Below are positions 1 through 64,000 of a stretch of 64,000 nucleotides of DNA, one piece after another; position 1 is the stretch's first letter, and each line of letters opens with the position of its first letter. Below the pieces are notes generated by a model. The model saw only the letters and a list, made by a program, of their open reading frames with translations. It made no database searches and was not told the origin of the DNA. The stretch is from Roseibacillus sp. GTDB lineage: Bacteria; Verrucomicrobiota; Verrucomicrobiia; Verrucomicrobiales; Akkermansiaceae. Both the position numbers and the translations under genes were made by a program. The stretch lies in contig NZAC01000011.1 of assembly GCA_002686085.1 (NCBI GenBank), positions 1 through 64,000 of the forward strand, in the 5' to 3' direction.

Positions 1-81
1 GAGCACGAGGAGCACGAGGAGCACGAGGAGCACGAGGAGCACGAGGAGCACGAGGAGCACGAGGAGCACGAGGAGCACGAG
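1..81 (+). repeat. 9-bp tandem repeat, nine perfect copies
   Basis: The unit gagcacgag is repeated without any mismatch from 1 to 81 and probably began before the window. It lies inside the coding tail described for 1-90. Perfect identity at synonymous positions points to recent expansion by slippage. Confidence 0.95.
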
Positions 82-90
82 GAGAAATAA
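1..90 (+). CDS. C-terminal end of a truncated protein with an EHE-repeat tail
   Basis: Frame 1 is open from the first base and ends at a TAA at 88-90. It encodes nine perfect copies of a 9-bp unit (gag cac gag, Glu-His-Glu) and then Glu-Lys-stop. Only this tail is visible, so the protein cannot be identified. Runs of His and acidic residues at a C-terminus are common in proteins that handle zinc, nickel or cobalt, so a metal-binding tail is a reasonable inference. The perfect DNA repeat also suggests that its length can vary by slippage. The reading frame choice rests on the clean stop directly after the repeat. Confidence 0.6.
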   Translation, partial: EHEEHEEHEEHEEHEEHEEHEEHEEHEEK

Positions 91-175
91 CAGCTCTCCC
101 TCTGAGGTCTCTCCTTCCTTCTCTCTCGATCAGGCTACGTAAAGCAGCTCGACCCACTGATCGGGAGAAGCTTAC

Positions 176-1747
176 ATGGTGACAACCCATCTTGGGCGCT
201 CCACCGGCGCCCTCCCCATGTCTCATCCCCGGCCCTTCCAACTACATCCAGACGACAACGTCGTCGTGGCCAGCGGAGTTCTGGAGGCAGGCCAACCCGT
301 GCATGGCTGCAAGGTCAAACCTCGCAGTCGGATCCCCGGGGGACATAAAATGGCGATCTCCAAGATCTCTGCCGGCCACAACGTCTTTAAGTTTGGACAG
401 GTAATCGGTCAGGCAAGCTGCCCAATTCTTCCGGGAGATCACGTCCACGAGCAGAATCTCGCAATGGCGGAATATTCCAGTGACTATGCCTTTGCCGAGG
501 ATGCCTCTGTCACAGAGGTTATCCCAGAGAACCAACGGTCTACCTTCATGGGATACCGCCGTGACGATGGAAGAGTTGGCACCCGCAACTATGTCGGCAT
601 TCTGACCTCCGTTAATTGCTCTGCCACGGTGGCATCACTTATCGCGAAGGAGGTTGAAAAGCGGGCAGTCCTTGATGATTTTCCGAACGTTGATGGCGTG
701 GTGGCACTGACGCATGGCGCTGGCTGCGCGGTGAGCACAAGAAACGAGGGATTCCGCATGCTGCAACGAACAATCTGGGGGCATGTCCGTCACCCCAATT
801 TTGGATCGGTTCTCATGGTGGGACTAGGTTGCGAAGCTAATCAGATTCCGCTCATGGTGGAGCACTTTGGAAAACCTCCTGAGGGAAGCTTCCACCTTGA
901 AACTATTCAACATCATGGGGGGACCCGGCAGACGATCGACTCATGTCTTGAGCGTCTGCATAATGAAATCCTACCCCATGCGAATAAAGCACGGCGCGAG
1001 CCTGTTCCTGTCAGCGAAATCTGTCTAGCTCTGCAATGTGGAGGTTCAGATGGGCTCTCAGGAATCACCGCCAACCCGGCTCTGGGTCTGGCAGTAGATC
1101 AGCTCATCAAGCAGGGTGGCTCCGCCATCCTCGCCGAAACCCCAGAAGTCTACGGTGCGGAACATCTTCTTACCAGAAGGTCTGCGAATCCGGAGGTTGG
1201 CAAAAAACTGGTCTCCCTCATCCGTTGGTGGGAGGATTATGTCGCCAAGCTCGACGGCCATATTAGTAATAATCCGGCTCCAGGCAATAAACTCGGAGGT
1301 CTCACTACCATTCTCGAGAAGTCCCTCGGAGCGATCAGCAAGGGTGGAACAACAACTCTGCAGTCCGTCCTTCGATACGCTGAACCGGTAGTCGGGTCTG
1401 GACTTCACTTCATGGACAGCCCCGGATACGATCCGATGTCCATCACCGGGGAAGTTGCATCCGGCGCTAACCTGATCTGCTTCACCACGGGCCGGGGCTC
1501 GGTCTATGGGAACAAACCCTGTCCCTCGATTAAGATTGCGAGCAACTCTACCATGTTCCGGCGGATGGAGGATGACATGGACCTCAACGCAGGAACCATC
1601 GCAGATGGCATTGAAAACCACCCGGATGTGGCTAACCGAATACTGGAAAGAATCGTTGAGGTAGCAGGAGGATCCCGCACCAAATCTGAAATTCAGGGTT
1701 TTGGAGATCATGAATTCGTCCCCTGGAGTATCTCTGCGATCACCTGA
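176..1747 (+). CDS. altronate dehydratase family protein (UxaA-like), fused SAF and catalytic domains
   Basis: Predicted sugar-acid dehydratase that removes water from an aldonate such as altronate to give a 2-keto-3-deoxy acid in the cytoplasm. The N-terminal ~95 residues match the SAF domain, with GHKMA near residues 57-61. The rest matches the UxaA core: DGRVGTRNYVGILTSVNCSA, HGAGCA and, near the end, TTGRGSVYGNKPCPSIKIASN. The length of 523 residues fits the full fused form (about 500 in E. coli UxaA). The start at 176 has a purine-rich GGGAGAAG 5 nt upstream. An ATG at 218 would give 509 residues and also keeps all domains. It heads a run with an SDR gene and a ribose-type importer, which suggests catabolism of an imported sugar or sugar acid. 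The exact substrate cannot be read from the sequence; related dehydratases act on galactarate and other acids. Confidence 0.88.
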   Translation: MVTTHLGRSTGALPMSHPRPFQLHPDDNVVVASGVLEAGQPVHGCKVKPRSRIPGGHKMAISKISAGHNVFKFGQVIGQASCPILPGDHVHEQNLAMAEYSSDYAFAEDASVTEVIPENQRSTFMGYRRDDGRVGTRNYVGILTSVNCSATVASLIAKEVEKRAVLDDFPNVDGVVALTHGAGCAVSTRNEGFRMLQRTIWGHVRHPNFGSVLMVGLGCEANQIPLMVEHFGKPPEGSFHLETIQHHGGTRQTIDSCLERLHNEILPHANKARREPVPVSEICLALQCGGSDGLSGITANPALGLAVDQLIKQGGSAILAETPEVYGAEHLLTRRSANPEVGKKLVSLIRWWEDYVAKLDGHISNNPAPGNKLGGLTTILEKSLGAISKGGTTTLQSVLRYAEPVVGSGLHFMDSPGYDPMSITGEVASGANLICFTTGRGSVYGNKPCPSIKIASNSTMFRRMEDDMDLNAGTIADGIENHPDVANRILERIVEVAGGSRTKSEIQGFGDHEFVPWSISAIT

Positions 1748-1811
1748 CAAGAGATTACAAGGAGGCGGATTGAGGCTTCCCGACCGACGAACTTGGGCTA
1801 ACCTCCCCGCC

Positions 1812-2570
1812 ATGTCCAACTACTCTCTCTCCGGCCACGTCGCCCTTGTTACCGGAAGCAGTAAGGGCCTCGGAGCCTCAATTGTCCGGAACCTCGCCTC
1901 AGCAGGGGCCTCGGTTGCTGTCAACGCCTTCAATAACATTGATCGCGCCCAGAAACTTGCAGATGACATTAACGCAGAGGGAGGAAAAGCGATCGCAGTC
2001 GCCGCAGATATCACAGATGCCCCGCAAGTTGCCTCACTGGTCGAGGAGGTGGCCTCCCGAATGGGACCCATTGATATCGTTGTCCCTAATGCCACCGGCC
2101 CTCAACCTCACAAGCCAATTGAGGAATACGACGAAGCGTTTTACCAAGAGATGTACGAGTTCTTTATCAAGAGCCCCTTCCTTCTTGCGCAGGCTACCCT
2201 CCCCTCCATGAAAGAGAATCGATGGGGAAGATTCGTCAATATCATCAGCGAAGTCTTCTCCGCCTCCGTTTCCGACTTTTCTGCATATGTCGCCGCAAAA
2301 GGAGGACAGATTGGCTGGTCCCGTTCCATGGCCCGGGAACTGGCACCCTTTGGAATCACCGTCAACATGGTTGGCCCCGGATGGATTCCCGTGGAGCGCC
2401 ATGCCGATGACCCACAGGACAAGAAAGACGCCTATCTTTCACAGATTCCTGTTGGCCGTTGGGGCGTTCCTGATGACGTTGCACACGCCGTTCGGTTTTT
2501 CTGCCTGGAGGAAGCCTCCTTCATTACCGGGCAGACCCTTTATGTGAACGGCGGCATGACGCCGTGGTAG
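1812..2570 (+). CDS. SDR family oxidoreductase
   Basis: Classical short-chain dehydrogenase/reductase of 252 residues using NAD(P). The Rossmann motif TGSSKGLG is at residues 14-21, NATG replaces the usual NAG at 93-96, the likely catalytic Ser is S146, and the YxxxK pair is Y159/K163. The C-terminal FITGQTLYVNGGM is typical of the FabG-like branch. The start at 1812 places the first beta strand at the normal distance; the frame stays open upstream to 1701, but that would add 37 unrelated residues and overlap the dehydratase gene. It lies 64 nt after the dehydratase and before an importer, so it probably oxidises a hydroxyl of the same sugar, sugar acid or its 2-keto-3-deoxy product. That role is inferred from context; the family alone does not give a substrate. 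Confidence 0.9.
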   Translation: MSNYSLSGHVALVTGSSKGLGASIVRNLASAGASVAVNAFNNIDRAQKLADDINAEGGKAIAVAADITDAPQVASLVEEVASRMGPIDIVVPNATGPQPHKPIEEYDEAFYQEMYEFFIKSPFLLAQATLPSMKENRWGRFVNIISEVFSASVSDFSAYVAAKGGQIGWSRSMARELAPFGITVNMVGPGWIPVERHADDPQDKKDAYLSQIPVGRWGVPDDVAHAVRFFCLEEASFITGQTLYVNGGMTPW

Positions 2571-2727
2571 TCCGTAATATTATCTCTCTCAGCTCAAGGC
2601 GCATTCGTCTTAAGTCTGAAATATACGCTGTAAATCACATTTAAACCTGATCTGTTCGCGCCGCTGATTTTGCTCGCAAACCCGGCCCGGCCTCTTAAAG
2701 ATTCTGAGTCCAAACAGAAAACACCTC

Positions 2728-3717
2728 ATGAGTAAAAAGCTTTGCCTCACCCTCCTCGGGCTCATTCCAATCATCGTTCTGACCAGCCTCCTTAATAGTT
2801 GCGGAAAGAAAAGTAGTAGCGGAAAAGTGCGCCTTGCTTTCGTTACCAATGCTTCTGCAGACTTCTGGGCCTACGCTCAGGCAGGAGTTCAGAAGGCAGA
2901 GAGTGAGTTCGACGATATTGAAGTCGAATTCAAGGTAGGCGACGGCACACCTGCGAAGCAGCGCGAGCTTGTAGAGGCTCTCCTGGTACGCGGTGTAAAA
3001 GGTATCGCCATAAGCCCCACTAACCCTAGTGGCCAAAAGGAAATGCTCAATGAGTGGGCCGAAAAAGCTTCCCTCATCACTGTCGATAGCGACGCGGTTG
3101 ACTCAGATCGCAAATTCTACCTCGGAACTGATAACGTTGCAGCTGGAAAAAAGGCCGGTGAGCTTCTTAAGGAAGCCCTTCCCGATGGAGGCAAAGTCAT
3201 GGCCTTTGTTGGACTCGGTGATCAGGCCAATGCTGTGGAACGGTATCAAGGGCTACGCGAGGCCGTGGAGGGAACCGAGATTGAAATCCTTGATCTCCGA
3301 ACCGACGAGGTTGACTTCGGAAAAGCTCGCCGTAATGCCGAAGACACCCTGACAAAGCACCCCGATATTGCGGGCATGGTCGGCCTCTGGTCCTACAACG
3401 CGCCTCTCATTCTGGAAGCCGTGAAGGACAAGGGTGTTCTCGACAAGGTTAAGATCATCGGCTTCGACGAGGATCCTCGCACCCTCAAGGCTATTGATGC
3501 CGGTGAAATTCATGGAACCGTTGTCCAGAAACCCTACGAGTTTGGCTATCAGGCGGTAGTCGCTCTGCGTGCCATGGTCGTGGGGGGGCAAACTCCCAAG
3601 GACCTTGAAGTTCCTGACACCAATCAGAAATTTATTGAGACTCTTACGATTCGTAAAGGAGAGGGCCTTAACTACCTGAAGAAGTGCGACGCTTGGAAAC
3701 AATCCATCAGTAAATAG
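2728..3717 (+). CDS. ribose-type ABC transporter substrate-binding lipoprotein
   Basis: Extracytoplasmic sugar-binding protein of the RbsB family (periplasmic binding protein domain 4), 329 residues. A hydrophobic signal segment ends in a lipobox L-N-S-C with the lipid-modified Cys at position 25, so it should be tethered to a membrane. The mature part starts with VRLAFVTNASADFWAYAQ, contains the hinge-type segment GIAISPTNP, and ends with IIGFDEDPRTLKAIDAGEIHGTVVQKPYEFGYQAV, all typical of the family. It is followed by the matching ATPase (25 nt after the stop) and permease. The block probably forms one operon downstream of the dehydratase and SDR. The ligand is most likely a pentose, hexose, deoxysugar or related compound and cannot be specified further. 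Confidence 0.93.
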   Translation: MSKKLCLTLLGLIPIIVLTSLLNSCGKKSSSGKVRLAFVTNASADFWAYAQAGVQKAESEFDDIEVEFKVGDGTPAKQRELVEALLVRGVKGIAISPTNPSGQKEMLNEWAEKASLITVDSDAVDSDRKFYLGTDNVAAGKKAGELLKEALPDGGKVMAFVGLGDQANAVERYQGLREAVEGTEIEILDLRTDEVDFGKARRNAEDTLTKHPDIAGMVGLWSYNAPLILEAVKDKGVLDKVKIIGFDEDPRTLKAIDAGEIHGTVVQKPYEFGYQAVVALRAMVVGGQTPKDLEVPDTNQKFIETLTIRKGEGLNYLKKCDAWKQSISK

Positions 3718-3742
3718 TAAGTCCGCTCTACCTCGAGCTCCA

Positions 3743-5269
3743 ATGCAAGACCCCGCCAAGCGCGTGAAGGTTCTCCAAATGGAGAATATCACGAAACGCT
3801 TCCCCGGGGTGACGGCCCTCGACCAAGTCAACTTCGACATCATGGAGGGCGAAGTTGTTGCCCTTATCGGAGAAAATGGGGCCGGAAAGTCGACATTAAT
3901 GAAAGTCCTCGGAGGCGTACATCAGCCGGACGAGGGAACGATTACAGCGTCTGGTTCGCCTGCCGTTATCCGCTCCGTTGCAGATGCTGACTCGCTGGGG
4001 GTAGGGTTCGTGCATCAGGAACTCAACGTCCTAGACAACCTCGATGTCGGGGCAAACGTCTTCCTCGGTCGGGAACCACACCACCTCGGCCTGATAAACC
4101 GCCGCAAGATAAAGGCGGACACGCAACCGTATCTCGATACTCTTGGTCTGGATGCTTCTCCCGATACTCCGCTTTCCAAGCTCTCCATAGGCCAACAACA
4201 AATGGTCGAAATCGCCAAGGCCCTTTCAAAGGAGGCGAAGATCATCATCATGGATGAGCCTACCTCAAGTCTCACCCTCTCGGAAACTGAAAGACTCCTG
4301 AAGGTAATAGGTGACCTGTCCGAGCAAGGCATCGCAGTTATCTACATCTCCCATCGCCTCGGTGAGGTAACTCAGTGCGCCCACCGTGTTGTGGCTCTGC
4401 GTGATGGAAAAAATGCAGGCGAACTGCAGCGCGGCGAAATCAATCACGACGCCATGGTCAGCCTGATGGTTGGTCGAGACCTCAAGCGCACCCCCCTTAC
4501 TACAAGTGATCATGAGACGGTTCCACGGCGTCTTGTCGTCTCCAATCTTCGTACTGCGCTCTATCCGGAATGTTCATCCAGTTTTGAAATTTCAGGAGGT
4601 GAAATCCTGGGGATGGCAGGACTTGTCGGAGCGGGACGATCTGAACTTGCCCAGGCTACTTTCGGAGTTGACCCTGCTCTCGGCGGATCAGTATCGGTCG
4701 ACGGCACCACGATAAAAAGAGGCGCAGCCAGGCAATCTATCAAAGCTGGCATTTATCTTGCTCCCGAAGACCGCAAACTAACCGGACTCGTTCTGGAATT
4801 TGATATCACTCAGAACATTTCCCTCGCTGACCTTTGGAACCACTCTTCCGGTATCGGCTTGATTGACCGTAATGCGGAGCGCACCGTGGCAGAACGGCAA
4901 ATTGAGCGCCTGAAAATCAAGACTCCATCTGCATCAACCGCCGCTATTACTTTAAGCGGAGGAAATCAGCAGAAGGTTGTCCTCGGTAAATGGCTCTCGA
5001 TGAAACCCAAGGTCATTATCTTTGATGAACCCACCCGCGGAATCGATGTCGGGGCCAAGGCGGAAATCTATAAACTGATGCGGGAACTTGCCCGCAATGG
5101 AGTCGCCATCTGGATGATATCCAGTGATATGGAAGAGGTTCTGGGGATCAGTGACCGTATTGTCGTGATGCACGAGGGACGGATTACCGGAGAACTCGAA
5201 CGCGACGAATTTGGTGAGGAGGCAATTATGCATCTCGCCGTAGGGCATTCCAAAACCGAAGCCAACTAA
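3743..5269 (+). CDS. sugar ABC transporter ATP-binding protein (RbsA/MglA type, two ABC domains)
   Basis: Cytoplasmic ATPase of 508 residues that powers the importer. The first ABC domain has Walker A GENGAGKST at 43-51, signature LSIGQQQMVEIAKAL and Walker B IIIMDEPTS. The second domain has the family's degenerate Walker A (GLVGAGRSEL), signature LSGGNQQKVVLGKWL and Walker B IIFDEPTRGIDVGAK. This uneven pair is normal for CUT2 sugar importers. The first ATG at 3743 gives a short N-terminal extension; an ATG at 3779 is a possible alternative. The permease gene starts 12 nt after the stop, indicating translational linkage. Confidence 0.95.
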   Translation: MQDPAKRVKVLQMENITKRFPGVTALDQVNFDIMEGEVVALIGENGAGKSTLMKVLGGVHQPDEGTITASGSPAVIRSVADADSLGVGFVHQELNVLDNLDVGANVFLGREPHHLGLINRRKIKADTQPYLDTLGLDASPDTPLSKLSIGQQQMVEIAKALSKEAKIIIMDEPTSSLTLSETERLLKVIGDLSEQGIAVIYISHRLGEVTQCAHRVVALRDGKNAGELQRGEINHDAMVSLMVGRDLKRTPLTTSDHETVPRRLVVSNLRTALYPECSSSFEISGGEILGMAGLVGAGRSELAQATFGVDPALGGSVSVDGTTIKRGAARQSIKAGIYLAPEDRKLTGLVLEFDITQNISLADLWNHSSGIGLIDRNAERTVAERQIERLKIKTPSASTAAITLSGGNQQKVVLGKWLSMKPKVIIFDEPTRGIDVGAKAEIYKLMRELARNGVAIWMISSDMEEVLGISDRIVVMHEGRITGELERDEFGEEAIMHLAVGHSKTEAN

Positions 5270-5281
5270 TACAACACTTCT

Positions 5282-6394
5282 ATGGCCAACCCCCTATTAC
5301 GCTACGCCGGCCGACACCGCCGCGAAACAGGCATGCTCGGTCTCTTGTTCATTCTCGTAGTCATAACCAGCCTTGGCACGATAGAGGAGGGCATCGATGG
5401 CCTCTTCGGCAGCAAGTTCCTTACTCCGGACAATCTTAAGAATGTAGCCCGAACGATCGGCATCTATGGCATTTTCAGTATTGGGGTTGGCATCGTGATT
5501 ATCACTGCCGGCATCGACCTGTCGGTAGGCTCCCTCATGGCGCTTCTCGGTGTCTTTTTCCTCTTTCTTGTCACCCCGCCCGGTATGAGGCCCGACTCCG
5601 CAATCGCCCGAGGTATTCCCGAAGTGAGCTGGCCCATGGCCGTTTTATGGGTCCTCCTTCTCGGAACGCTGCTGGGGTTACTCCATGGTATTCTCGTCGG
5701 AAAACTCAAGCTTCAGCCCTTCGTTGTCACCCTCTGCGGACTTCTCTCCTACAGGGGCCTTGCTCGCTTCTACGCAAACGACACTACTGTCAATGTCGGA
5801 GATGCCTCTCAGGATTTGAGTTTTGCGCGCAAACTTGGAGATGGAACACTTGGAGACGTTCTCATAAGCGATGGTCAGAAAGGTATCCTGCATAGCATTC
5901 CGATGACGTTTGTCTATCTGATCATCTTTGCCGTTATCACCACCATAATTCTCCACCGTTCTGTTCTGGGGCGCTATATTTTCGCGGCAGGCCGCAACGA
6001 ACTCGCGACGAAATACTCAGGCATCAACACAGGCCTTGTCATTGCTATTGCCTACCTAATCGCTGGTTTCTGCACCGCCTTCTCCGCCATTCCCTTCTGT
6101 ATTTATACGGGCTCTGTTCAGCCCACCAGCCATGGAGCTTTCTTTGAACTGTACGCCATCGCTGCCGCGGTTCTTGGGGGATGCAGCCTGCGTGGAGGTG
6201 AAGGTTCGATTCCTGGTATACTCATTGGCACTGCTATTCTGATTGTTCTCCGGAATATGGTGAATCTTCTGGGCTACCCCACACCGCTCAGTGATGCGAT
6301 TACGGGGGGAGTGATCTTCGTTGGCGTCATCATAGATCAGCACGGAGCCACCGGCTTGAAGAAACTCTTCAAACGCAAGGTAAAGGCAGGCTAA
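5282..6394 (+). CDS. sugar ABC transporter permease (RbsC family)
   Basis: Integral membrane channel subunit of the CUT2 importer, 370 residues with about eight to ten hydrophobic segments. The motif ITAGIDLSVGS and the late motif GGCSLRGGEGSIPGILIGTAIL are hallmarks of the family. It pairs with the ATPase and lipoprotein just upstream. It is the last gene of the block; the next gene is on the opposite strand and converges on it. No clear intrinsic terminator was seen in the 222 bp between the two. Confidence 0.94.
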   Translation: MANPLLRYAGRHRRETGMLGLLFILVVITSLGTIEEGIDGLFGSKFLTPDNLKNVARTIGIYGIFSIGVGIVIITAGIDLSVGSLMALLGVFFLFLVTPPGMRPDSAIARGIPEVSWPMAVLWVLLLGTLLGLLHGILVGKLKLQPFVVTLCGLLSYRGLARFYANDTTVNVGDASQDLSFARKLGDGTLGDVLISDGQKGILHSIPMTFVYLIIFAVITTIILHRSVLGRYIFAAGRNELATKYSGINTGLVIAIAYLIAGFCTAFSAIPFCIYTGSVQPTSHGAFFELYAIAAAVLGGCSLRGGEGSIPGILIGTAILIVLRNMVNLLGYPTPLSDAITGGVIFVGVIIDQHGATGLKKLFKRKVKAG

Positions 6395-6616
6395 GCAGGG
6401 CTCTTTCGACCGGGTATTGTTGAAATTGTCCTGAGAATACTTTCTCCCACTTCTCCTCATCAACCCATCTCCACACGGATGGAGCAGCTCCTTCCGGCGA
6501 CCTCCCTGAAGTTATACTGGTCGTGGACCACTTCATCCAGATTCATCAGGTCCTTAATCAGGAGAGCAATCCCATACCTTGTTATCCGGCAAGCAGAGCT
6601 CACTAGCCCTCCTGAG

Positions 6617-7204
6617 CTAGGCGTGGCGCTGTCCCAGCCATATCCCACCCAGGAGCCCTACAAGGTGAGCCTCCCACGAGATATGGTCCCCTTCAGGGAA
6701 AACCCCTCCAATCATCCCTCCATAAACTACGGCAACCACAATACCTACTACGGCCCACACCAGGCGACGCCCCCATATTGCACGGGCGAGAATATACCCA
6801 AAGTAAGAGTAAACTAAACTACTCGCTCCAATATGAACTGATTTCGCCTGCCCTAGATCCGCAATCAGCCAGGTCCCTATCCCACTAATCAGGGCAAGGG
6901 TGAGAGTCGTCGTCGCGAATCTTCTTCCTTCCGCCAGAATTACAATCATTCCCAGTCCTAGTGTAGCGATGGTGTTATCCAGGAGGTGATCCCAGTTTGC
7001 GTGGAGCCACGGCATGCAGATGACTCCTCTCAGTCCTGTAAGACTGCGCGGGACCACCCCAAACTGGTCCAAATTCAACTTGAAATACCAATCGATGAGC
7101 TCGACGAGCCAAGCTATGACAATGAGGGCAGCAAGAAAGCCAAGGCCTGGATGGCCTTTTTTACCCCTACCCCCGGTTCGAGCTTCTAATTTTCTCATCC
7201 TCAT
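6617..7204 (-). CDS. rhomboid family intramembrane serine protease
   Basis: Small membrane protein of 195 residues with about six transmembrane segments, as in minimal bacterial rhomboids. The loop WLHANWDHLLDN holds the HxxxN-type motif (H73, N77). The nucleophile is expected in GASS with Ser128, where most rhomboids have GxSG, and the catalytic His is H180 in EAHLVGLLGG. It should cleave single-pass membrane proteins in or near the bilayer. An in-frame ATG two codons in is an alternative start. It is transcribed towards the permease gene and diverges from the glutamyl-Q synthetase gene. Substrates are unknown, and no obvious partner lies next to it. Confidence 0.85.
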   Translation of the reverse strand: MRMRKLEARTGGRGKKGHPGLGFLAALIVIAWLVELIDWYFKLNLDQFGVVPRSLTGLRGVICMPWLHANWDHLLDNTIATLGLGMIVILAEGRRFATTTLTLALISGIGTWLIADLGQAKSVHIGASSLVYSYFGYILARAIWGRRLVWAVVGIVVAVVYGGMIGGVFPEGDHISWEAHLVGLLGGIWLGQRHA

Positions 7205-7314
7205 TCGCCAATCGGAATATCATTGAGCCTGACAAACAGGTTTTCACAGTTCCCATAGTATGCCTCGACCACGGACAACTTGAAACCTTCAACTTGAACC
7301 CTGAGACTTTTACC

Positions 7315-8181
7315 ATGCGAACCCGCTTCGCCCCCAGCCCTACAGGGCCAATGCACCTCGGCCACGCTTATGCCGCTCTCGTAGCCCGGGAGGCTGCGAA
7401 CTGTGGAGATGGTGTGTTTCTTCTCCGGTTTGAGGATATTGACCGGTCCCGGGTACGACCCGAATACTACTGCTTGATCGAAGAGGATCTTCAATGGATG
7501 GGACTCGAGTGGAGAGAAGAGCCCGTGCGACAATCTGACCGGCTCGAGGTCTACTCCAGCGCTCTCACTACCCTCGAGGAGCAAGGCCTCATTTATCCAT
7601 GTTTCTGCACCCGGCGGGCGATCGCCGACGAGGTATCGCGTATGACGAATGCTCCCCATGGTCCCGGGGGGACTGTGTATCCAGGAACCTGCCGAAAAAT
7701 CAGTGCCGATGAACGAGCGGAGAAAATCGCAATGAAAACACCTCATTCGTGGCGCCTGCACTCGGCCAAAGCCGCCGAGATCTGCGGGCAACTCACCTTC
7801 CGTGACCTCATCCACGGCGTTATCCCTGTCCGCGCAGACAGCCTTGGAGACGTTGTTCTCGCCCGTCGTGATATCGCTACCTCATACCATCTCGCGGTCG
7901 TGACAGACGATGCTGAACAGAAAATTACCCTTGTTACCAGGGGCGAAGACCTTCTTTCCTCAACGCATATCCACAGGGTTCTGCAGAACCTTCTCGGCTA
8001 CCCGGAGCCTCTCTATCTTCATCATAAGCTCGTCTGCGACGAAAAAGGGAATCGGCTGGCTACCCGCGACAAGGCTCTCTCCCTCGCTAGCCTCAGAGCC
8101 TCGGGATTCAGTCGCGACCAGCTCCTCGCAAGGCTCCCTCCCATACCCGCTCTCCCACGAAACCTTACCAGTGAAACTTGA
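7315..8181 (+). CDS. gluQ: glutamyl-Q tRNA(Asp) synthetase
   Basis: Truncated glutamyl-tRNA synthetase paralogue of 288 residues that activates glutamate and attaches it to queuosine at position 34 of tRNA(Asp). The N-terminal TRFAPSPTGPMHLGH carries the HxGH motif at residues 14-17. The zinc site is visible as CFC followed by Y and TCR (YPCFCTRR...YPGTCR). The KMSKS-like segment is degenerate (GNRLATRD), which is usual in this family. The anticodon-binding domain of full GltX is absent, as expected. The ATG at 7315 places the conserved segment right at the N-terminus; a TTG at 7294 would add seven residues. It lies 30 nt before a cyclophilin gene. Confidence 0.93.
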   Translation: MRTRFAPSPTGPMHLGHAYAALVAREAANCGDGVFLLRFEDIDRSRVRPEYYCLIEEDLQWMGLEWREEPVRQSDRLEVYSSALTTLEEQGLIYPCFCTRRAIADEVSRMTNAPHGPGGTVYPGTCRKISADERAEKIAMKTPHSWRLHSAKAAEICGQLTFRDLIHGVIPVRADSLGDVVLARRDIATSYHLAVVTDDAEQKITLVTRGEDLLSSTHIHRVLQNLLGYPEPLYLHHKLVCDEKGNRLATRDKALSLASLRASGFSRDQLLARLPPIPALPRNLTSET

Positions 8182-8211
8182 ATCTTTCCTCTTCCACCCT
8201 AAAAGAGAGCC

Positions 8212-8742
8212 ATGGACGACACCAAGATCACGCTCAACACCTCCAAAGGCGCCATCGATATCTCGCTATTTTCAGGCGACACCCCTATCACCTGTGCCAG
8301 CTTTCTGAACCTCGCTAAGAAGGGTTTTTATGACGGCCTGATCTTTCACCGAGTGATCAAAGACTTCATGATTCAGGGTGGATGCCCCGAGGGTTCTGGG
8401 CGAGGCAACCCTGGTTATCAATTTGAAAACGAGTGCCTCCCTCATCGCAGCCACGATAGTGCCGGAAAGCTCTCCATGGCCAATGCGGGACCAAATACAA
8501 ATGGCAGCCAGTTTTTCATTACGCATACTGCAACCCAGTTCCTCGACGGGAAACACACCGTCTTTGGTGAAGTTACGGGAGGACAGGAGGTCGTCGATGC
8601 GATTGCTACTGCCACTACGGGGCCAGGCGATCGACCAGCTGAGGATATCACAATTGATTCAGTGACCATTCACGATTCCACCGAAGACCTCTTCGAGGCC
8701 CAAAAATCGCGGATTGCTGATTGGAATGCAGCAATGGCCTAG
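8212..8742 (+). CDS. cyclophilin-type peptidyl-prolyl cis-trans isomerase
   Basis: Single-domain cyclophilin of 176 residues that catalyses cis-trans isomerisation of Xaa-Pro bonds. Family hallmarks are FHRVIKDFMIQGG with the catalytic Arg, GYQFENE, NAGPNTNGSQFFIT and FLDGKHTVFGEV. There is no signal peptide, so it should act in the cytoplasm like PpiB. It may share a transcript with the upstream synthetase gene. The next gene is on the opposite strand and ends only 17 nt away. Confidence 0.95.
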   Translation: MDDTKITLNTSKGAIDISLFSGDTPITCASFLNLAKKGFYDGLIFHRVIKDFMIQGGCPEGSGRGNPGYQFENECLPHRSHDSAGKLSMANAGPNTNGSQFFITHTATQFLDGKHTVFGEVTGGQEVVDAIATATTGPGDRPAEDITIDSVTIHDSTEDLFEAQKSRIADWNAAMA

Positions 8743-8759
8743 AGCGCGCACGAACAGTC

Positions 8760-11123
8760 TTATTTCCTCAGAAGCTCTAGTCTCTTCTCAAGCTGCTGCA
8801 GTTTACCCTTCACATTCCGGAGTTCTTCCAGAACTTCGTCCAGTTCCTTGTCTCGTTTGTCACCCTGATCGGACGGGGCAGGATCGGAGGGCCCTTCCGC
8901 CACTGGTGGCTCGGCAGACTTCTTGGCATTCATCTCGTCCACGGATGAAAGCAACTTGCGGATGTCCGAGGCGGGAATGGCCAGAGTTTTCACGCGCCCA
9001 GCCCGGGAAACATTAATTCCAATACAGCGCCCCTGAAGATCCAGCAGGGGACCTCCACAGACCGCAGGAGAAATTGGCATGTCATGCTGTAAAGCAAGCG
9101 GAAAGCCCGATAACCTTTCTGACAAGGGACCACTCATCTCGTTCATTCTTCTAAACCTGTCAGAGCTCTGCTCCTGAGGGCGGGCGGCAAGCTTGACCTT
9201 GACCTTATCCACCTTCTCACCTCGTTGGTAGGTGAATTCTACTTTGTCCCCCGCGCGATATGTTCGGATCTTACTTCCAAAGGCAAATGGGTCTTGGAGG
9301 GCTATCCCGTCGACATGCGTAATAACATCATTTGCCAGCAAGCCCGCTTCTTCTGCAGGGCTCCCATTGACAATGCGGACAATTTCGACTCCGTTTTCAC
9401 CCTCTCCAGCCTGAATTCCAAGGAACCCAATTTCGCCCAGGGCCCGTGGCAGCACACTCACCAAGCCAATCCCAAGGGGGGACCCATCCGAATCCGGTGA
9501 GGTCAGTAATGTTCCTACCGGGGATTTTTTCTTCCCCACCCACTTCACTGGCTCCAATCCTTCCGAAGACCCTTGATACAGAGCGAGGTCACGCTTCGGA
9601 AACCGCTTGATGAGCTTGAGAGATATTTGTCCCTCTTCGCCCTTGCGTGACACCTCCCCTTCGAGTGTCTCGACGTTCTTGGTTAGAATATGCCCCTCGT
9701 CAGAAACGACAGTTCCAAGGGCGGCTGGTTTTCCATTCACTCCTATGGCCACGACTGAGCGTGCTGCTTTACTGGTCACCGGCTGAAGCGACTTCATCGC
9801 AGACGCGAAGAAATCATCTGGCCCGCTCTGGATCTCCATCTCGAGCATATCGCGGAGAGCTTCCGGACCGATTGAATCCGCCATCTCCCGCAGAGCCTTC
9901 TCGAGTTCGGCCATCCCCCCCAGGTTTTTCAGATCTTCCTCATCCAAATCCAGATTGCCCCTGCGAAGTGATTCCCTGAGCAGCTTTTCAAGATCCAGCC
10001 CAGCCCCCTGCTCCTTGTCTTCTTCCTTTTCGCCCTCTTCACTAGGCTGGGCCGAGTCCTCGGCCGCGTCTTTCTCCTCATCGGACTCTTCCTCACTAGG
10101 GGGAGAACCAAGAAGGTCGCCCAGACGAGCCAGCTTTACCTTGACCTCATTTTTCTCACCCCCCCTCCGGTAGGAGATTGTTAAAGTATCGCCAGAATCA
10201 TACTCGCCGACAACTTCAATCAACTGCTCCGGACTGTCGACAGCTTTTCCGTTAATTTCCGCAACGATATCTCCAGCCTGTAATCCGGCTTTTTCAGCTG
10301 GTGAATTTTCCATTACCCCCTCCAGAGACACTCCCCCATCTTCGGCCGAACCGGCCAAATTGATTCCAAGGACCGGGCGCTCAGGATCGACCTGTCGCTC
10401 ACCTCCTGCAAAACGCGCGCCGGTTCGCTTCCCTGCAATCATCTCATCCCAGCTCCCAAGGAATACTCCGATGGGAACATGCCTGTTTTCGCTGAGAGTA
10501 GATCCAATGTTGGAATGAATTCCTATTACCTCTCCCTTCAAGTCAAAGAGAGGTCCACCAGAGTCCCCTCCGACGACCGCGCAGTCCGTAGTAACAAACT
10601 GCCCATTACCTAATACCCGGCCAAGTCGCACTGGCGGAGACCGCATCGAATCAAAGCCTCCGGGGTGACCAAATGCTACACACCACTCATTCCGCAAAAG
10701 ACCCTTGCTTTCTCCTACCTTCACGAAAGGGTAACTTCCCTCTTCGGTAATCCGAACCATGGCAGCATCTCTGTCGTAATCTCCACCGAGCTTTTCAGCC
10801 TTCACCCGCTTTCCGTCAGGAAAAATGACGATCACATCGTCCGAGAGGGACGCCACCACATGAGCTGCGGTCAGGACTAATCCCTCTTCACTGACGATCA
10901 CCCCACTTCCTGCTCCACCGCCCCCGGTTGAAACGAGTGAAACCGTAGCCGCTGCACTCCTATCCGAGAGAGCGACTAGCCTCTTGCTCAGCTTCCGAAG
11001 ATCGGCCAATCCGTCCACTAAAGGAGCGACCTCCATTTTTTGGGCGGCAGCGGGAACGGAGTGCCCGATCGTGAGAAAAGCCGCCAGTGAGAGGGCGACT
11101 AGGGATTTAAGATTGATCTTCAT
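8760..11123 (-). CDS. HtrA-like serine protease with a second, degenerate protease domain and PDZ domains
   Basis: Exported protein of 787 residues with a signal peptide (residues 1 to about 28, ending AAA-Q). The first trypsin-like domain is complete: His88 in TAAHVV, Asp119 in DYDRDAA and Ser188 in GGDSGGPL. A PDZ domain follows at about 250-335, then an acidic Glu/Asp-rich linker (about 340-372). The second protease-like domain (about 445-725) aligns with the first, but the His position reads TKNVE, Asp is kept in PKRDLAL, and the nucleophile motif reads AVCGGPLLDL with Cys in place of Ser. A second PDZ domain (about 560-645) sits between the Asp and nucleophile strands, so it is nested inside this domain. 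The C-terminus is a charged coiled coil. The expected role is envelope protein quality control, with the second half probably a scaffold or sensor. That division of labour is inference. Confidence 0.88.
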   Translation of the reverse strand: MKINLKSLVALSLAAFLTIGHSVPAAAQKMEVAPLVDGLADLRKLSKRLVALSDRSAAATVSLVSTGGGGAGSGVIVSEEGLVLTAAHVVASLSDDVIVIFPDGKRVKAEKLGGDYDRDAAMVRITEEGSYPFVKVGESKGLLRNEWCVAFGHPGGFDSMRSPPVRLGRVLGNGQFVTTDCAVVGGDSGGPLFDLKGEVIGIHSNIGSTLSENRHVPIGVFLGSWDEMIAGKRTGARFAGGERQVDPERPVLGINLAGSAEDGGVSLEGVMENSPAEKAGLQAGDIVAEINGKAVDSPEQLIEVVGEYDSGDTLTISYRRGGEKNEVKVKLARLGDLLGSPPSEEESDEEKDAAEDSAQPSEEGEKEEDKEQGAGLDLEKLLRESLRRGNLDLDEEDLKNLGGMAELEKALREMADSIGPEALRDMLEMEIQSGPDDFFASAMKSLQPVTSKAARSVVAIGVNGKPAALGTVVSDEGHILTKNVETLEGEVSRKGEEGQISLKLIKRFPKRDLALYQGSSEGLEPVKWVGKKKSPVGTLLTSPDSDGSPLGIGLVSVLPRALGEIGFLGIQAGEGENGVEIVRIVNGSPAEEAGLLANDVITHVDGIALQDPFAFGSKIRTYRAGDKVEFTYQRGEKVDKVKVKLAARPQEQSSDRFRRMNEMSGPLSERLSGFPLALQHDMPISPAVCGGPLLDLQGRCIGINVSRAGRVKTLAIPASDIRKLLSSVDEMNAKKSAEPPVAEGPSDPAPSDQGDKRDKELDEVLEELRNVKGKLQQLEKRLELLRK

Positions 11124-11409
11124 TCTGGAGGTAAGGTGCTGTTTGTGCGCGATGCGGGATGATAGCCTGCATAACCCAAGCGTTATGAACGCCCGTTTCT
11201 GTTGACAATAGATTTCCGATTCCCTTCGGCGTCAACTGATGGTTCGGGCAGATTTGTCCAAAACTAGTTGAAATTGAGGCTTTTAATACAAAAAGTCACC
11301 CTGGACTTCTTCCTCCCGCCGGAATCAGGTTGCAATGTGACCCTTTGGCTACCTTGCTCAAATGGTCAAAAGCCTTGCCCCTTGCTGACAATCACGCAAC
11401 CTCCGCGCC

Positions 11410-13392
11410 GTGCTGACCATTCAGCAACTCCGCGTAGAGGTCGGAGCCCGTGTCCTGTTTGACGGGCTCTCTTTCGTTTTGGGTAAGCAAGACAGGATTT
11501 CCTTTGCTGGACCCAACGGTGCCGGAAAATCTACTTTGATGAAATGTCTCGCCGGGGTGATCGAGCCCAATGCCGGTCAAATTACCCGCCCGAAAGGCCA
11601 CCGAACCGGTTATCTACCGCAGGATGGAATCCACCTGTCCGGTCATTCTCTCTGGGAGGAGGCAGAATCGGCATTCGTGGAGGCCAGGCAGCTACAGCGT
11701 GAGATCGAACAGAACTCCGCACAACTCGACGATCTTGATCCGGGCACTTCTTCCTACTCGGATCTCCTTCAGAAAATCGGAGAGTTGGAACTAAGTCTCG
11801 AGCACTTTGATCCAAGCAGGATCAAACCGCGAATCGAATCTGTCCTTGGTGGACTTGGTTTTCAGCGCGATGACTTCCAACGTGACTGCGGGGAATTTTC
11901 CGGTGGCTGGCAGATGCGAATCGCAATGGCCAAACTCTTTCTGCAGGAGCCCGATGCCCTCCTCCTCGACGAGCCCACCAATCATTTGGACGTGGATGCG
12001 CAGCGCTGGATGGAGTCCTTCTTGCGAGACTACAAGGGGACGATTGCAATCATTTCACATGATCGCTCTCTTCTTGATGAACTGACGACCCGAACCATAG
12101 CGTTTGAGCGCGGACAGGCCGCTGAGTATGCGGGAAATTATTCCTTCTTCGTAAAAGAATCCGCCCTGCGCCGCGAAATTCTCGAAAAACAATACCGGGC
12201 GCAACAGCGTGAGATCGATAAAACTGAACGTTGGATCAACCGCTTCCGCGCCAAGAATACAAAAGCCTCTCAGGTTCAGAGCCGAATCAAGCAACTCGAG
12301 AAGATGGAGCGAATCGTCCTCGAGGACCAAGAAGAGGCCATGAACTTTACCTTCCCTCCTCCTCCCCCAAGTGCTCACTGCGTAGCTAAAATCGAGGGAG
12401 GCGCTCAGCGCTATGGTAGCCTTACTGTCTTTGAGGACTTTGACTTCGAGATAACGAGAAGTCAGAAAATTGCGGTTGTTGGCCCAAACGGGGCTGGGAA
12501 ATCAACATTTTGCCGGATGATTACCGGCAAGGAATCCCCCGCCGATGGCTCCCTCGAACTGGGATCGAAAGTCCTTCCCTCCTTTTTCTCGCAGACACAT
12601 GCCGATGAGCTGGATCCCGAACAAACGGTCCTTCAGACCGTTGAGGCAGCCGCAAGCCGGGAAAACATGTCCCACGTACGTAACCTCCTTGGATGCTTCC
12701 TCTTCCGGGGGGACGATGTTTTCAAACAGGTTGGGGTCCTCTCAGGCGGCGAGCGCTCACGCGTAGCACTCGTTCAGATGCTCGTCCGGCCTGCCAACTT
12801 CCTCATTCTTGACGAACCCACCAACCATCTCGATATGCAGTCACAGGAGGTCCTGCAGGACGCTCTGACTCAATATCCCGGCACCATCATCATTGTCTCT
12901 CACAACCGTTCATTTCTGGATCCTGTTGTGGAGCGCACCCTTGAATTCAGGCAGGGAAAACAGCCAAGGCTCTACCATGGGAACCTGAGCTATTATCTGG
13001 ACAAGGTAGCAGAAGATGAGCGCCGCGGGGGTAATTCCAGCCCAGCACCCGCTGGGGATGGAACCGCTTCAACGAAGGAAGGGGCGCTGACAAGAAAAGA
13101 AGAACGACGCCGCGAGGCAAAAGTTCGCCAGCAAAGAAACCTCGTTCTCAAGCCACTCGAGGAGCAACTTGAAAAACTGGAGACCATGATAACGGAATTC
13201 GAGTCTGCTAAGGAAACTCTCACCGAACACATGTCCAAGCCTGAGGTAGCAAGCGACCCCGAGGAGCTACGAAAAACCAGTGAAGCCTTCCAAGCTGTTG
13301 GCGGTCAGCTTGAAAAGGCCTACAGTGAATGGTCTCAACTTTCCGACGAAGTCGAGATCATGCGGAAGAAGCTCGAAGCCACCAATCTCTGA
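11410..13392 (+). CDS. ABC-F family ATP-binding protein
   Basis: Soluble twin-ABC protein of 660 residues without membrane segments. Domain 1 has Walker A GPNGAGKST at 34-42, signature FSGGWQMRIAMAKLF and LLLDEPTNHLD; domain 2 has GPNGAGKSTF, signature LSGGERSRVALVQML and LILDEPTNHLDM. The charged linker between them and the C-terminal coiled coil are typical of ABC-F proteins, which act on ribosomes. The closest well-known types are YheS-like/Uup-like, but the subfamily is not certain. Translation most likely starts with a GTG at 11410, because the beta strand LTIQQLRVEVG follows at once. Its gene diverges from the HtrA-like gene across 286 bp. A second ABC-F gene lies at 59662. Confidence 0.93.
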   Translation: MLTIQQLRVEVGARVLFDGLSFVLGKQDRISFAGPNGAGKSTLMKCLAGVIEPNAGQITRPKGHRTGYLPQDGIHLSGHSLWEEAESAFVEARQLQREIEQNSAQLDDLDPGTSSYSDLLQKIGELELSLEHFDPSRIKPRIESVLGGLGFQRDDFQRDCGEFSGGWQMRIAMAKLFLQEPDALLLDEPTNHLDVDAQRWMESFLRDYKGTIAIISHDRSLLDELTTRTIAFERGQAAEYAGNYSFFVKESALRREILEKQYRAQQREIDKTERWINRFRAKNTKASQVQSRIKQLEKMERIVLEDQEEAMNFTFPPPPPSAHCVAKIEGGAQRYGSLTVFEDFDFEITRSQKIAVVGPNGAGKSTFCRMITGKESPADGSLELGSKVLPSFFSQTHADELDPEQTVLQTVEAAASRENMSHVRNLLGCFLFRGDDVFKQVGVLSGGERSRVALVQMLVRPANFLILDEPTNHLDMQSQEVLQDALTQYPGTIIIVSHNRSFLDPVVERTLEFRQGKQPRLYHGNLSYYLDKVAEDERRGGNSSPAPAGDGTASTKEGALTRKEERRREAKVRQQRNLVLKPLEEQLEKLETMITEFESAKETLTEHMSKPEVASDPEELRKTSEAFQAVGGQLEKAYSEWSQLSDEVEIMRKKLEATNL

Positions 13393-13397
13393 ACTTA

Positions 13398-14219
13398 TCA
13401 CTGCAGCGAAAACCGGAAGGGGACGTGCACCCGCGAACTTACCGGCTTTCCGTTCTTCATCGCTGGAGAAAAAGACCAGCGCTTTACGGCTGCGATCGCT
13501 GTGGAATCAAGCAAAGGGCTTCCGGAAGAGTTAAGTATACGAACGGACCCAACACGTCCCCGACTACCGATCTGGACGTCCAGCATCACCCGCCCCTCTA
13601 CCTTGTCTCGCCGGGCAGTCCGCGGGTAATCTGGCTGGTAGCGCCGAAGAACCCGAGCAGGCTGGGACGATCCCCGTACTGGAATCGCGTCAGGGACAGA
13701 GCGGGCCTGGCTTCGAGCTTTCGGCTTTGATTCGGATTGCGGAGGGTCGGCGACTTTCTTTCTGAGAGGACTCGAACCTTCAGGATCAAGCTCCACCAGA
13801 ATGCCCGAATCATAAGGCTCGACCCGATCCAGAGGTGGCTCAGGCCCACGAGGAATCTCCGTCTGTACAGCTGGCACAGGAATCGGCATTACAAGCCGGG
13901 GAGCGACAGGGGGCGTCCTGGTCAAAGAGGGGCTCTCAGGCACCACCTCTTCAACGACCTCCAGCTTGTCCACCAAGCGGGTGATGCCGATGACCGGAGC
14001 ATCGAATTCTGGCTCCACCAGAATACCGGGAAGGATCCAAGAGTGTAACCCCACGGTAGCAAGACTGAGAGCCGCGGAAGCAATGAGCGACGAGAGCCAG
14101 AAGGGGAAAGGCCGAGCCTCACAAGATTTGATCGGCTTGCTCTCTACGAGGTTCAGGTCCACTGGCTTACTCTTGTCCCGGCCAAACCAGCCATCAGGAT
14201 GTGGAGACGGGCAACTCAC
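13398..14219 (-). CDS. TonB family protein (energy transducer)
   Basis: Protein of 273 residues with a cytoplasmic N-terminal stretch, one transmembrane helix (about residues 43-62), a long Pro/Glu/Val-rich spacer and a C-terminal TonB domain. The C-terminal part carries YPRTARRDKVEGRVMLDV and AIAAVKRWSFSPAMKNGKPV, the typical TonB fold. It would couple inner-membrane energy to outer-membrane transport or another envelope process. No ExbB/ExbD or TonB-dependent receptor gene is seen nearby. The N-terminal region before the helix is longer (about 40 residues) than in E. coli TonB. Its 3' end converges on the ABC-F gene with only 5 nt between stops. Confidence 0.85.
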   Translation of the reverse strand: MSCPSPHPDGWFGRDKSKPVDLNLVESKPIKSCEARPFPFWLSSLIASAALSLATVGLHSWILPGILVEPEFDAPVIGITRLVDKLEVVEEVVPESPSLTRTPPVAPRLVMPIPVPAVQTEIPRGPEPPLDRVEPYDSGILVELDPEGSSPLRKKVADPPQSESKPKARSQARSVPDAIPVRGSSQPARVLRRYQPDYPRTARRDKVEGRVMLDVQIGSRGRVGSVRILNSSGSPLLDSTAIAAVKRWSFSPAMKNGKPVSSRVHVPFRFSLQ

Positions 14220-14305
14220 AGTTTCGGCTGGAATGGTGGCTTAGCCTGATGACCACCGTCAACAAGGAAGCGCTAAGAACACCCTGATGAGCAATTTCTA
14301 TCCTT

Positions 14306-16210
14306 TTATGTGGGCAACTCTGGCTCATCTGGGACTTGAAGCTCTGGCTCGGATGGACGCGGGGAACCAGGGGGCAGATCCGCTGTATCAACATCCTCTA
14401 CCTGCTTTGCTGTGCTCGACTCCTGCTCACTCTGTTCACAGGGCTCAGCCAGATCTCCAGACTGCTTAACTTCAACCTCTGAGGTATCTTTCGGGGGCTC
14501 CGTGGGCTCCGTTTCCCCGGAGGGGGCTGGGCGTTTGCTTTTACTTCGCTTGCCGGATTTTTCTTCCGTGACAGAACCTTCGAGCTCAGCGCCGCCTCCC
14601 TTGGTTTCCTTTTTGGCACGGTGGATAGTGCTGTCCGCCATCAGCAGGAGATAGCCCTGATTGAGTAGCCAATGCAGGTCATGATACCAGTCCGCCTTGC
14701 CGTTATCATCGATTCCCTCCGGAAGCACATCCTTCCAAAGAAGCTCCAACTTGCGGCCCGAATGCGTTGTGACCCAGTTGAGCAGCGTCAGAGGGCGGTC
14801 TGCAATGACGATCTCCTCTGGAACAGGATGGGGCCGTGAGGGCCCAGCCTTCAACTTCCGCTTCCACTTAAAGACTGCCACATGGCGCCCGGAAAGTTGC
14901 CGACAAAGGATAGGGGTCAATTTGCCGGGATACCGGCGCTCCTCTGCCACGGTATGCCTCAGAAGAGTCAGCAGTCCGGGGGACAACAAATTGCCTTTGA
15001 TATTCCCCCCAACCCAAGCCCGGCCGGTTTCTTGAAAAGCCTGCTCAAAATGGTGCTCAACAAAATGTCTCTCGACCTCTTTTGGATCCTCAAGACAAGG
15101 GGCCTTCTGCTCTGAAGGAAGTTCTGCCGCAGTTTCCGCAGTTTCCGCAGTTTCCGCAGTTTCCGCAACATCCTTCTCTGAAGGACCGAGTAACCCATCA
15201 GGGCTCGATTCTTCTTCCTTTAACGAAGTAGTCGATTCAGCGGGCTGAGCAACTTCGCTTTTACTTGTGTTCTCCTCTTCCTGCTCTTGTTCCGCAGAAG
15301 GGTTCGCATCCTCCCCGGCAATTCCCCCTGTGGGTCTGTAGGCGATTCTTTTTGCCATTTTCTCCATCCAGGCAGCCACAACCTCTTCCCCATGCTCCAT
15401 TTTTATTTTTCTCTTTAAGGCATCAAGAGGCATGTTGCCAAAACGCTCGCGATGAAGCTGGAGGATTGCGGTCTGGTATCCGTGATAGTTAGGAGGCCCA
15501 AGAAGCTCCCCGCTAATTCCACACCGACCGATAGCCTGAAAATTACCCTTAGGAGGCTCAGCATCGGAGATTACCTCCTGATAGAAATCTCCTCGCCATT
15601 CTGCCTGCCAGAAATGTCGGATCGCCTCATCCCGTGTTAACCACAGTGATCCATCTTTTTTGCACCGGATGAGCCCACAGTCCTCCTTGCCACTCTGAAA
15701 TGTCACATTGAAGCGCTCCCGGGAACCCAGAACGAGCTTCGAAAGATCAAACACCGAATACGTTCGACCCCCGGCCATGATTTCCTTGGCCAATCCATCC
15801 AGACCCTCTTCGACGGGCATAACTCCTGCAGTAAAACCCTCCGGAGGTGCAATCTCCTCCTGAGCACGGTGGCCCCGCCGGTCATCATCACGGCGGCCTC
15901 TTCTGTCTCGCTGAAATTTCTGCCTGCCCTCTCCGCGGCCATCCCGACGACCTGACTCTTCCCTCCTGTCACCGCGTCGACCACTCCTCTGTCCACGATC
16001 CTGCGAGCGCTTGCCTCTACCATCACCTCTACCGTCACCTCTTCTATCCGTTCGTCGCCCCCCCGACTTCCCCTTGTGGCGTTTACCCTCGGACTCTCCA
16101 CCGGCTTTACGCTCGGGCTCTCCTCTCGCCCATGCGGGCCCGAGATCAAGAGAGTCAAGGCTAAGGAGAGGCTCCTTGGACGACTCCGCTGGTTTCGCTT
16201 CTTCGCTCAT
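14306..16210 (-). CDS. uncharacterised protein with Arg/Gly/Asp-rich N-terminus
   Basis: Function not recognised. The protein has 634 residues from the ATG at 16210 (the frame continues to 16279, giving 657). After an acidic start comes a strongly Arg/Gly/Asp-rich segment (about residues 35-125) resembling the RGG-type tails of RNA-binding proteins. A folded region follows with FNVTFQSGKEDCGLIRCKKDGSLWLTRDEA and GISGELLGPPNYHGYQ. An acidic linker contains ETA repeats. A second folded region (about 380-540) includes FRHTVAEERRYPGK-like text and LTLLNWVTTHSGRKLELLW. A low-complexity Pro/Glu/Ser tail ends the protein. There is no signal peptide, so it is probably cytoplasmic. An RNA- or ribosome-related role is a guess from the RG-rich segment only. 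Confidence 0.8.
   Translation of the reverse strand: MSEEAKPAESSKEPLLSLDSLDLGPAWARGEPERKAGGESEGKRHKGKSGGRRTDRRGDGRGDGRGKRSQDRGQRSGRRGDRREESGRRDGRGEGRQKFQRDRRGRRDDDRRGHRAQEEIAPPEGFTAGVMPVEEGLDGLAKEIMAGGRTYSVFDLSKLVLGSRERFNVTFQSGKEDCGLIRCKKDGSLWLTRDEAIRHFWQAEWRGDFYQEVISDAEPPKGNFQAIGRCGISGELLGPPNYHGYQTAILQLHRERFGNMPLDALKRKIKMEHGEEVVAAWMEKMAKRIAYRPTGGIAGEDANPSAEQEQEEENTSKSEVAQPAESTTSLKEEESSPDGLLGPSEKDVAETAETAETAETAAELPSEQKAPCLEDPKEVERHFVEHHFEQAFQETGRAWVGGNIKGNLLSPGLLTLLRHTVAEERRYPGKLTPILCRQLSGRHVAVFKWKRKLKAGPSRPHPVPEEIVIADRPLTLLNWVTTHSGRKLELLWKDVLPEGIDDNGKADWYHDLHWLLNQGYLLLMADSTIHRAKKETKGGGAELEGSVTEEKSGKRSKSKRPAPSGETEPTEPPKDTSEVEVKQSGDLAEPCEQSEQESSTAKQVEDVDTADLPPGSPRPSEPELQVPDEPELPT
15127..15168 (-). 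repeat. 9-bp tandem repeat inside a gene (Glu-Thr-Ala units)
   Basis: The 9-bp unit tttccgcag occurs four to five times in tandem. On the minus strand it encodes Glu-Thr-Ala repeats in the acidic linker of the 14306-16210 protein. The near-perfect DNA identity suggests slippage. Confidence 0.85.
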
Positions 16211-16286
16211 CAGTCGGTGAAGCACTAAGCAAAGACGGACGCCTCCAAACGCGCAAGAAGCAAAACCGGCTACGAGCACATCATCC

Positions 16287-17306
16287 TCAGCCCATCGGAT
16301 AGGGTATCTCGCGACTCACCTCATCGATGCGGTCAAGTATCTCCCGCTCGAGAATCAGTCCAGCAGCATCAAAAATTACATCGAGCTGATTTTCATTCGT
16401 AGCTCCAGCAATCGTGGACGCGACAAAATCATGCTGTTTGCTCCATGCAATGGCCATCGTGACCGGATGGAGACCTGCCTCCTCTGCAATTGCAATGAAA
16501 CGGGCCGTAGAAGCCAGACAGCGTTCGTTGACAAAACGCTCTGCCATCGCACGCTGCCTCGGCGCGGTGGACGTCATATATTGGGTGAAACGCGCTCCTT
16601 CTGGTAGCTGTTCTCCATTATATTTTCCACTCAGCACGCCGCCGGCAAGGGGGCTGTAAGGAAGAAGACTGACTTTCTCCCTCCGACTCACCTCTGAAAG
16701 CTCGTCCTCAAAACGCCGATTGTTCAGCGAAAAGTTATTCTGGATTGTGTCATAGCGTGCCAGCCCATGAACGTCACTCGTCCAGAGAGACTTCATCAGC
16801 CCGTAACTGTCTTCATTGCTAACTCCGATCGCCCGCAACTTCCCCTCCTGAACCAGCTCATCGAGAGCCCCCAAGGTATCCTCTGGTCGCATACCATGGT
16901 CGGGCCAATGTACCTGGTAGAGGTCGATGTAGTCCGTTCGAAGGCGCCGCAGGCTTCCTTCCACCGCCTTGCGGATATGATTGCGATCCAAGGCCGCCTT
17001 GTCACTTCGAACCGGAGGATTGAACCAGCCATGGGCCGCCCCTGCCACTTTTGTTGCAATAATGACCCCATCGCGTGGCTTGGTCGCCAACCACTCCCCA
17101 ACCCAGGACTCGCTTAGACCCACCAGCTCAGGAGTTGGGGGAACAGGATAGAGTTCCGCACAATCGTAGAAATCGATCCCCTCTTCAAGGGACCGGTCCA
17201 TAATCCGGAACGACATCTCCTTGCCGGCCTGTGTCCCGAAGGTCATGGTTCCCATGCAGATCTCGCTTACCACGATCCCACTTGTCCCCAGTCGCCGTTG
17301 CTGCAT
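16287..17306 (-). CDS. aldo/keto reductase (Tas-like)
   Basis: NADPH-dependent reductase of 339 residues with a TIM-barrel fold. The catalytic tetrad is visible: D48 and Y53 in FYDCAELY, K86 in IIATKV and H133 in YQVHWPDH. The YPVPPTPE segment, the spacing and the length resemble the Tas branch of E. coli, where the family acts on small carbonyl compounds. There is no signal peptide. It stands on the minus strand next to the Arg-rich protein gene and diverges from an exported phosphoesterase gene. The substrate is unknown. Confidence 0.92.
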   Translation of the reverse strand: MQQRRLGTSGIVVSEICMGTMTFGTQAGKEMSFRIMDRSLEEGIDFYDCAELYPVPPTPELVGLSESWVGEWLATKPRDGVIIATKVAGAAHGWFNPPVRSDKAALDRNHIRKAVEGSLRRLRTDYIDLYQVHWPDHGMRPEDTLGALDELVQEGKLRAIGVSNEDSYGLMKSLWTSDVHGLARYDTIQNNFSLNNRRFEDELSEVSRREKVSLLPYSPLAGGVLSGKYNGEQLPEGARFTQYMTSTAPRQRAMAERFVNERCLASTARFIAIAEEAGLHPVTMAIAWSKQHDFVASTIAGATNENQLDVIFDAAGLILEREILDRIDEVSREIPYPMG

Positions 17307-17531
17307 AGCATTATACTCTCAAGGATATGAAGAGGGGCAAGCCTCGACCCGCGAAGACACCCCGGACAGCACCCGGCATCATCTCCGGAGATCCCCGGGT
17401 TCAGCAGAAATTCTTCGACAGATAATGAAGTTTTCCCTGTGGCCCATGACCAGACCTGATTCACTCTCGGGGCAGACCTCCGAACAGGTCTGACCTCGCT
17501 CCTGCTGTCTCGTCCCACCTGACGATCAAAT

Positions 17532-19115
17532 ATGAAACATCCTCAACTATTTCTCCTCTCTCTTATCCTCATCCTTCTCTCCCTACCGACCTCGGCCCGG
17601 GACACCCTAAATGCGAGTGGATTCGTTTATGACGACCGCAATCGTAACGGAAAACGAGATCCGGGAGAACCAGGCCTGCCCAACGTCCTTGTTTCCAATC
17701 AGCGGGAGGTAGTCCCCACTGACGTGATGGGGCGCTGGACACTACCAGTCCGCGACGACTGCATCTTTTTCGTCATCAAGCCACGAGGCTGGATGCCGCC
17801 TGTCAGCGACCAACAACTCCCCCGTTTCTACTACCTGCACAAACCCAAGGGCTCACCACAAAGTAAGTTTCCCGGCGTAAAGCCAACCGGCCCCCTGCCT
17901 GCCTCGATTGACTTTCCCCTGACCCGTCAGGACGAACCCTTCAAGTTCAAGGCCCACTTCTTCGGCGATACCCAGTCACGCAATACCAAGGAACTCGACT
18001 TCATGGCGCGCGATACCATTCAGGAACTGATCGGAACGGATGCCGAATTTGGGGTGACTCTTGGAGACATTCTTTTTGATGATCTCTCTCTGTTTGAAAC
18101 ACACAACAGCATTGTAGCACTCGTAGGCGTGCCATGGTGGAACGTCATTGGTAACCACGACCTCAATTTTGATGCTCCTGATGACAGAACCTCGGACGAA
18201 ACCTTTGAGCGAGTCTATGGCCCTCCCTACCACGCCTTTACGTGGGGACCGGTAAATTTCGTTGTCCTGGACAACGTGATGTGGGGTGGTTCAAAAAAAT
18301 CGGGAGGAACCGGTGGCTACACGGGAGAACTGGGCGAGGAGCAATTGGCCTTTCTCGAGAACCTGCTCCCCCATCTTCCGGAAAACGAACTGCTCATGCT
18401 GATGATGCATATTCCTCTCAAGACCTCGGAGTCACCCCTCACTCCCAGCCCGGAACGCGACCGCCTGTTCCGCCTGATTGAAAAACGCCCCTACACCATG
18501 TCCATCTCAGGCCACACCCACTGGCACGCCCACATGTTCCTCGATGAGAAGGACGGCTGGAAGGGAAAGAAGCCACACCACCATGTCGTCAACATCACAG
18601 TCTGCGGAAGCTGGTGGCGGGGAGAACCAGACGAACTCGGCATTCCTCACTCCCTGGGAAGGGATGGAGCCCCCCGCGGCTACTCTACCATCACCTTTGA
18701 TGGAAATCAGGCAGTGGTCGATTTCAAGGCCAGTCGGCGTCCGGCTGATTATCAACTCCGCGTCGAAGCCCCCTCCGTGGTCAAAAAAGGAACTGAAAAG
18801 GTCACTGTCTACGCCAATGTTTTCAACGGATCCCGCCACTCCAAGGTTCGAATGCGCCTTGGAAAGAACGGTCAATGGGTCACCCTTCTCAAAAGCGTGG
18901 AACCCGACCCGGACTTTCTTGCCCTGAAGAAGCGGGAGGATAGCCGTCGCGACAAACTGGAAGGTATCAACCTGCCTGGCGCCGTGCCGTCCCACCATCT
19001 CTGGAAGGCGAGTCTCCCGCTCAAGGATCTCCAGGGTGTTCACCGGCTCTGGGTCCAGACCGAAGACATGTACGGTCGAACGTACGATGCCTCACACGTT
19101 ATCAGGATCGAGTAA
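17532..19115 (+). CDS. exported calcineurin-like metallophosphoesterase
   Basis: Exported hydrolase of 527 residues with a signal peptide ending at about residue 22 (PTSA-R). An SdrD-like beta domain follows, with VYDDRNRNGKRDPGEPGLPN. The metallophosphoesterase core shows the metal-binding blocks HFFGDTQ, TLGDILFDD, VIGNHDLN, MMHIPL and SGHTHWHAHM. A C-terminal beta domain (about 400-527) completes the family's usual three-part layout. It should cleave phosphomono- or phosphodiesters outside the cytoplasm using two metal ions. The sulfatase gene 53 nt downstream on the same strand suggests joint use in breaking down decorated polymers or scavenging phosphate. The substrate is not known. Confidence 0.92.
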   Translation: MKHPQLFLLSLILILLSLPTSARDTLNASGFVYDDRNRNGKRDPGEPGLPNVLVSNQREVVPTDVMGRWTLPVRDDCIFFVIKPRGWMPPVSDQQLPRFYYLHKPKGSPQSKFPGVKPTGPLPASIDFPLTRQDEPFKFKAHFFGDTQSRNTKELDFMARDTIQELIGTDAEFGVTLGDILFDDLSLFETHNSIVALVGVPWWNVIGNHDLNFDAPDDRTSDETFERVYGPPYHAFTWGPVNFVVLDNVMWGGSKKSGGTGGYTGELGEEQLAFLENLLPHLPENELLMLMMHIPLKTSESPLTPSPERDRLFRLIEKRPYTMSISGHTHWHAHMFLDEKDGWKGKKPHHHVVNITVCGSWWRGEPDELGIPHSLGRDGAPRGYSTITFDGNQAVVDFKASRRPADYQLRVEAPSVVKKGTEKVTVYANVFNGSRHSKVRMRLGKNGQWVTLLKSVEPDPDFLALKKREDSRRDKLEGINLPGAVPSHHLWKASLPLKDLQGVHRLWVQTEDMYGRTYDASHVIRIE

Positions 19116-19168
19116 ATTTCCCCCTTTCACAATCACCCACAAATCGTCAGAACCAAGCACCGAGAACC

Positions 19169-20575
19169 ATGTCCAAATCCTCCATTCCTGCCCTTCTCTT
19201 CGCCTTTCTCCTTCTCTCTCTACCAACTTTATACGGGGAGAGCTCCCCTCCCAATATCATCCTGCTTTATGCCGACGATCTCGGTTACACTGATCTTTCC
19301 TGCCAAGGATCAGATTATTACCGTACACCCAATATTGACCGCCTTGCCAAAGAGGGCATGACGTTCACAAACGCCTACGCGGCTGCAGCCAATTGCGCGC
19401 CCTCCCGAGCCTCCCTTATGACCGGCCTCTACACTCCGAGACATGGAGTTTTCACGGTCGGCAATTCAGACCGCGGGAAAGCCGCTCACCGGCGCCTTAT
19501 CCCGGCTACCAATAAAACGGTCTTAACGAGAGACTTGCCAACAATGGCGCAAATTCTCAAGCACGCCGGCTACCGGACCGCAGTAGCCGGAAAGTGGCAT
19601 CTTTCCGATGATCCCATCCCGTATGGCTTTGATACCAACTTCGGAGGCCTCAAATGGGGAGCCCCAAAATCCTACTTTTCCCCATATCGTAATCCCAAGC
19701 TGAAGGATGGACCCAAGGGAGAACACCTACCGGCTCGCCTTGCTACTGACCTCTGCCACTGGATTCGTAAAGCCGAGGAGAAAAATGAGCGCTTCTTTGT
19801 CTACTTCCCCTTTTACTCCGTACACACGCCAATCCAGGCCCGCGCAGATCTCACCGCTAAGTACAACGGAAAATCGGGCACCCACCACCGCAACGCCAAA
19901 TACGCCGCAATGGTCGAAGCGATGGACCTCGCGGTTGGGCAGATCCTCGACCTTCTGGATGAACTCAAACTTGCCAGCAACACCCTTGTGGTCTTTACCT
20001 CCGACAACGGCCCACATGGAGGAGTCTCTAATGCCAGACCCCTTCGCGGGTCCAAGGGCATGTTCTACGAGGGCGGCATCCGCGAACCATTTCTCGTGCG
20101 CTGGCCGGGTAAGATCAAGGCCTCCACCCGAATCGCAACACCAATTCACCAAATTGACCTCCTGCCAACCTTCGCGGCGCTGGGCAAAGCCAAAGCCCCA
20201 GAGAAGTTGGATGGAGTTGATCTAAGCCCGATCTTTCAAGGGAACCCCATTCCTGAACGCTCCCTGTTCTGGCATTTCCCAGCCTACCTCCAGGGATACG
20301 GCAAGGATCTTGGCTCGCCCTTTGAACACTTTCGGACCACTCCATGCGGGGTTGTCAGGCATGGGGAATGGAAATTAATTGAATATTTCGAGGACGGCGC
20401 CCTGGAACTCTACAACCTCCGGGAAGATCCCTCTGAAAAACAAAACAGGTCCGCTGAAAAAACACAGGTCCGCGACGAACTTCACCGCTTGATGAAATCG
20501 TGGCGCAGTGAGACCCAGGCCGTCGTGCCGCGCAAAAAAAATCCAAAATTCGAGCACAATAAAGGGGCTAATTAA
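19169..20575 (+). CDS. exported sulfatase, Cys-type
   Basis: Arylsulfatase-family hydrolase of 468 residues that removes sulfate from a polysaccharide or other ester. A signal peptide (about 1-23) is followed by NIILLYADDLGY, with the metal-binding Asp pair. The formylglycine site is Cys76 in the signature C-A-P-S-R. Later blocks AVAGKWHL, FTSDNGPHGG and REPFLVRWPGKIK are typical. The Cys must be converted to formylglycine by a separate enzyme that is not in this window. It follows the phosphoesterase gene closely. Sulfatases in large numbers are typical of marine PVC bacteria that degrade sulfated glycans. Confidence 0.94.
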   Translation: MSKSSIPALLFAFLLLSLPTLYGESSPPNIILLYADDLGYTDLSCQGSDYYRTPNIDRLAKEGMTFTNAYAAAANCAPSRASLMTGLYTPRHGVFTVGNSDRGKAAHRRLIPATNKTVLTRDLPTMAQILKHAGYRTAVAGKWHLSDDPIPYGFDTNFGGLKWGAPKSYFSPYRNPKLKDGPKGEHLPARLATDLCHWIRKAEEKNERFFVYFPFYSVHTPIQARADLTAKYNGKSGTHHRNAKYAAMVEAMDLAVGQILDLLDELKLASNTLVVFTSDNGPHGGVSNARPLRGSKGMFYEGGIREPFLVRWPGKIKASTRIATPIHQIDLLPTFAALGKAKAPEKLDGVDLSPIFQGNPIPERSLFWHFPAYLQGYGKDLGSPFEHFRTTPCGVVRHGEWKLIEYFEDGALELYNLREDPSEKQNRSAEKTQVRDELHRLMKSWRSETQAVVPRKKNPKFEHNKGAN

Positions 20576-20789
20576 CCCTTTTGAGTCTCGTAGCCGTAGG
20601 AAGTTAGGCAATTGACCACGCCACCTGGGGCCAGGAGCGAAGGTTTCCACCTTGCCCGGACCCACGCAGGACTTAGTCTTGGGGCACTAAGTGTTTTTAC
20701 TTTGTCTGCTCTCGGAAAGGAACGGTTCAGTCGCGCCTCACCAGCACTCTGCATTTTTCCGAGGTGCAACCCGAGTCTCCGCCTTGGCG

Positions 20790-23700
20790 ATGACTTTCAT
20801 ATGGATTACACTAACCGCCGTCGTCGCGAGAGCAGCCGAACAATTTCTCATCACTCCTGTAGCCGTCACTTCTGATTCCTCTGTCACGGATCTCTTCCCT
20901 GCAGCCAACCTCATTGACAACAGTGGGCTGTCACCAATCCCTACCCTCGAGACTTACCGGGCCGCCCAACACGACTCAGCCAGCCCCTCCCGGTCATGGG
21001 CTACCGCTGCTCCTCGCGGAGTTCGTGATTATTTCGCTGGACGCACTCCTGACCCTGTTCTCACCTTTACTCTCCCGGACCTATATCAGATTACCCACCT
21101 CGTCGTCTGGGGATTCTATTACACTTCGCCCAACAACTCCGAAGCCAGCGCCTTCACGCTCGAGTTTTCTTCCGATGGCGGCGCAACCTGGTCGGGTCTT
21201 GAGGAAATCATTCACCAACAGACCGCTCAGGAAAGTGAAGCCATTCCACTAAGCCGTAGATTCCAAGCGAATGCGGTCCGAGTCACAATTACCGACAATC
21301 ACTACTCGTCTCAGGGAATTGGTGGAGAGCGGGTTGGTCTCGGCGAAATCAAGTTCCTTGCGGAATCTCCAGCCGGGCCGGACCCAACGATTTTTCTTCG
21401 GCCTCTGGTAGACTTTGGAAATACCCCTGCCGGAGAACCGATACCCGAGCGCAGTCTTGAGATCGAGAACACCGGGAGCCAACCCCTGGTTATCGAGAGC
21501 CCCTTGTCTGCACCTCCCTTTGAGATAGGCGGCAGTTCCCTTGAAATCCCCCCCGGGCAAGTCGGTAGCCTTGCGATTACATTACCCAGGATCGAGGGCT
21601 GCCACCTCTCGAGTCTTGAGCTGTCGACCAACGACCCGCTGCGCCCGACCGTCTCGGTAAGCCTGATCGGCGCCTACAACTGCATTCCAAGACAGCCATC
21701 CCAACCAGATCTGCTTCCAAGGGAAGGCACCTTCGTCGACCCTTTTGAGGTCACCATGAGTAGTGAAGACCCGGGAGTGATTGTCTACACGACTGACGGC
21801 TCCCTGCCGACCTCGGAGAACGGAACGCCCTACACTGGACCCGTTCAGGTGAGTTCTTCAACACCAATTCGCGCAAGCGTGATCTGGGGTGGAACTGTCT
21901 CAAAACCACAAACAAAGAGCTACGTGCGGCTGTCAGGAGGACTGGAAAACTACACTTCTTCCCTTCCAATCGCAATTATTGAGAACTTTGGGGGCGGCGA
22001 AATTCCCAATCGGGGATGGTCATTCGACACCCAAACTTCTGCTGGTCTTCAGCAACTACCTCGCCAACCTGCCTGCCTCCATCTAATCGATATTGATCCG
22101 GAATCCGGCACGGCAGCGATCACAGGAATTCACGACCTCACCGAGAGAATCGGCATAAGAGTTCGCGGCTCATTTTCCTCAACTTGGAATCCAAAACCAT
22201 ACTCAGTGGAAACCTGGGACGAATACAATTCGGACAAGAATACGACTCCTCTCGGTCTCCCGGGAGAATCCGACTGGATCATGTACTATCCCCACCCTCT
22301 GTATGATCGCCAGCTCATTGCCAACACGTTCTCTTGGGAGCTCTCGCGGCTTACAGGGCGCTACGGAACACGATATCGACTAGTAGACACATTTATTAAC
22401 CAGGACGGAGGGGACCTTACTCCCGCAGACCGCATAGGTGTCTACGCCTTCGCCGAAAAGGTCACCCGGGATGCTGATAGAATCAATTTTGAGCCCCTCT
22501 CCGAGGATGGAAGCACAGGTGGATGGCTTCTGAGCATCAATCGAATGGACCCTATTCCTATTGGAGGGTTTCCGGCAGAGAATGGAGCGATGAGCCCTCA
22601 GTTTTTCCACACTGCTGGACCTGATCGCATCTTGCAGACCTCTCCTAACCAGCTCAACAACGAGAATGACGATGATATCCCAAGCCAATACAATGGATTT
22701 CTCAACTTCGAGAACCCCAACGGCTATCGGATCAATGCGGCCCAGCGGAATACTATCGAAACATGGTTTAGGGAATTCGAGGACACTTTATACGACGACA
22801 CTCGGTGGCTTGATCCAGAGGAGGGCTATCGGCGCTACCTCGACACAAGGGATTTCATCGATTACTTTCATCTAAATGTTCTGGCGAAACACGGGGACAG
22901 CATGGCCCTGAGCCTTTTCCCATGGGTCTCTTCCCAAGATCGCAAGCTCAGGATTGGTCCGATCTGGGATTATAATCTGGGGGCCTACTGGACAGAAGCT
23001 ACCGGGGATTTGTTCTACCAGGATGACCGCCTCTGGTATCCCCGCCTCTTTGAAGATCCCAGATTTCTCCGGGAATATATTGACCGATGGTATGAACTAC
23101 GTCGCGGCCCATTCTCCACCTCGAATCTGATCGAACTCGTCAACGAGCAAGCTCGTGAGTTCACCTCCGAGATGGCTGTCCAGCAGGGAACGACCGCCCA
23201 AGAATGGTCAACCGAATTGACAGGAATGCGCAACTACCTTTCCGCCCGAACCAGTTGGATTGATTCGCAGTTTTTCAGACCTCCGACATTCAGTCATCCG
23301 GGAGGGCCTGTGAGCGGACGATTTTACCTTACTATTTCAAACAACACCGGAGAGTCTGGCACGATTTTCTACACTCTTGATGGGAGCGACCCTGCTGATG
23401 GCAGGGGTCGCCGCTTCTCCCGCCCCATCTCTTTTCCGGAAACAGCTCATGTCAGATCTCGTATTCGCTCAACTGATGGGGAGTGGTCCGCCCTGAACGA
23501 GGCATTCTATGTTACTGGCATACCTCCAACCGCCGGAGACCTCGTTCTCTCGGAAATCATGTACAATCCCACGGGAGACCCGGAGGCCGAATTTCTCGAA
23601 CTTCTAAATACCAGCTCAAACACCGCACTCGATCTGACCCTCCTTCGTTTTACAGAGGGAATTGACTTTACCTTCCCGATTGGCTCCACACTCGCGCCAG

Positions 23701-24368
23701 GCGAAAGGATTCTCGTGGTCCGCAACCAGGACGCGTTCGAGGCCGTCCACGGCCCTGGACTCCCGGTAGCCGGGGAATTCCAAACGGATAGCGCCCTGAG
23801 CAACCGCGGGGAGCGTCTCACCCTGATTGATTCTGAGGGCAGCATCCTGCTCGATTTTAATTATGGAGACGACCCTCCATGGCCAGAGCCTACCGATGGC
23901 GATGGCTATTCGCTCGTCCTTATGAATCCGCTTTCCAACCCTGATCATGCCTCCAACACGAGCTGGCGGAGCAGCAGAAGTATTGATGGCAATCCGGGTG
24001 AAGATGATCTGGTCACCTTTACGGGCAGTCCAAGTGATGACCGCGATGGCGATGGCATCCCAGCTATGGTCGAATTTCTTCTTGGAGCGTCAGACCTCAG
24101 GGGGAACCGGCTATCCGATTTCTTTGCCTGCAATCCTACTGCGGATGGGGAAACTGAATTACTTCTAGCCTTCAGTCTCGCAGCCCGGAATCTGAGTTTC
24201 CCTACACTCGAGTTTAGCGATGACCTCGAGTCCTGGGAAGACGTCACCGCGGCCTCTTTCTTAGACGAGCATCTCCCCGAAGGCCGCGTCCGTTACCGAT
24301 GGATTCTTCCTGCGCCCCAGCCAGCAAGCCGCTACTTCCGCATCAAGGCAATACAAACAACTCCCTAG
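20790..24368 (+). CDS. large exported CotH-kinase-domain protein with chitobiase-like and lamin-tail domains
   Basis: Exported multidomain protein of 1192 residues. The ATG at 20790 gives a clear signal peptide (MTFIWITLTAVVARA-A). An upstream GTG at 20691 would add 33 unrelated residues. Domains in order: a discoidin-like beta domain (about 50-190); a choice-of-anchor/ASPM-like domain (LVDFGNTPAGEPIPERSLEIENTGSQPL); a chitobiase C-terminal-like repeat (VIVYTTDGSLPTSENGTPYTGPV); the CotH kinase-like domain (about 420-790, with FAEKV near the ATP site region and IGPIWDYNLG); a second chitobiase-like repeat (IFYTLDGSDPADG); a lamin-tail domain (LVLSEIMYNPTGDPEAEFLELLN); and a C-terminal verrucomicrobial-type tail with a Asp-rich DRDGDGIPAMVEFLLG motif. 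It is probably surface bound. Protein phosphorylation is known for spore CotH, but activity here is untested. Confidence 0.85.
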   Translation: MTFIWITLTAVVARAAEQFLITPVAVTSDSSVTDLFPAANLIDNSGLSPIPTLETYRAAQHDSASPSRSWATAAPRGVRDYFAGRTPDPVLTFTLPDLYQITHLVVWGFYYTSPNNSEASAFTLEFSSDGGATWSGLEEIIHQQTAQESEAIPLSRRFQANAVRVTITDNHYSSQGIGGERVGLGEIKFLAESPAGPDPTIFLRPLVDFGNTPAGEPIPERSLEIENTGSQPLVIESPLSAPPFEIGGSSLEIPPGQVGSLAITLPRIEGCHLSSLELSTNDPLRPTVSVSLIGAYNCIPRQPSQPDLLPREGTFVDPFEVTMSSEDPGVIVYTTDGSLPTSENGTPYTGPVQVSSSTPIRASVIWGGTVSKPQTKSYVRLSGGLENYTSSLPIAIIENFGGGEIPNRGWSFDTQTSAGLQQLPRQPACLHLIDIDPESGTAAITGIHDLTERIGIRVRGSFSSTWNPKPYSVETWDEYNSDKNTTPLGLPGESDWIMYYPHPLYDRQLIANTFSWELSRLTGRYGTRYRLVDTFINQDGGDLTPADRIGVYAFAEKVTRDADRINFEPLSEDGSTGGWLLSINRMDPIPIGGFPAENGAMSPQFFHTAGPDRILQTSPNQLNNENDDDIPSQYNGFLNFENPNGYRINAAQRNTIETWFREFEDTLYDDTRWLDPEEGYRRYLDTRDFIDYFHLNVLAKHGDSMALSLFPWVSSQDRKLRIGPIWDYNLGAYWTEATGDLFYQDDRLWYPRLFEDPRFLREYIDRWYELRRGPFSTSNLIELVNEQAREFTSEMAVQQGTTAQEWSTELTGMRNYLSARTSWIDSQFFRPPTFSHPGGPVSGRFYLTISNNTGESGTIFYTLDGSDPADGRGRRFSRPISFPETAHVRSRIRSTDGEWSALNEAFYVTGIPPTAGDLVLSEIMYNPTGDPEAEFLELLNTSSNTALDLTLLRFTEGIDFTFPIGSTLAPGERILVVRNQDAFEAVHGPGLPVAGEFQTDSALSNRGERLTLIDSEGSILLDFNYGDDPPWPEPTDGDGYSLVLMNPLSNPDHASNTSWRSSRSIDGNPGEDDLVTFTGSPSDDRDGDGIPAMVEFLLGASDLRGNRLSDFFACNPTADGETELLLAFSLAARNLSFPTLEFSDDLESWEDVTAASFLDEHLPEGRVRYRWILPAPQPASRYFRIKAIQTTP

Positions 24369-24778
24369 GCGGGCACCTTGCCTTTCATATAAACGATCCG
24401 CTGCTTTTCGCTTCACGGGTATTTACCGGCGCAGATACGAAGTAAAAGTCAGGCGCCCCCTGAGACGCCCCTTGGTCAACACTTCAGAATAATAAATCCG
24501 TCGAGTAGATCACTTATCGCTAGCGATTTGTCTCCTAACACCAATCTAGGAAGGACCAAGTGTGACAAGAGATACAATTGTAAGGTGAAAAGACGACTCC
24601 CAAGGAAAGGGTGGGCCCTAGACGGTCTCTGGAAAGGCAGTATTCCATAAAGGGCCGAGACTCAGGCCGTGCTTCACTGAACAGGGGATGCTGCGCCCCA
24701 TGCTCTCTGACCCGCACAAGAGGCCTCTCTCAAGATCAGGGAAAAACTTGAGGTTAACTGCTCGCCGAGGCAACCTGA
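24369..24778 (+). other. 410-bp intergenic region with a 12-bp perfect palindrome
   Basis: No convincing gene was found here. A perfect palindrome atcgctagcgat lies at 24516-24527. Two partly overlapping open stretches (24535-24717 and 24618-24803, minus strand) lack any recognisable motif. The region probably carries the control sequences for the Cys-rich exported protein gene downstream. Confidence 0.5.
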
Positions 24779-25426
24779 ATGGGCATTGGATGCTATCCAA
24801 CAATTGTGAAGGCGCTCTTCTTATTCCTATTTCTTTGCATCGCGAATTATTCCCACGGGGAAGAAAAGAAACAGGCTTCCTCTCCTACCTCGGAACACGA
24901 AGGAGCCACCCAACTATGCCCACTCTGCAAAATGCCTGGCAGGGCCAACCTGTTTGCCGGAACCGTGAGCAGATGTCCTCTGACTTGCTCCAAGCTTTGC
25001 TGTAAGGGCAAGTCAATTGTCCTCGTCATTGAGGGAATCATCGATTCAAACGGAGCCAGTCAAATCAACAGCGCACTCTCGGTTCTTGACGGGGTGCAGC
25101 CACAGAATACCAGTCCAGACTCAAGCCATGTGAGAATCAGGTATGCTCCGAAGAAAATAACGAAAGAAAAGCTGCGAGACATCATCCGCCGCTGCGGCTT
25201 TGGAATAACCGGAGAACAGGAGACTTATGCGATTGAAGGGCTGAACACCCAGGCATTGGCGGATGAAGTAGAGGCGGCGATACGCAAAGAGCCTGGCATT
25301 GCCTCGATTGAAGCCGTCTGCCATATAAACCAAAAGGCGATTGTAGTGTTCGACCCCCTCAAAACCAGTACTCAGAAGATCGCTACAGCGATCAATTCCA
25401 CGCCTTGCAGGGTGATGCGACCCTGA
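24779..25426 (+). CDS. exported Cys-rich protein with two HMA-like domains lacking the metal CxxC
   Basis: Protein of 215 residues, not firmly identified. A signal peptide (about 1-27) is followed by a Cys-rich segment with C47, C50, C66, C70, C74 and C75. Two domains follow with the alternating beta-alpha pattern of heavy-metal-associated (HMA) folds: VLVIEGIIDSNGASQINSAL (about 81-155) and ETYAIEGLNTQALADEVEAAIRKEP (about 156-215). Both lack the usual metal-binding CxxC in the first loop, where the sequence reads GIIDSNGA and GLNTQA. A strong hairpin begins right after the stop codon. Metal handling is plausible because of the Cys-rich segment but is only inferred. There is no neighbouring metal-transport gene. 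Confidence 0.7.
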   Translation: MGIGCYPTIVKALFLFLFLCIANYSHGEEKKQASSPTSEHEGATQLCPLCKMPGRANLFAGTVSRCPLTCSKLCCKGKSIVLVIEGIIDSNGASQINSALSVLDGVQPQNTSPDSSHVRIRYAPKKITKEKLRDIIRRCGFGITGEQETYAIEGLNTQALADEVEAAIRKEPGIASIEAVCHINQKAIVVFDPLKTSTQKIATAINSTPCRVMRP

Positions 25427-25448
25427 AAGCGTCGTCTGGGCGACGCTT
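25427..25448 (+). terminator. hairpin just after the Cys-rich protein gene
   Basis: A perfect 8-bp stem (aagcgtcg/cgacgctt) with a 6-nt loop starts on the base after the stop codon. No long T-run follows, so it may be a weak terminator or a 3'-end stabilising hairpin. Confidence 0.5.
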
Positions 25449-25616
25449 GGTCACTTGCAAAAAAGAAGTCTACTGCGGGAAAAGCTCGGGTCCTCGCCCA
25501 CTGTTCACCCTATGGGCCGTCTGGAATTCCGTCTGTCAGCGAAAACACGTTTTTTCTAGCCACCAGCGAGTCTTCCCTATTCGATTCCCTGCAACCAGAA
25601 ATCACCACGCGCACGT

Positions 25617-26747
25617 ATGTCTCAGGTAAACATTGCTATTATCGGACTCGGATTCGGGGCCGAGTTCATTCCTATCTACCAGCGCCATCCTCGGGCAAAC
25701 ATGTATGCGATTTGCCAACGCACTGAGGAAACTCTTAATGAGATTGGCGATAAGTATGGCGTAGAAAAACGCTATCAGAACTACGATGATGTTCTCCGGG
25801 ATCCAGAGATCACGGCAGTTCATATCAACACCCCGATTCCCAACCATGGCGAACAATCCATTGCTGCGCTTGAAGCAGGAAAGCACGTAGCCTGCACAGT
25901 TCCTATGGCCACCAGTTTGAAGGAGTGTGAGGAAATCGTCCGTCTCTCAAAGGCAAACGGTCTTAAATATATGATGATGGAGACCGTGGTCTACGCACGG
26001 GAGTTTCTCTACATGAAGGAGCTCTATGATAGCGGGGAGCTCGGCAAGGTTCAGTTTCTCAAGGCCTCTCACCAACAGGACATGGACGGCTGGCCCGGTT
26101 ACTGGCCCGGCCTGCCTCCGATGCACTATGCCACACACTGCGTCGGACCAGTTCTGGGCCTGACCCGCGGAGAAGCCGAATACGTCTCATGCTTTCCTTC
26201 TGGTACTATTCGTGAGGAGATGCACGAATGCTACAATTCCCCGTTCGCAGTGGAAAGCTGCCATATCAAGTTCCGGAATAGTGACCTGACTGGATTTGTC
26301 TATCGGTCCCTATTTGATGTGGCTCGCCAGTATCGGGAATCTTTCGAGGTCTATGGTGAAAAGAAATCGGTTGAATGGCCTCTCATCGAGGGCAAACCAT
26401 TGGTGGTGCACACCGCCAAAAAGCCCGAGCCTGAGATTCCAGAAGAAGTTGAGTCGCCCGACTTTGGGCATCTGCTTCCAGAGGAAGTTGCCCCCTTCAC
26501 CACCGGGGGAGTCTACGGAGGAGATACCGGAGAAGATCACCTGTCCTTTACCCAAGGAGCAGGGCATGGTGGCTCTCACCCCCACCTCGCCCATCAGTTT
26601 GTCAACATGGTGACCACGGGTGAGGATGCCTATCCCAATGCGGTCGAGTCTGCAAATATCACGTGCACTGGAATCCTCGCCCATGAATCCGCCCTCAAGG
26701 GTGGAGAGCTCATGAAGCTTCCAAGCTGGAGCCTCCGAGAGCAATAG
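25617..26747 (+). CDS. Gfo/Idh/MocA family oxidoreductase
   Basis: NAD(P)-dependent sugar or cyclitol oxidoreductase of 376 residues. The N-terminal Rossmann motif GLGFGAEF is at residues 10-17. The segments AVHINTPIPNHGEQSIAALEAGKHVACTVPMA (about 67-98) follow the family pattern, although the common EKP appears as TVPMA, so the usual catalytic Lys of this motif is missing. The C-terminal domain has HYATHCVGPVLGL and GHGGSHPHLAHQFV, typical of the second half. No signal peptide is present. It stands between an exported Cys-rich protein and an anchored helical protein, with no clear pathway context. The substrate is not predictable. Confidence 0.9.
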   Translation: MSQVNIAIIGLGFGAEFIPIYQRHPRANMYAICQRTEETLNEIGDKYGVEKRYQNYDDVLRDPEITAVHINTPIPNHGEQSIAALEAGKHVACTVPMATSLKECEEIVRLSKANGLKYMMMETVVYAREFLYMKELYDSGELGKVQFLKASHQQDMDGWPGYWPGLPPMHYATHCVGPVLGLTRGEAEYVSCFPSGTIREEMHECYNSPFAVESCHIKFRNSDLTGFVYRSLFDVARQYRESFEVYGEKKSVEWPLIEGKPLVVHTAKKPEPEIPEEVESPDFGHLLPEEVAPFTTGGVYGGDTGEDHLSFTQGAGHGGSHPHLAHQFVNMVTTGEDAYPNAVESANITCTGILAHESALKGGELMKLPSWSLREQ

Positions 26748-26858
26748 AAGCTCACCGAGCCTCTACGCGCCCAACGAATGTGTCTTGCACGGCCCAGCGC
26801 CACACCCTCACCCCGCCCTCTCTGCTGACTCTGAAGTTGCTTCCCCACGAATCCAGTC

Positions 26859-27593
26859 ATGCCTCTTCCTTCCCGCTTCTCCAAGCCCGTGATCGCAGGA
26901 GGTATGGCTACAGGGCTTCTACTGGCCGCCCTTATTGGGCTCAAAGTCCTCTCCTCAGGCGGTGATCCCGGCAACGCTGGGAATTCATCCGCTGTTAAAA
27001 TACCGTCTCCGCCCCAAGGTTCCGCTGACAGGACTTCATCCGGGAATACCTTTCGGAAGTCCAATGCGCAGAGGCCTGCAACAGAAAATCTTGAATCAGA
27101 GCAGATGGAAACTGCGCCCTCGCGCAAGGAAGCCATGGTCGCCGTATCCGTTCGCGCTCGTAGAGATTTAAAGCTTCTCCGCGAGGGCTCGAGAAATGAA
27201 CTTGAGTCAGCGGAGGCACGAGAGAAGTTCGCTGAGACGATTCGAAATATCTCGGACCCTGGGGAGCGAAAACGCCTTCTTGAAGAGCGTGCTGAGTCGA
27301 TGCGCATCGCCCGGAACAAGGCCGATGCCGAGAAAGGGTTTCCCGGGCGGGCCCGCGAAAAACGCCTTATCGCCCTGATGCAAGTCCAGAGCCTGTGGAG
27401 AATGAATTCTTATCTTGCACAAAACCGCTCTTTGAAAACCGAATCTGCGCAGTTTGACGATCAACTTGCCGATTGGGTGGAGAAGTCTGAAGGGATGAGC
27501 GACGAGGAGTTCCACCAGTCTTTCAATGACCTCCGGCGTAGCCTGAACGAACTCCGGATTAGAGATCAGGCTGCGTCAACACGACAGCCCTGA
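26859..27593 (+). CDS. membrane-anchored helical protein of unknown function
   Basis: Not recognised. The protein has 244 residues. One N-terminal transmembrane helix or uncleaved signal (about 11-33, VIAGGMATGLLLAALIGLKVL) is followed by a Gly/Ser/Pro-rich linker (to about residue 85) and a long, strongly charged helical part with many Arg, Glu and Leu residues. This suggests an extracytoplasmic helical bundle or coiled coil. It lies 111 nt after the oxidoreductase gene on the same strand. A decayed gene and then a sulfatase gene follow. Confidence 0.7.
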   Translation: MPLPSRFSKPVIAGGMATGLLLAALIGLKVLSSGGDPGNAGNSSAVKIPSPPQGSADRTSSGNTFRKSNAQRPATENLESEQMETAPSRKEAMVAVSVRARRDLKLLREGSRNELESAEAREKFAETIRNISDPGERKRLLEERAESMRIARNKADAEKGFPGRAREKRLIALMQVQSLWRMNSYLAQNRSLKTESAQFDDQLADWVEKSEGMSDEEFHQSFNDLRRSLNELRIRDQAASTRQP

Positions 27594-27602
27594 CCAAAGA
27601 GC

Positions 27603-27910
27603 TCAGTGCCTCCTGTCAGCGGAGAACACACGGTCATAGATTTTGGAGTAGAGCAGGTCCCCGTGACGTCTGATCTCATGGATGCTTTTGTGACCCCGAA
27701 TGAGCGAGGCCCCCCGGTTGAGTCCTCGCTTTAATCTCAGCCCGGATACCCTTCAACGTCCGCGAGGTGAGTTCATTGGGCGCAATACTCAATTTCCCGC
27801 ACCGTCGTAAACAGGAGTCTCGCAAAAGGCCCCATGTAAGCCGCATCCCTTTGTTGCTTGCCTAAAAACTCTCTGAATGAATGATCCTGCCCGATCGTAA
27901 ATATACACGC
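27603..27910 (-). pseudogene. probable decayed gene remnant with frame breaks
   Basis: Three protein-like stretches occur in a row on the minus strand but in different frames. The first ends GPFARLLFTTVREIEYCAQ-stop (stop at 27773-27775). The second reads PNELTSRTLKGIRAEIKA. The third runs LNRGASLIRGHKSIHEIRR and on through GDLLYSKIYDRVFSADRRH to a stop at 27603-27605. The segments together look like the C-terminal 90-100 residues of one protein broken by small frame changes. No family was recognised. Sequencing error is a possible alternative explanation. The plus-strand sulfatase starts at 27912, on the far side. Confidence 0.35.
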
Positions 27911-27911
27911 C

Positions 27912-29297
27912 GTGAAGTCTGCTCTTTCCTGCTTTCTGCTTACCTGCCTCTCCTTCGCTGTAACGGCGGCCACCTCCATAGCAAAACCGAACATTATTTA
28001 CATCCTGCTCGATGATGCAGGCTACGGCGATCTCTCCTGCTATGGGCAAAAAAAATTCCTGACCCCGAATATCGACCGCCTTGCTAGTGAAGGCATGAAA
28101 TTCACGAACCACTACTCGGGTTCAACGGTATGTGCCCCAACTCGAAGCGTCATCATGTCCGGCCTCCATACGGGGCATACTCCCAGTCGGGGAAACCGGG
28201 AAATCAGGCCTGTGGGGCAATTCCCGATACCCGCTGGGACCTTCACAATTGCCGAGGCCCTCAAAAACGCTGGCTACGCCACCGGTGCCTTTGGGAAATG
28301 GGGCCTTGGGAATCCAGGATCCGAGGGCGACCCGATTCATCAGGGATTCGATCGCTTCTTTGGCTACAACTGCCAGCGAAACGCGCATACCTACTATCCC
28401 ACCTGGCTTTTTGACGACCTCCGTAAAATTGAACTGGATGGGAAAACCTACGCTCACGACCTCATCATGGACAAGACCGTCGAGTGGATTGATCGCCAGC
28501 ACGATAAACCCTTCTTTTGCTTTCTCCCGGTCACGATCCCGCACGCCGCCATGCATGTTCCGGAAAAATATGCGGCTCCTTTCCGCAAGAAGTTTCCGGA
28601 ATTTGAAAATAAGGTCGGGCGCTACGGCAACAACAAGCCCTTCGCAAAGAATCCAGCAGCCCAATTTGCTGGAATGATGACTGCCCTTGACGAGGGGATC
28701 GGGCGGATACTTAAAACACTTGAGAGACACCAGATCGATACGAACACCATAATCCTTCTTAGTTCCGACAATGGCCCGCACAAGGAAGGCGGGCACATGC
28801 CGAAATACTTCAATTCCAGCGGAGGGCTGAGGGGTTTCAAGCGTGATCTTTACGAAGGCGGAATTCGCTGTCCCCTTCTTGTTCGCTGGCCTGGAAAGAT
28901 AAAAGCTGGAACAACCAGCGACCATATCTCAGCTCATTGGGACCTCTTTCCCACCCTCTGTGAGCTGGCAGAAACGGAAACCCCAGAAGGCCTGGATGGA
29001 ATGAGCTTCCTTCCAGCGCTACTTGGTGCCGAACAGAAACAACATGAATATCTCTACTGGGAATTTTTTGAGGGAGGTGGCAAGCGCGCTGTCCGCATCG
29101 GAAAGTGGAAAGCCGTTCAGAACCATGTCAACCGGGAAGGGCAGAATGCGCCCATCGAAATTTATGACCTCGAAAGCGATCGCGCAGAGACCCGCAATCT
29201 GGCTAGTCAGAATACTGAACTCATTGCCAAGGTCCGAAAAATTTTCAACCGAGCGCATACTCCTTCTCCTCTTTGGAAATTTAATTGGGAAAAATAA
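27912..29297 (+). CDS. exported sulfatase, Cys-type
   Basis: Sulfatase of 461 residues starting with GTG. A signal peptide (about 1-24, ending SIA-K) precedes PNIIYILLDDAGYGDLSCYG with metal-binding Asp residues. The formylglycine site is Cys74 in C-A-P-T-R. GAFGKWGLG, LSSDNGPHKEGG and RCPLLVRWPGKIKAG complete the pattern. It belongs to the same broad family as the other three sulfatases in the window but is not a close copy, which suggests different substrates. The DsbD-N-like gene starts 17 nt after its stop and is probably co-transcribed. Confidence 0.94.
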   Translation: MKSALSCFLLTCLSFAVTAATSIAKPNIIYILLDDAGYGDLSCYGQKKFLTPNIDRLASEGMKFTNHYSGSTVCAPTRSVIMSGLHTGHTPSRGNREIRPVGQFPIPAGTFTIAEALKNAGYATGAFGKWGLGNPGSEGDPIHQGFDRFFGYNCQRNAHTYYPTWLFDDLRKIELDGKTYAHDLIMDKTVEWIDRQHDKPFFCFLPVTIPHAAMHVPEKYAAPFRKKFPEFENKVGRYGNNKPFAKNPAAQFAGMMTALDEGIGRILKTLERHQIDTNTIILLSSDNGPHKEGGHMPKYFNSSGGLRGFKRDLYEGGIRCPLLVRWPGKIKAGTTSDHISAHWDLFPTLCELAETETPEGLDGMSFLPALLGAEQKQHEYLYWEFFEGGGKRAVRIGKWKAVQNHVNREGQNAPIEIYDLESDRAETRNLASQNTELIAKVRKIFNRAHTPSPLWKFNWEK

Positions 29298-29314
29298 CAG
29301 ACCCTCCCCCGTTG

Positions 29315-30148
29315 ATGAAGATCTTGATTGCCCTTACCTCTGTCCTTCTTCTCTCCCTGCCAGCACAGGGAGCCGGTGCGGATATCCAGCTTGTCTCTGA
29401 GGTCGAGTCCGTCGAACCTGGAGTTCCCTTTACGGTTGGCCTTCATGTTCTGCCTCAAAAAAACTACCACACCTATTGGAAATATCCGGGAATTGTTGGC
29501 CTGCCTACTTCTGTCGAATGGAAGCTGCCAAAGGGATTTCATGCCGGGGAGATCTCCTGGCCTACTCCCGAGATTGTAGACATGTCGGGCCATCCCGCGC
29601 ATGGATTCCGCCGCGAATTACTACTGCTTGTAGTCATCACTCCACCAAAAGAAATCCTAGCCAGTACAGTAACGATCTCAGGAGAACTGGCATGGATGGC
29701 CTGTCACAGGGAATGCCACCCGGGGTTTGCAACTCGCTCCATTGAACTCCCTGTGAATCACACTGGCAGTCCGATATATGACCGCAAGTGGGCTGCCGCC
29801 ATCAAAAGGGAACGCGAGGCTTTGCCTCAGGAATGTTCCCTATGGCAAGTTTCGGTTGAATCTGAGGCTGATGCCAACCCCGTAGTGATTCGAGTCAAGC
29901 CCTCCAAAGGAGCCTCAAAAAATCCCGGCCGGGTTTACTTCTTCAGTGAGGACGGCCAGATCACGTCTGAACCTGCTCAGAGCGTACACCGTCAAAACGA
30001 TGGCAGCTACCTGATCACGGGTACTCGGTCCGATTTCAGTCCGAAAGGCAGAACAACCCTCTCGGGAACTCTGGTCGCGTCTAAAGGATGGGCCGAAGGA
30101 ACGCTGCTGCCTGCCTTCCGGGTCAATCCGGCCTACCCGTCGCAATAA
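29315..30148 (+). CDS. exported DsbD N-terminal-domain-like protein (stand-alone)
   Basis: Exported protein of 277 residues. The ATG at 29315 gives a clean signal peptide (about 1-20, ending QGA-G). The body resembles the N-terminal domain of thiol:disulfide interchange protein DsbD, with VEPGVPFTVGLHVLPQKNYHTYWKYPG and GELAWMACHRECHPG. The last motif has a Cys pair three residues apart (CHREC), which may be redox active. The membrane domain and thioredoxin domain of full DsbD are missing. It follows a sulfatase gene by 17 nt. Electron delivery within the periplasm is the family role; here partners are unknown. Confidence 0.8.
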   Translation: MKILIALTSVLLLSLPAQGAGADIQLVSEVESVEPGVPFTVGLHVLPQKNYHTYWKYPGIVGLPTSVEWKLPKGFHAGEISWPTPEIVDMSGHPAHGFRRELLLLVVITPPKEILASTVTISGELAWMACHRECHPGFATRSIELPVNHTGSPIYDRKWAAAIKREREALPQECSLWQVSVESEADANPVVIRVKPSKGASKNPGRVYFFSEDGQITSEPAQSVHRQNDGSYLITGTRSDFSPKGRTTLSGTLVASKGWAEGTLLPAFRVNPAYPSQ

Positions 30149-30156
30149 AGCCGAGA

Positions 30157-32775
30157 TTACTTTCCAATTCGAGCTCGGTCCCGATCCTTCTTTTTCTTTG
30201 GCTCTGGTGTAAAGGCCCCAGCCCCAGGGGAAAAGTCCCAAGGCTGCGTCTTTTCGCCAAGGCTATCGAGAAACGCACCTGCAGAGAATGCGAGATAGAA
30301 TGGGCCATCTCCTTTTCGCGTACGGTTCTCGTCATAGAGTTTCCTCATGGAAGGAAGGGCAGTCCGGGCATCCTTCCCCAGCAGTTCAATGGCCCTGCAA
30401 GCCCTCAGGGCCACCCACCAATTCTCATGGGCGAGTTCCCTTATCAGGCACTCAAGGGCCGCTTTCCGACTACTCCCCTCCCGGGCAAGCCAATCCGCAG
30501 CCTCGATTCTGACTGAGGCTGAAATATCTTCCAGATAGTCAACTAGTCGATCTCTGTCCTCGTAACCTCCAGCCCGCAAGGCAAGGATCGCCCAATAACG
30601 TTCTATGGGATCATCTGATTGCAGCAGCTCGAGCGCGGTTTCAAAATCTGATCGACCGACAAGGTCTGCGGCACTCCATGCCTTTGCCAGGTCCGGCTGG
30701 TGATCACTTTTCCCACGAAGAATGTCATACAAGGGCTTCCCCTCGTTCCTCACCCAGCTCCACATCTCGTCTTCCGGAATTGCACCCGGGTCCCTCAACC
30801 TCAGGCGTTCGGACTCATAGGACCGGCGATGCGCTCGTAGAGCATCCTGCTGCTCCACAGTCATCACGCCCTTCATTAGATTAACCAGGTTATGTGGATC
30901 CGAATCACAATCATAAAAAGCCTCGGCCGGCTTTCCAGGCCCCGCGTAATCCATCTGCACCTTGTTCAATGTCTGGGGCGCCTCCTCAGCAAGACGGGTG
31001 ATCTCCTGCCGAGTTACGCCGAGATCGGAAAATACACTGGGCTGATTATGGCTTAAATATGGATGATAATTCCGAACATAAAGATACTTTCTGCTCCGCA
31101 GCGAGCGGGCGCATTCAAAGACCTCGTCAACCCGGTCCCTGCACCCGTAAACGTATTCAGGCTCTGGATCACGGTTCCGCCCCAGAAACCTCCTCCCCTG
31201 CATATAATCCTTTTTACCGAGTTCCGCCAGGTTCAGCACCGTCGCAGGGAAATCTACAAAGCTCACGAGTTCCTCATTCACCGTCCCGGGAGGAGAAGGA
31301 GCGAGATGCTGGTAGCATCTGGGGAAGCGCACCATGAGCGCTACCCGCATTCCGGAGTCGTACAGCATCCTTTTCCCCCTCGGCATCCCAGTGCCGTGAT
31401 CCGAGTAAAAGAACACAATTGTATTATCCGCGTACCCATCCTCTTTAAGCTCTTTCAGTAGTCGCCCCGTGTTTTTGTCCATCACGGTCACGCAGTCATA
31501 CATCCGCGCCCATTCCTTCCTAATCGATGGCGTGTCCGGGTAGTATGGAGGCAAGGGAACTTTCCCCGGGTCATGAATCTCGTCCTCGGAAAGATGAGAC
31601 TGTACCTCCCTTTTAAATACTTCGTGGGGCCACACCGTCGTCCGGGACTGATGAGTAGTCATGTCATTGAACACAGAAAAAAAGGCCTGACCTTTTCTGC
31701 GCTGATCACTCCGCCAGTGAGCCTCACCACTGGACTCATTCCACGCCTCGGCAATCAACCGCTGGGTCGCGCCATTATTATAATCCGTCTTTACGTTGTT
31801 ACTCGTGAAGTAGCCCGCCCCCCGCAGGTAGCTGGGAAAGGCCTTCACCCGGTCCGGAATCGGAAAGGCCGATCGCATCTGGTGCGCCCCCAGACTGACC
31901 GTCGTCACTCCCGTGATCAGGCAGGCCCGCGAAGGGGAGCAGACTGGTGCTGCCGCGAAAGCGCGGGTGTAACGCACGCTCTCCTCCGCAAACCGGTCCA
32001 AGTGTGGAGTAGTAGAGAACTCATCGCCATAGCATCCCAGATAGGGACTCATGTCCTCCGCTGTAATCCATAGAATATTTGGATCCAGCCTGCGGGCCCT
32101 GATGTTGCGAAAGCGAACGGTCCCTCCCTTGCCGTGATGCTGTATCCCGAAGTAGCCTCCCAGCTGCCGCTCTTCGTATAATTCTGCAATCAGAGTTCCG
32201 TTAAGGTATGTCCGCACCAGAGAACCCCGGGCCACGACCCGGAAATGATTCCAATCTCTTTCTTTCAACAGACCTTTGATCTTTTTCTGGTAATCCGGAT
32301 TCTGGTCTTTCGTCGGGTAAAGCCATCCCCCCAGACCAATACCATAGATACTCGCCGGCCTTTGCAGATCGATCTCACACTGATACCCCTTTGGCTTGCC
32401 TGAATTACCCGAGCAACGATAGGCAAAGCCGGAGTTGAAATTCACCTCCCGGGCATCCACTGGAAGGAGAACCTCAAGCTCTGCCTCGAAATCGCGCATG
32501 GCGATGTCCGTAGTAACCCAGCAATTGGTTTTCGAGAGCAGCTCCAAAGCCCCATCCTTCACTTCGAAGCGTATAACCTTGCTTCGGGGGGTCCAGCCCT
32601 CGGTAGTCTCTCCATCAAAGAGGTCAACCCACTCCGCTGCGAAAACGGATGAGAATACGGAAAGAATGGAAATGCACAAAATTGCCGCTCCTGATCGAGT
32701 TATCTTACTCACTCCTTTCGTGTACGCCTTCAGTGGCATCGAGAAAAGGCAATCTCCTAAAATTCGACTCGCCAT
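30157..32775 (-). CDS. DUF1080-sulfatase-HEAT fusion protein, exported
   Basis: Unusual three-part protein of 872 residues. An N-terminal signal (hydrophobic part about 28-47, ending VFA-A) comes first. A DUF1080/3-keto-disaccharide hydrolase-like lectin fold follows at about 48-228 (WVDLFDGETTEGWTP, WNHFRVVARGSLVRTYLNG, FGIQHHGKGGTVRFRNI). A sulfatase domain runs from about 232 to 640, with formylglycine Cys279 in C-S-P-S-R and FFYSDHGTGMPRGKR. HEAT-like repeats at about 700-850 (ERYWAILALRAG, SVRIEAADWLA, NWWVALRACRAIELLG) end the protein. The DUF1080 part could bind the glycan and the HEAT part could mediate protein contacts; both are inference. An ATG at 32739 is an alternative start. It diverges from the large PVC-type protein gene with 42 nt between starts. 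Confidence 0.9.
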   Translation of the reverse strand: MASRILGDCLFSMPLKAYTKGVSKITRSGAAILCISILSVFSSVFAAEWVDLFDGETTEGWTPRSKVIRFEVKDGALELLSKTNCWVTTDIAMRDFEAELEVLLPVDAREVNFNSGFAYRCSGNSGKPKGYQCEIDLQRPASIYGIGLGGWLYPTKDQNPDYQKKIKGLLKERDWNHFRVVARGSLVRTYLNGTLIAELYEERQLGGYFGIQHHGKGGTVRFRNIRARRLDPNILWITAEDMSPYLGCYGDEFSTTPHLDRFAEESVRYTRAFAAAPVCSPSRACLITGVTTVSLGAHQMRSAFPIPDRVKAFPSYLRGAGYFTSNNVKTDYNNGATQRLIAEAWNESSGEAHWRSDQRRKGQAFFSVFNDMTTHQSRTTVWPHEVFKREVQSHLSEDEIHDPGKVPLPPYYPDTPSIRKEWARMYDCVTVMDKNTGRLLKELKEDGYADNTIVFFYSDHGTGMPRGKRMLYDSGMRVALMVRFPRCYQHLAPSPPGTVNEELVSFVDFPATVLNLAELGKKDYMQGRRFLGRNRDPEPEYVYGCRDRVDEVFECARSLRSRKYLYVRNYHPYLSHNQPSVFSDLGVTRQEITRLAEEAPQTLNKVQMDYAGPGKPAEAFYDCDSDPHNLVNLMKGVMTVEQQDALRAHRRSYESERLRLRDPGAIPEDEMWSWVRNEGKPLYDILRGKSDHQPDLAKAWSAADLVGRSDFETALELLQSDDPIERYWAILALRAGGYEDRDRLVDYLEDISASVRIEAADWLAREGSSRKAALECLIRELAHENWWVALRACRAIELLGKDARTALPSMRKLYDENRTRKGDGPFYLAFSAGAFLDSLGEKTQPWDFSPGAGAFTPEPKKKKDRDRARIGK

Positions 32776-32817
32776 TCAATATATAGCTTTGTCAGCCTCA
32801 TAAGACCCCAGTTCACC

Positions 32818-35800
32818 ATGCGATTGTCCACTTTTCTGCTATTAAGCCTCTCTCTCCTTTTACCGGTCTCGGCGCAAAAGAAAAAAGAGAGACCGGCCAG
32901 CAGCTCCGGCAAATCCTCCGACCTGTCACAGTATTACATCAATCTGAAAACCTCTCCCCGGTCACAACAGACCCAGCCTGTTGTGACCTCCCTGCCCCTC
33001 AAATTGATGAAGGGGGACCGGATCGCACTCATCGGAAGTGGAGTTCTTGATAACGCTCGGCATTACGGTTTTTTTGAAACCCTGCTTCACCAACGTCATC
33101 CCCGGCATGAACTCAGCGTAAGGAATTTGTCCTGGCCTGCAGACGAGGTCGATCTCCAGCCAAGACCTGCAAACTTTGGTGACCTCGACCAGCACCTCAC
33201 CTACTACCGGACCGATGTCATTTTTGCTGCCTTTGGCTACAACGAGTCGTTTGCAGGTAGCGAGGGACTGCCGGCCTTCAAGGCTCGGTTCAACGCATTT
33301 TTATCCCAAATCAAGTCCCGGGCGTACAACGGAAAAAGTGGAGCTCGAATCATTGTTCTGTCTCCCATCGCTAATGAGGACGTCCCCGGCGTAGCAGCAG
33401 GTGAGCGTAATAATGAAAACCTGAAACTCTATACTGCGGCTATGTCTGAAATCGCTGCAAAGAATGCAGTGGCGTTCGTCGACGTTTTTGGCGCAACTGC
33501 CTTGGCCATGGCAGAAGGGGAAAACGACCTGACTACCAACGGAAACCAATTGAACCAAAACGGGCAGCTACTACTTGCAAAAACACTCTACCGCCAACTT
33601 TTTGGAGAGACCGCTCCCGAGGCAAATGAAGCCATTAGAGAGCTGGTGGTGGACAAGTCCAACCAGTTTTTCCACCGCTACCGCCCACTGAATACATTCT
33701 ATTATACCGGTGGCCGCAACAAGAGGTATGGCTACATCGACTTCTTGCCGGCCATGAGAAACTTTGACCTTATGGTGGCAAATCGTAACGAGGCCATCTG
33801 GAGAGTGGCTCAGGGTCAGAATGGGATTGTAAATGATTCCAACCTCCCCGCATTAGAGCAAGCCGCTAAGGGTCGTGGAGCGAATAAATGGCTTTCACCC
33901 AAGGATGAGCTTGCCGCCTTCCAGATCGACAAACGGTTTGAAGTGAACTGCTTTGCCTCCGAAGAGCAATTTCCGGACCTAGCTTGCCCAATTCAAATGC
34001 GCTGGGATGCCCGAGGCAGGCTATGGGTTTCCTGTTCAACAACCTATCCCCACCTATATCCCGGCAAAAAACCCAATGATAAGATTATTATCCTGGAAGA
34101 CCTCGATGGAGACGGCAAGGCAGACAAGTCGACAGTTTTTGCAGACAACCTGGAAATTCCCCTCTCCTTCGTTCTCGGGAGAAATGGCGTGTATGTCTCC
34201 GAGGAGCCTCATTTGATCTACCTTGCCGATACGAATGGAGATGACAAAGCGGACCACCGCGAAATCGTATTGACCGGATTCGGCTGTGAAGACTCTCACC
34301 ACGCTCTCCATGACTTCGTGTGGACTCCAGATGGGGATCTCATGTTCCGGGAGTCCATTTTTCATAACTCGCAGGTAGAGACCGCATACGGCCCTGTTCG
34401 AGCCAAAAACAGCTCGTGGTTTCGATTCCGGCCGGAGTCACACAGGCTTACTGCATTTGGTGGGTATCCTAACACCAATCCGTGGGGTGTTACCTTTGAT
34501 GATTGGGGGCAGCACGTGGCAAGTCATCCGATATTCGCCACCGCCTTTCATTCCACCAACGCTCCTTACCCCTCACAGCACCCCAGAGCCAATGGCATAC
34601 CTGCCTACTCCGGAGTCTGTGGCCAGGAATTTGTCGATTTTCCCTTCTGGCCGCAGGACATGCAGGGAGGATATGTAAAGGTCCGATATAAGCCCACCAA
34701 CCGAGTTGAGTTTCACCGATGGACTGAAAGTGGGGACCATTTCCGTGAACAGTTTCAGTTCAACCTGATTTTTTCTACAAACCTTTCGTTTATTCCGGTG
34801 GACATTCGTTTCGGCCCCAGAGGGGCCTTGTACATCTGTGACTGGTATAACCCCATAAAGGGGCACGCTCAATATTCACTGAGGGATCCAAGGCGTGATC
34901 GTAAATCAGGCCGCATCTGGCGCATCGTTCCAAAAGGGGCAAAACTACAGGAGCCCCCTCGGATCGCAGGTGCTCCGACCCTCTCTCTTCTCGAGCTTTT
35001 GAAATGCCAGGAATACCGCTACCGCTACTGGGCCAAGCGGGAACTGCGCGACAGGCCTCAGCAGGAGGTCGAAGACAAGCTGACTTCGTGGGTACACAAA
35101 CTGGACCGCAAGGGGCACCGGTTCCGCCACCATCAGATCGAAGCCCTATGGACCTACAGAGGGATTGGATCCGCGAATCCCAAGCTGCTCCTGGAGCTCC
35201 TGAACTGTGACCTTCATCATGCGCGCGCTGCTGCGACGCGCCAATTACGCTATGCTGATTGTGGATTAAGCAGCAAGGAGAGAGACCACCAGCTCCTTCT
35301 TAGATCAAAAGATGAAAATGAGCTAGTGCGTTTGGAAGCAGTGACTGCCGCCACCTACATCGCTACCCCGCAGGCATTCCAAGCAGTATTAGCTGCAATA
35401 CAACGGCCCCGGGAAGCGCATCTTGATTACGCGATCAGGACCGCCCTGGGCTCGGAATCTCTCCTTCCTTTCTGGCGTGAGACCACACCCCTGACGATAG
35501 AACAGTTCATGGCAGCTTTTAATCTTAGCTCTCAAACAAAGGCTGGAAGTTCTACCCTCAACGCAAAAGACGCCGCTTTCGACTCTCAGGCAAATCTTGC
35601 AGAGATCAAGATCAGCTGCATCACCGGCAGACTTCTCTTCAGCAAGAAGAGGTTCGAGGTCGAAGCAGGGCAAGCCGTCAAGCTGGTGTTCACGAATCCA
35701 GACGCAACGCCTCATAATCTTCTGGTTCTCCAATCCGGAACTCCCGTCGAGAGTGTGGGGCTGGCTGCGAATGAGATGGCAAAAAGTCCGGAAGGGGCAA

Positions 35801-35973
35801 AAAACAACTTTGTTCCTGACGATGACCGGATTCTGCACTCCACAAAGATGCTCGGACCAAACTCCTCCGAGACACTGCGCTTCCTTGCACCTGAGCAGCC
35901 CGGCACCTACCCCTTTCTCTGCACCTTCCCGGGACACTGGGTCCTGATGAAAGGTGAGATGATCGTCAAATAG
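32818..35973 (+). CDS. exported SGNH / PVC-type dehydrogenase-like / HEAT / cupredoxin fusion protein
   Basis: Exported protein of 1051 residues with a signal peptide (about 1-20, VSA-Q). An SGNH/GDSL-hydrolase-like domain (about 55-280; RIALIGSGVLDNARHYGF, FAAFGYNESF) is followed by a beta-propeller-like PVC membrane-bound-dehydrogenase domain (about 370-700; LEDLDGDGKADKSTVFADNL, RFGPRGALYICDWYNPIKGH). HEAT-like repeats come at about 720-880. A C-terminal azurin-like cupredoxin domain (about 930-1051) has copper-ligand candidates: His in TPHNLLVL, then Cys, His and Met in LCTFPGHWVLMKGEM. Many PVC homologues end in a CxxCH haem domain; none is present, so copper seems to take the electron-transfer role. 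The sulfatase gene downstream starts 23 nt after the stop. Sugar oxidation is a plausible but unproven role. Confidence 0.88.
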   Translation: MRLSTFLLLSLSLLLPVSAQKKKERPASSSGKSSDLSQYYINLKTSPRSQQTQPVVTSLPLKLMKGDRIALIGSGVLDNARHYGFFETLLHQRHPRHELSVRNLSWPADEVDLQPRPANFGDLDQHLTYYRTDVIFAAFGYNESFAGSEGLPAFKARFNAFLSQIKSRAYNGKSGARIIVLSPIANEDVPGVAAGERNNENLKLYTAAMSEIAAKNAVAFVDVFGATALAMAEGENDLTTNGNQLNQNGQLLLAKTLYRQLFGETAPEANEAIRELVVDKSNQFFHRYRPLNTFYYTGGRNKRYGYIDFLPAMRNFDLMVANRNEAIWRVAQGQNGIVNDSNLPALEQAAKGRGANKWLSPKDELAAFQIDKRFEVNCFASEEQFPDLACPIQMRWDARGRLWVSCSTTYPHLYPGKKPNDKIIILEDLDGDGKADKSTVFADNLEIPLSFVLGRNGVYVSEEPHLIYLADTNGDDKADHREIVLTGFGCEDSHHALHDFVWTPDGDLMFRESIFHNSQVETAYGPVRAKNSSWFRFRPESHRLTAFGGYPNTNPWGVTFDDWGQHVASHPIFATAFHSTNAPYPSQHPRANGIPAYSGVCGQEFVDFPFWPQDMQGGYVKVRYKPTNRVEFHRWTESGDHFREQFQFNLIFSTNLSFIPVDIRFGPRGALYICDWYNPIKGHAQYSLRDPRRDRKSGRIWRIVPKGAKLQEPPRIAGAPTLSLLELLKCQEYRYRYWAKRELRDRPQQEVEDKLTSWVHKLDRKGHRFRHHQIEALWTYRGIGSANPKLLLELLNCDLHHARAAATRQLRYADCGLSSKERDHQLLLRSKDENELVRLEAVTAATYIATPQAFQAVLAAIQRPREAHLDYAIRTALGSESLLPFWRETTPLTIEQFMAAFNLSSQTKAGSSTLNAKDAAFDSQANLAEIKISCITGRLLFSKKRFEVEAGQAVKLVFTNPDATPHNLLVLQSGTPVESVGLAANEMAKSPEGAKNNFVPDDDRILHSTKMLGPNSSETLRFLAPEQPGTYPFLCTFPGHWVLMKGEMIVK

Positions 35974-35996
35974 CTTTAATGCTCCTCTTAAAAAAC

Positions 35997-37547
35997 ATGA
36001 AAATTTTGATTCTGCTTACCACGATCTCCTTTCTCCTGGCCGCTGCCAACGTTCAGGCAGGCCCGAATTTTGTTTTTATTCTCGCTGATGATATGGGCTA
36101 CGGCGATGTGTCCCACGCCGGAGGAAAGATCTCCACTCCCAATCTTGACAAGCTTCGTGCGCAGGGAATGCGCTTCACCGATGCTCACACTACCTCCTCT
36201 GTGTGCACACCAACCCGATACGGAATCCTGACCGGTCGATACAACTGGCGCTCCCGACTGAAAAAAGGCGTCCTCTTCCCCCCAGATCGCTCGATCATGG
36301 ATCCGGCGCGAAAAACAATTGCGGGCTTTCTCAAAGACCGGGGATATCGCACATGCGTCGTTGGAAAATGGCATCTGGGTTTGAATTGGCATATGCTGCC
36401 AAGGCCTGCAAAAGCGGCCACTGGGCCAACCAAAGGCACCTGCTGGAATATCGACTTTTCCCAGCCTCCGCAACAGGGACCGCTGAAGCTCGGATTCACC
36501 GAAGACTTTTTGTTTCCCGCCTCGCTCGACATGGCCCCCTACCTTTACCTGCGCAATGACAGAGTCACTGCAATCCCGACGGTCAGTAAGGGGTGGAATC
36601 GACAAGGGCCTGCCACCCCCGACTTTGAAGCAAAGAACTGCCTTATTGATTTTGCGCGAGAATCGCGATCCTTCATCAAGTCGGCGGCGGCGAGCGACTC
36701 TTCTTTCTTTCTCTATTTACCACTGACCAGCCCCCACACCCCGATAGTGCCCTCAAAAAAATGGCAGGGTAAATCTCCACTCGGACCTTATGGAGACTTC
36801 GTGATGGAAACGGACTGGGTCGTCGGACAGGTTATGCAGGAACTGGCGGAGCAAAAAGTCACTGAGGATACAGTCCTCCTCTTTACCACCGACAACGGAT
36901 GCTCTCCTGCGGCGGGCATTCCAAAACTTATCTCCCAGGGACATAGGCCCAATGGAGACTGGCGCGGTCACAAGGCTGACATTTACGAAGGCGGTCACCG
37001 GGTTCCTTTTCTTGTCCAGTGGCCCGCCCAGGTACCCGCAGGAAGCTCCTGCGATCTGACAGTGTGCACCACGGACTATTTCGCAACGGTAGCCGATATT
37101 CTCGGGGTTCGAGGACGCCAGTTCCCTCAAAATGCAGCAGAGGATTCTTTCTCTTTCCTGGCAGCTCTGGGCAACCCTGACCTGCAAACCCCAACTCGAC
37201 CCTATACCATTCACCACTCCATTAATGGCTCCTTTGCCATTCGTAAGGGTCCATGGAAGCTCTGCCTCTGCCCCGGCTCAGGAGGTTGGTCCTCTCCCAG
37301 ACCGGCAAAGGCCCTCAAGGACAAGTCCCTTCCTCCCATTCAATTATTCAACCTTGCTAACGATCCCGCAGAAACCACGAACCTGCAGGCAGGGCACCCA
37401 GATATTGTACAAGATCTTGTGGAGGACCTCCACCACGCCATTCAAGCAGGGCGATCAAATTCGGGCGCTCCTCGTTCCAACGAGGGCTGGCCCAAAACCT
37501 TTCCGCAGGCAGTCCTCAACCTCTTCCCGCAATTGGCGGGGGAGTAA
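35997..37547 (+). CDS. exported sulfatase, Cys-type
   Basis: Sulfatase of 516 residues from the ATG at 35997 (an ATG at 35979 would add six). The signal peptide ends at about residue 21 (VQA-G). PNFVFILADDMGYGDVSHAGG leads into the core, and the formylglycine Cys70 lies in C-T-P-T-R. VVGKWHLGLNWHM, LFTTDNGCSP and HRVPFLVQWPAQVPAG follow the family. The pattern is close to the arylsulfatase A/N-acetylgalactosamine-6-sulfatase-like group. It lies 23 nt after the PVC-type fusion gene, suggesting one transcript and one polymer target. It converges on the SprT-like gene. Confidence 0.94.
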   Translation: MKILILLTTISFLLAAANVQAGPNFVFILADDMGYGDVSHAGGKISTPNLDKLRAQGMRFTDAHTTSSVCTPTRYGILTGRYNWRSRLKKGVLFPPDRSIMDPARKTIAGFLKDRGYRTCVVGKWHLGLNWHMLPRPAKAATGPTKGTCWNIDFSQPPQQGPLKLGFTEDFLFPASLDMAPYLYLRNDRVTAIPTVSKGWNRQGPATPDFEAKNCLIDFARESRSFIKSAAASDSSFFLYLPLTSPHTPIVPSKKWQGKSPLGPYGDFVMETDWVVGQVMQELAEQKVTEDTVLLFTTDNGCSPAAGIPKLISQGHRPNGDWRGHKADIYEGGHRVPFLVQWPAQVPAGSSCDLTVCTTDYFATVADILGVRGRQFPQNAAEDSFSFLAALGNPDLQTPTRPYTIHHSINGSFAIRKGPWKLCLCPGSGGWSSPRPAKALKDKSLPPIQLFNLANDPAETTNLQAGHPDIVQDLVEDLHHAIQAGRSNSGAPRSNEGWPKTFPQAVLNLFPQLAGE

Positions 37548-37553
37548 TATAGC

Positions 37554-38138
37554 TCAGGAGATCCGCTTTTCTACAAATCGAAAGCGCTCATCATAAGCTC
37601 CACCGTTATGCTTCAAGCAGCAGGTATAGCAGGCTGACGTTCCCCTCATCCTCCGAACTCGATCAAATACTGCCCAGCAACCAGGGCAGAAATAGCGCCA
37701 TTTCCTCCGTATGGTTCGCGTTGGAAGAGGAAGGTTGTGTCCTGCTTTCTCTCCGGGAATTCCCAGATCACAGCACGCCCTGCGCCATTCCGGACCATGG
37801 GGCTTTATTCGCCCCCGGCCTGCTCGCTCATAAGCTACCAAATGCGCCAATTCGTGTAGAAATGTACGCTCTGTTTCATCCTGCGATATAGCCTGCAGGG
37901 CAGGGTTCAATTCCACCACAGCATCGGGCCATGTCGCCCGCCCTGCTGTCGACCTCATTCGAGCGTTCCACCTGACGGCAACCTTATGCGCGAGCGAGTT
38001 AAGCCCCAATGCGAGACAAATTCTCCCAGCCCTATTCGTGAGCTCAAGATCCTTCCCGGGTGGCCGTAGTTGCTTCCGCCCCTCCTGCTTCTCTCCCTCT
38101 GTGAAGGAAAGCTGCAACTGTAGAGTGGCCTCTTCCAC
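37554..38138 (-). CDS. SprT-like zinc metalloprotein
   Basis: Protein of 194 residues with the SprT-like domain. The zinc and catalytic motif HELAH is at residues 95-99, with a third ligand candidate His114 in KPHGPEW. A C-terminal zinc-ribbon pair has C151/C154 and C170/C173. No signal peptide is present, so it should be cytoplasmic. The eukaryotic relative Spartan cleaves DNA-protein crosslinks; the role of bacterial SprT proteins is not well known. The gene converges on the sulfatase gene with 6 nt between stops. Confidence 0.85.
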   Translation of the reverse strand: MEEATLQLQLSFTEGEKQEGRKQLRPPGKDLELTNRAGRICLALGLNSLAHKVAVRWNARMRSTAGRATWPDAVVELNPALQAISQDETERTFLHELAHLVAYERAGRGRIKPHGPEWRRACCDLGIPGEKAGHNLPLPTRTIRRKWRYFCPGCWAVFDRVRRMRGTSACYTCCLKHNGGAYDERFRFVEKRIS

Positions 38139-38184
38139 CCCCTCACTATCGGTGAACCATGCAGAGAATTCAAGAGGAGACCCC

Positions 38185-38217
38185 GGATGTTGTCCGTAAT
38201 TTACGGATGTAACATCC
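38185..38217. promoter_or_regulatory. long near-perfect inverted repeat upstream of the SprT-like gene
   Basis: The two arms GGATGTT-G-TCCGTAA and TTACGGA-TGT-AACATCC are almost complementary around a single T at 38200. The element lies 47 bp upstream of the SprT-like start and 69 bp after the stop of the exported protein gene at 38286. No T-run follows on the minus strand, so an operator or mRNA hairpin seems more likely than a terminator. Confidence 0.55.
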
Positions 38218-38285
38218 TAACGGATGGGCGCTGAGGAGCAGCCAAATCTCCGGGTAATTCGTAGGAACCGGTCAGGATGAGGTGG

Positions 38286-38933
38286 CTATCGCCTTGCAGG
38301 TGCCTTCCAGTCGGCCGCCTTGACGGGCTGAGCCAGCTTGGGGAACTCCTTTCCCTTTTCTGGGAGGCGAACTGAAATCGGCCCTCCCTCACAGACTGCT
38401 ACCACGAGTAGCCCTGTCCGCTTCAGAGATGAAAGATACTCCTCCGTTAACGGAACACGTCCCGTCGCCTGATCAAGAGTTACGGGAAGCAGGCGGATCC
38501 ATGATGCATTCCTGGCATAGAAGTCCCGCCACGAGACCAACTTTCCCCTTCGCTCACTGTCTACCCGGGATTTGAAGCGGGAAGGCGTAAGCAACACCGA
38601 TCCCCGAGGCAAAATAGTCCAGCTCGAGGAACTACTGACGATCGTTGACCGGGCCACCAGACTTTCCCGACGTTTTTCCAACTGTGAAGACACCTCCAGA
38701 TTCACTTCTTTAGTTCTGGGCTGCTCGATGTCCGCAAGCCTGACCTTTCGTATTTTCAGACCTGGATCACGAGGCCTCTGTAACTTGGAAAGTTGCTCAT
38801 GTGTCATACGAGGACGCACTTTGACTCTCTCCTCTCCCCTTACGGCTTCGTCGGAAAGGCGGACCGGCTCCACCGCGCCCGCGACAGTAAGGCCTAGGGC
38901 GGCCAACAAGACAAAGGTTCCTTTCGTTTTCAT
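38286..38933 (-). CDS. small exported protein of unknown function
   Basis: Not recognised. The ATG at 38933 gives 215 residues with a good signal peptide (MKTKGTFVLLAALGLTVAGA-V); an ATG at 38942 would add three residues and still be a signal. The open frame extends to 39056, into the next gene, and that part looks non-coding. The mature part is basic, with a Ser-rich middle (STIVSSSSSWTILPRGSVLLTPSRF) and a strand-rich end. It is the last of three exported-protein genes on the minus strand that end next to the pilus-like cluster. A shared envelope role is only inferred from position. Confidence 0.75.
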   Translation of the reverse strand: MKTKGTFVLLAALGLTVAGAVEPVRLSDEAVRGEERVKVRPRMTHEQLSKLQRPRDPGLKIRKVRLADIEQPRTKEVNLEVSSQLEKRRESLVARSTIVSSSSSWTILPRGSVLLTPSRFKSRVDSERRGKLVSWRDFYARNASWIRLLPVTLDQATGRVPLTEEYLSSLKRTGLLVVAVCEGGPISVRLPEKGKEFPKLAQPVKAADWKAPARR

Positions 38934-38973
38934 CTCACACATCTTACTTCGCGAGGGCTGACGCTCAAGTGGC

Positions 38974-40005
38974 CTACTCCTGGTCGACGACTCCACCATT
39001 GATTTCAATAGTACGGTCAACATTGACTTCAGCAGAATCAAGAAGATCCGTGCCAAAAGGGGTTCTATGCAGCAGCTCTATGGTGTGGAGGCCCTCCTCC
39101 GTGAAATACTGGTCGATACCTTTGACAGTAAGATCACGATCTCGCGGAATTGAATCCTCGATGATCACGTAGCTTGAATTCACCGTTTTTGTTTTGCCTG
39201 GATACTCTCTTCTCGGCCCTTCGTAGACCCTGAGATACGTGGTGCTGTCAGGATACAGGTTCTCGAGGTTTACCGAGACAGGAGGAACCTCCTCATAATA
39301 TCTGGATGGGTTGAGTCCGCTGATCTCACCTGTGGCGATTGGCCAGATTTGAACTTTTTCGGAGTCCAAAATTGTCGCAGATACTCCGAAATCAGCTTGT
39401 GCGGTAATCGTGAAGACTTCTTCGCCGCTGACCCGCGTCAGATCGGGACCAGTAAGATTCGTTGCAGCGAATGTCACGGTAGTGTCGGCCGTTTGCTCCA
39501 TATAACCTTCGGTCACAACTGTTCCCACCGGGTTTTTTTCGCCTTCAAAACTGTAAACGCCCTCGGGGTAAGCAAAGGCGTAGTTGGTGTAGTCTACCCA
39601 CTTTGCCGCGTCTGGTGCGGTCGCATAGTTTGGGTCACTCTCATCGATGAGGCCCGTGACCGAGATTTGAACTTGGAACGGCTGGTCCACTCGCGTCCGC
39701 GGAACCGCCCTGTAGGGATCGCCTGTAATAATACTGATCGAGGCGTTCGGCGTGTAAGCCGTCACATACTGCTCGTCCAGGCGGTATTCCGTAACACTCT
39801 GGTCGTGAATGGACCACAACTCAAAGAAAGAACCCGCAGCACTGACACCCGTGGGAGAAATCTTCACTCCCTCGGAGCGAATACCCATATCCCATTCAAT
39901 GCCGCTATCCTGCTGTATCTGGCGAACAAAGTTAACATATTCCTCAGGAGAGGCCTGCAGGAAAGAGGAACAGAGTGCGAGAAGGGAAACTAAAGAACGT
40001 TTCAT
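38974..40005 (-). CDS. exported beta-rich protein of unknown function
   Basis: Not recognised. The protein has 343 residues with a signal peptide (MKRSLVSLLALCSSFLQA-S). The mature part looks almost entirely beta-stranded, with many Thr, Val, Tyr and Asp residues and no catalytic motif. Tyr-rich ends (YYEEVPPVSVNLENLYPDSTTYLRVYEG) suggest repeated beta-sandwich units. It lies 40 nt upstream of the small exported protein gene and 54 nt downstream of another exported protein, so the three probably form an operon. Confidence 0.8.
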   Translation of the reverse strand: MKRSLVSLLALCSSFLQASPEEYVNFVRQIQQDSGIEWDMGIRSEGVKISPTGVSAAGSFFELWSIHDQSVTEYRLDEQYVTAYTPNASISIITGDPYRAVPRTRVDQPFQVQISVTGLIDESDPNYATAPDAAKWVDYTNYAFAYPEGVYSFEGEKNPVGTVVTEGYMEQTADTTVTFAATNLTGPDLTRVSGEEVFTITAQADFGVSATILDSEKVQIWPIATGEISGLNPSRYYEEVPPVSVNLENLYPDSTTYLRVYEGPRREYPGKTKTVNSSYVIIEDSIPRDRDLTVKGIDQYFTEEGLHTIELLHRTPFGTDLLDSAEVNVDRTIEINGGVVDQE

Positions 40006-40059
40006 AATAAAACCGGGTGAACGTCAGAAAATAAGTAGATTTGGAATACTCTTGTTTTG

Positions 40060-40920
40060 TTATCTCCTGCCCAGCGTGATCACCCCTCGGTCATCAACAG
40101 CTCCTGCAATCACTTGAACGTTTCCCGCTTGAGCGAAGTCTGTATTCAACCGGCTACGATCTACACCACTCTGCTCCTCCTCAACCTGGCTGAGGGTGGT
40201 CATACACACGATGTCCTGCATATCGAACCACCACGCTCCCGGGCTACTGGTTCCCAGTTCAAAGGTATGGATGATATCCCGGGGGCCAAGCACTACGTGA
40301 TTTTCCTCATCAAGAAACTGCGTCATGAAACTCTCTATCCGTCCCTGCTCATAGGCCGGAACAAAGTCAGGAACTCTGTCCCCATTCACCATTCCAATGA
40401 CCGACAAACTAGACCCGGAGGTCGATTGTGTTTCATACCATGTGCCAGAGGCTGTCTGACTTCGTGCAGAGAAGTCGATCTGGGTGTTGGCTGGAACATC
40501 GCTCTTCTGAAACACGATCTCGTCCGGTCGCACGTCACTCTCCCTACCGTAAAAAATTAATTCCCATGGTGCTGAGGCACCAACCCTGACCCACAGAGCT
40601 GCAGGCAACTGAGTCGAGCCCGCTTGGAGTGCTACTCCCATAACCCGGATCTTGAGGTCCACCCTCTGTTGCAGACTGATGGTCCCGTTGGGATCGAGCT
40701 CGCTGATATCCGCCACCGCTTGAGGATATTCGATACCCCAAACCATTCTGGGCCGAACACCAGGCTGAACGACAGTCGGGGTCACTGAGATGGAGCCGAT
40801 CGGCGTGTAGGGATCCTTGTGACCGTTACTAACGTCGTTGGATAAAATGCGAGGTGCGTCACCGAGAAGGGAGGATCCCAAGGCGAAGAAGACTACCAAT
40901 TGAGCTGCTTTTCTGATCAT
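40060..40920 (-). CDS. exported protein of unknown function
   Basis: Not recognised. The ATG at 40920 gives 286 residues with a signal peptide (MIRKAAQLVVFFALGSSLLG-D). The open frame reaches 40995 but the added part would bury the signal. The mature part is beta-rich, with ISVTPTVVQPGVRPRMVWGIEYP at the start and GTSSPGAWWFDMQDIVCMTTLSQVEEEQ near the end. It is the first gene of the three-gene exported set and has a 477-bp, AT-rich divergent region upstream. It might be linked to the pilus-like machinery nearby, but the sequence does not show this. Confidence 0.78.
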   Translation of the reverse strand: MIRKAAQLVVFFALGSSLLGDAPRILSNDVSNGHKDPYTPIGSISVTPTVVQPGVRPRMVWGIEYPQAVADISELDPNGTISLQQRVDLKIRVMGVALQAGSTQLPAALWVRVGASAPWELIFYGRESDVRPDEIVFQKSDVPANTQIDFSARSQTASGTWYETQSTSGSSLSVIGMVNGDRVPDFVPAYEQGRIESFMTQFLDEENHVVLGPRDIIHTFELGTSSPGAWWFDMQDIVCMTTLSQVEEEQSGVDRSRLNTDFAQAGNVQVIAGAVDDRGVITLGRR

Positions 40921-41397
40921 GCGTGCGTGGGGTGAACGGGTGTAATTCTTTCGAATTTCCAATAAAATTACAAATAACGACCTCTTGGGCAACATAAATA
41001 TTAAAATTACTTGATAATATGGCCTAAGATATCTGAAAAAGAGGATTTGCTCTCAAAAATTGGCTTCACTTTTGGCCTCTCTTAACACCTCCAACTAGAG
41101 TGTTTTCTTCCAATCCAGGCTCTTCCCTCCCACTCTCTTTGCCCCGACTAATTTTGTTCTGAAGGTCCTGATCGGCTATAAAAACCCATCAATTTTAGGG
41201 TAAATAGAACCAACCCTAATTTGGAGATCCTGAGGATCACTTGCCTCACAGCCCAAGGCCTCCATGGTTCGCGCCCCTCTTGCTTGAGCCCTACCGTCAA
41301 ATTTACGGACCTTTCGTGTTTTTTCTCCTCTGGGGGCCCATATGGTTGACTCTACTAAAACATTTTATAATACTTACTATTAGTTCCCCCTTACAAG
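40921..41397. other. 477-bp AT-rich divergent intergenic region
   Basis: No gene was seen. The base composition is clearly richer in A and T than the surroundings. It separates two divergent genes for exported proteins, so it should hold promoters for both. A candidate plus-strand promoter at 41346-41373 is listed separately. Confidence 0.6.
41346..41373 (+). promoter_or_regulatory. candidate sigma-70-like promoter for the gene at 41398
   Basis: TTGACT at 41346-41351 is followed by TATAAT at 41366-41371 (spacing 14) or, at a more usual spacing of 16, TAATAC at 41368-41373. The gene start is 24 nt further on. This is a pattern match only. Confidence 0.35.
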
Positions 41398-42258
41398 ATG
41401 ACTCTTTCTGGAATCCATTATGCGATTTCGGCCTCCCCTTGCGTGGCTGTGATTCTGGGTGGAATTCTTGGCCTCTTGAGTCCGCCGGCATCAGCTAACG
41501 TCCTGACAACGGGCGAACGAGCAGCCCAGACTCACGAAGAGTTTCTTAAGGATCGCAGAGTGTCGCTCTCTCGCCGGAAAAACCCCTATCTGGGACCACG
41601 CGTCGCCCAAGTCGTCGACGAAGCCCCTCCTCCATGGAAGGTTAGGAACAACCCTTGGCGCTACCAGATTAGAGCTACGGTCTTCTGGGTCGGGGAACGC
41701 TCTACGCCCGGCAACCCAACTCCCAACACCGCAAGTTCGTGGGATCCTAACTGGGAACAGAACTTCGGGGGATACGACCATCCTTTCAAGCGGGAAGGAT
41801 TTCGCCCCGCTGGTTTTGAACCAAAGCTCAACCCCTTTTACGTAGCTCTCCCCTACAATGACCTCGTAGCGGGGCGCGGTCATCGACCCGAAGCCTCTTC
41901 AATTATCCCATGGTTCTGGCGAATTTACCGAGGCCCCGGGATCTCCGTTTGTCACAACCGGTGGATCGCGATTCATCACGAAGGAAAAATTGCCTATGCG
42001 CAATGGAAGGACGTTGGTCCATTCACAGTCGATGACTGGCCTTATGTGTTTCAGGGCAAACAGCCTCGCCCGAACCGCAATCAGAATGCGGGCATCGATG
42101 TAAGCCCTGCAGTCCGCGACTTCCTCGTGATGCGAGGTAATGCTGAGGTCGACTGGAAATTTGTAGAAGAGTCCGAGGTCCCTGCCGGGCCATGGGAAAA
42201 ATGGATTGACCCGTCCATCACACCCTCTGATCAGCCCGAAGCGCTTTCTGGTCTCTGA
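41398..42258 (+). CDS. exported protein with a possible double-psi beta-barrel-like domain
   Basis: Exported protein of 286 residues, family not firmly known. The signal segment is about 1-33 (ending ASA-N). The mature part has RYQIRATVFWVGE and, near the end, AYAQWKDVGPFTVDDWPYVFQG and NAGIDVSPAVRDFL. The pattern of a Gly-Pro loop before an Asp in DVSPAV resembles double-psi beta-barrel domains such as those in RlpA and endolytic proteins, but the match is weak and rests on memory of motif shape. It stands alone on the plus strand between the exported trio and the pilin-like trio. Confidence 0.72.
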   Translation: MTLSGIHYAISASPCVAVILGGILGLLSPPASANVLTTGERAAQTHEEFLKDRRVSLSRRKNPYLGPRVAQVVDEAPPPWKVRNNPWRYQIRATVFWVGERSTPGNPTPNTASSWDPNWEQNFGGYDHPFKREGFRPAGFEPKLNPFYVALPYNDLVAGRGHRPEASSIIPWFWRIYRGPGISVCHNRWIAIHHEGKIAYAQWKDVGPFTVDDWPYVFQGKQPRPNRNQNAGIDVSPAVRDFLVMRGNAEVDWKFVEESEVPAGPWEKWIDPSITPSDQPEALSGL

Positions 42259-42308
42259 TTCCTTTAAATACCTATTCGAACCATCACCTCTCAACCCGCC
42301 CGTGGAAC

Positions 42309-42935
42309 TTAGGGCTTCTGCGGAGAACCCACTCCGCTTCTCCGGATAATCACCGGGGGAGTATCATCCTCGACTATTCCGCCGTTATGATAAACTACAG
42401 AGAATCTCGCCGACCGATCTCCACGCTTTGTGTCGACAACCTCTGTCAAAACCAGCATGAGACTCCGTCCCGCGGCAGGCTCAAGCTGGTAGGCTATCGA
42501 GCTGGAAGACACACCTGCGAGAGGCTCCTTGCGACTTTTTGCACCCAGCGCCAATGGTCCGTGCCGTTGGGCAAGAATTCGTTTCAATTCAGCGAACTGT
42601 CCGCGAACGAAACTGCTCTTTCTTCCCGGATAGGTGTAGTGAAGAGCCACCTCAAAAAGCATTCCGTCAATAAATCGAGCCTCGAGTGTAGTCGCGTCAT
42701 GACCGGGCAAGTTGCCTTTGGGAGAGGATACCAGAAGAACCTTCAAACGGGGATCGGAAGCCGGCACTTTAATCGTCTGGTCGAGGCTACTCCGCAACGC
42801 CCAGTCCACGAGACCATCAGGGGGCTCTCCCCACTTCAGCCCAAAAGGCGGAAGCAAGGGCTCAGCAGCCTGCAAAAAGCAAATGCCGTGTATGAGGACA
42901 GTGCAAATAAGAAACCGGCTCACAGAGAAAGCCAC
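42309..42935 (-). CDS. small exported protein of unknown function
   Basis: Not recognised. It has 208 residues with a clear signal peptide (about 1-23, FLQA-A). The mature part starts PLLPPFGLKWGEPPDGLVDWAL and has alternating strands and helices, with a basic C-terminus. Its 5' end (42888-42935) overlaps divergently with the possible start of the GspI-like pilin gene. Both reading frames look real, so the exact start of the pilin gene is the open question. Confidence 0.75.
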   Translation of the reverse strand: MAFSVSRFLICTVLIHGICFLQAAEPLLPPFGLKWGEPPDGLVDWALRSSLDQTIKVPASDPRLKVLLVSSPKGNLPGHDATTLEARFIDGMLFEVALHYTYPGRKSSFVRGQFAELKRILAQRHGPLALGAKSRKEPLAGVSSSSIAYQLEPAAGRSLMLVLTEVVDTKRGDRSARFSVVYHNGGIVEDDTPPVIIRRSGVGSPQKP

Positions 42936-43448
42936 ATTACATCAAATCATTCTCAATTCAAGTTCATCAGCACCCGTTTCCGCTCAGTCAGTTCAAGGCG
43001 TGGGAGTGTTCTTATTGAGGCCATCATCGCCCTCTCGCTCCTACTTGTTGTCAGCCTGGTGATCCTGAAAGGAACGATGAATATTCTCGCTCCACGCCAG
43101 TGGACAATGGTGCAAAATGTATCTGATGCCTATCTTTCCTATGAGAAGGCCTTCGCACAGAGGATTCCCTTCGAAAGCCTGACAGACTCCTCCTCTCCTT
43201 GGCCAGTCTATCCGGCAAAATCGGAGGGTCCCGTGACTCTCGGCACTCTTCCAGGCGGACGAACCCTCACCGGAAACGTCATCCGAACCAGAATGCCTGA
43301 CGACAACAACCTTCCTGCTTTCGGGGGTAATGCAACAACTGCAACCAACCCAGCCGAAATGCAGACCTGGATCCTCCAAAGTCATGTCACTTACACGATA
43401 AGTGGAAGAGATTACGTCAAATCGAGAACAATAGTGCGCACCCAATGA
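42888..43448 (+). CDS. GspI/PilV-like minor pseudopilin
   Basis: Prepilin-like protein with the processing site R-R-G|SVLIEAIIALSLLLVV: Gly at -1, Ser at +1, Glu at +5, then a hydrophobic helix. Between this site and upstream there is no ATG; the nearest usual start in frame is a GTG at 42888 (186 residues, 40-residue leader, overlapping the divergent gene by 48 nt). An ATT at 42936 would give 170 residues and a normal leader length. The frame stays open to 42387, but that part lies opposite the divergent gene and is unlikely to be coding. The stop overlaps the next gene's ATG (ATGA). It is the first of three genes that match the order GspI-GspJ-GspK, the tip complex of type II pseudopili. 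Confidence 0.75.
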   Translation: MYEDSANKKPAHRESHITSNHSQFKFISTRFRSVSSRRGSVLIEAIIALSLLLVVSLVILKGTMNILAPRQWTMVQNVSDAYLSYEKAFAQRIPFESLTDSSSPWPVYPAKSEGPVTLGTLPGGRTLTGNVIRTRMPDDNNLPAFGGNATTATNPAEMQTWILQSHVTYTISGRDYVKSRTIVRTQ

Positions 43449-44002
43449 AAACCTCTGTCCCCCGCTCCGGAAACTCCCGCGTAATCAGCCGTGGTTTCAC
43501 CCTGCCCGAGCTTGCTACCGCAATCGGTCTAGCCCTTGCTATTGCGGCCATCATGATGACTCTACTGCAGCAACAGGTGACCTTCCACCGGATTATCCGA
43601 GCTCAGAAATTCCTCGTTGATGATGCCCCCCAGATCAACAATACCATCACCCAGATTCTCTCACGTGCGGATGCCTACCGTATCCACGCCAACCTTGGTG
43701 ACGCGATCGCAGGAGCCAATGCCGTCACGGATGATGGAAAGGTCCTGGTCCTCGGGTTCATGAATCCCGATGGCTCCAGAAACCTTGGTATGATTTCGTT
43801 CGAATCCGAAGGAGAGCAGGATGTTCTCGCCTATTACAACATGAATTCCAATGCCTCTATGGCGGAAGCAGGAAATCCAGACTGGCTCATCTCCCGGCAG
43901 GTGGAAGATGCCCGGTTTTTTGTCGAAAACGGGGTATTCAGGATGCGCCTCACTGGCCCAGCGGGCGAAATCATCACCTATTCCGGCACCCCTAGACTTT
44001 AA
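43445..44002 (+). CDS. GspJ/PilW-like minor pseudopilin
   Basis: Protein of 185 residues with a prepilin leader of 17 residues ending S-R-G|FTLPELATAIGLALAIAAIMM; Phe +1 and Glu +5 are as in classic type IV prepilins. The mature globular part has about 150 residues and ends LTGPAGEIITYSGTPRL. The ATG overlaps the stop of the GspI-like gene. Homologues in this position form part of the tip that starts pilus or pseudopilus assembly. A prepilin peptidase is required but is not in the window. Confidence 0.82.
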   Translation: MKTSVPRSGNSRVISRGFTLPELATAIGLALAIAAIMMTLLQQQVTFHRIIRAQKFLVDDAPQINNTITQILSRADAYRIHANLGDAIAGANAVTDDGKVLVLGFMNPDGSRNLGMISFESEGEQDVLAYYNMNSNASMAEAGNPDWLISRQVEDARFFVENGVFRMRLTGPAGEIITYSGTPRL

Positions 44003-44026
44003 ACCCGATATCACTCTCAAATCTCC

Positions 44027-45940
44027 ATGAAAAGAACTTTGCGGTCCGGCTACATATCGATCCTGGCTGTCATAACACTCGCATCAATAATGCTGCTCAT
44101 GCTAACGGCGTCGTTCCGCCATACTATTCGGAACCAAGAGGCCCAAAAGAAGACTCAGATCAGGGTCGACTACACCAATCGTGAACAAGCATTTCTCCGC
44201 GCAGTTCTCACCGAGGTCCCCAACAGCGCGATCCGCAACATGATGGCAAATTCCAATTCCGCTAGCAACGAGGTCTCCTCACGCTGGGAGTGGATCTTTG
44301 AGCGGGCGCTGGCCAAAGCCAATAGCGAACAGGCTCTACCGAGAGAACAAGCAAGGGTTCTTGGAATCGGCGGGCAATCAATTTCGGGAAATACCGGTAA
44401 TGGTAGCAGAGGCGAGCTCAGAAATACCGTCACTCGTATCAAGAACCAACCCTCCTTAAATTCGTTCTACGTGAATGCTGGCACAAATAATACCAGCGAT
44501 CTCCTGGGACGGAACTACCCCGAATCTCTGAGACTGTCGGATGGCGCTGTAGAAAAGATGGATCGTGACCGTCCAATAATCAGCATGGCAAAAACATATC
44601 CCGAGGGAAGCCAGTTCAGGGTCGTACCCTACCCTGACGTTCATTTCGGCTATGTTGCCCAATCGGACAATTTCGTAGCGAAGCGTAATTGGTGGGCTTT
44701 CTCGCTTGGGTCCGGTGAGGCTTCAAAAGCATCTACCGGCGTCACCACCGTTAGAAAGAATTTTATTCTCTCCATTTATGAGGTTCCCTCTCAGCTCGCT
44801 GTTGGAAGTGCGGGGAGTACTATTCTGGGAAAACATGGAGACGGCTCCGATTGGGGTGATATCCGGATTTCAGGTGGAGTTTTCGCCTCCCGGGCCTTGA
44901 CTCAGGGGAACGTTCGGCTGGATCGGCTGGCCGCACGCCGGGGAATTTCCCTGGCCGATGAATCATCGGTGGGAGGGGTCGCTCTGGACGCCCTCACAGG
45001 CGACCTTCTCTCCCGGGAGCAGTATGAGTCTGAGAATGCTACCTATTACCCTATCTCCAACTCTTCAGATTCCGGCCTCGTCGCCTTTCTCCCGATTGCT
45101 CGCGGCCGAGACGCCTTTGACGACCTTGAAAACGTTAGCGACAAAAATTCCGGCTCGCCGACTGGCTGGAACCACTACAGCCGCCCCGCAATACAAACCG
45201 TCATGAAGCTGAGAGTTGAGGATGTCCTCTCGCCTCAGGATCAAACCCCAACCTCCATTTCGTTTACTTTTCTCGCGGGTGGAATTGAGCGCAAAATCAT
45301 TTACGCCCGTGGCAATAATTGGCCGACCTCACGCTCACCAAAGGGGAGGCTGTTCCCCTTTCATCTTGAAAGTGATGGCATCCAACGCCAGGCCCTTGCC
45401 GTCCACGTAGGGAGATTGCCTGCCTTTCTTCGATCAATAGGAGCCGATCCCACCTCCGTGAATAATTCCCTGATGGTGAATGCGAATTATCGAGACAACA
45501 TCCGGATTCGTAAGCCCAATATTCCGTCTCTTTCGACTGATGTTGCCCTGGTGCTCCGAGACACAAGGGACTTCACCTCTTTCTCCACTGGGTTCTCGCT
45601 GGTGACACCGTTCAGAACTTATCTGGTTAATGATGTCAATATCGTCCCCCGCGGTATTGATGCACAAGGACAGGAAGTGTTTCCCCCAATTTCCCTTTTC
45701 ACCCCCGAAAAACGCTTTGGAATTCGTGACCAACCCATGAATATTACCCTGAAGGGGCAAGTGAACCACGTTGGAAAAGATAGTGATCAAAACGCGCGTC
45801 CCCTCGACCTGCGTTCCGGCGCAAATGACGAAGTCCTCGCCGGTAAGATTAAAGCTGAGCTTTACTCAATCACTGAACCCGAACAGCTTCCTCCGATTAG
45901 CCAGATGAATTGGCTTGTGGTTATCGAGCAGCTTAACTGA
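44027..45940 (+). CDS. GspK/PilX-like large minor pseudopilin-like protein
   Basis: Protein of 637 residues with a short N-terminus ending R-S-G|YISILAVITLASIMLLML, a prepilin-like site without Glu at +5. Missing Glu+5 is the known hallmark of GspK, and the protein is larger than GspI and GspJ, as is usual. The large extracytoplasmic part has no recognised catalytic domain; strands such as KNFILSIYEVPSQLAV and DVALVLRDTRDFTSFS are spread throughout. It may correspond to the large verrucomicrobial cassette proteins described with type II-like genes, but this could not be confirmed. It ends the trio and converges on the main cluster. Confidence 0.75.
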   Translation: MKRTLRSGYISILAVITLASIMLLMLTASFRHTIRNQEAQKKTQIRVDYTNREQAFLRAVLTEVPNSAIRNMMANSNSASNEVSSRWEWIFERALAKANSEQALPREQARVLGIGGQSISGNTGNGSRGELRNTVTRIKNQPSLNSFYVNAGTNNTSDLLGRNYPESLRLSDGAVEKMDRDRPIISMAKTYPEGSQFRVVPYPDVHFGYVAQSDNFVAKRNWWAFSLGSGEASKASTGVTTVRKNFILSIYEVPSQLAVGSAGSTILGKHGDGSDWGDIRISGGVFASRALTQGNVRLDRLAARRGISLADESSVGGVALDALTGDLLSREQYESENATYYPISNSSDSGLVAFLPIARGRDAFDDLENVSDKNSGSPTGWNHYSRPAIQTVMKLRVEDVLSPQDQTPTSISFTFLAGGIERKIIYARGNNWPTSRSPKGRLFPFHLESDGIQRQALAVHVGRLPAFLRSIGADPTSVNNSLMVNANYRDNIRIRKPNIPSLSTDVALVLRDTRDFTSFSTGFSLVTPFRTYLVNDVNIVPRGIDAQGQEVFPPISLFTPEKRFGIRDQPMNITLKGQVNHVGKDSDQNARPLDLRSGANDEVLAGKIKAELYSITEPEQLPPISQMNWLVVIEQLN

Positions 45941-45963
45941 TCGGAGGCCAATAGACACGGGGC

Positions 45964-45998
45964 GCCCTCAGCCCTCAGCCCTCAGCCCTCAGCCCTCA
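45964..45998. repeat. 7-bp tandem repeat, five perfect copies, between convergent genes
   Basis: The unit gccctca is repeated five times without mismatch at 45964-45998 and a partial sixth copy follows. It lies in the 96-bp gap between the GspK-like gene and the minus-strand gene ending at 46037. It is too short and not palindromic enough for a CRISPR. A slippage tract is the simplest view. Confidence 0.95.
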
Positions 45999-46036
45999 GC
46001 CGAAGAGATACCTTTGGATTACCCCTGACGTTCTCA

Positions 46037-46522
46037 CTACTCCTTTGGGGGAAGGAGAGGGTGGAGGCTTCCTCCGGGGCTGATCGAATTCCACAGCAGG
46101 GGCGCCTCGCTGGAGGATACCCTGAGGGGGCGAAAAGACTCGCTATGTGTATCCACGCGAAACTGGAGTTCATTCAAATCTCGGTTGGTTTCCCTTAACT
46201 GCTCCTGGAGCGACACATTGACATCACGTAATTCCAGATTCGCTGAATTGAGTTTCTGTAACTGGCCCACAATTTCCTCAAGAGCTTTGAGAGTCGCCGT
46301 GTTTTCCTCAGCAGAAGATGGCGATACCGCCGACCCATCTCGCTCATACTCCCCCGCTGTTGATATGCTCTTGTGATTTTCCAGATTCTCTTTCTGAGTC
46401 ACTGCTCGCCTTTCCCCAATCCAATCATTCTCGACAAACTGGAGGGCATGAATCAGTGCCGCGCCGGACATCACTCCCAGGAGAGCTGCAGAGGTCGCTA
46501 TCTGAAAAAAGCAAATTCTCAT
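46037..46522 (-). CDS. small membrane-anchored coiled-coil protein of unknown function
   Basis: Protein of 161 residues. An N-terminal hydrophobic segment (about 3-28) acts as signal or anchor. The middle (about 75-125) has a heptad-like pattern (TLKALEEIVGQLQKLNSANLE) that predicts a coiled coil. A Pro/Ser-rich tail ends the protein. Its ATG overlaps the stop of the upstream gene (ATGA), so it is the last gene of the long minus-strand set. A structural role in the secretion or pilus apparatus is inferred from position. Confidence 0.72.
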   Translation of the reverse strand: MRICFFQIATSAALLGVMSGAALIHALQFVENDWIGERRAVTQKENLENHKSISTAGEYERDGSAVSPSSAEENTATLKALEEIVGQLQKLNSANLELRDVNVSLQEQLRETNRDLNELQFRVDTHSESFRPLRVSSSEAPLLWNSISPGGSLHPLLPPKE

Positions 46523-47211
46523 CGTTCACCTGCATTATTTGTTCCCTTCAGCTTCTTCGAGACCAGAAATTCACCCATGACGGATGCGTGGACGTGAAGG
46601 TCTCTCGAGTCCGAACGCCCGGTTGTTCCATCCTCACTATCTAAGCTCCTGCCTTTCCGGGGGCTTCCATCTACCCTCCCCGCTTCCTTATCGCCCACTG
46701 CAGCGCTTTCTCGAACACCGGGATCAGCCTCTCCGGCTGCACGATCGGGAGATGCCACTGGTGTAAATGGACGAAACAGTGAGGGCCCATTCCGGTTGAT
46801 AATCAGGGGCCTTAGCTTGTCTCCGGAAATTTGCTCCTGATCCAGGAGCACAGGCTGGTCCTCAGATTCCCCCGGAAGCGTGGAGGCCCCTGGATCCAGT
46901 GTGTTCCGAGAGGAAATGTAGAGCTCCTTTTCAGCCTCCAATACCGGCTCCTGCCCTCGAATGACGGGATCAGGACTGAGAGGAGGAATAGGCGCCACCG
47001 GAAACAAAACCGGCTTGGTTATATACATCCAGAAAAACACTGCTGTTAGGGCAGTACTTGCAAGCATCATGGGGGGATACCATCGAGAAATACTACAGCG
47101 CTGGCATTTGCAGGGAGCCGAAGAATCGAAGGGTAAACGACTTGCCATCTGAACTTCCCTTGCTTCGTCCTCATTCCGGACGGTCATATCGCTTGGAGTT
47201 TCCTCGTTCAT
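46519..47211 (-). CDS. single-pass membrane protein of unknown function
   Basis: Protein of 230 residues, not recognised. A cytoplasmic N-terminus of about 47 residues contains the Cys cluster CKCQRC, followed by one transmembrane helix (about 48-70, MMLASTALTAVFFWMYITKPVLF) and a long Pro/Glu/Ser-rich extracytoplasmic region. The layout resembles GspC/TonB-like connectors that span the envelope, but no domain is recognisable. It overlaps the next gene by 4 nt and starts 20 nt after the exported protein gene at 47232. Confidence 0.72.
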   Translation of the reverse strand: MNEETPSDMTVRNEDEAREVQMASRLPFDSSAPCKCQRCSISRWYPPMMLASTALTAVFFWMYITKPVLFPVAPIPPLSPDPVIRGQEPVLEAEKELYISSRNTLDPGASTLPGESEDQPVLLDQEQISGDKLRPLIINRNGPSLFRPFTPVASPDRAAGEADPGVRESAAVGDKEAGRVDGSPRKGRSLDSEDGTTGRSDSRDLHVHASVMGEFLVSKKLKGTNNAGER

Positions 47212-47231
47212 TTCAGCTTCATAGACGATTG

Positions 47232-47702
47232 TTATCTTCCGCCACTAAGAGAAATTCTCCTATTGGCATAGGTGATCTCCACCACATCCGAAAAGGCGGG
47301 GAATTTGGTCAATACCAGCCTATCCTCGGTAAGGGTAAGCTGCCGGAGAACATTCCCTACCAAGGAATAGGCCTGCACTCCGGGCAGAGTTTCCATTTTC
47401 CCCGAACCAGCACCCGCTAGAATCCCATCATTACGGTGAATCGTGAAGGAGGTATAACTTTCCTTCGAGCTCTCTCCATAAACCCTGACCGAAATTCCAT
47501 CCGTGTAGACACGGCAATAAAAGGGTTTACTGGGGATGAGGAGTGAGTCCCCATCCCGGATCTTTACCCGCTTATCAAATCTGTAATTTCCGGCGAATCG
47601 AAAACCGTCTGGAAGAATATCCTGTTCCGCCAGCACCTCAGCCGTGTTCAGCAAGACTGTCACCAACAGTGCATACAGCCAGTATGTATGTAATCTCTTC
47701 AT
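47232..47702 (-). CDS. small exported beta-rich protein of unknown function
   Basis: Protein of 156 residues from the ATG at 47702, which overlaps the stop of the upstream pilin gene (ATGA). The signal peptide is about 1-24 (EVLA-E). The mature part is strand-rich (FRFAGNYRFDKRVKIRDGDSLLIPSKPFY, VEITYANRRISLSGG) with one Cys. The family was not recognised. Tight coupling to the pilin gene suggests a part in the same apparatus. Confidence 0.75.
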   Translation of the reverse strand: MKRLHTYWLYALLVTVLLNTAEVLAEQDILPDGFRFAGNYRFDKRVKIRDGDSLLIPSKPFYCRVYTDGISVRVYGESSKESYTSFTIHRNDGILAGAGSGKMETLPGVQAYSLVGNVLRQLTLTEDRLVLTKFPAFSDVVEITYANRRISLSGGR

Positions 47703-48109
47703 TCGCCTACATCCCACAAAGAATCTGTCGGGGACCCCGATGGATCATAAACCGATCCGCCTAACTCTATCAGAACAGGGGGTGACTTGGTAACATCATA
47801 GGAAAGGCTGTTCCCGTTTAGGTCTTCCACGCCGGGAAGAAGGGATCCTCCACTTGGAAGGTATTGGATTAAATCCCTTCCGGTAATTGAAGCCACTTCC
47901 TGCCTTGGGTTATCCGCCAGGTAGGACCGCTGTGCCACAAAGACCTCGCGGAGAGCTGCCGAAGCCTTCTTTCCCTTGTTCCATTCCCCAATATTTCCCG
48001 CAAAGTACATCGTTGCCCCCATGATACTGAGGATCACGAAGATCACGACGGTTAGCTCCACCAGCGTAACTCCTCGTGGCGAAAATACGTAGTGCGTATT
48101 TATTTTCAT
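47699..48109 (-). CDS. type IV prepilin-like (GspG/H-like) protein
   Basis: Protein of 136 residues with leader MKINTHYVFSPRG|VTLVELTVVIFVILSIMG: Gly -1, Val +1 and Glu +5. The mature part is short, about 123 residues, with Pro- and Gly-rich end regions. It lies in the minus-strand set after the GspF and small membrane protein genes and is one of two prepilins there. No Cys pair is present. It could be the main pseudopilin or an accessory one; abundance cannot be told from the sequence. Confidence 0.82.
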   Translation of the reverse strand: MKINTHYVFSPRGVTLVELTVVIFVILSIMGATMYFAGNIGEWNKGKKASAALREVFVAQRSYLADNPRQEVASITGRDLIQYLPSGGSLLPGVEDLNGNSLSYDVTKSPPVLIELGGSVYDPSGSPTDSLWDVGE

Positions 48110-48140
48110 GGCATCATTTTTTCGTTCGGATTGTCCGGGA

Positions 48141-48560
48141 CTACTTGCCTAATAGGGTATCAACCGACTGCATGATCTCGGTCTTCAGCTCCTCGTCGGA
48201 GTGAATCCGGTAGCCCAGCCCCAGTGCGGTTACGGCAAACCCGGCAATCACAGTCCACCAGAAGGTGCGGAAGAAAAAACTCTTTCCCCGTGGCGCGATG
48301 ATCGGTCGATACCATGGATCTGTTTCAACGATTCTCGTCACAAACATCTGGTTTCCAGATCGCAAAGCTGTCAGCAGGGATTCGAGATCCCTTTTCGCGT
48401 TTACTATCAGGCGGTAGCGGTAGCGTCGGCTGGGGGACTCCTCAAGCTCTTCAACAGTCACCTGTCCCGATAGCCCAGACTCCGGAAGCCTCATCGTATA
48501 GACATGTGTCTGATAGATGAACCTTTCGCGCAGCCAGCGATCAATTTGAGTCAGTTGCAT
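48141..48560 (-). CDS. single-pass membrane protein of unknown function
   Basis: Protein of 139 residues. A soluble N-terminal part (about 1-95; VTVEELEESPSRRYRYRLIVNAKRDLESLL) looks like a small alpha/beta domain. A single transmembrane helix lies at about 98-118 (FFFRTFWWTVIAGFAVTALGLGY), followed by a short charged tail. It lies between the GspF-like gene (12 nt gap) and the pilin gene (31 nt gap). Most likely an accessory part of the machine; no family was recognised. Confidence 0.73.
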   Translation of the reverse strand: MQLTQIDRWLRERFIYQTHVYTMRLPESGLSGQVTVEELEESPSRRYRYRLIVNAKRDLESLLTALRSGNQMFVTRIVETDPWYRPIIAPRGKSFFFRTFWWTVIAGFAVTALGLGYRIHSDEELKTEIMQSVDTLLGK

Positions 48561-48572
48561 GAATCTTCTATT

Positions 48573-49706
48573 TTAAATACCGCTCTGCATCATCTTCGGA
48601 CCCATGAGAAAGATCGGAAGAAAAGTTCCAATAAATACCGCTGCGATCAGCGAAACCGCCATCAGGAGCACCACAAAATTCAATACCTGAGTGAAGTCGT
48701 TCATATAGTTTTCCGACTCCTCCTCATACATGTCCGCCAGCATCTTCAGCTGGTTATCAATCGAAGCGGACCTCTCCCCGATCGACATCATGTGCACCAC
48801 CTGCTCATCCACTGAAGTAAATTTGCTGAAAGCAACAGAGAGAGGCACCCCGGAATGCTCATACTGTTCGGCCGCATTACGAATCTCTGGAAATAGTGGT
48901 GTAGATTTAACCGAATTCGCTGCCACTCGCATCGACTTAGAGAGATTAATCCCGTTGGAGTAGAGAAGCTCCATGGTAGAAAGAAATGTCATTTGCCTGA
49001 GGCTCATGATCAGCTGGCTGAGTAGGCGCCACTTGGACATCGCTACCGAGGTAATAGCATTACGGGTGCCTTCGGACCGCCAGATCAGAACTCCCATCAC
49101 CAGAGCGCTAACTACCGCAAAGGGCCATAGAATACGCGTTGCATGACTGACCTTGAAAGCAAGTGCTGTCAGCCCGTCTGGCGCTTGGCGAACCTGCTCC
49201 AGCATTCCCTCGACCTGAGGGACAATCTTAACCTGTGAGACTATGAAGGCACCAATCAGTACTGAAATCACGATTCCCGGAAGAAGAACCGCCTTACGAA
49301 TCTGTTTCTTAAAGTAGAGCTCTGCTTTCAAACGGTCGGCTAGCTCGCGGAAGGCACGATTCAATTGGCCAGAATCACCGCCTGCTTGGATTAAGCCGAT
49401 TGTCATGTCGTCAAACCGGTTCGTCTTACGGAACGCTTCGTGGATCGACATCCCAGACTCCGTATCAAGCCGGATCTGCTCAAGCGTAGCAGCCAAGACC
49501 TTGTTGGGCAGCCCCTGCCCATAATATTTAAGCGCATCCGAGGTGTTAATTTGAGCCTTCAACATCGAAGAAAGCCCCCTGAACAGGTGAATGAGATCCT
49601 TCTTTTTGAATCTCTGGACTTTCGTCTCCTTCTTCGCACTTACAGCGGGCCGGGATCCGGCAGGAGAAAAAGCCCCTGCGTTTGTTGTGACAGTTCCGTT
49701 ATTCAT
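48573..49706 (-). CDS. type II secretion / type IV pilus inner-membrane platform protein (GspF/PilC family)
   Basis: Integral membrane platform protein of 377 residues. It has the duplicated T2SSF domain with about three transmembrane helices: AVLLPGIVISVLIGAFIVSQ, then ILWPFAVVSALVMGVLIW and the C-terminal LNFVVLLMAVSLIAAVFIGTFLPIFLM. The motif ETESGMSIHEAFRK-like (DTESGMSIHEAFRKTNRFDDM) and its repeat-like VPLSVAFSKFTSVDEQVVHM match the family. It should anchor the cytoplasmic ATPase and drive pilin movement. Its ATG overlaps the end of the GspE/PilB gene by 8 nt. Confidence 0.9.
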   Translation of the reverse strand: MNNGTVTTNAGAFSPAGSRPAVSAKKETKVQRFKKKDLIHLFRGLSSMLKAQINTSDALKYYGQGLPNKVLAATLEQIRLDTESGMSIHEAFRKTNRFDDMTIGLIQAGGDSGQLNRAFRELADRLKAELYFKKQIRKAVLLPGIVISVLIGAFIVSQVKIVPQVEGMLEQVRQAPDGLTALAFKVSHATRILWPFAVVSALVMGVLIWRSEGTRNAITSVAMSKWRLLSQLIMSLRQMTFLSTMELLYSNGINLSKSMRVAANSVKSTPLFPEIRNAAEQYEHSGVPLSVAFSKFTSVDEQVVHMMSIGERSASIDNQLKMLADMYEEESENYMNDFTQVLNFVVLLMAVSLIAAVFIGTFLPIFLMGPKMMQSGI

Positions 49707-51393
49707 CAGAGTAGGTCATATCGATTGTTTTACTGATCGCCCTGAGATCAGTCTGCCCGTCAGCAAGAAGGCGAAGTCCACTCCGCCGGAGATTCGGAAG
49801 AGCCCCATCTTTCAAAACCATCATCTCGAGGTCGTATGGGCTGATCTCTCCCTTCGAAAGCAGGTCGGAAACCCTGGGCGTGATCGGGATAATTTCGACA
49901 ATTGCGGTCCGCCCACTGTAGCCGGTTCCACGGCACTCAGAGCACCCACCCGATCTCCCACCAAAGAGCGATCGCTCAGCCCACTCCTCTCCCAGATTGA
50001 ACAGTCGCCGTTCTTTCTCACCGATGCCCTCGATGGGTATCTTACACTCAGGACACAGGACCTTGATCAAACGCTGCGCGCATGCCGCCTTGAGGGTCTG
50101 GGCGATTTTCCAGCGCTCGATCTTCAGTTGTTCAAAACGCTCAATAATCTGGGAAGCACGAGGTGTATGAATTGTGGTCAAAACCTTATGCCCGGTGACC
50201 GCGGCCTCAATGGCTAGCTCGGCAGATTCTGTATCGCGAACCTCACCCATAAGAATGATATCCGGATCACTCCGCATGAAGCTTGTAATCATCGGTTTAA
50301 ATTCCGATGAATTTTTCAGGTCACAATGGGTTACCCCCGAGATTTCATCCTCCACCGGATTCTCCAGCGTCAGGATATTTACTTCGGGACGATTGAGCTC
50401 ACGCAACATTGCGTTCAAGGTCGTCGACTTGCCCGATCCCGTCGGACCACTCATCACAATTATCCCAGCCGGAATCTCCATTACCCGGTTGAGCTCAAAG
50501 AGAGTCTCATCGTCAAAGGCCAGAGACCCCTTCCCCAGTTTGACATTAATGTGGCTCTTATCGAGAAGCCTCATCGTGACATGGTATCCCCTGTAGGTCC
50601 GATGGCGTTCATACCGGATATCGATCGGCCGGTGGTAATAAGCGATCGTAAAGCGTCCTGATATTCCCGGTGTGGTGTTGCGCGTTTCTGCCGGCAACTT
50701 CATCAAATTCAGGAAAAACGCATCGATCCGATCCTTGAGCTTCATCGGCATCTCAACTTTGTCTCCCAGATCCCCATCAATACGGTAACAGTAGTAGAAC
50801 GACTCTTTCTCTACCTTGAAATGAATGTCAGAAGCCCTCAGCTTGGTAGCTGTGGCAAGAATGGTAGCCGCGAGTTGTGCAATCGGCTCATCATATTCAA
50901 CCGTGACATCAAAGTCCTGCAGACCCTCATCGATATCCTCAACATCGATCGACTCAAGCTGAGAACGATTCGGGCCCTGGGTCGTGGTAACCCGTTCAAT
51001 CGCACGACTGATCTCACTACTCAGCGTTACAATCTTTTCGATCTGGAGCGAAGGGAATCGTGGAGAGAGATATTCATCCGGCGCGGAGCTCCAGGGGTTA
51101 GATACCGCTACCAGAAGTCGATCCGCATGAATACAGAGGGGGGTAAACCCTCCCCGGGTCATCAAAGCGGGATCGCACGCGTCGAGTAGCGATGCATCGC
51201 AAAATTCAGCAACCTTCGGGAGGAAGGGAAGACTGTTGACCTGAGCTATAGCCGACATGAAGAGGGGCCGGGAAACTCGGTTGGGGACCTGATCATGGCC
51301 AAGTTCGGCCAGCGAAGCATCGTGCTCAATCAGCGCGGCCATGATCCGGCCACTGATAAAATCATTAAATTGGATGCCATCAAACTCGATCAT
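49699..51393 (-). CDS. GspE/PilB family assembly ATPase
   Basis: Cytoplasmic ATPase of 564 residues from the ATG at 51393, which overlaps the upstream stop (ATGA); an upstream ATG at 51426 would add 11 residues. The N-terminal region (about 1-150) looks like an MshEN/N1-type domain. The core has Walker A GPTGSGKST (about 316-324), Walker B and Asp/His boxes ILMGEVRDTESAELAIEAA and VLTTIHT. A tetra-Cys zinc motif is visible: CPEC and, downstream, CSEC. It drives pilus or pseudopilus extension. The genome also carries a PilT-like ATPase at 57328, so both extension and retraction may be served. Confidence 0.92.
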   Translation of the reverse strand: MIEFDGIQFNDFISGRIMAALIEHDASLAELGHDQVPNRVSRPLFMSAIAQVNSLPFLPKVAEFCDASLLDACDPALMTRGGFTPLCIHADRLLVAVSNPWSSAPDEYLSPRFPSLQIEKIVTLSSEISRAIERVTTTQGPNRSQLESIDVEDIDEGLQDFDVTVEYDEPIAQLAATILATATKLRASDIHFKVEKESFYYCYRIDGDLGDKVEMPMKLKDRIDAFFLNLMKLPAETRNTTPGISGRFTIAYYHRPIDIRYERHRTYRGYHVTMRLLDKSHINVKLGKGSLAFDDETLFELNRVMEIPAGIIVMSGPTGSGKSTTLNAMLRELNRPEVNILTLENPVEDEISGVTHCDLKNSSEFKPMITSFMRSDPDIILMGEVRDTESAELAIEAAVTGHKVLTTIHTPRASQIIERFEQLKIERWKIAQTLKAACAQRLIKVLCPECKIPIEGIGEKERRLFNLGEEWAERSLFGGRSGGCSECRGTGYSGRTAIVEIIPITPRVSDLLSKGEISPYDLEMMVLKDGALPNLRRSGLRLLADGQTDLRAISKTIDMTYSDE

Positions 51394-51971
51394 ATTCCGA
51401 ACTGCTGCTGGCAGAGTGAGATCCATCCCTCATGATGGAGGAGGACACTTGAAACCATGGGAGTGGTTCCGGTCTTATCTGCGATGAACTGCATTATTGT
51501 TCGTGCAGAAATCCGCAGGGCCGCCGGATTAATGGATCCTATACCAATAACTTCTGACTCTTCCGCAAAGAGCACGGGAGTCATCAACTTCCGACATTCA
51601 AGAAGAAGACTTTCGTTCATGTCATAAAACACGGACGGTGTTGGCATCTTGCTGGCAAAGGGAACCAGCGTCAAAGGCTGCCCCAGTGACTGGGACAGGG
51701 ACCTTCCGAGGCGCTCAACTTCCAATGGACGGGCGTCAGGCTCACGAATTCTCAGAGCTGCGAGGAACTCAAGAGGATCCCATGGTCTCGGACCCCGCAG
51801 TGAACCCTGCCCATGATGCCGTAGCTCTTTCAGCTCCGCTGGGGTTGCCAGTCCATGATCTTCGAGAAGCGTGCAGGTCTGGCTGAGGCATTCAGGGTCG
51901 GTTGCCATTGAGACAGTTGCGCCAGACGGCACACTGTTCACTTCAGTTTGATTTTCAGCTTGGGCCTGCAT
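51390..51971 (-). CDS. stand-alone protein resembling an assembly-ATPase N-terminal (MshEN-like) domain
   Basis: Protein of 193 residues without membrane segments. Its second half has the pattern of an ATPase N-domain (LGQPLTLVPFASKMPTPSVF, LMTPVLFAEESEVIGIGSINPAALR), which can be set beside the N-terminal part of the downstream GspE/PilB protein (PFLPKVAEFCDASLL, FTPLCIHADRLLVAVSNPW). There is no Walker A. It overlaps the GspE/PilB gene by 4 nt. Relation to MshEN domains, which bind cyclic di-GMP in some cases, is an inference from the shared shape and needs a profile search. It could regulate or dock the ATPase. Confidence 0.68.
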   Translation of the reverse strand: MQAQAENQTEVNSVPSGATVSMATDPECLSQTCTLLEDHGLATPAELKELRHHGQGSLRGPRPWDPLEFLAALRIREPDARPLEVERLGRSLSQSLGQPLTLVPFASKMPTPSVFYDMNESLLLECRKLMTPVLFAEESEVIGIGSINPAALRISARTIMQFIADKTGTTPMVSSVLLHHEGWISLCQQQFGI

Positions 51972-51976
51972 GCGTT

Positions 51977-53827
51977 CTAGCGCTTACGGAGAAATTTCAA
52001 GCGTCCATGTTGAAGTCCACTCTTCGTCTTTTTCTCGAAAGACCCACCAAGGTCTGCCTTGAGATCTTCAGCCGTAGGCTGGTGATCCCTCTGGCCGGGA
52101 TGGAGATCGTCGATTGCTCTCTGCCAGTTAGGCTCATGGGCCGGGCCCGGAAGAGCAGGCTCGATCCAGTCGTGGCCAGGCTTGAGGCTTACATGATCTC
52201 GAATCGCTCTGCTCGTGATACCATTCTCCACAGCACTCCCCGGATTGTAGGAGGTTGGTGTTACCACAAAGACAAGACTGGAAGTTTCCTTCGCAGCTTC
52301 CTTGCTCTTAAAGAAAAAATTGATACCTGGAATATCACCAAGGATCGGAACCTTGTTCCTATCCTTAGTTTTGACCTGTCCGTAAAACCCTCCCACAACG
52401 AGAGAGTGTCCATCGGGAATACGGGCGACACTCTCGATCATCGATTCCGACACTCGGGGATATCTGTTCCCGCTCTGGCCAACGATTTCATCGACAACCT
52501 GTGCAGAGCGTGGGCGCATCTGCATGCGAATTGTACCATCAGGAAGGAGCGTCGGGGTAACCGCAACCGTCACTCCTATTTCTCTTGTAGTGGAAGGGTC
52601 TCCAGTTGGGTCTTTTGAGTCGACGGAATACCTGACCTCCTCGGTCACCTGATTACTGACTTCTGTCTCACTGATTGTGGTTGTAATAATGGGAACACGG
52701 TCAATGAGTGAGATTGTCGCTTTCTCATTATCCTCGGTGATAAGCGTAGGATTGGAGGTCTGGGTAACAAGCCCCCCCTGCTGCAAGGCACGAAGAACGC
52801 CACCCATCTGAATAGGAGAGAGGACAATCGTATTATTGCTTGGTGTATCAGTACCACGAAGAACAGAACCTGACCCCAGAGTGCCCGACGCAGAAAGCGC
52901 ATTGTCGATACCGAATAGAGAATTCAGGCTCGTAATAGTCTCAAGAGGAATTCCGTTCGCACCAAGACTGGATGACCAGTTCACACCCTGCTTCTCCCCC
53001 GCGCTACTATTGACACTGAGGATTTTAACTTCAATAACGACCTGCCCTTTTGCCTTATCTACCGAGGTGAGAAGGTTCCTCGCACGCTCTACTTGGTGAG
53101 CTGTGTCCACGACGATGATCGTATTGGTCTTGGGTTCGTAGTTTGCGATGCCCGTAGGAGAAAGCATCGGCTGAATCAGACCCTTGATCTGCTCGATATC
53201 AGTCGGCCGCAGGTAGCGAAGTTGATAATGCCACTCCTCTGCAGGCAACCGATTGAGCTGCTCATTGTTCAAGGCGTAAACCGTGTTCCCCTTGGTGTAT
53301 AGGGTCAGCCCATATTGAAAGGCCAACTCCTCCATCTGCTCCAGTGGATTTCCACTGTTGAGATGACCACTCACGTTGAAATCCGGTCCGGCGATACTGA
53401 CGTTGTGAAAGTACTGTTTCTTGGCACGCTTGGCCAACATCTGAAAGATGTCGTTGATCGCAGCATCGCGAATCAGGTATTCACCATTACTTTCATCGAT
53501 CTGCCCGGCGCTGTCACCCGGAACACCGACCTCCCCGTCGCTCTCCTCAGGAGGGGGAGGAGGAGGGAGTTCCGAAAGATCCTTTCCAACCGGAGATACA
53601 GGCGCTGGCGAAGCGGCAGCTGCAATCGGCACCACCTCAGGAATTGGCTCCACCGGGTCAACAGGAGGGTCGGCCAACGCCGGAGCAGTAGGATCGAACG
53701 CAGGTGGCCCGACAACCGGAAGGGGCTGGATTGGCTCATCGGGAAACACTTGCTCGGGCACCTGTTGACCAAAAGCAACAGCAGCACTGAGCAGCAGAAG
53801 GCAGAACAAAAAATCGTGATTTTTCAT
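51977..53827 (-). CDS. outer-membrane secretin (GspD/PilQ family)
   Basis: Secretin of 616 residues from the ATG at 53827, giving a signal peptide (about 1-20, VAFG-Q). The frame continues to 53983 without a signal. A Pro-rich linker (about 22-105) precedes the N-domains (about 115-300; ISDAAINDIFQ-like and LRPTDIEQIKGLIQPML). The C-terminal secretin core has GVNWSSSLGANGIPLETIT, LLPDGTIRMQMRPRSAQVV, VGGFYGQVKTKDRNKVPILGDIPGINFFF and LVFVVTPTSY. It should form the outer-membrane gate. The long C-terminal tail (about 545-616) is basic and might bind a pilotin or partner. It lies 28 nt after the PilP/GspC-like gene. Confidence 0.92.
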   Translation of the reverse strand: MKNHDFLFCLLLLSAAVAFGQQVPEQVFPDEPIQPLPVVGPPAFDPTAPALADPPVDPVEPIPEVVPIAAAASPAPVSPVGKDLSELPPPPPPEESDGEVGVPGDSAGQIDESNGEYLIRDAAINDIFQMLAKRAKKQYFHNVSIAGPDFNVSGHLNSGNPLEQMEELAFQYGLTLYTKGNTVYALNNEQLNRLPAEEWHYQLRYLRPTDIEQIKGLIQPMLSPTGIANYEPKTNTIIVVDTAHQVERARNLLTSVDKAKGQVVIEVKILSVNSSAGEKQGVNWSSSLGANGIPLETITSLNSLFGIDNALSASGTLGSGSVLRGTDTPSNNTIVLSPIQMGGVLRALQQGGLVTQTSNPTLITEDNEKATISLIDRVPIITTTISETEVSNQVTEEVRYSVDSKDPTGDPSTTREIGVTVAVTPTLLPDGTIRMQMRPRSAQVVDEIVGQSGNRYPRVSESMIESVARIPDGHSLVVGGFYGQVKTKDRNKVPILGDIPGINFFFKSKEAAKETSSLVFVVTPTSYNPGSAVENGITSRAIRDHVSLKPGHDWIEPALPGPAHEPNWQRAIDDLHPGQRDHQPTAEDLKADLGGSFEKKTKSGLQHGRLKFLRKR

Positions 53828-53855
53828 GGAGTATTCTTGATGGATCTGGAGCTCC

Positions 53856-54443
53856 CTACGGCAATGGAGGAGGAGAATTTGATTCAATTCGCAGAGGCTC
53901 AGCCTCGCTCTTCTTTCGGAGTGTGACTCCCTGCAATCGCAGGGGCTGCCCGGCTGCGGTGACTCCTTCAGGAAGCGTATCAAGACGACGGATCGCTATC
54001 TCACCACTTTGCAGATTCCTGAATGTCACCCTTGAGGGACCAACAGCTTCGACCCTGACCGATATTTTCTCTCCATCTCGAACGATGGGAAAGACCTGCC
54101 CCAGACGGAAAAGGCGAGCACCAACAAGAAACTCCCTTTCGCGCGAGTTTATGAGAGAAATTTTGATGTCTTTGATGAAATCTCGGAATGAGGTTTTCGG
54201 AATCTCTCGTGAGGAACGGCTTATCACCGGAGCCTTCCCAGGATTCTGATACAATCCGAAAGGACCTCGCTCCCGCCCGGCAATGGAAAGCCGTCTCTTT
54301 AACTCCGCGATTCGGTCATCAACTGTATCCGACAGAAATCTTGCGGGGGTCGCACTGGCGGAATACGAGTTGGCCCCGGAAGCAGGCTCTCTGGCTACCG
54401 CCACTGCAGAGAAGAGAAGAAGTATAAGGAAGGTCGTCTTCAT
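53856..54443 (-). CDS. exported protein, PilP/GspC-like in position
   Basis: Protein of 195 residues from the ATG at 54443, which touches the upstream stop (TAATGA). An ATG at 54455 would add four residues. The signal peptide ends near VAVA-R. The mature part is basic with a small beta domain (VGARLFRLGQVFPIVRDGEKISVRVEAVGPSRVTFRN), of the kind seen in PilP and GspC HR domains that bind secretin N-domains. Its position directly before the secretin gene fits that role. The family match is by shape and context, not strong sequence signal. Confidence 0.7.
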   Translation of the reverse strand: MKTTFLILLLFSAVAVAREPASGANSYSASATPARFLSDTVDDRIAELKRRLSIAGRERGPFGLYQNPGKAPVISRSSREIPKTSFRDFIKDIKISLINSREREFLVGARLFRLGQVFPIVRDGEKISVRVEAVGPSRVTFRNLQSGEIAIRRLDTLPEGVTAAGQPLRLQGVTLRKKSEAEPLRIESNSPPPLP

Positions 54444-54979
54444 TATTTTTGCCACGTAGTGTAAACAACTGCCGCATTCAGAACATTCTGGTTCGCCGCC
54501 CTGGAGAGCTTGATACTGTCCAGCTGGAGCTGAGGCATTTTTGTTTCTAGCTCAAGAAAAGCAGTTTGGAGGGCCCTGTAAGTGCCGCGGAAGGCGAAGT
54601 GAAGTTGGATAGATGGCTGCTGACTCGCACCTCCGATTCCGCCCGCTACAGTGGTCGGCCGAAAGGCGGTCTGTTGGAAGTGGGTAGCTTCGTAGTCTTT
54701 CTGAAAGTCACGGAAAAAGGTGTTGACGGAGGTAGCTGCTGGTTGCTCGAACAGGGACATCCACCGGTGCATGTGCGGCGCCTGTGACTGCACCTTACGC
54801 TCGAGCATTCGCCGCTCCTTTTCCACAGTCTTAAAGGCCTGATGATGCTTCTTCCTGGACTCATAGGTAGTTTCCAGTTTCCCGCGGAAATGCACTCCCA
54901 GCCCCAAAGTAGCGACCACAAGAAAAACCGGCACTACCAGCCCGAAAACGATAATAGGATCTTTGTAATGAGGATTCAT
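54443..54979 (-). CDS. PilO/GspM-like inner-membrane protein
   Basis: Protein of 178 residues with one N-terminal transmembrane helix (about 9-30), a coiled-coil stretch (about 34-64, rich in Lys/Glu/Arg) and a C-terminal ferredoxin-like domain (about 105-178; SIQLHFAFRGTYRALQTAFLELETKMPQLQLDSIKLSR). This is the layout of PilO and GspM. It overlaps the PilM/N-like gene upstream by 4 nt. Akkermansia muciniphila has a PilO-like protein, Amuc_1100, in a comparable pilus-type cluster; whether this is an orthologue is unknown, and Amuc_1100 is longer. Confidence 0.78.
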   Translation of the reverse strand: MNPHYKDPIIVFGLVVPVFLVVATLGLGVHFRGKLETTYESRKKHHQAFKTVEKERRMLERKVQSQAPHMHRWMSLFEQPAATSVNTFFRDFQKDYEATHFQQTAFRPTTVAGGIGGASQQPSIQLHFAFRGTYRALQTAFLELETKMPQLQLDSIKLSRAANQNVLNAAVVYTTWQK

Positions 54980-56724
54980 TGCGCGGCAGTGATCGGGATG
55001 GCGATAGGGTCCTCAGCAGTAATACGCTGAGTGATCGTCAATCTAAAATTATGAGCGAACCGCTCTTCTGGCTTCTTTCCAATAAGCGGCTTGAATCGCT
55101 TGTTCTCAGAGGTCAGAAGATTCACCAGGAGCGTTCGGGATCCCAAATCGGTGCGAAAGGACTCATTACCGGTTTGTTCACGAATGCTCTCAAACACCTT
55201 TCCCATTCCCTCTGTCGTGCTGATCACCGTAAGGTGATTCAGAGCATCCGTGTTAGAGAATCCGCTAATCGTCCAATCTTTGACGACTCCTGCACTGGGA
55301 TCCTTATTCTGAGCCACTTCAGGCCTCACCCGGTGACTGGCTTCTGACAAGATCACACTCTCTGGATCCGGAAAAAGCTGATTAATCAGCTCCATCGAAA
55401 CCCACGCCTTAGATCGGTCAGCGAGCAAGGAACTCCATTGTTCATAACGATGGATTTCTGAGGAAAGAATCTTGTTTCCTTCCCGGGAAACTTCGCCGGT
55501 CTGATGCCAGGATTCGTCGTTAATAATCTTAATGCCGCGGACCGCGGTCCATCCAACAAATAGGAGAATAGCTGCCGCTCCAAGGCGCAGAGCAGCAGAA
55601 CCAAACCTCAGGATTCTCATTTCCGTACGGGACGGAAGTAGGTCCACTTCATCCCTTGATTCCGGAAGAAAATCCTGAGTCGCCCACCCGGATTCGATCA
55701 TACCCTGAAAAGTCTGAGCACCTCTCACAACCACTTCTTCATTCCGAGATCTCAAGCTGGAAGGCCCTTGGAACTCGAGCGGAACCGCGGAGTCAAACCA
55801 GCGATTCTTACGCCAGTCAACCACCACTGCCCCGGGAAGCTGTGGGGCAACTGGATCCCGCCCGGAGCAGGCCAGCGGAAGAGTGTAAATGGGCGGATCG
55901 GGCAATTCGAGAGCTGCCGCCATAGTCTGCACTATCCGCCCTACGTGAGACGGAGTGACCCCCTCATGGTGTCTTACTGACCTGAGCATGACGAGCTCTC
56001 GTCCCTCGGAAAAAAAGGCAATGACAGAAAAAGATGAATAGGGAAAAAAGATAGCGAAGGCTTGATCCGGCAGCTCCTCATCCAGTCGCCGCAGAGCAGC
56101 AAGGGTGACCAAAGGAGCACTCAACGCGCAGGTCCGAATAGGAAAGTTCAGAACCTGCCCAACATTTCTGATCTGTCTTAGATAGGTGTGGCATCTTCTT
56201 GAAATTGTTATCGCTGATCCAAACTGCTGCCCGGGCCTAGCACCGGGATAGGGAAACAGGCGGAACGAGAAGTCCTCCACAGAATCGCTATGATCCTCAA
56301 GGACGGCCTTGGGTTCATGCACAAGCTTCTCACTTAGAACACCAAGATCCTCGGGGCGTTCACTGGCCCCTCTGAGCTCGGATATGGCAAACTCGTCGGC
56401 AACATGGAGAATCACTGCCAGTGACTTCATTCGGCCATCAAAATGGGAGCGAATTCCTGCAAGATATTCCATTACCTCCTGCTCTCCAGCCTGTAACGAG
56501 GGCAGAGCTACGCGGGCCCAGGTCTTTCTGTCGTCCTTCCCGTAACAAATGTGTGCCGCCGAGATATCTTCTCCTTCTAAGAAAAGGTGCAATTGGCACT
56601 CAAGGTCGAGAGCCTCACGATACCAGTCAAGATTCCTCGAACGAGTAGTCTCACGGTGGAGACGCCGCGCCTGCAGGAACCGTTGCCAGGTTGTTAACTG
56701 GGCTGGATGCACCAATACTTCCAT
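54976..56724 (-). CDS. PilM-PilN-like (GspL-like) fusion protein
   Basis: Protein of 582 residues in two parts. The N-terminal ~370 residues form a cytoplasmic actin-like fold candidate (LHLFLEGEDISAAHI, AFAIFFPYSSFSVIAFFSEGRELVMLRSV). One transmembrane helix (about 379-398, LRLGAAAILLFVGWTAVRGI) leads to a periplasmic coiled coil and ferredoxin-like domain (about 410-582; DWTISGFSNTDALNHLTVIST). In type IV pili these parts are PilM and PilN; in type II secretion they are joined in GspL. Here they are joined, as in GspL. The gene starts 89 bp after the strong hairpin that follows the pilin gene and overlaps the PilO-like gene by 4 nt. Confidence 0.8.
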   Translation of the reverse strand: MEVLVHPAQLTTWQRFLQARRLHRETTRSRNLDWYREALDLECQLHLFLEGEDISAAHICYGKDDRKTWARVALPSLQAGEQEVMEYLAGIRSHFDGRMKSLAVILHVADEFAISELRGASERPEDLGVLSEKLVHEPKAVLEDHSDSVEDFSFRLFPYPGARPGQQFGSAITISRRCHTYLRQIRNVGQVLNFPIRTCALSAPLVTLAALRRLDEELPDQAFAIFFPYSSFSVIAFFSEGRELVMLRSVRHHEGVTPSHVGRIVQTMAAALELPDPPIYTLPLACSGRDPVAPQLPGAVVVDWRKNRWFDSAVPLEFQGPSSLRSRNEEVVVRGAQTFQGMIESGWATQDFLPESRDEVDLLPSRTEMRILRFGSAALRLGAAAILLFVGWTAVRGIKIINDESWHQTGEVSREGNKILSSEIHRYEQWSSLLADRSKAWVSMELINQLFPDPESVILSEASHRVRPEVAQNKDPSAGVVKDWTISGFSNTDALNHLTVISTTEGMGKVFESIREQTGNESFRTDLGSRTLLVNLLTSENKRFKPLIGKKPEERFAHNFRLTITQRITAEDPIAIPITAAQ

Positions 56725-56812
56725 TGAGGGAACGAGGGGAAGATGTCGCTATGTAATAAGCCGCCACGGTGCACTCCCCGGCAGCAAATGGTGAGGCGAA
56801 AGCCGCACCGGA

Positions 56813-56840
56813 GTCGGCGCCAGAGTATTCTGGCGCCGAC
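56813..56840 (-). terminator. strong hairpin between the pilin gene and the PilM/N-like gene
   Basis: A perfect 12-bp GC-rich stem (GTCGGCGCCAGA/TCTGGCGCCGAC) encloses a 4-nt loop. It can be extended by CCGGA/TCCGG with one bulged C. It starts 18 bp beyond the stop of the pilin gene and has no T-run. It may partly terminate transcription or protect the pilin mRNA end so that pilin is made in excess over the downstream parts. Confidence 0.7.
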
Positions 56841-56858
56841 CTCCGGGTCGAAAAGTGA

Positions 56859-57263
56859 TTACCAGTCTCCAAAATCACTTGGCACGTGCTTCTCAGCAGT
56901 TGCAAGTGAACAGGTCATATAAAGCACTCCTTGTTGCGGGAGAGTGTCACCTTTGTTGGAGTATGTTCCTGTGCCGGGGCAATCAGGGCTACTTTCAACG
57001 AATTTGCCAGGCCCAACAATCTCTCGGTATGCACCGGAAACCACTTCTCCGGCATTATGGCCATTCATGTTCTGGTAGGAGCGCATACCTTGTTGAACGT
57101 TACGAATGTTCATGATGCATCCTGCGCGATCAGAGCCTCTTTTCCAGGCGCGCGCGCCAACGAAAAGAATGCTGATCAATGATAGAAGGACGAGAATTAC
57201 GACCGTCAACTCAATGAGGGTCATCCCGGACTTCACTGTCTTCTGGGTGTTTGTCAGTGTCAT
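56859..57263 (-). CDS. type IV prepilin-like protein, probable major pilin
   Basis: Protein of 134 residues from the ATG at 57263. The leader TLTNTQKTVKSG is followed by |MTLIELTVVILVLLSLISILFV, with Gly -1 and Glu +5. The open frame reaches 57314, which would give an overlong leader. The mature part has about 121 residues, with a CIMN...CPGTGTY...MTCSLATAEKHVPSDFG pattern containing three Cys residues, some of which might pair. Its place right after the PilT-like gene and before a strong hairpin suggests high expression, as for a major pilin. This rank is inferred. Confidence 0.82.
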   Translation of the reverse strand: MTLTNTQKTVKSGMTLIELTVVILVLLSLISILFVGARAWKRGSDRAGCIMNIRNVQQGMRSYQNMNGHNAGEVVSGAYREIVGPGKFVESSPDCPGTGTYSNKGDTLPQQGVLYMTCSLATAEKHVPSDFGDW

Positions 57264-57327
57264 GGTTTTGTCTGTTTTGGTTGATGACGCGCACAGGGCA
57301 CGTGCTTTTGGCACTTGGATTTACCGG

Positions 57328-58590
57328 TCAGATTTCATCTTCATCGTTCCGATTCATCCGGGCGCTTTCAAAAGTTTGTTGGTCGATAGCACCGCGCTGC
57401 AGCAGTTTACGCAGGCTGTCGTCCCATGAAATATTGCCAGCTCGACGAATGACGTCCTCGAGTGCATTCGATCCGGAAGAGTAGTTCGCGATCGCGCTGG
57501 AGACTGCATCGTTGCTGTTCTGGAGAAACTCGTAGGTCAGCACTCTCTTGCCATTCAGTCCCCTCAAGAGGCCCTGCGAATGAATAAAGATGAGCATTTC
57601 GCTGAGCCGACTAAGTACTGACCCGAACTTCTCGTGGGGGTACATTTCAAGAATCCGCCCCATCGTCTTGACCGCACCGGTAGTGTGAAGCGTCGAGAGA
57701 ACGAGATGCCCTGTCTGAGCCGCTTCCAGGCAGGTATCCATCGCGTCACGATCACGAATCTCTCCAAGAAGTATGATATGAGGCGCTTTTCTTAGAACAT
57801 CCTTCAGTCCCTGTCGGTAGCTTGCTACGTCACGCCCAACCTCCTGCTGAGTAATGATACTGGGAGACATCGCTCGGTGATCAGGATAATTGGGATGCTC
57901 CATGTCTGCCTGGTAACGATATTCAACGGGGTCCTCGATCGTAACTATATGCTTGGAAGAAGACTGCCTCAGCCAGTCCATCAGTGAAGCCAGAGTCGTG
58001 GACTTTCCCGAACCGGTCGGACCTGTCACCAAACAGAGCCCTGCTCTCCGACGCACTGCATCCTGAAGTGCGGTTGAGGTATCAGGATCAATTCCCAGGA
58101 CATCGAGAGCTGGTATCGTATCGCTAAGGATCCGGCACGTGATTCCCAGTCCGGAAGCCGAGAGATGAGCTTGAATACGCAGACGCCCTGAAATTTTTGT
58201 CCCGCCTGCATAGACGACACCGTCTGCTGAAAAATCGTCAACATGCGTCTCTTGAAACCGCTGAAGTGATCGCTCTACTTTCTCATCAGAAGTGACTCCC
58301 ACACTACTCCCCCCAAAACCATGGCCAGACTCTTCCTGCCGAAGAACGAGAGCCTTGTAAACTTCCAGCAGATCTCGATCGGAGAGGAAGCCCAGAAAGT
58401 CTAGACACTCCATTCCATGGTTGGTCTCAACGTAAATTGGCCGCTTTGCACGGAACTGAATGTCCGACACACCGCGTCCCTCGCAAGCCTCCAGCGAGAC
58501 TGCGAGCAGTTCTTCCCCAGACATGCCCGGCTGAAAGACCCGTAGCTGCGGGGCCTCGAGATGGGCAGGAGGTTGCTCAATCGCACTCAT
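57328..58590 (-). CDS. PilT-like retraction-type ATPase
   Basis: Cytoplasmic ATPase of 420 residues without an MshEN or zinc domain. Walker A GPTGSGKST is at residues 190-198, then VTIEDPVEYRY, LLGEIRDRDAMDTCLEAAQTGHLVLSTLHTTGAVKTMGRI, all of the PilT type. The N-terminal part has VSDIQFRAKRPIYVETNHG. It is the first gene of the long minus-strand set. In type IV pili PilT retracts the fibre. Its presence supports a retractable pilus rather than a pure type II secretion system, or a hybrid. Confidence 0.9.
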   Translation of the reverse strand: MSAIEQPPAHLEAPQLRVFQPGMSGEELLAVSLEACEGRGVSDIQFRAKRPIYVETNHGMECLDFLGFLSDRDLLEVYKALVLRQEESGHGFGGSSVGVTSDEKVERSLQRFQETHVDDFSADGVVYAGGTKISGRLRIQAHLSASGLGITCRILSDTIPALDVLGIDPDTSTALQDAVRRRAGLCLVTGPTGSGKSTTLASLMDWLRQSSSKHIVTIEDPVEYRYQADMEHPNYPDHRAMSPSIITQQEVGRDVASYRQGLKDVLRKAPHIILLGEIRDRDAMDTCLEAAQTGHLVLSTLHTTGAVKTMGRILEMYPHEKFGSVLSRLSEMLIFIHSQGLLRGLNGKRVLTYEFLQNSNDAVSSAIANYSSGSNALEDVIRRAGNISWDDSLRKLLQRGAIDQQTFESARMNRNDEDEI

Positions 58591-58600
58591 CGTTATCAGA

Positions 58601-58616
58601 GCGTGAGCGTTAACGC
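58601..58616. promoter_or_regulatory. inverted-repeat element upstream of the PilT-like gene
   Basis: GCGTTAACGC at 58607-58616 is a perfect palindrome, 16 bp upstream of the PilT-like start, and it sits inside a wider partial inverted repeat beginning at 58601. It could be an operator for the pilus-like set. Confidence 0.35.
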
Positions 58617-58840
58617 ACGGAAACGAGGACTCTGATATATTGTCAGGGCCTGCGCTCCGCCGTCTGGGTAAGGGTGAAACCAGAGGGGCTGCATCAGCTA
58701 GTTGTCAGTTCTGTTGAGTATCGCTATGTCACGTGTTTAAGAGCGCCGCGGCTTCGGTAAGATGAGACCCATTCACTGAGCTGGGCGCTTCCCGTCTTCC
58801 GGTTTTAAATGTCTTCTGATCCTTCTGGGATCCTGTGGTA
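58617..58840. other. intergenic region with a possible coding remnant
   Basis: No intact gene was found. On the minus strand, about 28 codons between 58818 and 58729 read TGRREAPSSVNGSHLTEAAALLNT and then stop. This looks protein-like but has no start codon and no recognised family. Together with the structured element that follows it may be debris of a mobile element. Confidence 0.35.
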
Positions 58841-58960
58841 GTGCGAACCCGGTTGAACCGACCTGTGTTCCCCGAAATCAAAGGGCTGCGGTAACGAGGC
58901 CTCCAAGGAGGGGCCGAATTGGCAACAGCACGATGGTTCGGGGTGACAAGAACTCATCCG
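58841..58960 (+). ncRNA. candidate structured RNA, possibly the 5' end of a group II intron
   Basis: The stretch begins GTGCGAACC and contains several short stems: CGGTT/AACCG, CCC(gaaatcaaa)GGG, and GGCCTCC-AA-GGAGGGGCC. It goes on with GGCAACAGCACGATGGTTCGGGGTGACAAG. GTGYG at the 5' end and such a chain of stems resemble domain I of bacterial group II introns. No intron-encoded reverse transcriptase and no domain V were found downstream, where an AT-rich stretch follows. The claim rests on pattern memory and is uncertain. Confidence 0.3.
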
Positions 58961-59339
58961 TTGTTTTCTTCTAATAGAGCTTAACTAAACTTTCAACCTT
59001 TTTTATCTTTTACGTGTAAATAAATCCCGAATCCTCAAATCCCAGTCATTATTTTACTATAAACCCCTCATTTTGAACATATTACAAAAATATGCTCATC
59101 CCTCGAAAAGCCAATTTCTACCGGATGATATCCCCTGCGAGAGGTCGCCATCTACCTCAAAAACGATAATCCGCTCCCGCAAAAACCGAAAAACCGGTAA
59201 ATAGTTCAGCACGTAAGCGCGAAGGCATCATGCGTCACGCCAAACCCTGCCCCAAAAAGAACGCCCTCCGCTAGAGCTACCTTTGGCGATCGGGCATGGA
59301 GCGAGGATCAGCAGAGGGAGTCGCGTCCACCCCGTTGGG
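58961..59339. other. 379-bp gene-poor AT-rich stretch
   Basis: Positions 58975-59100 are clearly AT-rich. No gene, repeat or RNA was recognised. Short open stretches on the minus strand begin in the following dikinase remnant and are not independent genes. Confidence 0.5.
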
Positions 59340-59607
59340 AGACCTCTTCCCAGCAGGCTCTCGGCCGCAGATGCCGTAGACCTCGATCTTGAGCTTCTTC
59401 GCGCAAGAACGCCCGCCTTCAACATAGACTCCAACCATTTTTACCCACACCTTTCTGCTCAAGATCAGCGTATGAGGTGTTGTTGAGAACTTCCGCATCC
59501 TGATAAGTTGAGGGGGAAGCTGAAGGAATCCATAGCGGGATCATATGGGGCCACTTTGGGCAAGATCGTCGGTTCTAAAGGAGAACTACCCACCTCGCCT
59601 GGCCATT
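59340..59607 (-). pseudogene. decayed partial copy of the 3' part of the pyruvate phosphate dikinase gene
   Basis: On the minus strand this stretch matches the intact gene around 61797-62050 in the same order and direction. Shared blocks are gttgttgagaacttc (59479-59493 and 61924-61938), ctgcggccgagagc-like/gcagatgccg and gatcttgag (59384 and 61831). Translated in mixed frames it gives DAEVLNN, EGGRSCAKKLKI and YGICG, against [30 protein letters not shown] in the intact protein. Frameshifts and stops break the frame. The copy lies upstream of the ABC-F gene, so one gene separates it from the intact dikinase. It probably arose by partial tandem duplication. Confidence 0.85.
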
Positions 59608-59661
59608 ATTTCCAACGCTCGACATTTCTAACTGCTTCGCTACCCCTCCACCCCCCAGCCT

Positions 59662-61542
59662 ATGACTCTTTTCTCCGCAAACGAACTCCGTCTCGCTTAC
59701 GGCCACCAGACCCTCCTCGATGGTGTCACAGTCGCCATTTCATCCGGTGAAAAAGTCGGTCTCGTCGGTCGGAACGGATGCGGAAAAACCTCTCTCCTTA
59801 AAATTCTCGCAAATGAGAACCAAGCTGACTCCGGAGAACTCTCGGCCCGTCGCGGCCTCCGCGTCGGCTATCTACCCCAGGAATTCGAACTCGATCCTGA
59901 CCTCTCCGTTCACGAAAACATCGCAGCCGGTGCCGCCGATGTGGCCTCTGCCGTAACGCGCTATGAAACTGGCGACGGCAGTGAGTCTGAACTCGCCGAC
60001 CTCCTCACTCTTATTGAGCACACTGACGGCTGGAACCTCGACGCCCGCATCAAATCCCTCTCCAATGCCCTCTTTACTCCTCCACTTGAATCCGAGACCG
60101 GTCCCCTTTCCGGCGGAGAGAAACGCCGAGTCGCTCTTTGTAGCGCCCTCGCTTCACAGCCTGACCTTCTTCTCCTCGACGAACCCACCAACCACCTCGA
60201 TTCCGAATCCATCCGCTGGTTGGAAGACTTCCTCAAAACCTACACCGGAGCCGTCATCTTCGTCACCCACGACAGATATTTCCTCAACGTCATCGCGACT
60301 CGCATCATCGAAATTTCCGAGGGCAAAGCCTACTCCCATCCCGGAAACTACACCGCCTTTCTCGAGTCCAAGGCAGCGCGACAGGAAATCGCAGAAAACA
60401 CCGAAAAGAAGCGTCAAAAATTTCTTAAGGAAGAACTGAAGTGGGTCAAGGCAGGCGTTAAAGCCCGCACCACCAAATCTCGATCCCGCCTTAATGCATT
60501 CTACGAAGTCAAAGATCAGGGCGCTCACGTTCCTGAGGGTGAAATTGATCTCCTCATCCCACCTCCACCAAGACTCGGCAATACCATTGTAGATCTCGAA
60601 GACGTCGCTATTACCTTGGGAGACCGCACCCTGTTCCGGCACTTGAACCTCTCTCTTGAAGAAGGACAATGCACAGGCATCGTAGGTAAAAACGGAGTTG
60701 GTAAATCGACCCTCCTCAAAATTTGCCTCCAACAACTCGAGCCCACTTCTGGCAAGGCCATCCTCGGGAAAAAAGTCAAAATCAACTACATCGACCAGTC
60801 CCGAATGCAGCTGGACGGCACCGGTTCACTTCTCGATGAAATCTCGGACGGAAACGAAAAAATCGAATTTGGCAACGAGACTCTCGGTGCTCGCGCCTAC
60901 CTGCGCCGCTTTCTTTTTTCTGATGAACGTATCAACGAACGCGTCGACCTACTCTCAGGAGGTGAACGCGCCCGTCTCATGCTCGCCAAGGTCCTCAAGA
61001 CCGGAGGCAACCTCATCGTTCTTGACGAACCCACCAACGATCTCGACTTACAATCGCTCCGGATGCTCGAAGAGGCCCTTGCTTCCTTTCCAGGAACCAT
61101 CCTTGTAGTCTCCCACGACCGCTACTTCCTCGACCGTATTTGCGATCAAATTATCGCCTTCGAGGACGATGGGGTGAAAGTCACCCCCGGCAACTTCTCC
61201 TACTACCTTGAGAAACGACAAGCGCGGGAAAACGCTGCACGAGCACAGGCCACCGCCGCCAACCGCGCGGCTAAAAAACGAGCCTCTAAGAAAAAAGAAA
61301 AACCGAGAAAGCTCACTATGGCTGAAGCCAAAGAGCTCGAAACACTGGAGGACAAGGCCATGGAAGCCGACGAGGTAGTCACTACTCTGCAAGAAAAACT
61401 CTCTTCACCCGATATCCAAACCGACTTCGAACAAATCCCCGTGATCATTGCTGAACTTGAGGCCGCTAAAAAGGTCGCTGACGAGCTCATTAACCGCTGG
61501 GAGTTTCTCGAAGAAGTGAAAGCGAATTCACCCGTGAAATAG
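59662..61542 (+). CDS. ABC-F family ATP-binding protein (Uup-like)
   Basis: Soluble twin-ABC protein of 626 residues. Domain 1 has Walker A GRNGCGKTS at 36-44, signature LSGGEKRRVALCSALA and LLLDEPTNHLDSESIRWLEDFL; domain 2 has GKNGVGKST, LSGGERARLMLAKVL and VLDEPTNDLDLQSLRMLE. The C-terminal coiled coil (about 530-626, Lys/Glu-rich, with AKKRASKKKEKPRKLTMAEAKELE) is typical of Uup. Uup-type proteins act on ribosomes or nucleic acid. The arrangement between a decayed and an intact dikinase copy suggests that this gene was within or beside the duplicated region. It is the second ABC-F gene of the window and not a close copy of the first. Confidence 0.93.
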   Translation: MTLFSANELRLAYGHQTLLDGVTVAISSGEKVGLVGRNGCGKTSLLKILANENQADSGELSARRGLRVGYLPQEFELDPDLSVHENIAAGAADVASAVTRYETGDGSESELADLLTLIEHTDGWNLDARIKSLSNALFTPPLESETGPLSGGEKRRVALCSALASQPDLLLLDEPTNHLDSESIRWLEDFLKTYTGAVIFVTHDRYFLNVIATRIIEISEGKAYSHPGNYTAFLESKAARQEIAENTEKKRQKFLKEELKWVKAGVKARTTKSRSRLNAFYEVKDQGAHVPEGEIDLLIPPPPRLGNTIVDLEDVAITLGDRTLFRHLNLSLEEGQCTGIVGKNGVGKSTLLKICLQQLEPTSGKAILGKKVKINYIDQSRMQLDGTGSLLDEISDGNEKIEFGNETLGARAYLRRFLFSDERINERVDLLSGGERARLMLAKVLKTGGNLIVLDEPTNDLDLQSLRMLEEALASFPGTILVVSHDRYFLDRICDQIIAFEDDGVKVTPGNFSYYLEKRQARENAARAQATAANRAAKKRASKKKEKPRKLTMAEAKELETLEDKAMEADEVVTTLQEKLSSPDIQTDFEQIPVIIAELEAAKKVADELINRWEFLEEVKANSPVK

Positions 61543-61607
61543 AAACCTTCCCCAAATCATCTGAAGTGCCCCTCAAATCCAACACGAGAGAAAGAACGGG
61601 CCACGTC

Positions 61608-61638
61608 AAAAAAACCCCGCTCGCTTTCACGAACGGGG
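61608..61638 (-). terminator. intrinsic terminator of the dikinase gene
   Basis: CCCCG-c-TCG / CGA-a-CGGGG forms a stem with a CTTTCA loop at 61615-61638. On the minus strand it is followed by seven Ts (61614-61608), the classic layout. It may also stop transcription from the converging ABC-F gene, because several Ts follow on the plus strand too. Confidence 0.8.
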
Positions 61639-61665
61639 CTTTGAAGTTTTTCCTTTCGGACGCAT

Positions 61666-64000
61666 TTAGCTGACTTCACCACGAGCCATTCCCTGTTCCT
61701 CGAGGGCGGCTTGCGCAAGGGCAAGGCGAGCAACTGGGATACGGAATGGTGAACAGGACACATAGTTGAGTCCGGTGCGGTGGAAGAACTTCACCGAATC
61801 AGGATCTCCACCGTGCTCACCGCAGATGCCGATCTTGAGTTTCTTATCGGTCTTACGACCACCTTTTACACCCATTTCAACAAGCTTGCCCACGCCTTCC
61901 TGGTCAAGACCAGCGAATGGGTTGTTGTTGAGAACTTCTGCATCCTGATAAGTTGGGAGGAAGCTGGAAGAGTCGTCACGGGAGAGACCAAGCCCAGTCT
62001 GCGTGAGATCGTTCGTTCCAAAGGAGAAGAACTCAGCATGCTTGGCCACTTCGTCAGCGGTGATGGCCGCACGAGGAATCTCAATCATGGTTCCAACGGT
62101 GTATTTAAGCTCACTTTTCTTGAGCCCAAGCTTCTTGCGAACTTCAGCAGCGGTGGTGTCGATGACGTTCTTCTGAAGTTCAAGCTCCCGTGCATAGGCA
62201 ACCAGTGGAACCATGATCTCAGGGAGAACCTTCGTGCCCTTCTTCTGCACCTCATGAGCCGCCTCGAGGATAGCCTCGACCTGCATCGCGGTGACAGCCG
62301 GATAGCTGATACCGAGACGGCAGCCACGGTGACCAAGCATCGGATTCTCCTCATGAAGAGCGTGGATACGCTTCGTGATAGCAGGAGCGCTCATACCGAT
62401 CTTCTTGGACAGATCCTTCTTCTGAGCGGCATCCATAGTACCGATGAATTCGTGAAGAGGGGGGTCCAGAAGACGAATGGTGGCTGGGCGACCTTCGAGT
62501 GACTTAAAGATGCCGATAAAGTCTTTCTTCATGAAGACCTTGATCTTTCTGAGCGCCTTGGCGCGGCCGGCGTCGTCATCAGCGAGGATCATCTCACGAA
62601 CGGCATCGATTCGGTTGCCCTCAAAGAACATGTGCTCGGCGCGGGTAAGGCCAATGCCTTCAGCACCAAACTTGATGGCTTGCTGTACCTGCTCTGGAGT
62701 GTCCGAGTTGGTGCGGACACCCAGCTTACGAAGCTTGTCGGTCCAGCTCATGAGCTCCATGAACTTCTTATAGGTGTCGGAGCGCTTGGCAGCAGCCTTG
62801 TTCTCGATGAGACCCTGGATGACCTGAGATGGAGAAGACTTGATACCGCCCTTGTAGACATTCCCAACAAATCCATTCAGCGAAAGGTCATCGCCTTCCT
62901 TCAGAGTCACACCATTTCCGGAGAGGGTCTTCTTGGAGTAGTCGATTGTCATGCCGTGGGCACCACAAACACAGACCTTCCCCATCTGGCGGGCAACGAG
63001 AGCAGCATGTGAGGAGGCACCACCCTCAGTGGTAAGAATTCCGTCAGCGGCAATCATTCCACGCAAATCCTCCGGAGAAGTAGCTTGGCGGACAAGGATC
63101 ACGTTCTGACCTTTAGCCGCTGCCTTCACCGAGTCTTCAGCCGAAAAATAGATCTTTCCGGAAGCGGCGCCAGGCCCGGCGGGAAGGCCATTACCAACTT
63201 TCTTGGCAGCTTTTTCAGCCTTCGAGTCGAAGATTGGAGCAAGGAGGTGACCCAGATCATCGGCCGGAATCCGGAGAATCGCTTCTTCCTTCTTGATGAG
63301 CCGCTCCTTGACCATATCAAGGGCGATGTTGACGGCAGCGAAGCCAGTGCGCTTTCCGTTGCGGGTCTGTAGCATCCACAGTTTTCCTTCCTCGATAGTG
63401 AATTCAACGTCCTGCACATCGCGAAAGTGCTTCTCAAGCTTCTTACGGGTTACGAGGAGTTCTTTATGAGATTTAGGTAGATCTTTGGCCATCTTGGCGA
63501 TGGGCTTCGGAGTACGCACACCGGCAACAACGTCCTCACCCTGTGCATCAATGAGATACTCACCGTAGAACACATTTTCGCCGGTGGCTGGATCACGAGT
63601 GAACGCAACGCCGGTTCCAGAACTCTTACCTGTGTTACCAAAGACCATGGCCTGGACGTTGACCGCGGTTCCCCAGGCAGCGGGAATTCCATACTTCTGG
63701 CGGTAAACGATCGCCCGATCATTCTGCCAGGAGTTGAATACGGCGTTCACGGCTCCCTTGAGCTGCTCGCGTGGATCTTCGGGGAAATTTTTACCCGACC
63801 GTTTCTTAATAAGCGCCTTAAAAGCAGCAACTACTTCGCGGAGATCCTTTTCCTTGAGACCAGAGTCGTCCTTCACCTTCGCTTTAGCCTTAGCTTTATC
63901 GAGGATAACCTCGTAGGGGTCGTGGTGCTCATTGGCTTCGGCTTCTACTTCCATTACAACGCTTCCATACATCTGAAGGAAACGGCGGTAGGAGTCCCAG
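61666..64000 (-). CDS. ppdK: pyruvate phosphate dikinase, 5' end beyond the window
   Basis: Enzyme that interconverts pyruvate, ATP and phosphate with phosphoenolpyruvate, AMP and pyrophosphate. About 777 residues are visible (the intact family has about 880-900), and the frame stays open to the window edge: the last codons read [13 protein letters not shown], a segment known from the middle of the ATP-grasp domain. The phosphohistidine site lies in [18 protein letters not shown]. The C-terminal TIM barrel has [22 protein letters not shown] and [23 protein letters not shown] with the catalytic Cys. It has its own terminator. A decayed partial copy lies at 59340-59607. The family works in gluconeogenesis or glycolysis. 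Confidence 0.95.

Follow-up and report, generated by a model that had tools for sequence, protein, structure and literature searches.

Described type IV filament systems

Type IV filaments, as a rule, have a tip complex whose capping subunit lacks Glu5, and the pseudopili of type II secretion systems (T2SS) carry the same I-J-K cap (PMC10191384). The T2SS has been described as arising upon the loss of PilT (PMC10191384), and GspC is mandatory in the final T2SS model of Denise et al. 2019. In Myxococcus xanthus, three minor-pilin/PilY1 clusters serve one pilus machine (PMC7541494).

A gene cluster of the marine bacterium Roseibacillus sp. (family Akkermansiaceae; assembly GCA_002686085.1) can be compared with these systems. 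It lies in the window, the 64,000-nucleotide stretch of contig NZAC01000011.1 that was analysed. The preliminary description called it a hybrid of T2SS and pilus features with several parts of no known family, and both points are borne out. The core parts score below the curated NCBIfam cut-offs of the T2SS (GspD 132.7 bits against 351.35, GspE 286.8 against 630.25, GspF 138.4 against 424) and of the T4aP (PilB 300.1 against 675.65, PilT family 234.1 against 319.1, PilQ 133.5 against 284.35).

With the T2SS, the cluster shares a GspD/E/F-like core, the fold of a GspL-type fusion, a GspM-like protein, and minor pilins resembling I, J, and K, of which the K-like one has no Glu5. It differs in carrying a PilT of its own, in equivalog scores that fall short of the cut-offs, in a GspK-like protein of about twice the usual size, in several familyless proteins, and in an associated ABC triplet, and no GspC could be recognised in it. 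With the T4aP, it shares extension and retraction ATPases, a secretin, a platform protein, pilins, a PilM-like fold, and duplicated minor-pilin clusters as in M. xanthus. On the other hand, its PilM- and PilN-like parts are fused, no PilY1 has been found, and PilB, PilT, and PilQ fall below their cut-offs.

The Amuc_1098-1102 (MUL2) region of Akkermansia had been named as a possible relative. Both systems occur in Akkermansiaceae hosts and have a secretin and a PilM fusion with a membrane helix, but they are not the same system. The Amuc_1098-1102 locus of this genome is on a separate contig (C27), where the NCBIfam models for Amuc_1098, 1099, 1100, and 1101 pass their cut-offs. Against the Amuc_1098 model (cut-off 750 bits), the C27 secretin scores 1080 bits and the cluster secretin 53; the latter does not belong to the Amuc_1098 family. 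The GspL-like, O178, and P199 proteins of the cluster have no profile similarity to Amuc_1101, Amuc_1100, or Amuc_1099. The cluster, unlike the MUL2 pilus, has its own GspE, GspF, and PilT, and genome searches with the cluster models found it missing from one genus, probably Akkermansia.

Organisation and conservation of the cluster

The 14 genes of the minus-strand run (46037-58590) are all open at these coordinates. Their order is kept in 57 named loci, to the extent of each contig, and in 12 whole-genome loci, with relatives spanning many Verrucomicrobiales genera, among them records of the cultured Roseibacillus persicicus, Haloferula rosea, Luteolibacter marinus, and Brevifollis gellanilyticus. 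Of 387 genomes of the order, 134 contain a match to the GspL model. Since gene order is kept across relatives and the model recurs so widely, a chance arrangement is ruled out. The run is upheld as drawn, and its genes form one co-inherited unit, as had been proposed. The cluster is found across one bacterial order, Verrucomicrobiales, and is lineage-specific.

The spacing is compact. Overlaps of 4-8 nt had been claimed, and four junctions fit this range: 4 nt at gspL/O178, sp230/sp161a, and pilin2/sp161b (the last with the ATG start), and 8 nt at gspE/gspF. Outside the range are a 37-nt overlap at N193/gspE and a single 134-nt gap after pilin1. A promoter scan was uninformative, with fewer sites than in shuffled sequence.

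The GspIJK-like trio had been listed among the type II features of the system. It is encoded on the plus strand at about 42888-45940, outside the coordinates of the run, and the unit is bigger than was claimed. The trio and the exported-protein genes at 38286-42935 form a cassette (38286-45940) that belongs to the same system, which holds about 20 genes in all. An associated ABC triplet is conserved together with the cluster in relatives. No published account of the cluster was found in a literature search that reached few subscription journals, and the proposed filament machine is apparently undescribed so far.

The secretin and the proteins of the inner membrane

The generic parts of a type IV filament system, namely ATPase, platform protein, pilin, and secretin, are present, with a prepilin peptidase elsewhere in the genome (contig C10; Peptidase_A24, a partial match over the cut-off). 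The secretin (51977..53827, minus; probable ATG at 53827, open frame to 53983) and the GspF/PilC-like platform protein (48573..49706, minus; 377 aa) have been assigned by family models.

The GspL-like PilM-PilN type fusion (54976..56724, minus) has no match in Pfam or NCBIfam. Its predicted model (pLDDT 83.6) was compared with known structures by VIA-align over residues 40-355. It matches PilM (2ych; Z 12.0, 262 residues, rmsd 4.2) and the cytoplasmic domain of EpsL (1yf5; Z 10.9). A membrane helix is located near residues 371-401, C-terminal of the actin-fold domain. The protein is thus predicted to carry a PilM/GspL actin fold, then a membrane helix, and then one more domain. It is a single 582-aa protein, as it is in 36 aligned homologues, with no separate pilM and pilN. 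This is the arrangement of T2SS GspL (PilM-like fold, membrane helix, periplasmic part), but the genome's own Amuc_1101 homologue likewise has a PilM domain and a membrane helix followed by about 225 more residues. As a result, the fusion is not diagnostic of a T2SS in this lineage; of the earlier reading, the fold stands and its value as a T2SS mark does not.

For O178 (54443..54979, minus; 178 aa), T2SSM_b matches 12 of the 22 homologues (best E 1.6e-5), and NCBIfam GspM is matched at E 1.8e-5, below cut-off; this is weak but consistent support for the GspM/PilO-like label. For P199 (53856..54455, minus; 199 aa), no family match was obtained among 18 homologues and no match to E. coli GspC by profile comparison, so the PilP/GspC-like label reflects position. 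By eye, the P199 alignment looks HR-like.

N193 (51390..51971, minus; 193 aa) had been described as N-domain-like. MshEN was absent in its 20 homologues searched with Pfam, and profile comparison gave no match to the cluster GspE. The assignment as a GspE N-domain is not supported, and N193 is listed as a conserved protein of no known family. The same holds for tm139 (48141..48560, minus), with a weakly hydrophobic segment near residues 95-120, the exported sp161b (47232..47717, minus; ATG start at 47702), sp230 (46519..47211, minus), and the N-terminally anchored sp161a (46037..46522, minus), which has a coiled-coil-like stretch. O178, P199, tm139, sp161a, sp161b, and sp230, as well as up311, up343, up256, and ex286, gave no profile match to E. 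coli T2SS proteins or the genome's own Amuc proteins, a weak test with single-sequence references.

Motor ATPases

The PilT-like ATPase (57328..58590, minus; 420 aa) has been identified by family model and motifs. The Walker A and B, Asp, and His boxes are intact, so a retraction-type ATPase with intact catalytic motifs, a T4aP feature, is present. A clade-specific insert follows the Asp box. AIRNLIRE, a motif linked to retraction by PilT, is not conserved. In trees, the cluster PilT proteins form their own clade, with support of 100/99. The GspE/PilB-like extension ATPase (49699..51426, minus; 575 aa) of the cluster likewise has a fully supported clade of its own, and the two clades parallel each other in inner topology. 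The placement of the cluster GspE beside plasmid T4bP PilQ joins long branches and was discarded.

A described T2SS has no PilT-type ATPase, but here nearly all relatives with an intact locus keep the gene in the cluster; PilT is indeed part of the unit, as the preliminary description held. The genome has a separate PilT/PilU pair on contig C13, which was considered as an explanation of the cluster PilT and rejected, as the latter is a distinct, cluster-linked clade. A separate pilus thus does not explain the PilT-like gene.

Pilins and the putative tip cassette

Both pilins of the run have prepilin motifs. Pilin 1 (56859..57314, minus; start perhaps 57263) has Glu5 and is duplicated in several relatives, and it is therefore a candidate major pilin. 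Pilin 2 (47699..48109, minus; 136 aa) is GspG-like by profile.

Prepilin motifs are also seen in the minor pilins: the GspI-like mp1 (42888..43448, plus; start uncertain), the GspJ-like mp2 (43445..44002, plus), and the 637-aa GspK-like protein (44027..45940, plus), which lacks Glu5 and is about twice the usual size. The GspK-like protein has no profile match to E. coli GspK, a weak test with a single-sequence reference, and the quality of its predicted structure is too low for interpretation (pLDDT 47.6, alignment of 8 sequences). Among 289 genomes, the GspK model and GspL occur in an identical set of 13, and GspK is present in all 18 of 18 GspL-positive genomes. A "Verru_Chthon cassette" family, considered for the trio, was dropped: the GspK-like protein has no NCBIfam match up to E = 1, and no paper under that name was among those listed.

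Five exported-protein or familyless genes complete the cassette. Relatives also have the exported up208 (42309..42935, minus) in their tip cassette and the exported up286 (41398..42258, plus) at its edge; up311 (40060..40995, minus), up343 (38974..40005, minus), and up256 (38286..39056, minus; start uncertain) are of no known family, the first two being exported. The exported proteins of the cassette gave no family match, and neither PilY1 nor a known adhesin domain was found in the system.

GspK cassettes are present in 2-5 copies in some genomes, one genome having as many as five GspK genes, and the tip cassette also recurs unlinked to machine genes. In one tandem pair (G320), the aligned parts of mp1 and of mp2 show about 99-100% identity, while columns 1-50 of GspK are 100% identical and later blocks 37-80%. 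By sequence, the duplicated GspK thus has a constant N-terminus, its putative docking end, and a divergent body. M. xanthus minor-pilin/PilY1 clusters 1-3 similarly provide several tip cassettes per machine and a Glu5-less cap subunit; unlike them, this system has no PilY1, its exported proteins are unrelated, and its tip role is putative.

Proposed function and alternative readings

With a confidence a little better than even, we read the cluster as a dedicated filament machine of Verrucomicrobiales in the T4aP/T2SS branch, probably retractile, with its own PilT and an exchangeable tip, for surface binding and pulling. The GspE-like ATPase and GspF platform would build the filament from pilin 1 and/or pilin 2, through the secretin, held by the GspL-like fusion, the GspM/PilO-like protein, and probably the PilP-like protein. 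The cluster's PilT-like ATPase would depolymerise the filament. The minor-pilin complex (GspI-like, GspJ-like, and the large Glu5-less GspK-like protein) would prime and cap it, and the exported proteins encoded alongside probably join this tip complex, which could be duplicated and exchanged as a cassette. The most likely use would be to bind a particle, polymer, or cell at the cell surface and then to pull. In favour of this reading are the kept gene order, the linked PilT with its intact catalytic motifs, the co-occurrence of GspK and GspL, the recurring and diverging tip cassettes, the GspL fold, and the precedents of Glu5-less caps and of the M. xanthus clusters. Against it are the failure to find PilY1 or a known adhesin domain, the lack of a family for the exported proteins, the non-conserved AIRNLIRE, the I-J-K cap that T2SS pseudopili have too, and a PilP-like label that reflects position. 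A bolder version, to which we give a low probability, makes this a distinct filament class beside T4aP and T2SS, with PilT kept and PilM-PilN joined. Swappable GspK cassettes would set the ligand, the filament would catch particles or polymers such as sulfated glycans, and retraction would carry the catch towards the secretin and the periplasm.

The main rival, a real possibility if an unlikely one, is T2SS-like secretion, in which folded proteins of the periplasm would be driven through the secretin by a short pseudopilus, with the PilT-like ATPase resetting the piston; the substrates would perhaps be up311, up343, up256, or the organism's many enzymes. The GspL-type fusion, the GspM-like protein, the GspIJK-like trio with its Glu5-less K, and the GspG-like pilin 2 all suit it, as do the exported proteins of the cassette, given that the T2SS tip contacts substrates (PMC7541494). 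It has to accommodate a PilT that lies outside the described T2SS, missed GspD, E, and F equivalog cut-offs, the lack of a recognisable GspC, and a PilM-membrane helix fusion that also occurs in the genome's own pilus locus.

Retractile secretin filaments also serve DNA uptake, and mp1 has a weak ComGE match (E 0.0026, below cut-off), but a competence filament is very improbable: the locus has no com genes in the relatives examined, diversification of the tip is not expected of a DNA receptor, and the cluster is confined to one order. Less probable still is an ordinary T4aP for twitching whose standard parts are masked by sequence drift. Both ATPases, secretin, platform, and pilins would be accounted for, but better-scoring PilB (595.5/579 bits), PilC, and PilT (415 bits, over cut-off) sit on other contigs, the cluster ATPases form their own clades, PilM and PilN are fused, and the ABC triplet and familyless proteins are conserved. 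A diverged copy of the MUL2 pilus, suggested by the shared family, fusion, and secretin, has next to no probability, as both systems coexist on different contigs of one genome with the dissimilar secretins and GspL, O178, and P199 proteins given above.

Implications

Verrucomicrobiales are widespread particle-attached degraders. Their attachment has been attributed to the MUL2 pilus alone (Wilkie et al. 2026, PMC13174399). If the dedicated filament machine proposed here is real, the same cells would own a second filament system, equipped with motors of its own and absent from the probable Akkermansia genus. The occurrence of a retraction ATPase together with a PilM-PilN fusion would bear on the divergence of T2SS and pili, and the duplicated GspK cassettes, with a constant putative docking end and a variable body, would offer a direct handle on tip specificity.

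Components of the cluster

All 14 minus-strand open reading frames at 46037-58590, from pilT to sp161a, are present as initially described. Family models confirmed the PilT-like and GspE/PilB ATPases, GspF, and the secretin, and prepilin motifs were confirmed in the pilins. The family-model search returned no match for the GspL-like protein. An AlphaFold2 model built on 36 homologues is confident (pLDDT 83.6), and structure comparison matches its residues 36-357 to Thermus PilM (2ych, Z 12.0) and to the cytoplasmic domain of EpsL (1yf5, Z 10.9). Next in the protein comes a membrane helix, at about residues 371-401. The PilO-like label of O178 gains modest support from T2SSM_b, found in 12 of 22 homologues. 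The PilP/GspC label of P199 is a positional one. Searches gave no support for the "N-domain" label of N193.

Gene order and putative tip cassettes

The order pilT-pilin1-gspL-O178-P199-secretin-N193-gspE-gspF-tm139-pilin2-sp161b-sp230-sp161a is kept in relatives, and the unit is larger than reported. Most relatives carry an additional gene, ex245, ahead of sp161a. In family f2, tm139, sp161b, sp230, and sp161a were not seen, being absent or too diverged for detection, and the gspK-mp2-mp1 minor pilin trio adjoins pilT. An ABC ATPase, an ABC-type permease, and a TM-anchored protein sit immediately ahead of pilT in relatives; in this genome the triplet lies on another contig (C34, L143:6250-8828). 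It may resemble the PilGHI transporter of Myxococcus.

The putative tip cassette (about 38286-45940) comprises the trio with up311, up343, and up256; up286 and up208 frequently accompany them. The cassette is linked to the machine in the window and at locus L144, and lies elsewhere in the genome in other cases. A sulfatase-like gene lies near the cassette (35979-37547), as would suit a marine organism that degrades polysaccharides.

Like GspK and PilX (PMC7541494), the GspK-like protein has no Glu5 (SGYISIL), and type IV filaments are capped by a subunit without it (PMC10191384). Some genomes have two to five GspK genes. In the two tandem cassettes of genome G320, identity over aligned parts is about 99-100% for mp1 and mp2, and the GspKs are 100% identical over columns 1-50 and 37-80% in later blocks. 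The pair in G278 follows the same trend less sharply (first GspK block 67%). Genome G379 has five separate GspK cassettes (L145, L157-L160) with mutual identity of 36-50%. The duplicated GspKs fit a single docking end with several bodies, and the alignments would fit docking ends kept alike through conversion or recent duplication.

Distribution

Scanning genome contigs gave 57 named loci, all with Verrucomicrobiota record titles, including Roseibacillus, Luteolibacter, Haloferula, Prosthecobacter, Brevifollis, and further lineages. The nearest GspL (98% identity) is from an Akkermansiaceae MAG. The GspL model was positive in 18 of 388 genomes in the phylum scan and 134 of 387 (20 of 50 genera) in the order scan, with no match among the listed genomes of g2, a genus of the same family, probably Akkermansia. 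GspK was found in all 18 GspL-positive genomes and neither of two g2 genomes tested, and its model was positive in precisely those 13 of 289 genomes that have the GspL protein. Given the kinship among these genomes, the co-occurrences do not count as independent events. Five public MAG records titled Akkermansia muciniphila (L064, L087, L096, L100, L102) carry the system, which was seen in none of the listed g2 genomes; these titles may be wrong.

Relationship to known systems

The Akkermansia pilus locus Amuc_1098-1102 (MUL2), suggested as a possible relative in the preliminary description, is not the same system. Homologues of Amuc_1101, 1100, 1099, and 1098 lie separately on contig C27 of this genome, all four over NCBIfam cut-offs, and the cluster secretin scores 53 bits against the Amuc_1098 cut-off of 750. 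The available part of Wilkie et al. 2026 (PMC13174399) reports MUL2 in aquatic Akkermansiaceae, with Roseibacillus among them as a dominant marine genus, and names no second filament system alongside it. Elsewhere in the genome are a second Amuc_1098-family secretin (C37, L031:4473-6989; 875 bits, over cut-off) and a fourth secretin nearest to GspD (C7, L029:176-2803), which at 234 bits stays under the cut-off and has no T2SS neighbours in the 12 kb covered there.

On C13 the genome also has a separate PilT (415 bits, cut-off 319.1), neighboured by a PilU-like gene, and C37 and C3 carry PilB/PilC-like genes. The cluster PilT groups with that of relatives' clusters (support 100/99) in a clade distinct from the C13 PilT. 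GspE likewise groups with its counterparts (100/100), and the inner branching orders of the two clades agree. The cluster PilT has intact Walker A and Walker B motifs and intact Asp and His boxes. It shows no conservation of the AIRNLIRE region at the C terminus, and a clade-specific insert follows its Asp box.

T2SS-like secretion is the main rival reading. The GspL-like fusion had been counted as a T2SS feature, but the Amuc_1101 homologue of this genome, from a pilus locus, has the same layout (PilM, a membrane helix, and about 225 residues), so a PilM fusion alone is no pointer to a T2SS. By curated scores the cluster falls outside both the T2SS, from which it differs by having PilT, and the T4aP, from which it differs by its fused PilM and PilN. 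It fits the generic type IV filament system definition (Denise et al. 2019, PMC6668835) and is therefore classed as a variant of such systems. The reading with the most support is that of a retractile filament whose tip can be exchanged. Because marine Akkermansiaceae take up fucoidan (PMC13174399), glycan capture would be a natural guess for the use of this filament.
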